From the IMG/VR virus record IMGVR_UViG_3300042337_000195, positions 1-37,944 of that record: a stretch of DNA of 37,944 bases; one strand, 5' to 3'. Within the stretch, counting starts at the first letter, position 1; every line of letters begins with the position of its first letter. The position numbers were made by a program, and so were the translations under genes. The notes beneath the pieces are model-generated. The model was given only the letters and a program-made list of their open reading frames with translations. It made no database searches and was not told the DNA's origin. Below are positions 1-37,944 of this stretch, in pieces. The DNA is from a virus.

Positions 1-127
1 AACACCTGGTCGATGATCCCGTCTTCGGTCGTCGTCCACGCATCCGTGATGACACCGGTCTTGCCGCCATCGTTCGTGCAACGCAACGCAAACGTGTACG
101 TCCCGGCGTCCAACGCGACCGCGGCAC
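1..127. repeat. Terminal direct repeat, left copy (circular overlap)
   Basis: These 127 bases are identical to 37818-37944. The repeat lies inside a coding region, and joining the two ends gives one uninterrupted reading frame. It is therefore best read as the overlap left when an assembler linearises a circular or circularly permuted genome, not as a biological terminal repeat. The unique genome length is 37,817 bp. Confidence 0.95.
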
Positions 128-845
128 GGTACGGCGTGTGCCACACCTTGCCCGGGAACACCTGCGTCACATCCTGCAGTTCGACGCCCTGCAAACACTG
201 CTTCCCGCCGTCATCCCAGCTCGAGAAGAACGACACCGTCGCTGCGGACGCGAGCGTGAACTCGCGGCGGTAACAGCAGTCACCGATCGTCATCGACGTC
301 GCCTCAACCTCGCCGGCGATCCACTTCGTGCGGAACAGGCTCGGGATACCGAACGGCTTGCCGGGCTCCGATGTGAGACGGAGTTGGTCGTAGATCGGAC
401 CCCAGTCAGTCGTGTCCAACTGCGGTGACGACCAGTCAAACCGGCGGCGCCTCGACAACGGGTTCGACCCGACATCCATCCACGGCAGGACACGACCCAA
501 CTTCAGGATGTCCCGCGGACCCTTACCGGACACGGTGACGACCCTGTCCTTGTCGCTGTTGCCCTGACCGGGGACCGCGACGTCCTCGCGCTTGTCGATA
601 CGAAACGCCAACGGCGTCCGACCACCCTCAATCACGCGGATGTACCGGCCGTCAACGAGTTGCGCGACCTGCGGGTGGTCGTAATCGACAACGACTTTGC
701 CGTTGCCGGTGTCGTCCAACTGGGTCACACCCGACACGTCACGCACCTGGCGGGCGTTCGCCGGAGTCACAGCGTTGACGTTCAACGAACACACCAGCGT
801 GGTGTTGTCCTCCTCGTACACCTTCACCTCAACGGGCAGCGCCAT
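1..845 (-). CDS. Tail hub / Gp37-like minor tail protein, N-terminal part (gene crosses the ends of the window)
   Basis: This is the first 281 codons of a 717-residue protein that continues from base 37817 down to 36509. The start ATG at 845 overlaps the TGA of the upstream tail gene (TGATG), which fixes the start. The N-terminal 100-140 residues (VRVIEGG-like strand, then FRIDKRED, then VSGKGPRDIL) resemble the hub-forming first domain of siphophage tail proteins of the ReqiPepy6 Gp37 / Tal type, which close the tail tube under the distal tail protein. Residues about 140-280 look like an inserted beta-rich domain with three cysteines (CC, then CLQG). Position directly after the tape measure and a small distal-tail gene supports a baseplate hub role. 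The family call is from recognised pattern and order only. Confidence 0.75.
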   Translation of the reverse strand, partial: MALPVEVKVYEEDNTTLVCSLNVNAVTPANARQVRDVSGVTQLDDTGNGKVVVDYDHPQVAQLVDGRYIRVIEGGRTPLAFRIDKREDVAVPGQGNSDKDRVVTVSGKGPRDILKLGRVLPWMDVGSNPLSRRRRFDWSSPQLDTTDWGPIYDQLRLTSEPGKPFGIPSLFRTKWIAGEVEATSMTIGDCCYRREFTLASAATVSFFSSWDDGGKQCLQGVELQDVTQVFPGKVWHTPYRAAVALDAGTYTFALRCTNDGGKTGVITDAWTTTEDGIIDQV

Positions 846-1297
846 CAGGTGAGCTCGCCCGCAGGGATGTTGATGTCCATCGTCGCCAACGCCCACTTGG
901 CGTTCGGGACCACTTCACCGAAACGCAGGTTTCCGACATGGACCGACCCGGTGAGCGTTGTGATACCGGACGGCATCGTCACCGAAATCGTCCGCGTCCC
1001 GCTGCTCGACGCCACCGGGACACACACCGTCTCGCGTAGATACTCGATGTTCGCCGCCAGGTTCGCAGCGTTCGTCGTTGCCGAACCCGACACCCTGACC
1101 TTGCCGGAGATGACGAGCTGCAACGTGTGCGTGGTGGCGGTGAGGAACCGGGGTCGTGCGAGCGACCCGTTCACACCCGCCAACTGCACATCAGAACCGG
1201 TCTGCGAACCCGCCGACCACAAGACGTACTCGTTACGGACAATGATCGCGTTGTTCGCTGTCGGGAACGCGATGGTCGTGTCAAGTGTGAAGCTCAT
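845..1297 (-). CDS. Small distal tail protein (function unassigned)
   Basis: 150 residues, beta-rich and without membrane segments or recognisable catalytic motifs. It begins MSFTLDTTIAF and ends in a strand DINIPAGELT. It sits exactly where the distal tail (Dit) protein normally lies, between the tape measure and the tail hub, and overlaps both neighbours (ATGA at 1294-1297, TGATG at 843-847). It is shorter than classical two-domain Dit proteins, so it may correspond only to the ring-forming domain, or to a different minor tail protein. A structural role is inferred from position; the sequence itself was not recognised. Confidence 0.6.
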   Translation of the reverse strand: MSFTLDTTIAFPTANNAIIVRNEYVLWSAGSQTGSDVQLAGVNGSLARPRFLTATTHTLQLVISGKVRVSGSATTNAANLAANIEYLRETVCVPVASSSGTRTISVTMPSGITTLTGSVHVGNLRFGEVVPNAKWALATMDINIPAGELT

Positions 1298-4200
1298 CTG
1301 CCCGCCAAGAATCGGTTCGCCTGCTTGACCCGCACAATCTCCTCGGCGGTGACGACAGGGTCGACAGCGCCGTTCACGGTGATCTGATCGCCCGCAGCCT
1401 GCGCCTGCGCCGCTGCCAGATCACGCAACGCTGCCAACAGTTCGGCCTGGCCCTTGTCGCTACCGAGCGACGCGGTCGGCTGCATCAACTGCGCCGTCGG
1501 ACCAGCCGGCAACACAGAGCCCGCAGCGCCGAACGTCACCAGCTCCGGCCCCTCCTCGCCCACCAAAGCGTTCTGACCTGCGGGGAACCGGCCACCCTTC
1601 GCGAACGGCGTGTAGATGTTGCCGTCGCGTCCACCGACCGCAGGGACGGGTTGGAGGCGTCCGTCAATCCCGCCTGCCACCAAACCAGCAAACCGATCGG
1701 CGCCGTCCTTCACTGCGTCGCCGAAAGCTCCGCCAGCGTTGACAGCGAACTCGATCCCCACCCGCATGATCGGCGCCAACCGCCCAATGTCGAAGAACAG
1801 GGCTGCGGCCTCGGAGCGAGCCTCGCTGTCGTCGATCCCGACCGGGAGCGTGGTGTCCTTGGCCTCTTCCTGCTCGCGCCAGATGCGGAGCTGCTCAGTC
1901 GTCGGCACAGTGTTCACATCAGCAGGGACGAGGACGGGGTCGCCTTCCTCGTTGAGCCGCCAGATACCGATCGCTTGCGCCGCAGGGTTCGAGTCGGCGG
2001 TCGCCGGGATGAACACCGGGTTGCCTTGCTCGTTCAACCGCCACTCGCCCACCGCTGCGATACCGGGGGCGGTGTCGCCGTACACCGCTACCTCGACCGG
2101 CGTCTCGAGCAGCCGACGCACCTCCTCATAGTCACCCTTCAGGAGAGCGTCAGAAATCCTGACCTGAACCTCGGGCGACAGTTGGTCCAAGCCCGTCAAC
2201 AGTTCGATCGTCGTCGTCAGGGCGAACAGCTCAGCCTCGCTGATACTGATCTTCACCGCAGTCTCAACCTGCGGCTTCGCGATACCGAGCAGCTCGTAGT
2301 ACGACTCCAGTTCGGCTTCGGTCAGGTTGAGCCCTTCGACAGTGCGGGCGAACTGTTCGCGCATCTGCTCTGCGAATGTGATCGCCTTCTGCGGCTCAGT
2401 CGACGCCAACTCCGACAACGTGTCCTTGTACGCGTCACCCAACCCCAACACCGCGTCCAACGCATCCAGAGTCGCTTCGGAATAGCCGCCCGTCGCAGCG
2501 ATCAGCGGGTCGTACACCCTCGGCAGGTCGGTGATCTTGCCGACCGCCTCATCCAACTCCGGCACACCCTTCGGCGTGAAATCGATGTCGACAGGGTTCG
2601 TCTTGGAGAAGTTCTTCAGCGTCGTCGCCGCACCCTCAAGGTCGCCCGCTTCGATCTGGGCGATGACCGACGTCGCGACCTCGGGCGGGATCTTGCCCTC
2701 CAACAGCGACAGGTAGGCGTTGAGCTTGAACCGGGACGACTCGATCCCGCTGAGCTTGATCGCTGTTTCGATCTGCTCCGGTGCCAACCCGGCAGCCTCG
2801 ACATACTGCGTGATCGCCTCTTCGGACAGCCCCGCCTGCCGCAACTGCTCGACCAGTTCGGCCCTGAACAGTCCGGCCTGGCCGCGAACCTCATCCATCG
2901 TCGCGCCCGTCTTGAGCATCGCAGTCAGATAGTCCGTCGACGCCGCACCCAACGCCCGCAGATCGGCGATCGCGTCCATCTGGCTCGGCCGCAACTCGCC
3001 CAAAGCGATCTTCGTCAAGTCGATCGACTTCGGCAGACGGCGAGCCGACCTGTCAAGATCCCTGAACGCCGACCCAAGATCAACCGCAGCGTCCAACTGC
3101 GAACCCAGCCCAGATGCCGACGACAGCGACTTGTTGAACGCATCAGCACCAGCCGACGCCGCATCCATCGCGATACCAAGATCAGACACCGCCGGATCAG
3201 CAGCAGATGCAGCGTCCGCCAACCGCTCAAGCGTCTTGGTCGCCTCGTCCGACGATTCCTCGGCCTTGTCCGCTTCCTTCGGGATCAAACCCAACTGCTC
3301 ACGCAACCCGCGCAACGCCTTACCGGCACCAACTGCAGCACCCAACAGATCATCAGCGTTCGTCGACCGCTCAATCGACTCGCCGAACGCCTCAGCACGC
3401 TTCGCCCCAACATCGAACTGCAGGTTCGACAACTTCTGCACCGACGACAACTTCGTCAGCGTCGCCTTGAGCGCGTCGGCCGCTTCCTTCGCGTCGTCAA
3501 CCTCGTTGCCGAACTCGTCAACCGATCCGGTCGACCCGTCAGCAGCGTCGCCCGTGCCCTCAATCGCACCGTTCGCCCTAGCAACAGCTGCGCCAACTCC
3601 ACGACCAAGATCACCCGTCTCGAACTCGGCCTGCTTCGCCTGAACCAGGTCAAGGATCGTCCCGTAGTCATCCCACGCTTGGCTGTTTCGATTGATCCCC
3701 GAACGTTCCTGCTCGAGCTGATCTTCCAACTCCTGCAACGCACCAACGCCGCTCGCAGCGGTGTCGTTGATGACCCGTTCGATGTTGCGGAAACTGACCT
3801 CTGTGCCGTTCGCGAGTTCGGCGTCGCCGCGTAGACCGTCCTCGATCAACTGCCTTGCCAAAGTAAACGGGTTCGCTGACAGCTTCTCGGTGTTGGCTGC
3901 TGCAAAGAAATCGGCGAGCGCCGGGGCCGAGCTGCTCAGATTGGCTTGCAACTCACCCATCGCGACGTTGAGTCGTTCGGTGTTGCCTGTGATGTCGTTG
4001 ATGACGCCCGATGCCACCTCAGTCAAACCGAACGCAACGGCAAGCGGGATGCCACCCTTGAGCGTGGTCGACAAGACACGTCCGGCGGCGCCAAGGTCGC
4101 GCATCGCGCCGACCGCTTTGATCGCACCGCCGGCCAGCAGCGACAAGCCACCAACGGCGATCGTCGCAGCGGTACCAACACCAGCAACCTGACCGATCGC

Positions 4201-5043
4201 AGTCTGCGTGCCCTGCGGCAGAGCGTTGAACGCCCCCGCCACATCCGACAGCGAGCCGACCAACGTCTGGAACGTCGGCAGCAACGCCTCACCGATCGAC
4301 GCCTTCGTGTTCTCAAACTCGGCGGCAAGGATGCGCTGCTGGTTAGCGAGCCCGTCCGACGTGCGACCGAAATCCCCTTGGGCGTCCGATGTCTGCTTCA
4401 GGATCTGCGCCTGCGCCGCCAGGACACGCTGCTGCTGAGTCAACGACCCGGTGCCGTTGTAGATCCCCATCGACAGGGCTTCAGCCTTCAGCGTCGCATC
4501 ATCCAACAGGACGCCGTACTGGCGGATCGGCTCCGACTCGCCCCGCAACGCCGCACCGATCGCAGTGATCGCCTCGTCCGTTGTCGTGTTTGAGAACGAC
4601 GCCAGGTCGCCGGCGAGCTGTGTCAGCTCAATAGAAAAATCGGCAAGCCCTTGGCCCGAGAGGCCCGCGGACTTGCCGAACACAGCAAATGAAGCGCCCG
4701 CATCAATAGCGGCGCGTTCTGAAAGACCAGCCGCCGTAGCGGCACCCTGAGCGAACTGCTCGAGCGCCGCGGCACCCTCGGTGCCAAGCACGACGTTCGC
4801 TTTGTTCTGCGACTCACTGAGGTCGCCCGCAGCCTGAGCCAACTTGTAGAGCCCCGCTGCGGCGACACCGCCAGCGACGAGGGTGGTCGCGCCGAACGAC
4901 ACCATCTGCCCGGAGAGCTGCTGCAGGCGGTCGTCGGTCTTGACGAGGTTCTTCTCGGCCGCGGCGCCGACCTTGTTGAACTCCTGCTGCGCCGCGCGTC
5001 CGTCCGCGGTAATAAGGATCTGCAGCTTCTCGGTGAGCGCCAC
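1294..5043 (-). CDS. Tape measure protein
   Basis: 1249 residues, the longest gene, lying after the tail chaperone as in all siphophages. Tape measure proteins run inside the tail tube and set its length. It starts with GTG at 5043, preceded by AGAGGGG six bases upstream. The N-terminal 200 residues carry the PhageMin-type pattern (coiled helices with QQLSGQM and FSNTTTDEAITAIGAALRGE). Hydrophobic Ala/Gly-rich segments follow near residues 55-75 and 290-320. The middle consists of long helical repeats. About residues 1010-1070 contain short repeats of the form W-R-L-N-E-x-G-x-P-V. The C-terminus has a Gly-rich FAKGGRFPAG motif common near tape-measure C-termini. Tail length would be set by this length; about 1250 residues suggests a tail of the order of 180-190 nm by the usual 1.5 angstrom per residue rule. 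Confidence 0.95.
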   Translation of the reverse strand: MALTEKLQILITADGRAAQQEFNKVGAAAEKNLVKTDDRLQQLSGQMVSFGATTLVAGGVAAAGLYKLAQAAGDLSESQNKANVVLGTEGAAALEQFAQGAATAAGLSERAAIDAGASFAVFGKSAGLSGQGLADFSIELTQLAGDLASFSNTTTDEAITAIGAALRGESEPIRQYGVLLDDATLKAEALSMGIYNGTGSLTQQQRVLAAQAQILKQTSDAQGDFGRTSDGLANQQRILAAEFENTKASIGEALLPTFQTLVGSLSDVAGAFNALPQGTQTAIGQVAGVGTAATIAVGGLSLLAGGAIKAVGAMRDLGAAGRVLSTTLKGGIPLAVAFGLTEVASGVINDITGNTERLNVAMGELQANLSSSAPALADFFAAANTEKLSANPFTLARQLIEDGLRGDAELANGTEVSFRNIERVINDTAASGVGALQELEDQLEQERSGINRNSQAWDDYGTILDLVQAKQAEFETGDLGRGVGAAVARANGAIEGTGDAADGSTGSVDEFGNEVDDAKEAADALKATLTKLSSVQKLSNLQFDVGAKRAEAFGESIERSTNADDLLGAAVGAGKALRGLREQLGLIPKEADKAEESSDEATKTLERLADAASAADPAVSDLGIAMDAASAGADAFNKSLSSASGLGSQLDAAVDLGSAFRDLDRSARRLPKSIDLTKIALGELRPSQMDAIADLRALGAASTDYLTAMLKTGATMDEVRGQAGLFRAELVEQLRQAGLSEEAITQYVEAAGLAPEQIETAIKLSGIESSRFKLNAYLSLLEGKIPPEVATSVIAQIEAGDLEGAATTLKNFSKTNPVDIDFTPKGVPELDEAVGKITDLPRVYDPLIAATGGYSEATLDALDAVLGLGDAYKDTLSELASTEPQKAITFAEQMREQFARTVEGLNLTEAELESYYELLGIAKPQVETAVKISISEAELFALTTTIELLTGLDQLSPEVQVRISDALLKGDYEEVRRLLETPVEVAVYGDTAPGIAAVGEWRLNEQGNPVFIPATADSNPAAQAIGIWRLNEEGDPVLVPADVNTVPTTEQLRIWREQEEAKDTTLPVGIDDSEARSEAAALFFDIGRLAPIMRVGIEFAVNAGGAFGDAVKDGADRFAGLVAGGIDGRLQPVPAVGGRDGNIYTPFAKGGRFPAGQNALVGEEGPELVTFGAAGSVLPAGPTAQLMQPTASLGSDKGQAELLAALRDLAAAQAQAAGDQITVNGAVDPVVTAEEIVRVKQANRFLAGR

Positions 5044-5054
5044 TCAGGACCCCT

Positions 5055-5129
5055 CTATCGGTTCGATTCGGCGGACTGGTTGAGAAGGGTTAGTTCTCGA
5101 ACGGTGAGGCTTCGGGTGACGCTGGGGGG
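5055..5129 (-). other. Possible -1 programmed frameshift site and short extension in the tail chaperone gene
   Basis: On the coding (minus) strand the heptamer C-CCC-CCA occupies 5129-5123 in the X-XXY-YYZ phase of the chaperone frame. A -1 slip would leave the 125-codon frame after codon 115 and read 22 further codons to a TAG at 5055-5057, giving a 137-residue product. The extension stops just before the tape measure start at 5043. The phase is right, but the gain is small and poly-C is a less usual slippery sequence than those with A or U codons. Confidence 0.3.
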
Positions 5130-5467
5130 CCAGTGGAATCGCTCGGCGCACCAGACGACCCACTTGTCTCCGGGGCGCCCTCCTCCAAAGGGAGGCCACC
5201 TTGGTATGTCTCCGGTAGGTCGTCCTCGACCCAGTTGAACGCCGCGACGATCAACTTCGGAGTGATCTTCTCCGGTGGCGTGTCACCCTCGAGCTCGCAA
5301 CAGAACCGGTACACCGCCTCAGCCGCCGCGCCCTGGCGCAACGGTTCGGTGAGCAGCTTCGCCCACGTGTCGAGGCCGGCGTCGACGGCGATCTTGTGGA
5401 GGTCTGACAGGGGCACGTCGTCCAGACGGACGACGTGCCCCGCAGGGGTAGTGACGGCAAACGGCAT
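5090..5467 (-). CDS. Tail assembly chaperone (G-like)
   Basis: 125 residues, between the tail tube and tape measure genes, which is the standard place for the chaperone that keeps the tape measure soluble during tail assembly. The N-terminal half (VRLDDVPLSDLHKIA, then WAKLLTEPL) and the helical middle ending EDDLPETYQGG fit actinophage tail chaperones. The C-terminal 35 residues are a Pro/Ser/Glu-rich tail. AGGAG lies nine bases before the ATG. In the family a -1 ribosomal frameshift usually yields a longer GT product; a CCCCCCA heptamer at 5123-5129 (minus strand) is in the right phase but would add only 22 codons, so it is listed separately as weak. Confidence 0.8.
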   Translation of the reverse strand: MPFAVTTPAGHVVRLDDVPLSDLHKIAVDAGLDTWAKLLTEPLRQGAAAEAVYRFCCELEGDTPPEKITPKLIVAAFNWVEDDLPETYQGGLPLEEGAPETSGSSGAPSDSTGPPASPEASPFEN

Positions 5468-5482
5468 GGTGTGTTACTCCTG

Positions 5483-5884
5483 TCAGCCGACGCGGGTGAC
5501 GGACGAGGAAGCGGCCCAAGAGCCGGACACCTCGACAGCGCCACCGACGGTGCCGTTGGTGGTGATGTCGAACGTCGCCGTCCCGTACCAGTACTTGGTC
5601 GCGGTGTCGGTCGTCTCGTACAGGTAGAACTTGCGGGCTTCGCCGTCGGTCGCGTTGTAGAGCTCGCCGTCGGTGTCGTGGAACCCACCGAAGTCACCCG
5701 ATGCGTCCCTGAGGCCCGCGATGTAGGTCTTGGTGGTGTCACCGAACGCGGTGACCTCAGTGCGGTCCGTGGCCTGGCTGATGCTCCAGCTGTTCAGGTT
5801 CGCGATCGGCTTCGCGTTGCCGTTGGCACCGGAACTGGTGTCGGCGTACAGCCGGCCCTTACGCCCGGAAATGGGGGTAGCCAT
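5483..5884 (-). CDS. Major tail tube protein
   Basis: 133 residues starting MATPISGRKGRLY. This start and the WSISQATDRTEVTAFGDTTK segment are typical of the small tail tube proteins of actinobacterial siphophages, which stack as hexameric rings to form the tail tube. An ATG immediately upstream (5887) is also in frame, but AGGAG is six bases from the second ATG and only three from the first, so the second is preferred. It follows the connector genes and precedes the chaperone. It is probably one of the most abundant virion proteins and a plausible target of the glycosyltransferases encoded beside it (inference). Confidence 0.85.
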   Translation of the reverse strand: MATPISGRKGRLYADTSSGANGNAKPIANLNSWSISQATDRTEVTAFGDTTKTYIAGLRDASGDFGGFHDTDGELYNATDGEARKFYLYETTDTATKYWYGTATFDITTNGTVGGAVEVSGSWAASSSVTRVG

Positions 5885-5928
5885 CATGTGCTCCTAATGA
5901 GTTTCGGGCGTCACGCCCTGCTTGTTGG

Positions 5929-6942
5929 TCAGACGCCGAGCAGTGACAGCAGCCGCTTGGCATTCACGTCGAACGTGCGATCAGCGACCGCAGCTCGAGC
6001 GTTCTCAGCGGTCTCATGCCGCTTGTCGGGATTCGCGATCGCCCACCGGATCAGGTCGCCCAACTCGTCAGGCGTCTCAAAGATCGGGAGCATCGGAAAC
6101 AGTTCGTCGCCCTCGGGGCGAGACTGGCGGGCAAACCAAGTACCACACGCCGCCAACTCCACCTCGCGTGGACCCATCGCCCAACCCTCCAACAGGTCGT
6201 CGCGTTGGGCTTCGGTGCGATACAAGTTGAAGGATGTACGCGACCCTCGGTACAGGTCCGGTGTGCGTTCACCCGGCATGCAGTCCTCAAGGTCATGCAC
6301 AACGAACTTGGCGAGGTCGTCGGGGACGTGCCGCCAGTTACCAGCCAAACCCAAGTCGATGCCCGACCAGTCGACCTGGCGCATGAACTCGACACGACCA
6401 GGGAACCCCGTACCGACAAACACGCAGTCGGCGTCGAAGTCCGACGCACCGGGGTAGTGGAGGTCGGGGTCGTAGCAGTGCGGCAAGTAGATCGTGTTCG
6501 GGTTCGCTGCGAGGAACTGGTCGATGTTCGTCGGGTCGTTCAACACGACAGCGTCGACACCGTCAGCCTGCTCAAGCTGCCGCTCATCCTCATACGGCGA
6601 TTCGGTCATCCACATGACGACCTTGTGTCCGCGTGCCCGCATGATCTCAGCGAGCAGAGCGTGGATGAAGAACCCTGAGATGATGACGACCAGATCCGGC
6701 CACCAGTCGTAACACGCCTGCTTCAGACCGGCAGCAGCGAGGTGGATCGCCTCGTCCTCCTGCAACGCCTTCGTGAACTCGCCAGCCTCGTCACGCAGAT
6801 GCGCTCGGGCGAAGAAATTGAGCCGGTCGTGCAGGTTGTATTCGGCAACGTCGAGCCCGACGTCACGCAAACCTCGACAGACGCCTCTGTGCACATCGCT
6901 GACGGAGTATTCCGGCCCTGGGTGGACGACGAGTGCCCTCAT
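5929..6942 (-). CDS. CgeB-like glycosyltransferase (GT-B fold)
   Basis: 337 residues. The start ATG at 6942 overlaps the TGA of the connector gene upstream (ATGA); an open frame extends further up but has no support. N-terminal Rossmann-like half: MRALVVHPGPEYSVSDVHRG, DLVVIISGFFIH, then VVMWMTESPY. C-terminal half: CVFVGTGFPGRVEFM, TSFNLYRTE and EVELAACGTWFA, the pattern of the CgeB / glycosyl transferases group 1 C-terminal domain that binds the sugar nucleotide. It would transfer a sugar to an unknown acceptor. It stands alone between the neck gene and the tail tube gene, so virion protein decoration is the leading idea; modification of host glycans is the alternative. Confidence 0.8.
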   Translation of the reverse strand: MRALVVHPGPEYSVSDVHRGVCRGLRDVGLDVAEYNLHDRLNFFARAHLRDEAGEFTKALQEDEAIHLAAAGLKQACYDWWPDLVVIISGFFIHALLAEIMRARGHKVVMWMTESPYEDERQLEQADGVDAVVLNDPTNIDQFLAANPNTIYLPHCYDPDLHYPGASDFDADCVFVGTGFPGRVEFMRQVDWSGIDLGLAGNWRHVPDDLAKFVVHDLEDCMPGERTPDLYRGSRTSFNLYRTEAQRDDLLEGWAMGPREVELAACGTWFARQSRPEGDELFPMLPIFETPDELGDLIRWAIANPDKRHETAENARAAVADRTFDVNAKRLLSLLGV

Positions 6943-7559
6943 GGCCCCAGTTCTTTGATCAACCCGAACACCTGCACGCGGCGCATTGTCAGCGGCGCCG
7001 CCTTGTCGCCACGCTTGATGGCTTTCGACCATGTGTTCTTCGGTGACGTGCCGGGGTGACGGACGTAGGGTCGGACGTTGCCGCCGACGTTCAGCATCGG
7101 CTTACGGCGCCGCCCGCCACGGTTGTTGCGGTTACCTCGCGCACTCGACGCCAGGGCGCCGATGTCGTAGCCGTCCAGGTTGCCGCCCTGACCGGCCATC
7201 ACGGAGAACAGCGTTAGTGCTTGCCCCTGACGGCGAGTCAGACCAGGCACGATCAGGTGCGGCTTCGCGCCACGCTCAAGCGTCGCCCAGATGCCCGCAG
7301 GCCGGGGCCGCATCAACGCCTCAAAGTTGGCGCCGCTCCCGCTCAGTTCGTAACCCACGCCGATCTTGGTGCCGCCCTTACGGCGACCCCAGCGCGACAT
7401 GATGAGGTCGCCGCCTGAGTCCTTGCTGCCCTCGGCAAGTGCCGACGCTTTGTAAACGTCGGCCATTTGCTTCACACCCTTTTCGGTGTTGGAAGCGATG
7501 CTCGCCCCGCAGCCGACCATCTTCTTGGCGAATTCATCGACGCTGTTCGAGGTGCCCAT
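6939..7559 (-). CDS. Neck / head-tail joining protein (HK97 gp10-like)
   Basis: 206 residues. Start ATG at 7559 overlaps the TGA of the preceding gene (TGATG). The first helix (SVDEFAKKMVGCGASIASNTEKGVKQMA) and the following basic, Gly-rich body (GRRKGGTKIGVGYE, then ARGNRNNRGGRRRKP) fit the HK97 gp10 / minor-capsid neck family of siphophages, which bridges head-tail adaptor and tail terminator. It is longer than the 120-150 residues usual for that family, because of the Arg/Gly/Asn-rich insert near residue 150. Assignment rests on gene order and general pattern. Confidence 0.55.
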   Translation of the reverse strand: MGTSNSVDEFAKKMVGCGASIASNTEKGVKQMADVYKASALAEGSKDSGGDLIMSRWGRRKGGTKIGVGYELSGSGANFEALMRPRPAGIWATLERGAKPHLIVPGLTRRQGQALTLFSVMAGQGGNLDGYDIGALASSARGNRNNRGGRRRKPMLNVGGNVRPYVRHPGTSPKNTWSKAIKRGDKAAPLTMRRVQVFGLIKELGP

Positions 7560-7948
7560 CAGGTCCACACAGCGACAGTGATGACAGCGCCGTAGTAGAC
7601 GACGTCGCCCCACTCGATCGGCCCATAACTACCCACCGACGACACTGACAGCGACACGTCGTCGGCGTCGACACGATCGTTGATCGCAGCTACCACCGAC
7701 TGGGCGCCCGTCTCGTCGAGCAGTTCGTCCAACACCTCGAGCTGCGACACATGCGACCGCGACACCGCTACCAGCACTCGGGCCGTGGTGGTGCGGCCAC
7801 CGCCGAGGATCGACTGTTCGATGTCAAACCCTGCGACGACAGCCGCCGGCACCTGAATCGAGTCCTCGGGATACATGTACCGGTTCACGCCAGGCACATC
7901 GACCAGGGCGTCGAAGATCGCCGTGCGGATCACACGGTTCGTCGCCAC
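7559..7948 (-). CDS. Tail terminator-like protein
   Basis: 129 residues, GTG start at 7948 overlapping the TAG of the head-tail adaptor gene (TAGTG). The layout is helix, VPGVNRYMYPEDSIQVPAAVVAGF, then strands with VLVAVSRSHVSQLEVLDELL and a final VITVAVWT strand. It resembles the gpU-like tail terminator proteins, which cap the tail tube once its length is reached and join it to the head. It could instead be the head-tail stopper; the two are hard to separate by eye, and gene order here (adaptor, this gene, gp10-like gene) is compatible with either. Confidence 0.6.
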   Translation of the reverse strand: MATNRVIRTAIFDALVDVPGVNRYMYPEDSIQVPAAVVAGFDIEQSILGGGRTTTARVLVAVSRSHVSQLEVLDELLDETGAQSVVAAINDRVDADDVSLSVSSVGSYGPIEWGDVVYYGAVITVAVWT

Positions 7949-8589
7949 TAGCCGAGCCCCACATGCGCCGGATGCACCAGCGGCGACAACATGCGGCGGG
8001 CAACCGGCGGCATCTGCGACGGCACACGGAACACACCGAACTCGGACTGACCGGCGACACCCAGCGGGGCGTCCTGCAACTTGGCGACCTCAGCGATGAG
8101 GATGCGGGCAGCCTGCTTCACCTCGACCGGGACGGCGGGCCAGCCCCACACCCCGGTGACCTGGATCAGATACTCGCGTCCCGACGGCACCGCATACGGG
8201 AACGTTGTCCCGTTCAACAGGTCGATCTCGGTGTACGGCTGCGAGTAGGCACCGCGTGACGCTGCGTTGACGGGGCACAACTGGTACGTCGACGCAGACA
8301 GGGTCGTCTCGTAGACGCCGTCGCCGTCGTCGTCAGTCTTGAGCGTCGTGATGGAGACGAGGTCGTTGAACGTACCCAGCTCCAGCTCGTTGACGTCGTC
8401 AACCTCGAACACCCGTGCAACCGGGACCGACACGGTGCCGTCACGGTAGAAGTGTCGTCCGCAGTGCTGGTCGATCATGCGTGACACCGCGGTCACGACA
8501 TCGTCGAGGATGCCGGAACCGTCGGGGTACTGGCGTCCGATGTACGCGGAGGCTTCCTGCGCCGTGAGGTAGCCGTCGGTGATCGTCAC
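7948..8589 (-). CDS. Head-tail connector (adaptor) protein, gp6/gp15-like
   Basis: 213 residues with a GTG start at 8589 overlapping the upstream TGA (GTGA). The N-terminus MTITDGYLTAQEASAYIG, the helix DDVVTAVSRMIDQHCGRHF with the conserved C-x-R ending, and the later TGVWGWPAVPVEVKQAARILIAE are characteristic of siphophage head-tail adaptor proteins that dock onto the portal. The acidic DDDGDGVYET loop probably forms a turn. Normally this gene follows the capsid gene directly; here five glycan-cassette and membrane genes intervene. Confidence 0.85.
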   Translation of the reverse strand: MTITDGYLTAQEASAYIGRQYPDGSGILDDVVTAVSRMIDQHCGRHFYRDGTVSVPVARVFEVDDVNELELGTFNDLVSITTLKTDDDGDGVYETTLSASTYQLCPVNAASRGAYSQPYTEIDLLNGTTFPYAVPSGREYLIQVTGVWGWPAVPVEVKQAARILIAEVAKLQDAPLGVAGQSEFGVFRVPSQMPPVARRMLSPLVHPAHVGLG

Positions 8590-9143
8590 TCGGTGTCCTC
8601 CGGTTGGCTCAGGTGGGGCCAGTCACCCAGCCGATACGTCCATGTGATCTTGGGTATGCAGAGGAACTTGGCGCCCGCAGTCACAGCCCGCTGCCACAAG
8701 TCGTGGTCCTCGTTATGCACATCGCGGTACCCGCCGAGGTGATCCCACAGCTCCGTCTTGACCGCAGCGGCGGAGGCGATCCAGTTGATGTCGTGGATGC
8801 GTTCCATCGGCATCACAACCTGGAGCCCGTCGACACCGATCCAGCCGGGAGGGTCAACACGGGGCCAGGTGTAGACGATGTCGAAATCGCCGTTCAGGTA
8901 CTCGCCGATCGTCGCGAAGTGGTTGGAGTCGAACAGGTCGTCGTCGTCACACCGAAACACCCACGGCGTGTCAACGTTGGCGACCAGCTCGTTGATGATC
9001 TTGGCGGGGCCGACACGATCGAAATCGGTCTTGACGTCCCAGCCGTAGACACGTTCGGTCTGACGGGCGATCGACTGGCCGAGCTCGTGGAGCATCGGGC
9101 GTCGTTCCTCAACGGTCGCAGTGACGATCGTCAGCGGGATCAC
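8586..9143 (-). CDS. Glycosyltransferase family 2-like protein (GT-A fold)
   Basis: 185 residues. GTG start at 9143 overlaps the TGA of the membrane protein gene (GTGA). It opens with the GT-A strand MIPLTIVTATVEERRP. The nucleotide-sugar/metal motif is DDDD at residues 66-69, and a C-terminal acidic motif NEDHDLW lies at 144-150, followed by an IPKITWTYR strand. This is a compact but apparently complete GT2-type catalytic domain; no membrane segment is present. It would use a metal-bound nucleotide sugar. It lies in a run with a membrane protein, a methyltransferase and another glycosyltransferase, between capsid and connector genes. Confidence 0.8.
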   Translation of the reverse strand: MIPLTIVTATVEERRPMLHELGQSIARQTERVYGWDVKTDFDRVGPAKIINELVANVDTPWVFRCDDDDLFDSNHFATIGEYLNGDFDIVYTWPRVDPPGWIGVDGLQVVMPMERIHDINWIASAAAVKTELWDHLGGYRDVHNEDHDLWQRAVTAGAKFLCIPKITWTYRLGDWPHLSQPEDTE

Positions 9144-9958
9144 TGGTACTCCGGTTGGAGCCACCACACGGCCGACGCAGCGCACGCCAGGGCGAGCCAG
9201 GGCACCGGTATCACCTGCACCGCAGCGAACGCCAGAGCAGGCCCAGCAGCGGTGTGGATCAACCTGTAGGTGTCGGTCGCGACGAACAGTTGGGCGTACG
9301 CCACAACCGTCACGGCGACGACTCGCATGGACGGGTTGACGAACGCTGCGAGACAGGCACCCCACTGGACGACCATGCGGGGGTCACGCCACTTGCCGGC
9401 GTGATGCTCCATTGCCGAGCGGATCGGATGGTCGTGGACCCGTTTCAGCACCGGGTTCTGCGTGACCTCGTCAAGCGTCGGTCGACGCCACAACCCAACC
9501 ACCAAAGGGACCACAACACCGACCAGCAAGATCGGATGCCACGCCCACAACGCAGCCCACACCGGCGACGATTCCTTGATCGACGCAGCGATCAGAACCA
9601 GCACCACCGCCAACGGCCACCAGCCCGCCTCCAACGCCGCCACAGCGACGATCGACACGGCCATGGCGGGCAGATCCACGCCGACGGGACGGACAACGTG
9701 CGGTCCCCACACGCCCGCCAGGGCCAACAGCAGAACCGGGGCGGCGAGCATCTGCCGCCACACCAGGCCAGCCTCGAACCCCCACCACACCATGCCCAAC
9801 GCAGCGGTCGGCCACGACGCCCACCACACGATCGACCACAGCTTCACATCAGCGCCACAGACCGCCGGGAGCAGCACCCGCAGGTTAAACGGCTTCGCCA
9901 CCGGCTTGCCGTGACCGGCGAGGATGTAGCGGGCGGCGTCAGGACCGAACCTACCCAC
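9140..9958 (-). CDS. Polytopic membrane protein of the glycan cassette, possibly GT-C-like
   Basis: 272 residues with about seven or eight hydrophobic segments (roughly residues 38-60, 70-85, 95-115, 117-130, 135-155, 205-220, 222-235, 240-265), so it is an integral membrane protein. The loop IKESSPVWAALWAW resembles the K-E-x-x-P motifs of GT-C type membrane glycosyltransferases that use polyprenyl-phosphate sugars, but the protein is shorter than complete GT-C enzymes. Flanked by a methyltransferase and a GT2 enzyme with 8- and 4-base overlaps, it probably acts with them, either transferring sugars or moving lipid-linked sugar across the membrane. Function is inferred. Confidence 0.6.
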   Translation of the reverse strand: MGRFGPDAARYILAGHGKPVAKPFNLRVLLPAVCGADVKLWSIVWWASWPTAALGMVWWGFEAGLVWRQMLAAPVLLLALAGVWGPHVVRPVGVDLPAMAVSIVAVAALEAGWWPLAVVLVLIAASIKESSPVWAALWAWHPILLVGVVVPLVVGLWRRPTLDEVTQNPVLKRVHDHPIRSAMEHHAGKWRDPRMVVQWGACLAAFVNPSMRVVAVTVVAYAQLFVATDTYRLIHTAAGPALAFAAVQVIPVPWLALACAASAVWWLQPEYQ

Positions 9959-10535
9959 GACGCATCACCTCGAGGGTGTACGTCGCAGGGTCGTGCTTGT
10001 CGCCGGACGGACGGTAGAACTCGCGGTCGGTGACTACGACGAACCCGTCGGCCTCAGCGAGCCCACGCAACGTCGACTGCTCCACCCAATCGGCGTCGTC
10101 AAACACCAACGTGCAGGACTCGTCGAGTAGTGGTGCGGCGAGCTGCCAGAAGTCTGCGACAGCCTCAGCAGTGTGATCGGCGTCGTAGAAACAGAATCCG
10201 AACGTGCCGTCCAACTGAGGCAGCGCCGTCCGCATATCCTCGTTGACCGCAGAGAACAACCGAGGGTCACCGATGTACGGAGCGACGTTCTCCAAGAACG
10301 TGCCGAACAACGTGCCACCCGACCAGGCATCACCCTGATGGTGATCGACAGTCACCAGCTCGCAGCCAGCGGGCAGCGAAGTGAGCAGCACTGCGGTCGA
10401 CAAGCCGAGGTAATGACCAACCTCGAGCGCCCGAGACGACGTGGTCGCCGAAGCAACCTCGCCCAACCTCACACACTCAGCGACCGACAACGCACCAGGG
10501 ATCCGCCGGCGCAGATTCTCAGCGAAGTCACGCAT
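9951..10535 (-). CDS. Class I SAM-dependent methyltransferase (Methyltransf_24 type)
   Basis: 194 residues. SAM-binding motif I is EVGHYLGLST at residues 38-47 and motif II is TVDHH near 62-66. YDADHT at 117-122 and FDDADW at 145-150 match the small-molecule / sugar O-methyltransferases of the Methyltransf_24 group. It overlaps the glycosyltransferase upstream by 8 bases and the membrane protein downstream by 8 bases. The likely substrate is a sugar made or attached by the neighbouring glycosyltransferases (inference); DNA is unlikely because no target recognition region or DPPY/PCQ motif is present. Confidence 0.8.
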   Translation of the reverse strand: MRDFAENLRRRIPGALSVAECVRLGEVASATTSSRALEVGHYLGLSTAVLLTSLPAGCELVTVDHHQGDAWSGGTLFGTFLENVAPYIGDPRLFSAVNEDMRTALPQLDGTFGFCFYDADHTAEAVADFWQLAAPLLDESCTLVFDDADWVEQSTLRGLAEADGFVVVTDREFYRPSGDKHDPATYTLEVMRRG

Positions 10536-11334
10536 GACTGTTCTCGTCCGTCAGACGAGTCTCGAGCGTCGCTGGCGTGTCCTTCGTGGACGACGGCCAC
10601 CACACCTTCGGACCCTTGTGATGCCCGACATGGGCGGTCGTGTCGACGTACACGTTGTGTCCGGCTTCGGCGGCACGCAGGCAGAACGACACGTCCTCAC
10701 CCAACGCCCACTCCAAACCGGACTCGCCGGTGCGGACATCGAACCCGAACCAGCAGTTCTTCGACCGGCCACGCTGCTCAAACATGTCCTGCAGCACGTC
10801 ACGATGAACGAGGAGACAACCGGTGCCGGTCGCAGCGAGCTGCACCACCTGATCGGGCTGCCAATCCAACATCACCTGCGTGATCGAATCTTCGTCAGGG
10901 ATGAACAGCGTCGGCACCGGGCCGTCAGCCGTCACGATCACACAGAGAGCGCCGAGCATCTTGACGTCCATCTGGATCGCACGGGCGACCAGCCGGTGCA
11001 ACAGGTCGGGCTCGAAAACCATGTCCGTGTCGCAGAACCAGAGCCAGGAACAAGCTTGGTACGACTCGTTATGCAGGAACTCGTCGACCAGCCGGTTACG
11101 GGCCTTCGCCAAGTTCGCTGTCGCCTCAACAGCGACGTAGTTGTGGAGCAGGCACAGGTCGAGCGGGTTCGGGGACTCCGGCTCGCCGGCCGCTTCCCAC
11201 ACCTGCAACGCCCGCACCCTGTCCCACGCCTGCAACTCGACAAGCGAACGCAGAAACCGGGTCGAGATGTCGTGCCCCGTCGAGGGGAACGCCATCAACA
11301 CCTGGCCGGGCAGATCATCTTCTAGTGACGGCAT
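10528..11334 (-). CDS. Glycosyltransferase, GT-A / GT2-like
   Basis: 268 residues. The DxD-type motif DTDM is at residues 102-105 in the context SWLWFCDTDMVF, and GEDVSFCLRAAEAG at 212-225 followed by AHVGHHK matches the C-terminal acceptor-side motif of GT2-like enzymes that carry an HVGH-type ending. No membrane anchor. It is the first gene after the capsid gene, behind a hairpin at 11375-11416, and begins the glycan cassette. It probably transfers the first sugar onto a virion protein or a cell-wall component; the substrate cannot be told from sequence. Confidence 0.8.
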   Translation of the reverse strand: MPSLEDDLPGQVLMAFPSTGHDISTRFLRSLVELQAWDRVRALQVWEAAGEPESPNPLDLCLLHNYVAVEATANLAKARNRLVDEFLHNESYQACSWLWFCDTDMVFEPDLLHRLVARAIQMDVKMLGALCVIVTADGPVPTLFIPDEDSITQVMLDWQPDQVVQLAATGTGCLLVHRDVLQDMFEQRGRSKNCWFGFDVRTGESGLEWALGEDVSFCLRAAEAGHNVYVDTTAHVGHHKGPKVWWPSSTKDTPATLETRLTDENSHA

Positions 11335-11374
11335 GACGACTCCAATGACGGCGGACGACGGAGGTGACGGCAGT

Positions 11375-11416
11375 GCGGGGACTGCGCTCGAGCCGTCAAG
11401 CGAACGCAGTCCCCGC
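11375..11416 (-). terminator. Hairpin after the capsid gene (possible attenuating terminator)
   Basis: A perfect 12-bp inverted repeat (GCGGGGACTGCG at 11375-11386, complement at 11405-11416) encloses an 18-base loop in the 96-base space between capsid and glycosyltransferase genes. No T-run follows on either strand. In the leftward transcript it would sit directly behind the most highly expressed gene. It may partly stop transcription or protect the 3' end of capsid mRNA. Confidence 0.55.
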
Positions 11417-11430
11417 GAAGGGTCAGCGGG

Positions 11431-12786
11431 TCAGCTCAAGACCTGCTTGAAGCCGGTGCCCTGAAGGACGCACGAAGCGACCGGGTACCGACCCGAGGTG
11501 AACGCCGAGTAGCCGAACAGCACCATGTTCACCGACAGCGACGCACCGAGAACTTCCTCGAAACGCAGACCCATCGGAGCGCCCGCATCCTCCATCAGGA
11601 GGTTGTCAGCGCGACGGGTGATGATGATCCGGTCCTCGTCGGTGCTCGCGCCGAGAACGATCGGCACGTTCGCGTCGGAGATGACCGGCACACCGGCGAT
11701 GTCGCCCACGGAGTTGAGCCCCGCAGCGACACCATCGCCGACCTGGTTCTGCCCGTTGTACCCGTTGATGTTCACCAGCGGGCGGCCAGCAGTGTCGGAC
11801 TGTGCGCACAGCCAGGCCCAACGGCGCGGATGCATGACGATGAGGTCCGCAGCAGCCAGGCGGCTGGCGTTGACCTTGCCGATCCCGTTGTGGATCGCGG
11901 TCACCAGCGAAGCGCCAGTCGTGCCGGTCCACGCAGCGGTCTGCACCGACGTCGTGTTGATGACGCCGAAGTGAGTGCCCGCAGTGCCGGCACCGTTCAG
12001 GGCGTCGGAGTCGAGCTTGGTGGCGTAGGCAGACACGAGGTCGGCCATCAGGATCTCACCGATCCCGGTGCCACGGTCGATCGACTGGCGGGACACAACC
12101 TGCTGGCCGGCGTAGGTACGCACCGGCACGGTCAGGTCAGTCTCGGCGTAGGTCGTGTTGCTGACCGCAGTGTTCTGCGTCTCCTGAGCAGCGACCGACA
12201 CGCCAGTGTTGCCACGCGGCACGGTGATGGTCATGCCGTCACCGGGCAGCGGCAGCGAGCTGACCGCGTCCAGGAACGGGCGACCGGCACGCAGGATCGG
12301 AGCGAACTGCGAGGTCAGATACTGGGGAACAACAAGGCCACCGAAGTTGCCCGTGGTCGACCGGTACTCAGCCTTGACCTCGGCCTGTGAACGCTGGATG
12401 CGGTCACGGGCCTCGTAGTCCGAAGCGAACTCGGCACGGAACGCATCCGCGATGAAGTCGTGGTTGCCGTCGGCGCGGTAGGTGCGCTCCTCGGACTTGA
12501 CCTGCACAGCGGTGGTGGTCACGCCGAGCGCCTTGCGGGTGGCGTCCGCAGCGGACCGGGACTCCTCCAGCTCAGCCAGATCGGCCTCGCGCTGACGCAG
12601 CTCGGCGATGCGCTCGTCGATGCCCTTCAGGGCGGAACGCTTCTCGTCGAACTCGGCCGTCTCGGCGTCGGTCAGCTCGGAACGGCCCTCAGTCTCGACG
12701 GATGCGAGGATGGCCTGCACTGCTTCGTCTGCCGCTTCGCGCTCGTTGAGAGCGGCGGCGATCAGGGAGCGGATCTGCTCCAACAT
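11431..12786 (-). CDS. Major capsid protein, HK97 family, with N-terminal delta (scaffold) domain
   Basis: 451 residues. Residues 1-90 are a strongly charged coiled coil (LIAAALNEREAADEAVQ to LAELEESR), the cleavable delta domain that scaffolds the prohead. The body follows from about residue 125: LVVPQYLTSQFAPILR, then VPRGNTGVSVAAQETQ and VNASRLAAADLIVMHPRRW, ending with IIITRRADNLLMEDAG and MGLRFEEVLGASLSVNMVLFGYSAF. This matches the HK97 fold E-loop, P-domain and A-domain pattern. A strong GGAGGTT lies six bases before the ATG, one of the best ribosome sites in the genome, as expected for an abundant protein. The protease gene is just upstream. The 127 bases before the start (12787-12913) hold only this leader. 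Confidence 0.93.
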   Translation of the reverse strand: MLEQIRSLIAAALNEREAADEAVQAILASVETEGRSELTDAETAEFDEKRSALKGIDERIAELRQREADLAELEESRSAADATRKALGVTTTAVQVKSEERTYRADGNHDFIADAFRAEFASDYEARDRIQRSQAEVKAEYRSTTGNFGGLVVPQYLTSQFAPILRAGRPFLDAVSSLPLPGDGMTITVPRGNTGVSVAAQETQNTAVSNTTYAETDLTVPVRTYAGQQVVSRQSIDRGTGIGEILMADLVSAYATKLDSDALNGAGTAGTHFGVINTTSVQTAAWTGTTGASLVTAIHNGIGKVNASRLAAADLIVMHPRRWAWLCAQSDTAGRPLVNINGYNGQNQVGDGVAAGLNSVGDIAGVPVISDANVPIVLGASTDEDRIIITRRADNLLMEDAGAPMGLRFEEVLGASLSVNMVLFGYSAFTSGRYPVASCVLQGTGFKQVLS

Positions 12787-12913
12787 GGTGGGAACCTCCA
12801 GGGTTCAGAAGATGGGTTGGGGGTCCACTCGGGTGAATGCAGGTGCGGCGCAGGTGGTGCCCCGACAGGGGTCCGGCGTGCGTCGCGGCGTGCTGTTCGG
12901 CGCGGTGGGGGGA

Positions 12914-13534
12914 TCAGCCGTGGCTGATGAGTTCGAGCTGGCGACGAGCCAGCGCGAGGGAACGACCAGCCGGCGGCGTCACGCCTGCGGGCTCGTCGGT
13001 ACGCATCTGAGCGACAGTCGCCGGGTTCGCCGGGAACGTCACCACAGACACGTCGTACAGCTTCAGTTCGTTGATCGTGCGGACTTCGGTCTTGGTGTCG
13101 AACGACTGGCGCACAGCCTTGAACGCGAACGACATCGCATCCAGATCACCGCGACTCATCGCCGACCGCAGCTCGGCGACCGCAGGGTTGGCCGGGTCGA
13201 GTTCGGCGTCGACCCGCAGCCCGATGTCATCCGACTCCAGGCGAAGCGTGCCCGACTTCGACCGGGCCAGCGGCACACCCGTGTGATTCACCAGCAGCCG
13301 CACATCGGCCTCGCGGGCCGACTTCGCAGCCGCACCCCTGGCGATCGTCTCGGTGAAGCCACCGTTCTCGGGGCCACCACCGATGTCGTAGCGGTTCTCG
13401 TACACCAGGGCGTAGCCGGACAGGGTCGGCGGCTTGCCGTCCTCAGCGCGCAGCTCGAGGCCCGTGGCCGACACGGTCCGCAGCTCACGCTCAGGCGTCT
13501 CGACACCTTCGTCGGTGCGTCGGTAATCGGTCAT
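12914..13534 (-). CDS. HK97-type prohead protease (peptidase family U35/S78)
   Basis: 206 residues, of normal size. Beta-strand entry PTLSGYALVYENRYDIGG, then the catalytic histidine in LLVNHTGVPLA (H84) and the catalytic serine in DAMSFAFK (S135), with an acidic residue in NELKLYDVSVVTFPANP (E156 or D161). These are the signature elements of the herpesvirus-assemblin-like prohead protease that removes the capsid delta domain. Start ATG at 13534 overlaps the portal stop (ATGA). It lies between portal and capsid genes, the canonical order. Confidence 0.92.
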   Translation of the reverse strand: MTDYRRTDEGVETPERELRTVSATGLELRAEDGKPPTLSGYALVYENRYDIGGGPENGGFTETIARGAAAKSAREADVRLLVNHTGVPLARSKSGTLRLESDDIGLRVDAELDPANPAVAELRSAMSRGDLDAMSFAFKAVRQSFDTKTEVRTINELKLYDVSVVTFPANPATVAQMRTDEPAGVTPPAGRSLALARRQLELISHG

Positions 13535-14742
13535 GGGTTCTCCGGTGGAGACGGGACGGCGTCAGTAGGGGGATCGTCCGGCATGTCGCTGCCAGAGTCA
13601 GGTGTGTCGAACTCGTCGCCACCATCAACAGGCGGCAGATCCTCGAGGTCACGCATTTCGTTCGTCGTCAGCAGCGGCGTGCCCGACAAGGTGCCGATAC
13701 GGGCAGCGATCTCATACGACTCGTACCGCGACTTCAGATCGGAGCGAAGCACGGCCGACACGTTCGCCTTCACCCGCTGCGGGCGGGGAATCAGCAACGA
13801 CAGCGACTCCTCGACAGGCACCAGGTACGGAACCAGCCCGTATGTGAGCCAATCGGCGGCACGCTGCTCACGATTCGCATACGTCACACTCGAGCCCGAG
13901 GTCGCCGCCCCGATCATCTCGGGGAACACCCCGTAGATGCGGGCGATCTGCTCAACCGTGAACCGCTGCGTGTCCAAGAACTGCGAATCGGTCGGGTTGA
14001 CCTGGATCTGCTCATGCTTCAAACCCGACCCGAACACCGCCGGCTCGCGGCCCCTGGTGGCATCAACGAACTTCTCTTTGACGCCCTCGGCCTGGTCGGC
14101 GGTGAGCTGCTGTTCCGAGTAGATGATTGACGACGGATGCCCGCCGCCAGTGAAGAACTCGCCGCCGAAATCCTCAGCAGCGAGCCCAGAGTTGATCGAC
14201 TTCGCAGCGAACCCGATCGGCGACAACCCGAACGGCTGACCAGGAGCAGCGAACATCGGGGCGTGCCACAGACGGCCAGCAGGCCAACGCTCAATCGGCT
14301 GGTTCTCCAGCTTCGTGACCCAGCGGCCGTTCTCGTCATGCCACGTCACCGACCCCGGCGACAGAATCTCAATACGACGAGGGAACCCCGACGCAGTGAA
14401 CTCGGTAATCAGCCCGTAGGCGTTACCGGCGAGCAGCAGCGACGACCACATCTGATAGCGCCACACCGACGGCGACACATCAACCGACGGGTCAGCGAGC
14501 ACCTGCGCCAACTGCATCGGCGCATTCACATCGCCCACCGTGCGGAACTGGTCAATCGGCAACGTCGAACCGACACCAGCGATCAACCGGACACACGCCC
14601 ACACGGCGCTGTGCCGCATCGCCGTACCCTCATCAACCGACGACGACAACCCCTTCGAGCCCATCCTGCGGGCGTTGATCGCCGACAGAATCTCACCCGA
14701 AGTGACCGCACGCTCCTCACGACGCAACAGACCGCCGAACAT
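13531..14742 (-). CDS. Portal protein, HK97 family
   Basis: 403 residues. The N-terminal VDEGTAMRHSAVWACVRLIAGVGSTLP and the following stem/wing pattern (YGLITEF, VTWHDENGRWVTK, LWHAPMFAAPGQPFGLSPI) are those of the HK97-type portal, the dodecameric ring through which DNA enters the head and to which the tail connects. The C-terminal IARIYGVFPEMIGAATSGSSVTYANREQ is highly typical. Start ATG at 14742 overlaps the TGA of a small membrane protein gene (TGATG). The last 35 residues are Asp/Pro-rich and probably disordered. Confidence 0.95.
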   Translation of the reverse strand: MFGGLLRREERAVTSGEILSAINARRMGSKGLSSSVDEGTAMRHSAVWACVRLIAGVGSTLPIDQFRTVGDVNAPMQLAQVLADPSVDVSPSVWRYQMWSSLLLAGNAYGLITEFTASGFPRRIEILSPGSVTWHDENGRWVTKLENQPIERWPAGRLWHAPMFAAPGQPFGLSPIGFAAKSINSGLAAEDFGGEFFTGGGHPSSIIYSEQQLTADQAEGVKEKFVDATRGREPAVFGSGLKHEQIQVNPTDSQFLDTQRFTVEQIARIYGVFPEMIGAATSGSSVTYANREQRAADWLTYGLVPYLVPVEESLSLLIPRPQRVKANVSAVLRSDLKSRYESYEIAARIGTLSGTPLLTTNEMRDLEDLPPVDGGDEFDTPDSGSDMPDDPPTDAVPSPPENP

Positions 14743-14891
14743 CAGGCGTCGTCCTCGACAGCAACACCAACCAGGAACACACCCACACCGACACAGATCG
14801 CGCCCAACGCCGTCGAGATCGTGAACCCGGCGACGATAGCGGTGACGATCCCAGCGGCCTGAAGGAAGGCGGCAACAGCATTGCGATGCAT
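14742..14891 (-). CDS. Small two-helix membrane protein between terminase and portal
   Basis: 49 residues (MHRNAVAAFLQAAGIVTAIV, then a second hydrophobic stretch) ending VEDDA. Two transmembrane helices separated by a short turn around residues 22-27 are visible. GGAGGG precedes the ATG, and the TGA overlaps the portal start (TGATG), so it is translated with the portal. Similar tiny membrane proteins occur in this place in some actinophages; no function was recognised. Confidence 0.7.
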   Translation of the reverse strand: MHRNAVAAFLQAAGIVTAIVAGFTISTALGAICVGVGVFLVGVAVEDDA

Positions 14892-14907
14892 CGACCCTCC
14901 GGCCATC

Positions 14908-16395
14908 TCAGTAAGCGAACACAGGGGCGACAGACGGCACCTCGGTCGGCAACAAGGCTCGAGCGACCGTCACCGCCTCAAGCGGCGACAACGGCACAGT
15001 GGCGTTACGGGTATCCCAGCGCCAACCCTCACCAGCACGATGCTCGGCAGCATCAGCCACAGCGACATCGAGCGGACCCTGCCCGTCAGGGCGGCGCAGC
15101 CGACCCTCGATCACATCGGCGTAGAACCCGCCACACGCGGCGCTGTAGTCAGACACACCCACAGGTGTGAGTAGTTCCGAGTCGATGCCAGCGTCTCGGA
15201 ACGCCTGCATGACCGGCCCCAACTGCGACGCAGTCGGACCAGCGTTGAAGAACCCGACCGCCAACGGCGACCACTTCCCCACCAACTCGACCAGGCGCCC
15301 CGGCAACCAGCCGACACCCTGACGATGCTCAATCACCTCGACGTAGGGCTCGGCGATCGTCCCAGCACCAACACTGATCGACGCCGAACCGGCATCCCAG
15401 TCAACCCCGAACGAGATCGTCACAGCGCCAGGTTCGATGTGCGGCGGGGCACAGATCGTGTCCGCCCACTCCACCGCCGGCAACTTCGCCGGAGCGCCAC
15501 CCTGATCCGACAACAACGGGTCCCACACACCGAGACGTTCACGGGCGAACTTCTCGTCGCCCATCGCCTCATGCTCGGCGTCGATGTAATCAGCCGAGAT
15601 CCGATGCGGATACGCAGGGTTCGCGACAGCGATCAGCGAACGGTCACGCACGTCAATCGGCGTCGACACCACCCGACCATCGGCGTCCAGCGACACGTTT
15701 TCAGCCGTCCACTCGCAATACGCCAGACGGCCGGCGTCACCCGACAAGGCACGCTTACGGATCGTCCACAACGCCGACGAATCCGACAGCCCAGCAGACG
15801 ACGCATACCACACCTGCGGATTCGGATGCGTCGACAACGTCGGCAACGACGCCGCCACATGCTCCGCCTTCAACGCATACGCCTCGTCATACACAACAAG
15901 AGACGCACCAGCGAAACCACGACCAGCACCACCGGTACGAGCCCGGTACTTCAACCGCGCGCCCGACTTCAACTCGATGCCCTGCTCGCCATTCGCGAAC
16001 CTGATCCGCTGCACCTGAGCCTCAAGCACCGGCGACGACTCGATCAACGACACCATCCGCAGGAACGCTTCGTTCGCCGTCGGGAACTCATGCGCCGTGT
16101 GGATTATCAGGTTCTCACCGAAGTGGAACAGGCCGGCAACCTCACGGGCCTGGATCGTCTCGCCCTTGCCGTTCTGGCGGGGCTGGATGTCAGCCACCTC
16201 GAACGCCGCCCAAGTGTTATCGGACCTCACGCCGAGCGCCGCACGGAGCGTGAACTCCTGCGCCGCATCCAACGTCATCCCAACAGCGTCAAGCAGATCC
16301 AGTGCTTCGTCCACGGCGGCGAGGCTGTGAACGTGGGGCGGCAGATGCAGGAGCGGCGGCGATTCGCGCATCACGTCGGGCGGCGAGATCGTCAA
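14908..16395 (-). CDS. terL: Terminase large subunit
   Basis: 495 residues. The motor ATPase domain has a deviant Walker A QPRQNGKGET (residues 71-80), a Walker B LVVYDEAY (166-173) and an ASSAGL coupling segment around 198. The nuclease domain begins with SFGVDWDAGSASISVG, whose aspartates are the metal ligands of the RNase H-like fold. It packages DNA into the prohead through the portal. It is about 100 residues shorter than many actinophage terminases but both domains are present. It overlaps the upstream small gene by 107 bases, an unusually long overlap here; a later start is possible but would lose the N-terminal adenine-binding region. Confidence 0.93.
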   Translation of the reverse strand: MTISPPDVMRESPPLLHLPPHVHSLAAVDEALDLLDAVGMTLDAAQEFTLRAALGVRSDNTWAAFEVADIQPRQNGKGETIQAREVAGLFHFGENLIIHTAHEFPTANEAFLRMVSLIESSPVLEAQVQRIRFANGEQGIELKSGARLKYRARTGGAGRGFAGASLVVYDEAYALKAEHVAASLPTLSTHPNPQVWYASSAGLSDSSALWTIRKRALSGDAGRLAYCEWTAENVSLDADGRVVSTPIDVRDRSLIAVANPAYPHRISADYIDAEHEAMGDEKFARERLGVWDPLLSDQGGAPAKLPAVEWADTICAPPHIEPGAVTISFGVDWDAGSASISVGAGTIAEPYVEVIEHRQGVGWLPGRLVELVGKWSPLAVGFFNAGPTASQLGPVMQAFRDAGIDSELLTPVGVSDYSAACGGFYADVIEGRLRRPDGQGPLDVAVADAAEHRAGEGWRWDTRNATVPLSPLEAVTVARALLPTEVPSVAPVFAY

Positions 16396-16588
16396 GGATC
16401 GACCCCTCCTCGGGCTTCAACCCGTCCAGCTCAGACATCACCGTGCGTAGCTCCCGCGACAACGCAGCCAACGCCGACGCCGGCGTGTCCAGGCTGTCGA
16501 TCGCCGACCGCAACTGGTCATGCAGATGCAGCAGCTCGACACGCCGATCCACAACATCACTCGGAGTGAGATCAGGCGTAGCAGACAC
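16289..16588 (-). CDS. Candidate terminase small subunit / terminase-associated protein
   Basis: 99 residues with a GTG start. Residues 10-60 form a charged helical region (RVELLHLHDQLRSAIDSL, SRELRTVMSELDGL), followed by EEGSILDDLAARRDARIA and an Arg/Ala/Pro-rich tail. Proteins of this layout lie directly before the large terminase in many actinophages and are candidates for the DNA-recognising small subunit, but no helix-turn-helix was seen, so this is a positional call. Its end overlaps terL by 107 bases. The GTG overlaps the TAG of a possible 25-codon ORF (TAGTG). Confidence 0.5.
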   Translation of the reverse strand: MSATPDLTPSDVVDRRVELLHLHDQLRSAIDSLDTPASALAALSRELRTVMSELDGLKPEEGSILDDLAARRDARIAAAPASAAPRSQPRRRGRSTGSA

Positions 16589-16665
16589 TACGAAACGCCT
16601 CCAAGTTGCATGAAGCTACGGGCCGCGATCCGCACTAGAGAGAGGCCGTCAAGAAACGGGGTCAT
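16588..16665 (-). CDS. Possible 25-residue ORF coupled to the small terminase gene
   Basis: ATG at 16665 opens 25 codons (MTPFLDGLSLVRIAARSFMQ, five more) ending in a TAG that overlaps the GTG of the next gene (TAGTG), the same kind of junction found between proven genes in this genome. No clear ribosome site precedes it. It may be a leader peptide setting translation of the terminase gene, or chance. The rest of 16589-16716 shows nothing else recognisable; a cos site could lie here but none can be identified by eye. Confidence 0.3.
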   Translation of the reverse strand: MTPFLDGLSLVRIAARSFMQLGGVS

Positions 16666-16716
16666 GGTCGTGCAGTGGAGATCCTAGAAACTAGCGATCG
16701 TCGTCACTCAGCGTGG

Positions 16717-16998
16717 TCACCAGCGGCGGGTGGGTGTGAGGCGTGCCGCTTGTCGTCGTCGCAGGTTGCCTTCGGTGGCACCGGCGCTGCGGTTGCAGCT
16801 CGAGTGTTCGGGTCGGAGGGGTCCGCCGACCTGGCCGCTGTTGACGTGGCCGGCATCCCATGTGTCACCGGGCCGTGCGTCAAGGGTGAGCCCGCATCGG
16901 GCGCAGCGTGTGTCGGGGTTGGCGTATGCCATCGCCCTGAGTCGTGCTGCGTCTTGCTGGTAGCTGCCCTTGTAGTGCCGCTTGTTCTTCGCCGGCAT
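16717..16998 (-). CDS. HNH endonuclease next to the terminase genes
   Basis: 93 residues starting MPAKNKRHYKGSYQ. Zinc knuckle C32-x2-C35, HNH core WDAGH (D48, H51) and LRPEHSSCN (H65, C68, N69). Small HNH proteins beside terminase genes are common in siphophages, and in some HK97-like phages they are needed for terminase cutting during packaging (established for that type; inferred here). A TTG at 17019 is also in frame but the ATG at 16998 is a better start. Confidence 0.8.
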   Translation of the reverse strand: MPAKNKRHYKGSYQQDAARLRAMAYANPDTRCARCGLTLDARPGDTWDAGHVNSGQVGGPLRPEHSSCNRSAGATEGNLRRRQAARLTPTRRW

Positions 16999-17019
16999 AG
17001 ACACCACCAGTACGCGCAA

Positions 17020-17049
17020 CGTCCGCAGCGGCTGTGCCTACTGCGGACG
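17020..17049 (-). terminator. Intergenic hairpin upstream of the terminase-side HNH gene
   Basis: Perfect 9-bp inverted repeat CGTCCGCAG (17020-17028) and CTGCGGACG (17041-17049) with a 12-base loop, lying in the 86-base space between 17085 and 16998. It separates the replication block from the packaging block in the leftward transcript. There is no T-run, so a full terminator is uncertain; a processing or attenuating hairpin is equally possible. Confidence 0.45.
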
Positions 17050-17084
17050 AACTACACGACTGTAACGCGCCACCGAACAGTAAG

Positions 17085-17447
17085 TCAAGCAATGCGATGG
17101 ATGTGTGTCGTCGCTGCCACAGCCTCGGTAAGCGACGGGTATCTGTTGGCGTTGTCGCGCCTCATGTGCGTGCGCTGGTCTGGCCCATCTTCCCTGCGCC
17201 AGTACCAGTCGAGACGCCACGGCCCCGGTGTCTGCCCGCACCCCAGCTCGTAGACGACGACACCGTCGGCCCATCTAATCCACACTGTGCCGGGCCGGTC
17301 ATCACCGGGTTCGACCTCTATCTCGTAGCCGTCGGGTAGGTCAATGCTGATGGCGCCGACGTACAGCACCCGCAGGTAGTCGTCCATCAGTTCCCATATC
17401 TGCTCGAGCGCCCGATGTGCGATGGCATCTTGCATGTCGTCGTTCAT
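17085..17447 (-). CDS. Hypothetical protein, 120 residues
   Basis: Start ATG at 17447 overlaps the preceding TGA (ATGA). Acidic protein with an N-terminal helix (QDAIAHRALEQIWELMDDYLRVLYV), a strand-rich centre (DGYEIEVEPGDD, then VWIRWADGVVVYELG) and a Trp-rich WRLDWYWRREDG. No membrane segment, no known motif. It is the last gene before the terminator-like hairpin that closes the replication block. Confidence 0.7.
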   Translation of the reverse strand: MNDDMQDAIAHRALEQIWELMDDYLRVLYVGAISIDLPDGYEIEVEPGDDRPGTVWIRWADGVVVYELGCGQTPGPWRLDWYWRREDGPDQRTHMRRDNANRYPSLTEAVAATTHIHRIA

Positions 17448-18040
17448 GAGTCTCGCCTCGGTTGTCCTGTCATGGCGTTGTGGATGTCGCGGTCGGTGAC
17501 CTTGCCCCGCTCACGGAACAGGATGACCAGGTTGACCGGGGGCAGCTCGACGGGTTCGACGTACAGCTCGTTGATGCGTTCGACGCGTCGGTAGCAGTTG
17601 ACGCAGAGGCCACGTCGGAACGGGTCGGTGTATGACTTGGGGTCACGGGCACATGACCGGCAGTTGCCGTGATCCTCCGACTTGTTCAACAAGTCGGACG
17701 CTGCTGCACGCAGGTTGTCGTCAAGCTTCCGCTTGCGGGATGGGGCGGGTGCCCAGCGGTCGACGATGTCCAACACCCTCGGCAACAGGTAGGTCCACGA
17801 CTGCTGGTTGTTGCATTTGGCGATGATGATGCGTTCGAGCCGGTCGAGTTCGCGACTGTCGGTCCAGGCGGTGTCGACACCCTCGATGACACCGAGCGCG
17901 ATGCGGCCGGTGCGGTCAGATGTCCCTGAGCCGCCCTGTGACGTCCCTGAGCAGGGCATGTCGCCGATGGCGATGGCGAGGGCGGTGCGTGCGGCAGGGA
18001 GGCGTCTGCGTGCCTCGTCGAGCATCGTCAGGTCATCCAC
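17444..18040 (-). CDS. Hypothetical zinc-knuckle protein
   Basis: About 198 residues from a GTG at 18040 (an in-frame ATG at 18082 would overlap the previous gene by 50 bases; an ATG at 18025 is a third choice). The C-terminal part holds two CxxC pairs, C-R-S-C and C-V-N-C, 20 residues apart, which probably bind zinc, followed by a basic YRRVERI helix and a C-terminal helix KVTDRDIHNAM. The N-terminal half is helical. A DNA- or RNA-binding role is plausible next to the replicative helicase, but no family was recognised. Confidence 0.6.
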   Translation of the reverse strand: MDDLTMLDEARRRLPAARTALAIAIGDMPCSGTSQGGSGTSDRTGRIALGVIEGVDTAWTDSRELDRLERIIIAKCNNQQSWTYLLPRVLDIVDRWAPAPSRKRKLDDNLRAAASDLLNKSEDHGNCRSCARDPKSYTDPFRRGLCVNCYRRVERINELYVEPVELPPVNLVILFRERGKVTDRDIHNAMTGQPRRDS

Positions 18041-18236
18041 GGCAACGAGCCTTGAGTTCGGCGATGTCAGCCTCATGCTCACCCAACGTCGCGGTGATCG
18101 CTGTGTAGGTGCCGGCGCCGTTCGCCACCATGAAGTCGCGCAGCGACTTCATCTCGTCGTACAGCTCGGACATCTGGTGGATCTGGTTTCGGTAACGCTG
18201 CTCGAGATCGGTCAACGGATGCTCCTGGTTCGTCAT
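18033..18236 (-). CDS. Small coiled-coil protein
   Basis: 67 residues starting MTNQEHPLTDLEQRY; the ATG overlaps the TAA of the primase-helicase gene (TAATG). It has heptad-like stretches at residues 9-34 (DLEQRYRNQIHQMSELYDEM) and 50-64 (TLGEHEADIAELKARC), so it probably forms a short coiled coil. Unknown function; it is translated with the helicase. Confidence 0.65.
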   Translation of the reverse strand: MTNQEHPLTDLEQRYRNQIHQMSELYDEMKSLRDFMVANGAGTYTAITATLGEHEADIAELKARCRG

Positions 18237-20332
18237 TAGAAGTCGACGTGTGAGTAGTCGGGGGTGGGGGTTTGGACCGTGGTCCCCCTTAGGGGGGACC
18301 ACTGGTCCCCACTTACCCCGGTCCCGTGGTCCCCGGTGGTCCCCGGAGTGGTCCCCGCCTGTGTTTCAGGGGTTTTCGGGGTGTCGTCGGAAGTGGTCCC
18401 CGCCTTGTTTCCGAGATGAGTGGTCCCCGCAGTGGTCCCCGAGTTATCCACGGGGTTATCCACAAGGATGTCCACAGTGTGTTCGGCTGCGTTTCGGCGG
18501 AACCTGAGAGCGTCACCGAGGACCGTGTTGCGTGCTTCGATGCCCTGTGCGACGAGGATCGTCCTCGCCGCCCTGCGGGACATCTCAAGGGGCACATCGA
18601 GGTCGTCGAGCTGTTTGGCGAGTGCGACCGTGCCGGTGGCGTAGGGCTTATTGTCTGCGCCGCCCCTGGTCCCGTTGAACACCATGCGGCCGTGGCCGTC
18701 CTCTGCGATGTCGATGACGGTCGATTCGGGGTACCAGCCCATGCGGCGGTGTGTGGCTGCGACGGCGACTCCGGTGTCGGTGCGCGTCAGCTTCATCACG
18801 ATGTCGACGTCGTCGTTCTTCGCTGATGAGCCTCGCTGGCCTTTCTCAGCATCCTTGCCGGCGTGGTCGAGGCGTACCCAGCCGATGCCGAGCTGCTTCA
18901 GTCTCATGCCGGTGTGGCGGTAGAAGGCTTGGAAGGTGCCTGCCTCGTTTTCGTCGCCTTCGGTGGCGCGTCCGGTGGTGTCGATGACGACGAATTGGGC
19001 GTTGCAGGCTTGTGCGGCGAAGGTGAGGGCGAGCCCGCCTGGGTCGGTGTCGAGCGGCGGCAGAGATGGCAGTAGTGCGTAGTGGAGGTGTGTGAGGTCG
19101 TCGCCTGGCCCGTAGCCGAACTCAACTAAGCGGTCGTGGAGGTCGTCGGGGGTCATCTCGTAGTCGACGTACAGCACATCAACGGGATCGCCTGACGGCT
19201 TGTCGAGGAAGGGTTTGCCGGTGGCGAGAGCTGCGACGGCGGCGAGGACGAGGTAGCTTTTGCCGGTTTTGGCGCCTGCGTACAGGGCGTGGGCTCGGCC
19301 GGCGGCGAAGAGTGGTTCGCAGATCCAGTCGGTGGCGGTGTGGTCGGTTGCCCAGAAGTCGGGCCAGTTGAGGATGAACTTGGCGAGCGGGTTGAACGGC
19401 TCGGATGTGCCGTCAGACGCTCCCTGTGGCGCTGTGAGCGTTTCTACGGTGTTCGGCTCGGCCCTGAACCCGTATTCGGCCAACGTGCGTGCTGCGCTGC
19501 TGTGGTCGCCGTGGTGGCGTGTCGCTGCGATGTAGCCGAGTTTGGTGTACGACTCTTCGGGTTCGAGGCCGTGGTGGCGCATGGAGCTGGTGAACACTTT
19601 GAGGTTGTCGGCTGGGGACCATCCGGTGGTGGCTGATGCGCCTTCCCTGATGTCTTTGCCGGGTCGTGTCCAGTACCGTTCGCCGTTGCGGTCGGTGTGG
19701 TGGAGGGTCCAGCCGTCGGCCTGGAGGATGGTGGCCCAGTCGACTTGGGCGGCGTAGAGGTCGCCGGGTCGGTCGCTGTCGTTGACGACGCGGAGCCCGC
19801 GGTCGATGGGGGTGGGGTCGGGGGCGCGTTCGGCGACGAGGTTGATGAGCCATTGGGGGGCGTCGACAGGCTCGTCGGGTTGGCCGGCGTCGTACTCGTA
19901 CTGTTTCCCGTTGGGGTGGATGCTGGGTGGTGCGACGACGAACCCGCCGTCGCCCCTAACATCCAAACCGGGGCCGAGTCGGGTGCTGGCATTGTTGCGG
20001 ATGACGGTGCCGTCGGTGGGGTACTTGTAATAGAAGTGGAGCCCGCCGCTGCCGGTGATGACGGTGAGAGTGTCGGGGAGCGGGGCGTGGTTCTTCTCGA
20101 GGTCGCGGTACGAGTCATAGTCGTCGACATCAAGCACCCATAGTCCGGTGGCGGGGCCGGTGGCGATGCCGACGCCGTGGTCGGGATGTTCGGTCCACCA
20201 CTGGGCGACGAGGTCGGGGTCGTTGGTGGCTCGTTCCTGCCATCGGCTGATGCCTTCGGGGAACTTCTTGCCGGCGGGGATGGGGATGACTCGCCATCCG
20301 CGTTGGGCGTACTCGAGCGGCGTGTCGGTCAA
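18236..20332 (-). CDS. Primase-polymerase / helicase fusion (AEP Prim-Pol plus RepA-like AAA ATPase)
   Basis: 698 residues. TTG start at 20332 overlaps the upstream TGA (TTGA). N-terminal Prim-Pol domain (residues 5-165): AQRGWRVIPI, IATGPATGLWVLDVDDYDS with the metal-binding DVDD at 68-71, then GSGGLHFYYKYP and PGLDVRGDGGFVVAPPS. The middle (195-295) is a helical accessory region. The helicase domain (about 315-560) has Walker A GAKTGKS at 353-359, YVDYEM at 388-393, Walker B FVVID at 447-451 and RLDHAGKD at 487-494, like RepA/DnaB-type hexameric helicases. It would prime and unwind DNA to start phage replication. The last 75 residues are a Thr/Gly-rich tail (repeated GTT) dictated by DNA iterons embedded in the gene. 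Confidence 0.9.
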   Translation of the reverse strand: MTDTPLEYAQRGWRVIPIPAGKKFPEGISRWQERATNDPDLVAQWWTEHPDHGVGIATGPATGLWVLDVDDYDSYRDLEKNHAPLPDTLTVITGSGGLHFYYKYPTDGTVIRNNASTRLGPGLDVRGDGGFVVAPPSIHPNGKQYEYDAGQPDEPVDAPQWLINLVAERAPDPTPIDRGLRVVNDSDRPGDLYAAQVDWATILQADGWTLHHTDRNGERYWTRPGKDIREGASATTGWSPADNLKVFTSSMRHHGLEPEESYTKLGYIAATRHHGDHSSAARTLAEYGFRAEPNTVETLTAPQGASDGTSEPFNPLAKFILNWPDFWATDHTATDWICEPLFAAGRAHALYAGAKTGKSYLVLAAVAALATGKPFLDKPSGDPVDVLYVDYEMTPDDLHDRLVEFGYGPGDDLTHLHYALLPSLPPLDTDPGGLALTFAAQACNAQFVVIDTTGRATEGDENEAGTFQAFYRHTGMRLKQLGIGWVRLDHAGKDAEKGQRGSSAKNDDVDIVMKLTRTDTGVAVAATHRRMGWYPESTVIDIAEDGHGRMVFNGTRGGADNKPYATGTVALAKQLDDLDVPLEMSRRAARTILVAQGIEARNTVLGDALRFRRNAAEHTVDILVDNPVDNSGTTAGTTHLGNKAGTTSDDTPKTPETQAGTTPGTTGDHGTGVSGDQWSPLRGTTVQTPTPDYSHVDF
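18279..18476. other. Candidate replication origin: iterons plus DnaA-box-like sites inside the primase-helicase gene
   Basis: GTGGTCCCC occurs seven times in direct orientation (starts 18279, 18326, 18336, 18348, 18393, 18420, 18432). There is one inverted copy at 18294-18302 and one CTGGTCCCC variant at 18302. Immediately beyond lie TTATCCACG (18444-18452), TTATCCACA (18456-18464) and TGTCCACA (18469-18476); the middle one is the bacterial DnaA-box consensus. The first and inverted copies form a 10-bp stem with a TTAG loop (18279-18302). The array of repeats beside DnaA boxes, in the 3' end of a replication initiator gene, is the layout of iteron origins. Function is inferred. Confidence 0.65.
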
Positions 20333-20754
20333 CGGTCGTCCCTCTTGTGTGCCACGACGAGGCAGCGGTGCATGAGCCGGATGGAGCGTGCGGTGAACAC
20401 TTCGGCGCCCTTGCCGAGATTGCACTCTTCGCAGAACGGGGCGAGGTTGAGGTCGTCCTCGATAAGTTCGTCGTAGACGCCGTACTGCTTGGCGAGGTCG
20501 ACGGGGATGATGTGGTCGACCTGGAGCATGACGGCGGGTGGTGCTGCGCCGCAGGACATGCATGTGTGGCTGAATCGGTCGAGGACTCGGGCTCGGACTT
20601 TGGGTTTGATGCCCGGTCGGCTGGTGACGCTTCGGGTGGCAACGCCGGCTTCGGCTTTTGGCACCCATCTGATCCAGCTGTCGCAGTCGGTGCAGCGTTC
20701 GGCGATGTGCGGGCCTTCGACCCTGGTGGTGGTCAGTGGGTGGGTGCAGCTCAC
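20329..20754 (-). CDS. HNH endonuclease
   Basis: 141 residues, GTG start at 20754 overlapping the WhiB gene stop (GTGA). An N-terminal CTDC pair (C21, C24) is followed by the HNH domain: CMSCG (C65, C68), QVDHIIPVD (D80, H81), LNLAPFCEECN (N103, C108, C111, N112). The complete set of catalytic and zinc residues is present. It lies directly before the primase-helicase and overlaps it by four bases. It could be a free-standing homing nuclease or a replication/recombination nuclease; the sequence does not distinguish these. Confidence 0.8.
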   Translation of the reverse strand: MSCTHPLTTTRVEGPHIAERCTDCDSWIRWVPKAEAGVATRSVTSRPGIKPKVRARVLDRFSHTCMSCGAAPPAVMLQVDHIIPVDLAKQYGVYDELIEDDLNLAPFCEECNLGKGAEVFTARSIRLMHRCLVVAHKRDDR

Positions 20755-21242
20755 GCTGTCACCCCCACTTCGATCTTGGGTGTGCGCCAGTAGGCGGGTC
20801 GGCCGGCGGTGCCTTGTGCCCGTTCAACAGCACCGCTCGACACGAGCCCGCGGAGGGTGGTGTTGATGCTGGCGGCGCTGTAGCCGGTGCGGTTGACGAG
20901 TTCGCGGGTGCTGATCCATTTGTGGTCGGATGCGTTGAGTTCGGCGAGGCAGTGGTCGGCGCAGCCGGGTCGGTGTCTGAGGTCGGGTGGGATGTCGCGG
21001 GTGCGTTTGGTTCGCATGGTGCGTCGTTGGCGTCCGGTGGTGGCGCCCCAGATGCCGGCTTCGCGCCAGGTGATCGCATGTTCGAGACAGGCTTCACGAC
21101 ACTCGGTGGGGCAGGCTCGGCAGATGTTGATGGCCCGGTCGACGTCTTTCCCGTTGGATGCGTGTTCGGGGAAGAACAGTTCGGGATCAACGCCTTTGCA
21201 GTTGGCGTCGGGGTGGGAGAAGCCGGGGTTCGGTGAGCTCAT
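20751..21242 (-). CDS. WhiB-family iron-sulfur regulator fused to a C-terminal winged-helix-like domain
   Basis: 163 residues; ATG at 21242 overlaps the RusA stop (ATGA). Residues 8-76 form a WhiB domain: C15, DPELFFPE, then C41-x2-C44 with further cysteines C48 and C52, and the WhiB beta-turn GIWGATTGRQRR (63-74). These cysteines normally hold a 4Fe-4S cluster and the protein binds the host primary sigma factor. The usual spacing is C-x2-C-x5-C; here it is C-x2-C-x3-C-x3-C, so the fourth ligand is C48 or C52. Residues about 95-150 (DHKWISTRELVNRTGYSAAS, then LRGLVSSGAVERA and a GRPAYWR wing) look like a winged helix. WhiB proteins are known only from Actinobacteria and their phages. Confidence 0.85.
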   Translation of the reverse strand: MSSPNPGFSHPDANCKGVDPELFFPEHASNGKDVDRAINICRACPTECREACLEHAITWREAGIWGATTGRQRRTMRTKRTRDIPPDLRHRPGCADHCLAELNASDHKWISTRELVNRTGYSAASINTTLRGLVSSGAVERAQGTAGRPAYWRTPKIEVGVTA

Positions 21243-21592
21243 GTGCGTGGTTCCATGTGGACTACAACGAGGTCGCCGTTGACCTGGAGGATGGGTTCGG
21301 TTGAGGTGACCCAGCGGCTGTCGTCGTCGGGCCAGGCGCCTGAGTCGGTGATGCCGTCGAGGATGGGTTTGACGGTGCTGGCCCAGTTGAGGGGGTCGCG
21401 GCGCCGGTTGCCTTTGACGGGGATGGTGACGGTGACGCGCATCGGGACGTAGATGTGGAGTTCGGCGTCGAGTGCTGCTTGGCAGGCTGCTTGTCGCCAC
21501 TGCTTGACGAGTGCTGCTTCGGCCATGCGGTGCAGCCGCTGGTTCATGGTCAGCGTCTTGCAGGGCGGCTCGAACGAGATCGACAGGCTCAC
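21239..21592 (-). CDS. RusA-like Holliday junction resolvase
   Basis: 117 residues, within the family range of 110-130. Strand MRVTVTIPVKGNRRRDPLNW, then ASTVKPILDGITDSGAWPDDD. The acidic residues D66, D79 and D89-D91 together with K75 reproduce the RusA pattern (R-R-D-x-x-N, K-x-x-x-D-x-L, D-D). RusA cuts four-way junctions formed during recombination or replication and is common in lambdoid and actinophages. It overlaps the glycoside hydrolase-like gene upstream and the WhiB gene downstream by four bases each. Confidence 0.85.
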   Translation of the reverse strand: MSLSISFEPPCKTLTMNQRLHRMAEAALVKQWRQAACQAALDAELHIYVPMRVTVTIPVKGNRRRDPLNWASTVKPILDGITDSGAWPDDDSRWVTSTEPILQVNGDLVVVHMEPRT

Positions 21593-22689
21593 GGCAGGGT
21601 GACGCTGCGGGGGTCGGCCATCAGTTCGCGGAACACGGCCAACGGAGCGCCGGTGAGGGTGTACGGCGCCGGCCCGGAGTTCAACGCCGTGTCGAAGTAG
21701 GCGGAGCCGACGCAGTCGACGGTGAGCAGCGACTCATACACCTCGCGCAGTTCGTTGCCGGCGGTGGTGTCGTTGCCGCGGTTGCCGAGTTCGCCGATCG
21801 CCATCGGGATGTTGCGGTCGTTGCACCATGCGACGGCGCGGGTCCATGACGCGTTGCGGGTGGGTGCCGGTCCTGATTCGGTGGACTGGTAGATGTCGAA
21901 GCCGTAGGCGTCGAAGATGTCGTCGACCCACCAGTCGTCGGGGTTGCGACCGCTGCCGGTGGACCAGGTGTATCCCATGAGGCAGGGGAGTAGCGCGATG
22001 TTGGTGGTGCCTTTGGCGCCGAGCACCTGGCGGATGCGTGACTGCATTGCGCGCCATGCGGGTGCGCCGCCGGGGTCGTCGGGGCTGTTGGTGCCGCCTC
22101 CACCCTCGGGCTCGTGATGCATCGTCATCCAGACGGGGCCGCCGAGTGCGTCGAGGCGGTTGAACAGGTTCTGCAACGCTGCGTCGATGTTGCCGTTGGC
22201 GACGTTCTGCCATGAGGTGCCGGGCTTCATCGACAGCCACGGCACCCTGCCGTTGTCGATCGCTTCCTTGCACTTCGCGACAGCGTCTGCACTTTGCGAC
22301 ATCTGATAGAAGAGGCGCCACACACCCATCGGTCGGCCGGCAGCCGCCTCATGCTCAAGGACACGGCTGCTGCTGTTGCCGCCGCCGCAGCCCCACCTGA
22401 TGGTGCCGGGGCGGGTGTCGCCGGGGAAGCGTGGCTGCCAGGTGTCGGCCACCTCGAGGTCGCGGACCATGTTGAACGTGTCGGCGAGGTCGTCGTGGGC
22501 GACGGCTGACTGTTGGGCGTGTGCGGTCTTGGCGGTGAAGAGTGCGCTGGCGCCGGATGCGAGGGCGTCGGCGGCGGATCGCATGGTGGCGATCTGCTTG
22601 TCGACGCTGACGTAGAGGGAGCCGTTGACTTCGATGATGTGGTCGATGGCGTTGTTGCCGTCGTCGGCGAGCTGGTCAGGTGTGGTCAT
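21589..22689 (-). CDS. Glycoside hydrolase family 26-like protein
   Basis: 366 residues from an ATG at 22689 that overlaps the methyltransferase stop (ATGA). Residues 1-75 are helical and probably structural (VNGSLYVSVDKQIATMRSAA). Residues 90-366 look like a GH26-type TIM barrel: RWGCGGGNSSS, LSMKPGTSW, MTMHHEPEG with candidate acid/base E193 or E195, WWVDDIFDAYGFDIYQ, and IPMAIGELGNRG with candidate nucleophile E300. GH26 enzymes cleave beta-mannan and related chains. No signal peptide is visible. Such domains are normally part of phage tails, yet here the gene sits between a DNA methyltransferase and a resolvase. It may be a displaced virion depolymerase. Confidence 0.75.
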   Translation of the reverse strand: MTTPDQLADDGNNAIDHIIEVNGSLYVSVDKQIATMRSAADALASGASALFTAKTAHAQQSAVAHDDLADTFNMVRDLEVADTWQPRFPGDTRPGTIRWGCGGGNSSSRVLEHEAAAGRPMGVWRLFYQMSQSADAVAKCKEAIDNGRVPWLSMKPGTSWQNVANGNIDAALQNLFNRLDALGGPVWMTMHHEPEGGGGTNSPDDPGGAPAWRAMQSRIRQVLGAKGTTNIALLPCLMGYTWSTGSGRNPDDWWVDDIFDAYGFDIYQSTESGPAPTRNASWTRAVAWCNDRNIPMAIGELGNRGNDTTAGNELREVYESLLTVDCVGSAYFDTALNSGPAPYTLTGAPLAVFRELMADPRSVTLP

Positions 22690-24464
22690 GGGGTGTCCTT
22701 GTCGGGTTCGGTGTTCTTGACTGCGGGAACGGTGAGCATTCGGTTGGCGATCCATTGGGCGACGGGTGCGACGACCCCGTTGCCGCACATTCGATATCTG
22801 GGTCCGTCGGCGATCGCGGTGCCGTCGGCGCGAAGGGCGGTCCAGCCGTCGGGCCAGCCCATGAGTCGTTCGCATTCGGTGGGGGTGAGCCGACGCACAG
22901 CCAGGTCGGGGGTGAGGACCGACTGCAACGATGAGCCGCCACCGGGTGTGCGAACTGCGTTGGCCGTGTCTGGTTCGCCCATCTCCAGTTCGGCACCGTC
23001 GGCACGGCCGCGCATTGCGAGCGGGTACGCAGCGGTGAGAACGGCGGCGTCAGACACGGCGACGACGGAGCCGCTGTGGACTTCCTGAAGGTTGCCGTAG
23101 TTCTTCGCGTCGAACGCGGTGGTCAGGCTGCCGCACACCTCGCCGACAGCGCCGAATGCAACGCGGCCGGCAGGGGCCTCCCCCGTTTCTCGGCTCGGCG
23201 AAGGATTCCCGCGCACGCCTTCGGGCTCAAGAAGTACCTCGGGTCGACATTGTCCTCGAGCACTTCGGAGAGCGTCGTCTGCTCGTTGGGATCGGGCCAG
23301 GACGTGATCGACGTCGTGAACCCAGTCCATGTAGCTAGTGAGTTCTCCACTGGCTTTGATCGCATAGTTCGTACACACCTTGTTCGCTGTTGAAGCTGAT
23401 GACGCCGGCTGCCAGCAGTCCGGGCACAAGGGCGTCAAGGCTGCGATGGCTTCGCAGATGAGAGGCAACGTCACCGAAGAGGTGCAGATTGCTCGCTCTG
23501 TTGTTTCGCTTGTTGCAGTCGATGTGGTGGACAACTTCACCAGTGCGGAGAGGTCGTCCAAGAACGTCCTCCATTGCTGCCCGGTGGGCCAGAACCCTGA
23601 CGGTGCGTCTGCCGTCACGGTCGGTGTCGTACCGGATGACGTCGCGTCCGTCGGCTGTGAGCTTGTACCCCTGTGCCTGTCGCCAGCCGACGTCTGAGAT
23701 TCGTCGCCATCGGTCGCTGCACTCGGATGGGCGTCGGCCAATCTGTCCAGCCACTTCGCGAAGTTCGGCGCCTCGGGCGTTCCCAGTCCGAAGAGCTTCA
23801 TCCTCCGCGTCAGTCCATCGACGCAGGCGGGCGCTGAGTCCCAGGGCGGTGGCGCGCTTGCTGACGTACCTCTCACTGACCCCAAGGCGAGCAGCCAGCA
23901 CTCGACGAGGACTTGTCCCATCGTCAGCCAGGATCTCGGCGTCGATTCGTTCACGGTTGCTGTTGCGAGGCGGCATGTGATGAAGATCCTTCTGCGGCGT
24001 TGGGCTACTCCGAAGAATCTAGCATCGTAAAGATTCGGGTCCGCTATGTACCCGGCCTCCTGCACAGCATCAAGAACGGTCCGAAAGTCCTCGCCGTCAT
24101 TGCTCGACAGCAAGCCAACGACGTTCTCAAGCAGCAGGTACTCGGCGCCGAGGTCAGCAGCGATTCGCAGGGCGTCCCAGAACAACCCAGACCGTCCGCC
24201 AGCGAGCCCAGCCCTGCGGCCAGCGACACTCAAGTCCTGGCACGGGAACCCACCAGCGACCATGTCGACGTGACCGCACTGCTCGCGCACCATGTCCGCA
24301 GTGAGCTGGGTTACGTCCTCCCAGATGGGTACGTCGGGCCAGTGGCGTGCGAGCACTGCGCGAGCGGTCGGGTCGATCTCGCACATGCCGACGTGGGTCA
24401 TGCCGGCGTTCGCCAGGCCGAGGTCCATGCCACCAGCACCGCTGAACAGCGACAGAACCCTCAC
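22686..24464 (-). CDS. DNA (cytosine-5) methyltransferase carrying a nested HNH gene
   Basis: 592 codons from a GTG at 24464 that overlaps the zinc-ribbon gene stop (GTGA). Motif I FSGAGGMDLGL (7-17), motif IV GGFPCQDLS with catalytic C75, motif VI ENV (113-115), motif VIII QRRRRIF (155-161), and at the C-terminus motif IX RRLTPTECERLMGWPDGW and motif X CGNGVVAPVAQWIANRM. It would methylate cytosines in phage DNA, typically to evade host restriction. Between motif VIII and a later family-like segment (EVLLEPEGVRGN, near residue 408) lie about 245 residues where perhaps 15-30 are usual. This excess is occupied by a complete HNH ORF in another frame (23335-23976). Whether the enlarged protein is active is unknown. 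Confidence 0.8.
   Translation of the reverse strand: MRVLSLFSGAGGMDLGLANAGMTHVGMCEIDPTARAVLARHWPDVPIWEDVTQLTADMVREQCGHVDMVAGGFPCQDLSVAGRRAGLAGGRSGLFWDALRIAADLGAEYLLLENVVGLLSSNDGEDFRTVLDAVQEAGYIADPNLYDARFFGVAQRRRRIFITCRLATATVNESTPRSWLTMGQVLVECWLLALGSVRGTSASAPPPWDSAPACVDGLTRRMKLFGLGTPEAPNFAKWLDRLADAHPSAATDGDESQTSAGDRHRGTSSQPTDATSSGTTPTVTADAPSGFWPTGQQWRTFLDDLSALVKLSTTSTATSETTERAICTSSVTLPLICEAIAALTPLCPDCWQPASSASTANKVCTNYAIKASGELTSYMDWVHDVDHVLARSQRADDALRSARGQCRPEVLLEPEGVRGNPSPSRETGEAPAGRVAFGAVGEVCGSLTTAFDAKNYGNLQEVHSGSVVAVSDAAVLTAAYPLAMRGRADGAELEMGEPDTANAVRTPGGGSSLQSVLTPDLAVRRLTPTECERLMGWPDGWTALRADGTAIADGPRYRMCGNGVVAPVAQWIANRMLTVPAVKNTEPDKDTP
23123..23365 (-). other. Third-frame segment with methyltransferase-like sequence (possible frameshifted remnant)
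   Basis: This frame opens with ATG at 23365 and runs 80 codons to a TGA, and differs from both the methyltransferase frame and the HNH frame. Its centre (LSEVLEDNVDPRYF, then LSPKACAGILRRAEKRGRPL; about 23272-23150) strongly resembles a stretch found in many phage cytosine methyltransferases between motifs VIII and IX. In the main methyltransferase frame the same DNA reads EVLLEPEGVRGNPSPSRETG, which also resembles methyltransferases. One of the two is ancestral. The recognition is from memory and needs alignment. Confidence 0.45.
23335..23976 (-). CDS. HNH homing endonuclease nested in the methyltransferase gene
   Basis: 213 residues, on the same strand as the methyltransferase but in another frame, starting seven bases after its motif VIII codons. 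The N-terminal helix-turn-helix (RRVLAARLGVSERYVSKRA, 24-42) and SANT-like helices (RRWTDAEDEAL to CSDRWRRIS) would bind DNA. The HNH core is LAHRAAMEDVLG, VVHHIDCNKRNNRASNLHLF (H150, H151, D153, N163, H165), then SHLRSH. All catalytic positions of the HNH_3-type homing nucleases are present. It ends with TAG at 23335-23337. It is clearly a real protein by motif content, so the overlapping methyltransferase frame here is probably incidental. Confidence 0.85.
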   Translation of the reverse strand: MPPRNSNRERIDAEILADDGTSPRRVLAARLGVSERYVSKRATALGLSARLRRWTDAEDEALRTGNARGAELREVAGQIGRRPSECSDRWRRISDVGWRQAQGYKLTADGRDVIRYDTDRDGRRTVRVLAHRAAMEDVLGRPLRTGEVVHHIDCNKRNNRASNLHLFGDVASHLRSHRSLDALVPGLLAAGVISFNSEQGVYELCDQSQWRTH

Positions 24465-24619
24465 TTGGTGTCCTTGACGCCGGTGCAGCGGCAATCAACG
24501 AGCGTGGTGGTGCGGCGTGGTGTGCCGGGTCGTCGGATGCGGCGCCTGCCGGTGCCGCCGCAGAGTGGGCACACCCGAACCACAGGCGTGGTGTCTGTGG
24601 TTCGGGTGGTATCGCCCAT
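24461..24619 (-). CDS. Small zinc-ribbon protein
   Basis: 52 residues; ATG at 24619 overlaps the preceding TGA (TGATG), and its TGA overlaps the methyltransferase GTG. CPLCGGTGRRR and a second DCRC pair form a probable zinc-binding module resembling half of the DnaJ central zinc finger. The rest is Arg/Thr-rich. Probable nucleic-acid or protein binding; no specific role is recognised. Confidence 0.65.
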   Translation of the reverse strand: MGDTTRTTDTTPVVRVCPLCGGTGRRRIRRPGTPRRTTTLVDCRCTGVKDTK

Positions 24620-24981
24620 CAGAAGCCCGTCGTGTCGTCGATGTCGACGAGGGCGGGGGGTGCGACAGCGAGCCGGAAGTCCTTGCCCTTGCTGCCCTTG
24701 TTCGTCTCGTAGAACCCGACGAGTTCGACGAGGATCTGGCAGCCCCGGACGAGCTTGCCCTGGCTGATGGCGGTGGATGCCTTGCGCTTGAGGCTGGCGT
24801 TGGAGCATGTGACGGTGGTGATGCCGTCGGTGGTGTCGATGTCGATGCCGGGGACGGGGTTGCCGTCGAAATCGGTTGCCCCGTCGATCGTGGCGCTGAT
24901 GACGGTGCCTTCGACTTTGTCGCCGATGTCGTCGAACTTGGCGAACGATCCGCCGCCTGCGATGTCTTCGTAGTCAGTCAT
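24619..24981 (-). CDS. OB-fold-like protein, possible single-stranded DNA-binding protein
   Basis: 120 residues, beta-rich: FDDIGDKVEGTVISATIDGA, then TVTCSNASLKRKASTAIS, KLVRGCQILVELVGFYETN, and a conserved-looking KGSKGKDFRLAVAP end. The G-D-x-V-x-G-T-V opening and strand pattern suggest an OB fold, and the gene lies between a RecB-like nuclease module and a methyltransferase, where a ssDNA-binding protein would fit. It lacks the acidic C-terminal tip typical of bacterial SSB. It overlaps the upstream HNH gene by eight bases. The assignment is tentative. Confidence 0.45.
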   Translation of the reverse strand: MTDYEDIAGGGSFAKFDDIGDKVEGTVISATIDGATDFDGNPVPGIDIDTTDGITTVTCSNASLKRKASTAISQGKLVRGCQILVELVGFYETNKGSKGKDFRLAVAPPALVDIDDTTGF

Positions 24982-25612
24982 GTGTGTGTTGTTCCTTGTC
25001 TGTTGTTGTTGGTGTTGGGGTTGCTAGGAGGGAGCGGAATTCGTCGCCGGTCCTGTCGCGCTTGGCGAGGTTGCAGGCGGCGCAGGCGAGCACGAGGTTT
25101 GATTCCTTGTTCGTGCCGCCGCGACATACGGGGATGTCGTGGTCGATGTGCCAGTACTTGCCGTCTGGGTCGCGTGTCTCTAGTCCCTCACGACGGCAGT
25201 AGGTGCACGTCTGCTCATCTCTGGCGATGATGAAAGAGCGCGACTGCTTGGCGATCGGCCGGCGCTCACGCGCCATCTTCCGCAGCTTCTCGACCTCAGA
25301 TTTGAGCTTCGACTTTTTCGCTTGGAGTAGACGAACGTCCCTGCGGTCCGCTTCGGCTCGACGTGACAGTTCGTTGGCCTCTTCGTACAACTTGCGGATC
25401 AGAAAGCGACCTTCCTCGTGGAAGGGGGACGCGACCAGAACGGGCTCGAGGTGGAGGTGGCACACCGGGACGCAGCCGACGATCGCCCCAGCGAACTTGG
25501 TGCACCGTTCTCCTGTTGAGGTGATTGCGCCGCAGCGGTACTCGTTGACCTGGCCCCTAATCCTCCAAGCGCGCAGCTGGTCCTTGTCTGGTGCGTCTGC
25601 GTCCCACCTCAT
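24974..25612 (-). CDS. HNH endonuclease with N-terminal zinc knuckle and coiled coil
   Basis: 212 residues in three parts. Residues 25-55 hold C27, C37, C47, C51 and nearby histidines, probably a zinc-binding domain. Residues 75-120 are a basic coiled coil (LYEEANELSRRAEADRRDVR, SKLKSEVEKLRKMARE). Residues 130-190 form the HNH domain: CTYC (C136, C139), HIDHDIPVCRGG (H155, D157, H158), SNLVLACAACN (C177, C180, N181). The ATG overlaps the stop of the RecB-like gene (ATGA). Linked to that exonuclease, it may act in recombination or DNA degradation, or be a homing nuclease. The domain combination is unusual. Confidence 0.75.
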   Translation of the reverse strand: MRWDADAPDKDQLRAWRIRGQVNEYRCGAITSTGERCTKFAGAIVGCVPVCHLHLEPVLVASPFHEEGRFLIRKLYEEANELSRRAEADRRDVRLLQAKKSKLKSEVEKLRKMARERRPIAKQSRSFIIARDEQTCTYCRREGLETRDPDGKYWHIDHDIPVCRGGTNKESNLVLACAACNLAKRDRTGDEFRSLLATPTPTTTDKEQHTHD

Positions 25613-27273
25613 TTGGTGTCTCCGGCCATGTCCCAGACCGTGACGGCCTGGTCGGTGGTGAGGGCGCCGAACAGTGCGCCGACCTTGAACACGGGCTGTG
25701 CGGCGAGGTCACCGAGTTGCGTCTCAAGCAGGGCTCGGACAGCGGCGTCGGGGTCGTCGGCGGTGGGGTCGACGAGGTGGGTGCAGGCGATGGCGGCGCG
25801 GCCGATGGCCCACACCCGCATCGGTGTGCTGCCGCCGGGGCCGAGCCCGGTGCGCCAGGGGACGTCGGCCCGGTTGGCGTCGCGTTGCCACAGTTGCGCC
25901 CGAGCGATGCGTGCCCGCACATCAGCGTCAGGTGACTGCTGCATCTCACCGGCGAGCCGCTTCAACTCGGTGACGTAGTCGTCGGGTGCGGGGCCGTCGT
26001 CGTCGGGTGCCGGTGTGAGTCGTGGTGGCGGTGTGCGGTCGGCGGTGATGGCGGCGTCGAAGCGTGCCGCTTGGTCGGCGGCGATGGATGGGCGTGGGTC
26101 GCCGAACGGGAGGTCGTTCTTTGCTTCGAGGGCGTCGAGGGCGATGGCGATGACGTCGATGTCACCCGCGTCCCAGGTGGCGGTGCCTGCCTTGATGTCG
26201 CCGGGTCGGGCGATGTCGACCGGCCACACCTGAGCCACATGCTGCTTGGAGGTGGCTGCGACGAGGCTGGTGGTGCGGTTGATGAGCCACGCCACGTCGG
26301 CCTGGTGGTGGATGGCTGACTCGACGGATGCGGGGATGTCCTCGCCGTCGAACTGCGACAGCTCTTCGTTGATGTCCCCCGCCGGGGAGGAGACGGACCC
26401 GGCAGGGGACGTGACGGGGGCGGCGGCAGGGAGTGCCGTGCCGGTGCCGCCGCCCTCGAACTTGTTGAGCAGATCCTTGACCTTGCGAACCTCGCGCACT
26501 GCGACGGCGAGGTCGACAACCTTGGTGTCGAGGGTGAGCCAGTAGAGGTCGGCGTGCCCGGAGCCGGGCTGGCAGTGGATGATGATCCCGCGTGTGCGCG
26601 ACACGTCAGGTGCGGGGAGCCGCTGGTCGTCGCTGCCGTCGGGGTTGGCGCCTTGGATGTAGATGTTGTCGGCGAGCGCGTAGGTGGTGAGCTGGCAGCA
26701 GAACCCGAGCACCCCGTACTTGACGCTTGAGCCGGTTTTGAGGTCGGCGACGAACAGTTCGCCCGTCGTGCGGTCGCGGAGGACGAGGTCGCACATGCCG
26801 GCGACACCGATGGAGTCGACGACGAGGATCTTCTCGGAGAACTCGACAACCACGTCCATCTCTGCGCCGTCGATGGCGTCGAGGATTGCTTGCACGTCGT
26901 CGGCGTAGGGCTCCGGCACCTGATACCAGGAGTCGGCGCACTTGAGCTCGAGGAACTTGTGAACGGCGGTGCCGAGGTCGCGGCGGATCGTGGCGCCCCC
27001 CGCTTCCTTCGCCTGTTCGACCAGCCCGTTCAGCTTCTTGCGGTCGTCACCGGCTGCGAGCGCGGAGGCGATGATGTCCTGGCGGGCTGCTGCGCCGATC
27101 AATGTCATGCGGCACGCCCACCCGGTGAGGTTCGACGTGTCCTCGATCATGGATTTGAGGGTGGTGGCACGCTGGTAGCCGACCGGCTTCGGGCCGTCGA
27201 TCGGCCGGACGAGGTATCTGCCCCAACGGTCCCGGCGCACCTCGGTGGGTGCTTCGATGTCGACCAACGTCAC
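25609..27273 (-). CDS. RecB-like PD-(D/E)XK nuclease with a long C-terminal region
   Basis: 554 residues; GTG start at 27273 overlaps the stop of the upstream gene (GTGA). The nuclease signature is complete: GTAVHKFLE (101-109, H105), GMCDLVLRD (159-167, D162), VADLKTG (175-181, D177 and K179), and QLTTY (194-198), as in the PDDEXK_1 / Cas4-RecB group. The first 100 residues are a helical preface. After about residue 300 come a Pro/Ala-rich linker and helical domains without clear homologues. Phage members act as exonucleases in recombination or degrade competing DNA. It is the largest gene of the early block. Confidence 0.8.
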   Translation of the reverse strand: MTLVDIEAPTEVRRDRWGRYLVRPIDGPKPVGYQRATTLKSMIEDTSNLTGWACRMTLIGAAARQDIIASALAAGDDRKKLNGLVEQAKEAGGATIRRDLGTAVHKFLELKCADSWYQVPEPYADDVQAILDAIDGAEMDVVVEFSEKILVVDSIGVAGMCDLVLRDRTTGELFVADLKTGSSVKYGVLGFCCQLTTYALADNIYIQGANPDGSDDQRLPAPDVSRTRGIIIHCQPGSGHADLYWLTLDTKVVDLAVAVREVRKVKDLLNKFEGGGTGTALPAAAPVTSPAGSVSSPAGDINEELSQFDGEDIPASVESAIHHQADVAWLINRTTSLVAATSKQHVAQVWPVDIARPGDIKAGTATWDAGDIDVIAIALDALEAKNDLPFGDPRPSIAADQAARFDAAITADRTPPPRLTPAPDDDGPAPDDYVTELKRLAGEMQQSPDADVRARIARAQLWQRDANRADVPWRTGLGPGGSTPMRVWAIGRAAIACTHLVDPTADDPDAAVRALLETQLGDLAAQPVFKVGALFGALTTDQAVTVWDMAGDTK

Positions 27274-27491
27274 GGCGTCACCTGGCCGAAGAGCTTCTGT
27301 TGTGCGGCGATGGCGTCGTGGGCGTTGAGGAGCTTCCCTGCGATCATGGCGAGGTTGTGGAGCTGTTCGGCTTGGGTGACGCCTTCGGGCCAGACGGCGA
27401 GCTGGTCGATGGTGATGTGGATGCCGTTGCCGTCGTTGACGACTTGGACGAGGTCGGGGGTCACGGATGTGACGCAAGCGATGGTGGGCAT
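27270..27491 (-). CDS. Hypothetical protein, first gene behind the structured leader
   Basis: 73 residues (MPTIACVTSVTPDLVQVVND start). Strands then a helix (QAEQLHNLAMIAGKLLNAHD). GGAGA is ten bases before the ATG. No family recognised. The position matters: a 98-base leader with two mutually exclusive stems precedes it, and it is coupled to the RecB-like nuclease, so its translation may be what the leader controls. Confidence 0.65.
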   Translation of the reverse strand: MPTIACVTSVTPDLVQVVNDGNGIHITIDQLAVWPEGVTQAEQLHNLAMIAGKLLNAHDAIAAQQKLFGQVTP

Positions 27492-27520
27492 GGGTGGTTG
27501 TCTCCGGTGGGTGTGGTGGT

Positions 27521-27581
27521 GTGGGGTTGCCGTCGGCGCTCAACCCCACGGGGGAGAGGAGGGTGTGGGGGAGCGCCGACG
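27521..27581 (-). promoter_or_regulatory. Two-state RNA leader with mutually exclusive stems
   Basis: In the leftward transcript four segments follow in order: A CGUCGGCGCUC (27581-27571), B GUGGGGUUG (27549-27541), A-prime GAGCGCCGACG (27541-27531), B-prime CAACCCCAC (27529-27521). A pairs with A-prime (11 bp; 10 without the shared base) and B with B-prime (9 bp), but A-prime is the loop of the B hairpin and only one base separates A-prime from B-prime, so both stems cannot form fully together. Such interleaved pairing, 30 bases upstream of a start codon, is the design of attenuators and riboswitch expression platforms. No known ligand-binding motif was recognised. Confidence 0.55.
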
Positions 27582-27589
27582 ACGATCTG

Positions 27590-27751
27590 TTAGGGCTTGC
27601 GGCGGGGGTGTGGCGGCGTGTTGTGCGGCCACGACGGATGCTGGCGGCGTGCCCGCTGCTCACCCTTCGGGGCGGTGACGAGCGCGAAGATCAACGTGCC
27701 GATGCCGAACAGGACGGCGATCGACAGTGCGAGGTGCACGCCGGGGGTCAC
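27590..27751 (-). CDS. Small single-pass membrane protein
   Basis: 53 residues from a GTG at 27751 that overlaps the previous TGA (GTGA). One transmembrane helix (HLALSIAVLFGIGTLIFALV), then a basic C-terminal tail rich in Arg, His and Pro that would lie in the cytoplasm. It is the third of three consecutive tiny membrane proteins downstream of the HTH gene. Function unknown; superinfection exclusion is a reasonable guess from location. Confidence 0.6.
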   Translation of the reverse strand: MTPGVHLALSIAVLFGIGTLIFALVTAPKGEQRARRQHPSWPHNTPPHPRRKP

Positions 27752-27897
27752 CGATCCACCTCGTCGTCCTCGCGGTACGGGAAGCGGTAGGACTCGAGCT
27801 GGTCGCTGTGGTCGTTCCATGCGGCGAGGAGCCACACCGCAGCGACCCAGCCGGCGAGACAGATGACGACCCAGATCCAGAACGTCTGGCCGGTCAC
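27748..27897 (-). CDS. Small membrane protein with acidic tail
   Basis: 49 residues from a GTG at 27897 overlapping the previous stop (GTGA). One Trp-rich transmembrane helix (FWIWVVICLAGWVAAVWLLA) and a hydrophilic C-terminus SYRFPYREDDEVDR. Coupled to the next gene by a four-base overlap. No family was recognised. Confidence 0.6.
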   Translation of the reverse strand: MTGQTFWIWVVICLAGWVAAVWLLAAWNDHSDQLESYRFPYREDDEVDR

Positions 27898-27992
27898 AGC
27901 GTGAACCCGATCGTGTAGGCGAGCCACCAGCCGAGGGCGACACCGAGGGTCGCGGCCATCAGGTAGATGACGGCACGTTCCGCGGCCCTCAT
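27894..27992 (-). CDS. 32-residue single-helix membrane peptide
   Basis: ATG at 27992 overlaps the stop of the HTH gene (ATGA), and its own stop overlaps the next GTG. MRAAERAVIYLMAATLGVAL followed by GWWLAYTIGFTL is essentially one transmembrane helix. It is too short for ordinary gene finders, but the overlaps on both sides support it. Confidence 0.55.
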   Translation of the reverse strand: MRAAERAVIYLMAATLGVALGWWLAYTIGFTL

Positions 27993-28162
27993 GACGTCAC
28001 CGCTTCGAGGTCGGCGGCGGCGAACATGCGGGCGCCCTTGGGGCCAGGTGCTTGTGCGACGGGTGTGAGCTTGCCTTCGCGGACCCAGCGGTTGACGGTG
28101 CGGGCGGTGACGCCGCATCTGGTTGCCACGTCGGCGGTGAACAGAAGTTCATCGTTGGACAT
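27989..28162 (-). CDS. Excisionase / MerR-like helix-turn-helix protein
   Basis: 57 residues starting MSNDELLFTADVATRCGVTA. The HTH_17 / MerR-type helix-turn-helix (TADVATRCGVTARTVNRWVREGKL) is followed by a wing (PGPKGARMFAAADLEAV), the size and shape of phage Xis and Cro-like regulators. It is the first gene of the leftward transcript, opposite the repressor gene, a typical place for a lytic-switch regulator or excisionase. A TTGACA box 17 bases before CAGAGT puts the predicted transcript start at or next to the ATG, so the mRNA may be leaderless; no good ribosome site precedes it. Its start codon lies inside one arm of a 12-bp inverted repeat, suggesting repressor or self control. Confidence 0.8.
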   Translation of the reverse strand: MSNDELLFTADVATRCGVTARTVNRWVREGKLTPVAQAPGPKGARMFAAADLEAVTS

Positions 28163-28197
28163 GCAGACACTCTGAGCGATGTCCAACGATGTGTCAA
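28151..28197 (-). promoter_or_regulatory. Leftward early promoter with operator inverted repeat
   Basis: On the minus strand TTGACA (28197-28192), a 17-base spacer and CAGAGT (28174-28169) form a sigma-70-type promoter whose start falls near 28162, the first base of the HTH gene. A perfect 12-bp inverted repeat (ATCGTTGGACAT at 28151-28162 and its complement at 28179-28190, 16 bases apart) brackets the -10 box and the start. This is where a repressor would block transcription. It is the only obvious promoter for the whole leftward gene set. Confidence 0.65.
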
Positions 28198-28221
28198 GGG
28201 TCAATCTGGAACTTTTGTCCA

Positions 28222-28239
28222 AACGACACGACTGTCGTT
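28222..28239. promoter_or_regulatory. Second operator-like inverted repeat in the divergent region
   Basis: AACGACA (28222-28228) and its complement TGTCGTT (28233-28239) are separated by four bases, an 18-bp dyad of the size bound by XRE/Cro dimers. It directly follows a half-site TGTCCAA (28216-28222) that matches the arms of the larger repeat at 28151-28190. It may bind a different regulator from the larger repeat. Confidence 0.5.
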
Positions 28240-28274
28240 CGGAGTCCGGTTCAGAACATGGGCCACCGACCCTC

Positions 28275-28303
28275 TTGTCTTACGTTGGACGAGCGGTCAT
28301 CAT
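28275..28303 (+). promoter_or_regulatory. Rightward repressor promoter
   Basis: TTGTCT (28275-28280), a 17-base spacer and CATCAT (28298-28303) match a sigma-70 promoter at four of six positions each and place the transcript start at about the ATG at 28311, again leaderless. GTTGGAC, the core of the operator arms, sits in the spacer (28284-28290), so the same regulator could act on both divergent promoters. The boxes are weak, so confidence is limited. Confidence 0.4.
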
Positions 28304-28310
28304 GGGGGAC

Positions 28311-28664
28311 ATGACCATCACCGTGGAACTCACCCTCGGCGAAACGCTCAAGCTGATGCGAGAGCGCGCCGGGTTCAGTCAGACACAGCTCGCCAAGTAC
28401 CTCGAGATCGGACGCACCAGCATCATCAGGTACGAGTCCGACGTCGCGTTGCCGAAGTGGAAGGACGCCCAGGCGTGGGCCGTGATCTGCGACCACGACC
28501 CCGAAACCCTGCGGGATGCGTGGATCGCCACCAGTATGTTTGGATGTACCTACGGCCAAGATCCGCCACCGGACGGGCGATATACGCAGTTGTCGTGGGT
28601 GGGCGGCTCCTACGGCAACGATGACTCACCCCACGTCGCCAGCACTCGACCGGCAGCAGCATGA
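28311..28664 (+). CDS. XRE-family HTH repressor
   Basis: 117 residues from the ATG at 28311 (an in-frame ATG at 28302 lies within the putative -10 box). The N-terminal HTH_3 domain is clear: LGETLKLMRERAGFSQTQLA, then GRTSIIRYESDVALPKWKDA, with the recognition helix around TSIIRYE. The C-terminal half (DDSPHVASTRPAAA end) is short and lacks the LexA-like peptidase of CI repressors. It is the only phage repressor candidate, read divergently from the early operon and followed by the integrase, so it is probably the immunity repressor. TGA at 28662-28664 overlaps an ATG (28661) that could also start the integrase. Confidence 0.75.
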   Translation: MTITVELTLGETLKLMRERAGFSQTQLAKYLEIGRTSIIRYESDVALPKWKDAQAWAVICDHDPETLRDAWIATSMFGCTYGQDPPPDGRYTQLSWVGGSYGNDDSPHVASTRPAAA

Positions 28665-28665
28665 T

Positions 28666-28706
28666 CCCGGTTTGCAGACACGAACCGGGTTCACTACAAA
28701 ACCGGG
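28666..28706. promoter_or_regulatory. Repeated CCCGGTT sites at the start of the integrase gene
   Basis: CCCGGTT at 28666-28672 is followed by two opposite copies, AACCGGG at 28683-28689 and AAACCGGG at 28699-28706, the last just before the integrase ATG. Three short sites in this place could be integrase arm-type sites, excisionase sites or an operator. No attP core could be identified without a host attB. Confidence 0.4.
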
Positions 28707-28708
28707 CC

Positions 28709-29554
28709 ATGAACACGACGGTTGGAGAGGCCGTCGGGAGCTACGTCGCCACGCGCCGATGGGCTCACGGGACGATGAAGCACTCGACCTACACGTTGGG
28801 GCAGTTCGCAGATGTGGTCGGTGTCGACCGGCTGGTTCGCGACCTTGACCATGACGATGCGGAGAGGTGGTGGGCGACACGGCAACACCTCGCCGCTTCG
28901 TCGGCGCGCAGTAGGCGGTCGACGGTGGCGAACTTTCTGCGCTGGTGCCGACACGTCGGCCTGCTCGACGGCGACCCGCTGGCCGGGATACCCGTGCCAC
29001 GCGAGCCACGGAGGATGCCTGCGACCCTGTCCGATGCGGATGTGGCTGCGTTGCGGCATGTCCTGCCCGATTATCGGGCTGAGGCGATCGTGGAACTCAT
29101 GCTCCGACTCGGCCTGCGCTGTGTGGATGTGTCGCAGCTTCAGGTGGCCGACGTCGACACCCGTGGCGGCACGATCACGGTGACCGGCAAGGGCGGGCAC
29201 GTCGACCTACTCCCGCTCCCGAAAGCGTGCGCGGTCGCGGTCACGAAGTATCTCGCCCGCAACCCTGCGCCCGCCGGTCCACTCTTCAGGACGTACACCA
29301 GCCCGTCGCGGGCGATGTCGGCGCAGTGCATCTCGGAGATGGTCGGCGCATGGTTGCGTGACGCCAACCTGAAACGGGACAGGTTCGACGGGATCGGCGC
29401 CCACGCCCTCCGACGCACTTGTGCCACCGAACTGCTGCAACGGGGCAACATCCGCCAGGTGCAGGCGGTGTTGCGGCACGCATCGTTGACGTCGACCGAG
29501 CGGTATCTGCGCCGCTCGGAGGCCGAAGAACTACGGCAACTCGTTGACCCCTGA
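28709..29554 (+). CDS. int: Tyrosine integrase
   Basis: 281 residues from the ATG at 28709 (297 from an ATG at 28661 coupled to the repressor stop). The N-terminal SAM-like core-binding domain covers residues 5-95 (GSYVATRRWAHGTMKHSTYT). The catalytic domain (100-281) has R137 in LGLRCVDVSQL, K161 in TGKGG, H232-x-x-R235 in AHALRRTCATELL, H257 in LRHASL and the nucleophile Y266 in STERYLRR; all six catalytic residues are present. There is no obvious N-terminal arm-binding domain, so it resembles the short tyrosine recombinases. It would insert the phage into the host chromosome. It is coexpressed with the repressor. Confidence 0.92.
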   Translation: MNTTVGEAVGSYVATRRWAHGTMKHSTYTLGQFADVVGVDRLVRDLDHDDAERWWATRQHLAASSARSRRSTVANFLRWCRHVGLLDGDPLAGIPVPREPRRMPATLSDADVAALRHVLPDYRAEAIVELMLRLGLRCVDVSQLQVADVDTRGGTITVTGKGGHVDLLPLPKACAVAVTKYLARNPAPAGPLFRTYTSPSRAMSAQCISEMVGAWLRDANLKRDRFDGIGAHALRRTCATELLQRGNIRQVQAVLRHASLTSTERYLRRSEAEELRQLVDP

Positions 29555-29555
29555 A

Positions 29556-29601
29556 ACGACAACAACCCCCCACCCTGTTGAGGGCGGGGGGCTGTCGTCG
29601 T
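29556..29601. terminator. Bidirectional terminator between integrase and tail genes
   Basis: A long hairpin: outer stem ACGAC/GTCGT, inner segments ACA/TGT and CCCCCC (29566-29571) with GGGGGG (29586-29591), then CCC/GGG around a TGTTGA loop. It lies in the 69-base space where the rightward integrase and the leftward late operon converge, so it can end both transcripts. There is no clear T-run on either side. Confidence 0.8.
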
Positions 29602-29623
29602 GTGCCCTGTCGGGGGAACGTGT

Positions 29624-30346
29624 TTATCGGACCAGGCCGAGCCCGCGGCGACCGGCGCGCACGTCGACGGCGAAGATCGCCCATCCGTAGTCGACCGACG
29701 AAGAGTCGCCGCTGAACCGGTCGAAGGTGGGCAGTGTCGTGCCGTCGGCGGTTTGCTTGGCGAGGAACAACGTGCCGCCCTGGACACCTGAACCACTCGA
29801 GCCACCGAGGCTTGTCCACCCGTTGGCCGTCGCGACACCGCCGCCGGTACCGCGCCGGCCGAAGTTCACGCCGAACAGGACGGCGGTGCCGGCGATCTCT
29901 GCGCCTTCGGTCGGCCCGGTCGACCCTGATGCGACGCCGGGGTAGGTCTGCGTGTCGGGGCCGTCGACAAGCCTCGACCTGAACGCGAAGGTGATAAGCC
30001 CCCAGTTCTGCGCTAGCGACCCGACCTTTGTGGACGACACGGTAAGTGTGAACGCGGCAAGATCGCTCACGCTGGCCCCGAAGTGCCACAACTCGAAACG
30101 TCCACGGTCGACGGTGGTGACGCGGTCGGTCATCGTCCACCCGGCGGGGAACGTGAAGTAGAGCTGGGCCGGGGTGTATTGCGTGAACACGACAGCCCAC
30201 AGATCGTCGCCGACCTGGAGGTCGCTGCCGGAGTCGGGGAACGCAGCGGCGTTGCCGGGCCCGTTGCCCGCTGTGACCGTCGCGGAGCTGCCGGTCGCTG
30301 CGGTGACGTTGACGCGGCCGAGCATGACCTGCGGGTCGAGCGCCAT
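29624..30346 (-). CDS. Virion surface / minor tail protein (last gene of the late operon)
   Basis: 240 residues, Gly/Thr/Ser-rich and beta-strand-rich (VNVTAATGSSATVTAGNGPG, AQLYFTFPAGWTMTDRVTT, LFGVNFGRRGTGGG, YGWAIFAVDVRAG). The pattern (a lectin-like beta sandwich without catalytic residues) recurs in actinophage tail or baseplate decoration proteins. It overlies the end of the leftward transcript, just before the terminator. A receptor-binding or virion-decorating role is inferred. Confidence 0.55.
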   Translation of the reverse strand: MALDPQVMLGRVNVTAATGSSATVTAGNGPGNAAAFPDSGSDLQVGDDLWAVVFTQYTPAQLYFTFPAGWTMTDRVTTVDRGRFELWHFGASVSDLAAFTLTVSSTKVGSLAQNWGLITFAFRSRLVDGPDTQTYPGVASGSTGPTEGAEIAGTAVLFGVNFGRRGTGGGVATANGWTSLGGSSGSGVQGGTLFLAKQTADGTTLPTFDRFSGDSSSVDYGWAIFAVDVRAGRRGLGLVR

Positions 30347-30349
30347 CGG

Positions 30350-30628
30350 CTAGTCGGTGCCGTTGATGTCTTCGTCGCGGGCCTGGCCGGCGACGAGCAG
30401 TACGACCCTGCCGAGACGGAGCGCGAAGCGGACGATCTTGAGGTCGCGGCGAAGCGAGCGCAGGTCGACGTTCTGGACGGCGGTGCGGTTGGCGACAGCG
30501 ACGAGCGTGTCGATCTCCGTCTGGATGGCGGGGATGTCGGTGGTGCGCCATTCGTCGATCTGCGCGTACACCTGTTGGATGAGGGCGGCGAGCTTCGCGC
30601 GCTTGGCTTCCTTGCGGTCGACTGCCAT
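30350..30628 (-). CDS. Small helical protein of the tail-fibre block
   Basis: 92 residues: a charged coiled coil (VDRKEAKRAKLAALIQQVYA, then DIPAIQTEIDTLVAVANRTA, LRSLRRDLKIVRFALRLGRV) with a mildly hydrophobic end VVLLVAGQA. It overlaps the preceding TGA by one base (TGATG). It may be a fibre chaperone or a structural coil. Not recognised. Confidence 0.6.
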   Translation of the reverse strand: MAVDRKEAKRAKLAALIQQVYAQIDEWRTTDIPAIQTEIDTLVAVANRTAVQNVDLRSLRRDLKIVRFALRLGRVVLLVAGQARDEDINGTD

Positions 30629-30888
30629 CAGTTCCCTCCGAGGGTTGAGAGCACCTGGGCGAGCAGCGCGTTGACCTCTTCCAACGTGGCTGCGGGGAGT
30701 TCGGCGGCGATGTCCTCGAGCGGGTCGGCGAACGTCTCGACGGGTGGCGCTTCGATGCCGGTGTCGGTGTCCGACACGACCTGGCCTGCGTCGAGGATGC
30801 GTTCCCAGATGGTCGTGTCGCCGTCGGGGACGTAGCGAACCGCTGTCTCCTGACCGTTGATGTCGATGTCGGTGGCGAGCACTCTCAT
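30628..30888 (-). CDS. Hypothetical tail-associated protein
   Basis: 86 residues starting MRVLATDIDINGQETAVRYV; ATG overlaps the fibre gene stop (ATGA). A beta-rich N-terminus with a DGDTTIWERILDAG segment, then an acidic helical C-terminus (PLEDIAAELPAATLEEVNAL). It resembles small proteins found next to tail-fibre genes; possible fibre attachment or assembly factor, by position only. Confidence 0.6.
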   Translation of the reverse strand: MRVLATDIDINGQETAVRYVPDGDTTIWERILDAGQVVSDTDTGIEAPPVETFADPLEDIAAELPAATLEEVNALLAQVLSTLGGN

Positions 30889-32183
30889 GAGAACGTTCCT
30901 CTCAGCAGCAGTACGGGTTCGTTGGCTGCTGCGGCGGGTGTTGCGGTGGCGGTCACCATTGTCCACGCCGGCCCGCTGTTCGGGAGCGCCCCGTAGGTGA
31001 GCGACGCTGCGCGAGCGGTCAACACCTGCGCCGAGCCCGGTGTGGTCACCTGGCTGCCGCCGTGGTCGGAGCCCCACGTCTGAATGCTTGCGGCGGAACG
31101 AACCGAGATCGCCCCGTCGGACACGATGCACGCGAGGTAGCGGCCCGGTGCGAGCGCCACCGACGACACGGTGACGTTTTTCGATCCGGTTGTCGCGCTC
31201 GATGCGGTCACGTCGATCAGGGCGGCGCCTGTTGCCTGCCATGTCGTGTCGGCCGAGTAGACACCCATTCGGAGGTTCGTCGCAGCGACGTTCGTGGTGA
31301 CCTCGCAGTGCATCCGGTCGACAGTGAGGGTGCCTGACCTAATGAGGAACGGGACGTACCAGATGCGGTTCGCTGTGAGGGCGACGGCGTTGGCGAGCGC
31401 CGTGAAGTAGACACCCGGCAACATGTAGCTCTGCACGGACGAGTACGTCGACGCGCCACCGAACGGGCCGCCGCTCGACGCCGCTGCGATCGTGATCGTG
31501 TCGGCGCCGTCGTTCGGAGTGATCGTCACATTCGACCCGGCCACCAGCGCGGTGCCGATGACGTCGCGGACCTGTTCATCGGTGTACGCGGCGGGGATTG
31601 TTGTGTCGCCGGCCATGACGGAGCCGGCGGTGGTGCCGACGTTCTTCGTGGCGGCGTCACCGAGCCCGAGAGCGGTGCGTCCTGCCGCGGCATCAGCGAG
31701 GGCGAGGAACGCTCGGCCGTAGGACGTGGTCGACAGTGCGGCGATGGCGGTGAGGTCCGAGTCGATGGGCTGGAAGTCGCCCGACGCCGACGTGGCAGCG
31801 GTGCCGAGGCCGAGCGCTGTCCTACCGGCGGCAGCATCAGCGAGCGCGAGGAACGCTCGGCCGTAGGACGTTGTCGACAGTGCTGCGATGGCGGTGAGGT
31901 CGGAGTCGAGCGGCTGGTACACCGACGACAGGGCAGCGACCGCCGATGCAGCAGTGCCGGCGGCGTCGAAGATTGTTGTTCCGTCGACGTCGACCCAGTT
32001 GGTGCCGTTGTGACGCAGAATGTCGCCCGACGCCGCAGCAGTGATGACAACATCATCCAAGCCGTTGAGTGTCGTTGCGCCGCCGCCACCGCCGCCACCG
32101 ACGGTCTGGTAGCCGGCGACGAACGTGACGCCGCCGTCGGTGTCGGTGAACCGGACACCACCCGATGCTGTGAACGTAGCCAT
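30885..32183 (-). CDS. Tail fibre protein with internal repeats
   Basis: 432 residues. N-terminal MATFTASGGVRFTDTDGGVT and a Gly-run (positions 29-35), then a head with LRHNGTNWVDVDGTT (a motif common in phage fibres). Two copies of a 48-residue repeat follow (SDLTAIAALSTTSYGRAFLA, then LADAAAGRTALGLG), the hinge/shaft repeat seen in many siphophage fibres. The C-terminal 200 residues form a Ser/Thr/Gly-rich beta domain with LMLPGVYFTALANAVAL-like and SGTLTVDRMHCEVTTN segments, likely the receptor-binding part. It is the longest gene of the host-recognition block. Confidence 0.8.
   Translation of the reverse strand: MATFTASGGVRFTDTDGGVTFVAGYQTVGGGGGGGATTLNGLDDVVITAAASGDILRHNGTNWVDVDGTTIFDAAGTAASAVAALSSVYQPLDSDLTAIAALSTTSYGRAFLALADAAAGRTALGLGTAATSASGDFQPIDSDLTAIAALSTTSYGRAFLALADAAAGRTALGLGDAATKNVGTTAGSVMAGDTTIPAAYTDEQVRDVIGTALVAGSNVTITPNDGADTITIAAASSGGPFGGASTYSSVQSYMLPGVYFTALANAVALTANRIWYVPFLIRSGTLTVDRMHCEVTTNVAATNLRMGVYSADTTWQATGAALIDVTASSATTGSKNVTVSSVALAPGRYLACIVSDGAISVRSAASIQTWGSDHGGSQVTTPGSAQVLTARAASLTYGALPNSGPAWTMVTATATPAAAANEPVLLLRGTFS
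31664..31917. repeat. Tandem fibre repeat, two 144-base units
   Basis: Bases about 31664-31773 and 31808-31917 are highly similar and in phase (offset 144 bases, 48 codons) within the fibre gene. Both encode the SDLTAIAALSTTSYGR...ADAAAGRTALGLG unit. Copies of this unit could be gained or lost by recombination, changing fibre length. Confidence 0.8.
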
Positions 32184-32539
32184 CAGACGCCCTTCGCTTC
32201 GACGATCATCGTGCCCTGACCGCGGTACACCGTCTCACCGTCAGCCATCGCCACCTTGATCGCCCACCAGTACGACCCAGCGTTCGGCAGGCCGGCTGAC
32301 AGCAACGCCTTGACCGCGTTGCTGCCCGACACGCTCGGCTTCGACATGGTGAACGTCGCTGTCGCGGTGAGCGTCGAATCCTCAGCGGTACGAATCGCAC
32401 CGGTCAGCGTCGCGCCGGACACGTCGATCGCCGCCCCGGTCGACGCGTCAGTGACGAGCCACGTCTTGGAGATCGGGTCACCGAGCTTGACGAACCAGGG
32501 CACGTCCTCCGGTCCTGTGTCGTCGTAACGAACAGTCAT
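32183..32539 (-). CDS. Baseplate protein, BppU N-terminal-like
   Basis: 118 residues. DVPWFVKLGDPISKTWLVTD, AIDVSGATLTGAIRTAED and AGSYWWAIKVAMADGETVYR are the recurring strands of the BppU N-terminal domain, which attaches receptor-binding proteins to siphophage baseplates. Starts by overlapping the holin-like stop and is followed directly by the fibre gene, so it is probably the adaptor that holds the fibre. Confidence 0.65.
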   Translation of the reverse strand: MTVRYDDTGPEDVPWFVKLGDPISKTWLVTDASTGAAIDVSGATLTGAIRTAEDSTLTATATFTMSKPSVSGSNAVKALLSAGLPNAGSYWWAIKVAMADGETVYRGQGTMIVEAKGV

Positions 32540-32703
32540 CAGACCGGCTCAACCTTGCTACGGGTGATGAGCCCGAGGACTGCGGCGGTCGCAGCGAGGA
32601 TCAGGGCGAGCTGTTCGGGAGACACATCAAGGCCGAAACCGATCGCGACAGCGAGACATGCCTGGACAGCAGCGAGGATGAGAGCGGGTTCACGGTTGAA
32701 CAT
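32539..32703 (-). CDS. Small holin-like two-helix membrane protein
   Basis: 54 residues from the ATG at 32703, preceded by AAGGA seven bases away; an ATG at 32745 overlapping the metallophosphoesterase stop would add 14 residues. Two transmembrane helices (PALILAAVQACLAVAIGFGL and LALILAATAAVLGLI) joined by a short acidic turn, and a basic C-terminus, fit small actinophage holins. The genome also has holin-like proteins next to the endolysin; which is the true holin is unclear. Confidence 0.6.
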   Translation of the reverse strand: MFNREPALILAAVQACLAVAIGFGLDVSPEQLALILAATAAVLGLITRSKVEPV

Positions 32704-32741
32704 GGTGGGTTCCTTCGGGTTGCGGGGAATGAAATAAGAGG

Positions 32742-33977
32742 TCATGGGGCTGTCGTTTCGCCGAGCATGTGGAGGTGGGCCCAGCCGGCGGCAGACACGT
32801 CACGGCCGACAACGAGGGAGCAGACACCAGGCGGTGAGTGCTGGCCCGACTTGTTGCGCCACCAGTCCGAACCGCCATCGAGCGCCGGCACCTGAACCCA
32901 CCCGACAGCGCCCCACTGGGCGACGCAGAGGTGGTGGTAGTGACCGGAGATGAGTAGGTCGCAGTCGCCGGGGGCGTGCTTGCCGAGAGCCTGGTCGGCA
33001 AGCCACGACCTGGCTTTCTTCTCGGCAGTGGCGCCACCCCCGAACTGGTGGCCGTGCGCCCATGTCACCAACGTGCCGCACACATCGAGCGTGACGGTCA
33101 GTTCGTCGTTCGGGATCACGAAACTGACGTGACCGTAGGCGTCGGGGTTCTCTGCGAACGCTTCGGCGATCTGCTCAAACATCGCTACGTCGTCGTTGTC
33201 AGCGAAGTCGGTGAACGCCTTACCGTTTGCACGGTTCTCGCCGTGGTTACCGCCGACCGCCACAACCACGACCCGTTCAGCGAGCTTCGACGCTGCACGG
33301 ATGACTTCGGCTGACAGTCGGCGGGCCAGTTTCACCTGATCCCGCCGGTTGAGCTCCACGGTGAAGCACTGCATCGCGTAGTGGTTGTCGCAACCCTCAA
33401 CCATGTCGCCGACCCCCGCGACGTAGATCACACCGACCGGGATACCCATACGCTTCAGGTCACGCACCCGGCCGCGCATGTCAATGATCGCCTGACGGAC
33501 CCGGCCGATCAGACCCAACGTGCCGTCGCCGTCACGCTTACCGGTCTGCCAATCCGACAGGTTGATAACGAGAGCGTTATCACCGACTGACAGCTTCGAC
33601 GCACGCCGATCCTTACCGATGGCGTCAACGAGGTCGGACAGGTCGACCGTGCCGACGTGTGTGAATCGGGGCTGGAAGCGGGCCTTGTAGTAGTAGAGCC
33701 AATGGCTGTCGCCGTCGGCCCACGCTTCCCACGACCGCATCTCGACGGGCGGCACGATCTCGTAGCGTTCCGGCTCGAGCCCGAAGTGGTCGAAGATGTA
33801 CGACCAGTCCGGCTCAGTGCCCGCCGGCAACGGCTCGGTGATGACCTCACCGGCACCAGCCGCTGGGTCGAACCGGACGCCTGGTTCCCAACCTCGCGGC
33901 GGCGTGGTGCGTTGCCGGCGATGGTTCGGAAGCGCAGGCGGTTTCGTCAACGCTACGGCTTCGTCGGCGAGGCTCAC
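32742..33977 (-). CDS. Metallophosphoesterase
   Basis: 411 residues with the calcineurin-like motifs: SDWQTGK (141-147), GVGDMVEG (188-195), GGNHGE (242-247), HGHQ (308-311) and SGHYHH (344-349), giving the di-metal ligands D, D, N, H, H, H. The N-terminal 130 residues are an extra domain with EPDWSYIFDHFGLEPERYEI and WLYYYKARFQPR, typical of actinophage metallophosphoesterases. Members are nucleases or phosphodiesterases; the substrate is unknown. It lies after a small HTH protein in the late operon, a pairing I recall from several actinophages. Confidence 0.85.
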   Translation of the reverse strand: MSLADEAVALTKPPALPNHRRQRTTPPRGWEPGVRFDPAAGAGEVITEPLPAGTEPDWSYIFDHFGLEPERYEIVPPVEMRSWEAWADGDSHWLYYYKARFQPRFTHVGTVDLSDLVDAIGKDRRASKLSVGDNALVINLSDWQTGKRDGDGTLGLIGRVRQAIIDMRGRVRDLKRMGIPVGVIYVAGVGDMVEGCDNHYAMQCFTVELNRRDQVKLARRLSAEVIRAASKLAERVVVVAVGGNHGENRANGKAFTDFADNDDVAMFEQIAEAFAENPDAYGHVSFVIPNDELTVTLDVCGTLVTWAHGHQFGGGATAEKKARSWLADQALGKHAPGDCDLLISGHYHHLCVAQWGAVGWVQVPALDGGSDWWRNKSGQHSPPGVCSLVVGRDVSAAGWAHLHMLGETTAP

Positions 33978-34216
33978 GGGCGAGGCTTCCTACGGTGCTC
34001 CTGCACCTGCGACGTCGTGACCGCGCCGACCTGTTCACCGAAGTGGCGGGTCAACACCTCGGCGGCGGCACGGCACGTCACCTCGCTGTGATCCCACACC
34101 AGTTCGATGACCTCGTCGCGTTTCTTGCCCGACAACGAGTCGATGATCCGACCGATCCGCGAACTCTGCGGGCCAGGAGTCCCAGAGATCGCTACCGCTT
34201 CGTCGATCAATCCCAC
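33974..34216 (-). CDS. Small HTH DNA-binding protein
   Basis: 80 residues; GTG start at 34216 overlaps the preceding TAG (TAGTG). SSRIGRIIDSLSGKKRDEVI, then VTCRAAAEVLTRHFGEQVGA and TTSQVQEHRRKPRP. The last part fits a helix-turn-helix with a basic recognition helix. Small phage proteins of this shape bind DNA, and some act as terminase small subunits or regulators. It lies about 18 kb from terL on the map, so a regulatory role or a partner of the metallophosphoesterase is more likely. Confidence 0.6.
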   Translation of the reverse strand: MGLIDEAVAISGTPGPQSSRIGRIIDSLSGKKRDEVIELVWDHSEVTCRAAAEVLTRHFGEQVGAVTTSQVQEHRRKPRP

Positions 34217-35070
34217 TAGACGAGCACCTCGAAGTCGGTCAACCTCATGTCGAGGTCGAGGGTGACACCGGACGGCAGACGCAGGTTGTGCCCGACGTCC
34301 GAGGTGCGGTCGTTCACGATCGCCCCGTACACGGCGAGCGCCCACACGACAGCCGCAGCTTCGGGTGTGTCGGCTTGCCCTTGGAGACGCAGCCACGCCT
34401 GCTCAGAGAGCCTTAGGCGGGCACCGGCTCGCAGCGGGTGACCGACCCGTAGGCCGTCGCTCTTGCGTGCCGGCGCGATGTACGGCTCGGACGAGTACCC
34501 GTTGTCGACCACGAAGTGGAGGGCGTGTTGCACGGCGCCGGCACCGGCTGCGAGCTGGTCGGGGTGGGGCACCATCGGCCACATCGGGATGCCACCCCCA
34601 GTGATCGACGGTCGCTGTTGATCCCAACGTCGCGTCAGGTCGTACACCCTGATCGAACCTGCACGCCACGGCGACTGCAGCCACGACAACGCCGGCCCCA
34701 TCGACGACGCCTCGTAGTAGAGCTGTTTCACGGGGTCGACCGCGAACCAGTTGTGGTCCGAGGTGCGCTGCTCGACCCACACCTTGGCCTGGAGCGGCAA
34801 CCTGACCTGCGGGACAGGGTTCGTCCACGTCGGCGGCTCCGAGGTGTGCAACGTCGTTGTCGTGCTGTTCGTCGCAGCGAGCTGCAACGGCACACCGCCG
34901 CGCGTGCGGACCCGGTCGTCGAACGCCGAGAGCTGTGATGTGCGAGTGGTGTCGACCAGGCGGTCGGTGATCCGTTGCTGCCACGGCGGCAGGAACTGCG
35001 ACCACCATGTGACTGTCGGGATCGACGGCACACGAGGCTGCGGGTCCAGGGCCGTTATCAGGCGGGGCAT
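34216..35070 (-). CDS. Conserved protein of a widespread secreted-protein family, unknown function
   Basis: 284 residues from an ATG at 35070 overlapping the endolysin stop (TGATG). The second half (MGPALSWLQSPWRAGSIRVY, RPSITGGGIPMWPMVPHPDQ, AGAGAVQHALHFVV, YIAPARKSDG, RAGARLRLSEQAW, VVWALAVYGAIVNDRTSD) strongly resembles secreted proteins of unknown function in actinobacteria and plants. Their shared elements are a G-L/I-P-x-x-P segment, HAL-F-V, P-A-R, R-L-R-L and AL-x-x-Y-G-x-I-V-x-D. The fit is from memory. No signal peptide is present, so a virion location (host surface binding) is possible next to the lysis genes. Confidence 0.6.
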   Translation of the reverse strand: MPRLITALDPQPRVPSIPTVTWWSQFLPPWQQRITDRLVDTTRTSQLSAFDDRVRTRGGVPLQLAATNSTTTTLHTSEPPTWTNPVPQVRLPLQAKVWVEQRTSDHNWFAVDPVKQLYYEASSMGPALSWLQSPWRAGSIRVYDLTRRWDQQRPSITGGGIPMWPMVPHPDQLAAGAGAVQHALHFVVDNGYSSEPYIAPARKSDGLRVGHPLRAGARLRLSEQAWLRLQGQADTPEAAAVVWALAVYGAIVNDRTSDVGHNLRLPSGVTLDLDMRLTDFEVLV

Positions 35071-35774
35071 CAGCCGTACAGCAGCTTCCACGTCATGGGC
35101 CCGACGATCCCGTCGACCTTCAACCCGAACCACCGCTGCAGATCCTCGACAGCGGCGAGCGTGCCCAACCCGAACACACCATCGACGGCAAGCCCGCGAC
35201 CCGAGATGTTGTTGATTCCCGCCTGCAGCCACTTCACGGCGTCGCCCTTGTCGCCGATCCTGAGCGTCCGAGTGCGTGCCTGAGCGATCCCAGCGGCAAC
35301 CTGCTGCAACTGGACCGCCGACACGTTTGACGGCTGAGATGGCACCACAGGAGCAGCAGAGGAGTAGTCGACGCCGGGGATCAAACCGGCGTACCGGAAC
35401 GGCCTGCCAGCGATCGCCCACGAACCCGTCCCGTATTTGCTTGAGCGGGCCTCGATCGTTGTCCCGTTACCGCGACTGAACGCAACGTGCGTGATCGCGT
35501 TACGCCCAACGCCGGTGCCGTCACCGAAGAACAACAGTGCGCCAGGGATGCCAGCGGCCTGCGCCACCGGGATCGCACGACAATGCTTCCACTGGTAGTA
35601 GGCGCCGTCAGGAACCCGCGGGTTCACACCACACCGGGCGGCGACCCATTCGACAAGCTCCGAACAATCCCAGCGGGACGGGTTCGGATCGGTCGGTCGT
35701 GCTTCGGCTCCGAACACATAGCGGTCGCCCGCCTGCGTGTTCGCCAACTGCACCAACTGTCTACCTGTAGCCAT
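35070..35774 (-). CDS. Endolysin: NlpC/P60 peptidase with peptidoglycan-binding domain
   Basis: 234 residues. NlpC/P60 domain (residues 1-120): WDCSELVEWVA (catalytic C37), ITHVAFSRGNG (catalytic H96) and EARSSKYG. A linker of Ser/Pro/Val-rich sequence (135-150) leads to a PG_binding_1 domain (165-234: LRIGDKGDAVKWLQAGIN, VDGVFGLGTLAAVEDLQRWF, VDGIVGPMTWKLLYG). It would cut a peptide bond in host peptidoglycan at the end of infection. There is no signal peptide, so it needs the holin for release. ATG at 35774 overlaps the stop of a tiny ORF (TGATG). Confidence 0.92.
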   Translation of the reverse strand: MATGRQLVQLANTQAGDRYVFGAEARPTDPNPSRWDCSELVEWVAARCGVNPRVPDGAYYQWKHCRAIPVAQAAGIPGALLFFGDGTGVGRNAITHVAFSRGNGTTIEARSSKYGTGSWAIAGRPFRYAGLIPGVDYSSAAPVVPSQPSNVSAVQLQQVAAGIAQARTRTLRIGDKGDAVKWLQAGINNISGRGLAVDGVFGLGTLAAVEDLQRWFGLKVDGIVGPMTWKLLYG

Positions 35775-35818
35775 CAGTCCTCGTCTCCGCAGTCGATGTG
35801 GTCGGCGTTCGCTTCCAT
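35774..35818 (-). CDS. Possible 14-residue micro-ORF coupled on both sides
   Basis: ATG at 35818 overlaps the stop of the holin-like gene (TGATG) and its TGA at 35774-35776 overlaps the endolysin ATG (TGATG). It encodes MEANADHIDCGDED, a very acidic peptide. In a genome where this junction is used between nearly all genes, a peptide framed by it on both sides may be translated, perhaps merely to keep ribosomes running from holin to endolysin. There is no other evidence. Confidence 0.35.
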   Translation of the reverse strand: MEANADHIDCGDED

Positions 35819-36162
35819 CACTCGTCGTAGGGCCCGTTCCAGTCGACATGCGGAACCGACTGCGTCACCGGGGTGATCCCCGCCGCCGTCAACTGCGCGC
35901 TGAGTGCGACCACGATGCGGGTCAACTCGTCGACCTTCGATTCCAACTCGGCGATCTTGCCTTCGAGCTTCGCCTCGTTCTTCGAGCTGAGAGCCTGCGA
36001 CCGCTCCACGAAATCCGCCGCCGCCCTCGAGATCACATCGACAGCCTGAGCCTCGATGTGCTGCGCCTCCGACCTAGTCCGACCCCGAGCCGCCAACGCA
36101 GCCACCACCGCGGTCAGCAGGCCACCCAGAGCCGCAGACAGGGCCACCACGATGCCGTTCAT
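35818..36162 (-). CDS. Holin-like membrane-anchored coiled-coil protein (DUF2746-like)
   Basis: 114 residues with one N-terminal transmembrane helix (MNGIVVALSAALGGLLTAVV) and a long coiled coil (SEAQHIEAQAVDVISRAAAD, SSKNEAKLEGKIAELESKVD ELTR) ending VPHVDWNGPYDE. This matches the actinophage DUF2746-type proteins associated with lysis, thought to help the holin. ATG overlaps the preceding stop (ATGA) and lies between a membrane protein and the endolysin. Confidence 0.7.
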   Translation of the reverse strand: MNGIVVALSAALGGLLTAVVAALAARGRTRSEAQHIEAQAVDVISRAAADFVERSQALSSKNEAKLEGKIAELESKVDELTRIVVALSAQLTAAGITPVTQSVPHVDWNGPYDE

Positions 36163-36512
36163 GTGCCGCCGTCCTGGCGGTCACGGATCGCAGCGTGCAA
36201 CTCACGCGTCGCCCTCATGCTCATGCACGCAGGGCAGATCCACACCACCACCCACGCAACCAAACTGATGCCACGGCCGACACTGCTCCACACGGGGACC
36301 AGCGGCGCCGACAGGCCGATCGGGGACAACCAGCCGAGCAGCCACAGATACAGCACCACATACATCGCCGACACCGCAGCGATCGCAGCGTGAACCGTCC
36401 GAAACCGGAACAAACCCGACCGTGCCGCCCACCAGTTGAACACCACCGACACACCCACCAGCAGCAGGTTGAGGACAGCTATCCACTGATCCAACACCGG
36501 CAACTTGTTCAC
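36159..36512 (-). CDS. Membrane protein of the lysis cassette
   Basis: 117 residues from a GTG at 36512 that overlaps the tail hub stop (GTGA). Three hydrophobic segments (DQWIAVLNLLLVGVSVVFNW; HAAIAAVSAMYVVLYLWLLG; SVGRGISLVAWVVVWICPAC) indicate three transmembrane helices. The short C-terminus is charged and ends RDRQDGGT. As the first membrane gene after the tail and just before the holin-like protein, it is a good holin candidate. Confidence 0.65.
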   Translation of the reverse strand: MNKLPVLDQWIAVLNLLLVGVSVVFNWWAARSGLFRFRTVHAAIAAVSAMYVVLYLWLLGWLSPIGLSAPLVPVWSSVGRGISLVAWVVVWICPACMSMRATRELHAAIRDRQDGGT

Positions 36513-37944
36513 ACCTCGACCGCCCAAATACTCACGGACCCGTTGGTGTGGTTCCCGTTGAGCTGCGGCGCGATCGACACCGTGTCCGTCGGCTTGAGTA
36601 GACCCTCACCCAGCACATACTGGATACCGGCGATCGTCGGATCAGTCGGATCATCGGTGTTCGTTTCGTCCAACGTCGCGATGAACGCGATGCTGTTCCA
36701 CAACGGCTGACCGTTCACGATCAACCGGAACTCTGAGATGCCTGTGGTTACCTGGTCAAGACCATCGGCGCCGTCGGGTTCGGCCCAGTCAGCCTTCGCT
36801 ATCACGCCCACGACACGGCACGCTTTCTTGACGACGTGCGGTTGCCATGCCTGCGGGTTCTCCTCCGCGACGTCCCACCAGCCGGGATCGAGGTCGGACG
36901 GGTCGGTCCAGGACCACGACTCCAACTCAACCGGTTCGATCGCACCCGTCGGGATCTGAGTGCCCGTGTCGATGATCTGCGCCGACGCCTTCGACTCGCC
37001 ATACGTCGCGATCAGCCGTTCGACCGACCGCATCGCACGCTCGCGGTTCTGTTCCCACGCAGTTGACAGCACCGGCACCTTACGCAGCCGCCCGTCCAAC
37101 TGATCCAAGCTGTACGCGATCTCCGTCACTCGCACCACGTCACCTTCGACGGTGATCGTGTCGCCGGGATCGCACGCCAAACTGAACGTCGGCGCAACCT
37201 CCACCACTCTCGACTCCGGCGGTGTCGTGCGCCCCTCGAGGTAGGCGGCGCCGATCTGATCCAAGATCGCCGGGTCGTCAATCGACCCGACCTGCAACGA
37301 CCCGCCAGGCCGGCGCCCATACGCCAGCACCGACAGCGGCGACTCGTACAGGTACATGCCCTTGTCATGCACCAGCAAAACGTCGTTTGCGATTTCGCCG
37401 TAATCGACCGTCGACTTGTCGGTCAGGATCTCCCGGTCAGCCGCCGACGCGTTGACCGCAGTCGCAACACCCCGCCCGTCCTTGACGTAGAGCGACAGGA
37501 CGAGCCCGTCGTTCGACATGCCCACATCGACGAACGACGCCTCGAGGGCGTTGATCGCGTCGGCGTAGGTGCCGGTCGCGTCGCACTCGAACTCGATCTT
37601 GTCCCACGCTGTCCCGTCGGCGTCCTCGGTGTCGGTGCAGTCAAGGGTGACGTCGAGCAGTTCGCCGCGAGCCTGGCATTCTTCCAACAGGATGCGGGCG
37701 ATCTCACCGGGCGTGAACCACTCGCCCGCAGGGTTCGGGAACGCCAGCCATGTGCCATACAAAAAGTCATATTCTCCAGGCGTATCGCCTGGGAAGTCCT
37801 CAGGGAGCCCCGACATAAACACCTGGTCGATGATCCCGTCTTCGGTCGTCGTCCACGCATCCGTGATGACACCGGTCTTGCCGCCATCGTTCGTGCAACG
37901 CAACGCAAACGTGTACGTCCCGGCGTCCAACGCGACCGCGGCAC
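36509..37944 (-). CDS. Tail hub / Gp37-like minor tail protein, C-terminal part (continues from 1-845)
   Basis: This is the C-terminal part of the 717-residue tail protein whose start is at base 845. Bases 37818-37944 duplicate 1-127. The visible part includes a FTPGEIARILLEECQ helix, a DATGTYADAINALEA segment and a long stretch with DYGEIANDVLLVHD and VEGDVVRVTEIAYSLDQ. These are typical of the second half of Gp37/Tal-type tail hub proteins, where strands complete the hub ring. The last 150 residues are beta-rich and end in a WAVEV strand. The stop at 36509-36511 overlaps the GTG of the next gene (GTGA), linking tail and lysis genes in one transcript. No peptidase or glycosidase motif was seen in it. 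Confidence 0.75.
   Translation of the reverse strand, partial: AAVALDAGTYTFALRCTNDGGKTGVITDAWTTTEDGIIDQVFMSGLPEDFPGDTPGEYDFLYGTWLAFPNPAGEWFTPGEIARILLEECQARGELLDVTLDCTDTEDADGTAWDKIEFECDATGTYADAINALEASFVDVGMSNDGLVLSLYVKDGRGVATAVNASAADREILTDKSTVDYGEIANDVLLVHDKGMYLYESPLSVLAYGRRPGGSLQVGSIDDPAILDQIGAAYLEGRTTPPESRVVEVAPTFSLACDPGDTITVEGDVVRVTEIAYSLDQLDGRLRKVPVLSTAWEQNRERAMRSVERLIATYGESKASAQIIDTGTQIPTGAIEPVELESWSWTDPSDLDPGWWDVAEENPQAWQPHVVKKACRVVGVIAKADWAEPDGADGLDQVTTGISEFRLIVNGQPLWNSIAFIATLDETNTDDPTDPTIAGIQYVLGEGLLKPTDTVSIAPQLNGNHTNGSVSIWAVEV
37818..37944. repeat. Terminal direct repeat, right copy (circular overlap)
   Basis: Exact second copy of bases 1-127. It should be counted only once. A length of exactly 127 matches a common maximum k-mer size of short-read assemblers, which supports an assembly origin for the repeat (inference). 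Confidence 0.95.

Follow-up and report, generated by a model that had tools for sequence, protein, structure and literature searches.

A probable virion-glycosylation cassette between the capsid and tail-tube genes of an uncultivated phage, with a membrane protein of predicted GT-C fold

Glycosylation of phage virions has been established recently, in a few mycobacteriophages, which modify their capsid and tail tube with enzymes of their own (PMC12363180; PMC11600133). It was demonstrated in Che8 (PMC12363180), and papers citing Freeman et al. 2023 relate that phage-encoded glycosyltransferases modify the capsid and the tail tube of Che8, Corndog and Myrna. For cluster J mycobacteriophages (Omega, Minerva), an island located after the capsid gene has been published (PMC3706429); the genes that follow the capsid in Minerva read GT-kinase-MT-GT-GT-GalT-...-UDP-glucose dehydrogenase. 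A different class of enzymes is embedded in the membrane: the characterized glycosyltransferases of GT-C fold use lipid-linked donors, and their activity is extracytoplasmic (PMC11127046).

We analysed a viral stretch of 37,944 nucleotides (IMG/VR record IMGVR_UViG_3300042337_000195, positions 1 to 37,944, hereafter the window) from a phage known from metagenome sequence alone, in which an earlier note had placed a set of glycan-modification genes between the capsid and the tail tube genes. All the genes it named were found there, on the minus strand (Table 1), and the overlaps of 1-8 bases it described were measured between the neighbours from GT1 to the CgeB-like gene as 8, 8, 4, 4, 1, 1 and 4 bases, in that order. 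About 96 bases separate the capsid gene from the set and about 41 bases the set from the tube gene. Translation of GT2 likely starts at the GTG at 9143, which overlaps the stop of MP, the open frame extending to 9365, and that of the CgeB-like gene at the ATG at 6942 rather than at 7032. The gene at 6939-7559 had no family match in Pfam or PHROG. The search for the same set in other phages, which the note had proposed, recovered the arrangement in dozens of contigs, with inner genes that vary; because of this recurrence and of the purifying selection acting on the genes (dN/dS of 0.02-0.31 in the pairs compared), the cassette is not a product of chance. The relatives carrying the pairings described below are uncultivated phages.

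Table 1. Genes of the cassette and of its two structural borders in the window
Feature	Position	Strand	Basis
HK97-type major capsid protein	11431..12786	-	PHROG major head protein 7.9e-49; Pfam Phage_capsid 1.6e-15
GT1, GT-A/GT2-type glycosyltransferase, first after capsid	10528..11334	-	Glyco_tranf_2_3 1.4e-6; DTDM motif
MT, SAM methyltransferase, variable slot	9951..10535	-	Methyltransf_24 4.8e-15
MP, short polytopic membrane protein of predicted GT-C fold	9140..9958	-	Predicted structure
GT2, small GT-A glycosyltransferase, variable slot	8586..9143	-	PHROG glycosyltransferase 2.4e-8
Head-tail adaptor, interleaved structural gene	7948..8589	-	PHROG head-tail adaptor 3.6e-16
Tail terminator, interleaved structural gene	7559..7948	-	PHROG tail terminator 1.2e-11
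Connector-position gene (HK97 gp10-like by place only)	6939..7559	-	Position alone
CgeB-like GT-B glycosyltransferase, gene before tail tube	5929..6942	-	Glyco_trans_1_2 3e-12
Major tail (tube) protein	5483..5887	-	PHROG major tail protein 5.5e-10

The cassette belongs to an already known kind, that of the cluster J island and of Che8, and its particular make-up is new. The earlier note's appeal to actinobacteriophage precedents for glycan-modification enzymes in a structural operon was well founded, the Minerva island and Che8 gp108 being such precedents. The cluster J island is found at this site as well, with a related HK97 capsid gene (33% identity) immediately upstream and connector genes downstream, and has in common with the present cassette family its glycosyltransferase, methyltransferase and UDP-glucose dehydrogenase-like content. 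The relationship is remote: the GT1 profile matches Minerva gp14, the first gene after the capsid, at E 6.3e-10 and the GT2 profile matches gp17 at 5.5e-15, single-sequence BLAST being weak. Unlike the window, Minerva has neither a GT-C membrane protein nor a GT-B enzyme at the tail tube, but it has a kinase, and its tube is longer and different. In Che8, the glycosyltransferases gp108-110 lie at the far right genome end, include no CgeB-like or GT-C enzyme, and are only remotely similar in sequence to those of the window. With GtrABC, the three-component glycosylation of seroconverting phages, the cassette shares a phage-encoded GT-C enzyme for which a polyprenyl-phosphate sugar is expected (a prediction in the case of MP), and differs from it by its location in the virion operon and by a short enzyme devoid of transmembrane helix 1 (TM1). 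Pfam and PHROG recognized no GtrA flippase or GtrB donor synthase in the cassette, GT1 and GT2 remaining candidate donor synthases.

Evidence for our reading of the cassette comes from the pairing of two of its enzymes with structural genes. GT1, whose DxD and GEDxSF motifs are conserved (dN/dS of 0.06-0.21), lies no more than 1.5 kb downstream of a capsid gene in all 68 loci fetched by GT1, and conversely follows the capsid gene in the 19 loci out of 19 that were fetched by capsid and have room downstream. Capsid swaps take GT1 along: across capsid types, the GT1-capsid distance correlation is 0.94 (0.92 with MP removed), against 0.66 for GT1 and MP, though these two genes are adjacent. Two loci, L007 and L049, illustrate this behavior, with identities of 22% for the capsid and 29% for GT1 versus 80% for MP. 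Inside a single capsid type, coevolution of GT1 with the capsid is unsupported beyond linkage, with r of 0.82 for GT1-capsid versus 0.85 for GT1-MP (partial values of 0.36 and 0.51). In most of the main clade the capsid ends in VLS or VLT; C-terminal Ser/Thr was rejected as the mark of a capsid acceptor, GT1-negative capsids likewise ending in S/T-containing tails, and phages with and without GT1 cannot be told apart by the C-termini of their capsids.

The second pairing concerns the CgeB-like enzyme, the model of which (AF2 pLDDT 83.3) presents a two-domain GT-B/GT4 fold over the full length, with 309 residues aligned to BshA (Z 24.6, rmsd 3.1); Glu260 and Glu262 are among its residues conserved in the alignment. 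When loci were fetched by CgeB, the tube gene was at most 150 bp downstream in 76 of 78; when they were fetched by the tube, CgeB was directly upstream in 71 of 78 and within 700 bp in 76. The tube distances track those of CgeB (partial r of 0.67 given the chaperone), whereas those of the tube and the adjacent chaperone correlate at -0.03 once CgeB is removed, and the tube-CgeB pairing persists over tube identities down to 44%. Bacillus CgeB is a spore-coat glycosyltransferase whose gene adjoins that of its partner CgeA. It carries, like the phage protein, the Pfam Glyco_trans_1_2 C-terminal domain, and it is by this shared domain that the two are likened; in the phage family, too, the enzyme gene adjoins that of a surface protein, the partner here being the tail tube. 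The C-terminal tails of the tubes are S/T-rich throughout, a trait without usable control since the sole CgeB-negative tube compared comes from a locus perhaps too short. Sequence searches with the GT1, MP and CgeB profiles gave no convincing match to solved structures. As a general observation, pairings may also arise from physical linkage, and the loci share descent and hence are not independent.

Between GT1 and CgeB, the gene content changes from one phage to another. The MT slot holds other enzymes or is empty in relatives, and that of GT2 holds another GT2-type protein or a methyltransferase; the census of this cargo comprises GT2s, methyltransferases, NDP-sugar epimerases, GDP-mannose dehydratase, hexapeptide acetyltransferase-like proteins and UDP-glucose dehydrogenase. 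From its domain, MT is proposed to be a sugar O-methyltransferase. The same Methyltransf_24 domain occurs in Che8 gp108, where it is fused to a GT2, and the association of a Methyltransf_24/TylF-type methyltransferase with phage glycosyltransferases, a mark of virion glycosylation, is found in the window with GT1, GT2, the CgeB-like protein and MT.

From the computed gene identities, folds, near-obligate pairing, variable cargo and loss of TM1, we infer all the catalytic steps, acceptors and donors of the following scenario. The cassette is probably devoted to virion glycosylation, GT1 acting on the capsid and CgeB on the tail tube, the choice of these two acceptors being based on the near-obligate pairings. 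Expressed late, it would provide two transferases, each inherited together with the gene of its putative substrate: with a nucleotide sugar as donor, GT1 would glycosylate freshly synthesized capsid protein, and the CgeB-like GT-B enzyme would add a sugar to the tail-tube protein. The inner genes (MT and GT2 here; other glycosyltransferases, methyltransferases, epimerases, dehydrogenases and acetyltransferase-like proteins in relatives) may then extend or cap the sugar and, as they differ between phages, we propose that the glycans therefore differ between particles. MP would draw on a host-supplied sugar on a polyprenyl-phosphate carrier and its most likely site of action is the membrane, where its target would be a glycan of the host envelope or a shared lipid-linked intermediate rather than the assembled particles themselves. 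The earlier note had left the acceptor open; for GT1 and CgeB the pairings now point to the capsid and the tail tube, and for MP its alternative between virion and host envelope still stands.

The assignment of MP, which has no Pfam or PHROG match, no detectable sequence match to solved GT-C enzymes and no significant E-value in Foldseek alone, was made by VIA-align together with the motif. In the fold search with its model (272 residues, AF2 pLDDT 89.4, pTM 0.89), all 35 rows at Z 7.5-15.5 are GT-C enzymes and the next, unrelated row is at Z 3.1; the alignments cover 227-256 of the 272 residues with rmsd of 3.5-4.9, so that nearly the whole model has the fold of the GT-C (GT-CA) transferases PimE, ArnT, PglB/AglB, AftD and EmbB. 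Residues D7, R10 and Y11 are invariant, with D7 at the start of helix 6-15 and Y11 at i+4, a spacing that agrees with D58/Y62 of PimE, and Asp7 and Tyr11 are proposed to be catalytic. Judged by position and spacing, the tip of juxtamembrane helix 1 in MP thus bears an Asp at the catalytic position, as is expected of a GT-C enzyme and seen in PimE. In contrast with standard GT-C enzymes, it is only 272 residues long and TM1 is missing from all 83 phage copies examined, an upstream stop making this helix impossible in 42 of them, while it is present in the five bacterial homologues. Since the complete seven-helix GT-C core is lacking, we call MP a TM1-less protein of GT-C fold rather than a standard GT-CA member and, as modelled, such a phage protein without TM1 is new here. 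The fold with its predicted catalytic Asp implies a lipid-linked donor, and the sugar used by MP is probably delivered on a lipid carrier; in this the lipid-carried part of the methylated, complex sugar suggested by the earlier note is strengthened.

GT-C enzymes normally act outside the cytoplasm and phage particles assemble inside, which is why virion modification alone does not explain MP. This would be reconciled if the loss of TM1 had turned the active site of MP to the cytoplasm, where inner-leaflet lipid-linked sugars would help the phage to glycosylate its own capsid or tube, a scenario we find rather unlikely; to our knowledge, there is no other instance of cytoplasmic, lipid-donor-driven virion glycosylation. 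Under the positive-inside rule the mapped loops of phage MPs are balanced, with a summed K+R of about 7 on each side, and favor neither orientation. The GT-C fold of MP also speaks for an action on the host surface, where MP, with the help of the GT-A enzymes and MT, would decorate a glycan of the cell wall or envelope on the outer side of the membrane. As with GtrABC, this would block superinfection or prevent progeny particles from adhering to debris. In line with it, two of the five bacterial MP homologues (L039 and L121) adjoin DprE1/DprE2/UbiA-like genes for decaprenyl-phosphate pentofuranose, and the tyrosine integrase of the window makes a lysogenic use conceivable. We nevertheless consider it improbable that the cassette serves this purpose: GT1 and CgeB pair with the capsid and the tube, the genes sit in the virion operon outside any conversion region, neither a flippase nor a synthase of polyprenyl-phosphate sugars was recognized in the window's cassette, and MP is missing from some CgeB- or GT1-positive phages.

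The gain and loss of inner genes, together with an HNH-type open frame between GT1 and MP in one relative (L010), would suit passenger genes (morons) of the structural operon, unconnected to the adjacent virion proteins, and so would the empty site of Bipper and prophiGD43A-5, phages with related capsids and without any such island. Morons would hardly remain, as GT1 and CgeB do, near-universally beside their partners over large divergence and under purifying selection while nearby genes rearrange, and we give this idea very little credit. Still less credible, and in our view close to negligible, is a modification of the phage DNA against restriction in the manner of T4 AGT/BGT: T4 AGT does appear, at Z 20.5, among the GT-B folds matched by the CgeB-like model, and another part of the window encodes a C-5 cytosine methylase. 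The match to GT-B enzymes is nonetheless generic, with many GT4 enzymes scoring above T4 AGT, and phages commonly carry DNA methylase genes. Moreover, a scan of the cassette and ten other ORFs revealed no hydroxymethylating enzyme, and modification of DNA gives no reason for the pairing with capsid and tube.

If virion glycosylation is the right reading, it would be widespread in uncultivated, probably actinobacterial phages and proceed via dedicated enzyme-substrate gene pairs, which makes the capsid and the tube directly testable acceptors. One glycosyltransferase would belong to the capsid and another to a tail-tube family that has no relative at E 0.01 among 50,697 GenBank phages. MP for its part raises the questions of whether a GT-C enzyme can function without TM1, which side it faces and whether phages can use the lipid-linked sugars of their host.

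The nucleotide search of GenBank phages with the window gave no match. Concerning the host, none of the 396 genomes sampled from the phylum to which the Thermomonospora genome belongs had a match to the CgeB family, and a scan of genome contigs yielded a single bacterial MP locus. Among cultured phages, the nearest capsids are those of mycobacteriophages, with 33-35% identity, and on the basis of this relationship the phage apparently infects actinobacteria.

The first 127 bases of the window recur exactly at its end, and the 37,944-base record, a complete-looking virus, is probably, judging from its sequence, a closed circle or a complete, permuted genome that was opened with an overlap from assembly. 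The genes follow one another on the minus strand in the order terminase, portal, protease, capsid, GT1, MT, MP, GT2, adaptor, terminator, an unassigned gene at the connector position, the CgeB-like gene, tail tube, a small gene occupying the tail-assembly chaperone position, and tape measure; outside the cassette, gene names rest on homology, length and position. The earlier note had listed two GT-A glycosyltransferases, a methyltransferase-like protein, a membrane protein and a CgeB-like glycosyltransferase, and this list was correct, with overlaps of 8, 8, 4, 4, 1, 1 and 4 bases from GT1 to the CgeB-like gene. Because a tyrosine integrase is encoded on the plus strand, opposite to that of the structural genes, a temperate lifestyle is probable. 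The predicted structure of the CgeB-like protein (pLDDT 83) aligned to BshA with a Z of 24.6 over 309 residues, and on this model it is a GT-B enzyme of GT4 type with both domains complete.

Features of the window, with the matches that identify them
Feature	Position	Strand	Identification
Repeat at the window ends	1-127; 37818-37944		exact recurrence
Tail tube	5483-5887	-	
CgeB-like	5929-6942	-	start revised to 6942; C-terminal half matches Glyco_trans_1_2 (3e-12)
GT2	8586-9143	-	start revised to 9143; small GT-A enzyme (PHROG 2.4e-8)
MP	9140-9958	-	no match in Pfam or PHROG
MT	9951-10535	-	Methyltransf_24 (4.8e-15)
GT1	10528-11334	-	GT-A enzyme; DTDM motif conserved
Capsid	11431-12786	-	
Prim-Pol primase fused to AAA_25 helicase-type domain	18236-20668	-	domain matches
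C-5 cytosine DNA methylase	22686-24494	-	1.7e-53
Tyrosine integrase	28661-29554	+	Phage_integrase (2.3e-21)

The kind of system is already known, since islands of this sort and the glycosylation of capsid and tube have both been reported. Cluster J phages carry 8-10 genes inserted between capsid and connector, many of them glycosyltransferases or methyltransferases (PMC3706429), and the cassette occupies a site like that of the island in the cluster J phage Minerva, whose gp14 and gp17 are matched by the GT1 and GT2 profiles, respectively. In Che8, Corndog and Myrna, according to the passages quoted in PMC12363180 and PMC11600133, phage enzymes glycosylate the capsid and the tail tube; Che8 gp108 is a GT2-Methyltransf_24 fusion. 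The closest cultured capsids are those of mycobacteriophages (33-35%). Bipper and prophiGD43A-5, with related capsids, are empty at the cassette site.

IMG/VR was scanned with a single family per query, so that the neighbour was unselected, and the best 80 loci of each scan were kept; the paired loci share ancestry, and the following counts are not independent. Among these, a capsid lay within 1.5 kb upstream of GT1 in all 68 loci with room for it, usually 90-115 bases away, and with the capsid as query GT1 was present in 19/19 loci with room downstream. The tail tube was found within 150 bases downstream of CgeB in 76 of the 78 loci, and the tube query placed CgeB directly upstream in 71/78 and within 700 bases in 76/78. 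This adjacency holds despite a variable gene before CgeB (0 to 1287 bases separate it from the terminator), and some relatives (L060, L066, L068) retain CgeB without GT1 and MP. We did not find the CgeB-tube pair elsewhere: at E 0.01 the tube had no relative among GenBank phages, where CgeB had two remote ones.

When the capsid type switches, GT1 switches too but MP does not; two relatives, L007 and L049, share 22% in the capsid, 29% in GT1 and 80% in MP. Across capsid types, GT1 and capsid distances correlated at 0.94 (0.92 with MP removed), versus 0.66 for GT1 and MP. Inside one capsid type this effect was gone (capsid 0.82, MP 0.85), so linkage alone may account for much of the co-inheritance. 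Tube distances tracked CgeB with a partial correlation of 0.67, against -0.03 for the tube and the adjacent chaperone-position gene once CgeB was removed.

The rest of the cargo varies. Among 70 proteins surveyed with Pfam, most of them encoded between capsid and adaptor in relatives, together with some GT1 fusions and a few others, were GT2-type transferases, several methyltransferase families, NDP-sugar epimerases, GDP-mannose dehydratase, hexapeptide-repeat transferases, 2OG-Fe oxygenases and one UDP-glucose dehydrogenase. In one close relative (L035), a second glycosyltransferase and a UDP-glucose/GDP-mannose dehydrogenase (3144-4382) replace MT and MP; another, L055, has equal-sized open frames at that site, the dehydrogenase position being 1649-2887. 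The leanest cassettes (L043, L253, L254) hold GT1 and MP alone between capsid and adaptor. An open frame resembling an HNH endonuclease by eye lies between GT1 and MP in L010 (about 7350-7886), where a methyltransferase is found elsewhere. In six distant relatives (L083, L088, L096, L097, L106, L112) the open frame that contains GT1 is longer, at about 460-540 aa, and probably fuses it to a second domain. In a few relatives (L008, L011) MP comes directly after the terminase instead of after GT1, still in the head region.

The MP model is confident (pLDDT 89, pTM 0.89). After the 1000 top Foldseek chains were re-ranked by VIA-align, the best 35 entries were all GT-C glycosyltransferases, the fold of lipid-linked-sugar transferases (AglB, OST, Pmt4, ArnT, AftD, PglB, ALG9, EmbB, PimE and ALG6; Z 15.5 to 7.5, 227-256 residues aligned, rmsd 3.5-4.9), and the top unrelated entry reached a Z of 3.1. 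As helix arrangement alone can give helical models a Z of up to 13, the assignment relies on this clean gap together with an Asp/Tyr motif, and on the model MP very probably has the GT-C fold. In GT-CA enzymes the first juxtamembrane helix bears at its tip an Asp that is essential (PMC12041299); in PimE this residue is D58, supported by Y62 (PMC12041525). In MP, the invariant D7 stands at the start of helix 6-15 with Y11 at i+4, both kept across phage and bacterial homologues; the alignment opens with residue 1 of MP against residue 52 of PimE, and D7 would superpose on D58 if it contains no gap. A hydrophobic helix just upstream of the Asp is present in all five bacterial homologues (Kyte-Doolittle maximum 1.8-2.3) and is encoded in none of the 83 phage ones, 42 of which have a stop codon limiting the upstream sequence to fewer than 17 residues. 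Nor did we find such a GT-C enzyme without its first transmembrane helix (TM1) elsewhere, except for one GenBank phage relative, in GX15bay (35%).

We consider it quite likely that the cassette serves virion glycosylation, and infer each chemical step: GT1 would put a sugar on the capsid and CgeB on the tube, MT, GT2 and their substitutes would elaborate these sugars, and MP would draw on a lipid-linked sugar. If oriented as GT-C enzymes ordinarily are, MP would act outside the cytoplasm, and its target would then be the host envelope or a shared intermediate. Were MP flipped by the loss of TM1, virion proteins within the cytoplasm could be its targets, an arrangement that we judge improbable; the loop charge balance gives no orientation for the phage MP.

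The first of the bacterial homologues is in Thermomonospora echinospora and the other four in genomes of the same order. By our reading, two of the five loci (L039, L121) have homologues of UbiA, DprE1 and DprE2 nearby, the DprE1-like gene of L121 being itself missing from the gene calls. These enzymes make decaprenyl-phosphate pentofuranose, and such neighbours hint at this lipid as the MP donor. In L118 (8214-9104), L119 (8306-9196) and L039 (9917-10807), the homologue lies between oxidoreductase-like and carbamoyltransferase-like genes, with a TylF-like methyltransferase nearby (names assigned by eye), possibly an undescribed actinobacterial glycan cluster.
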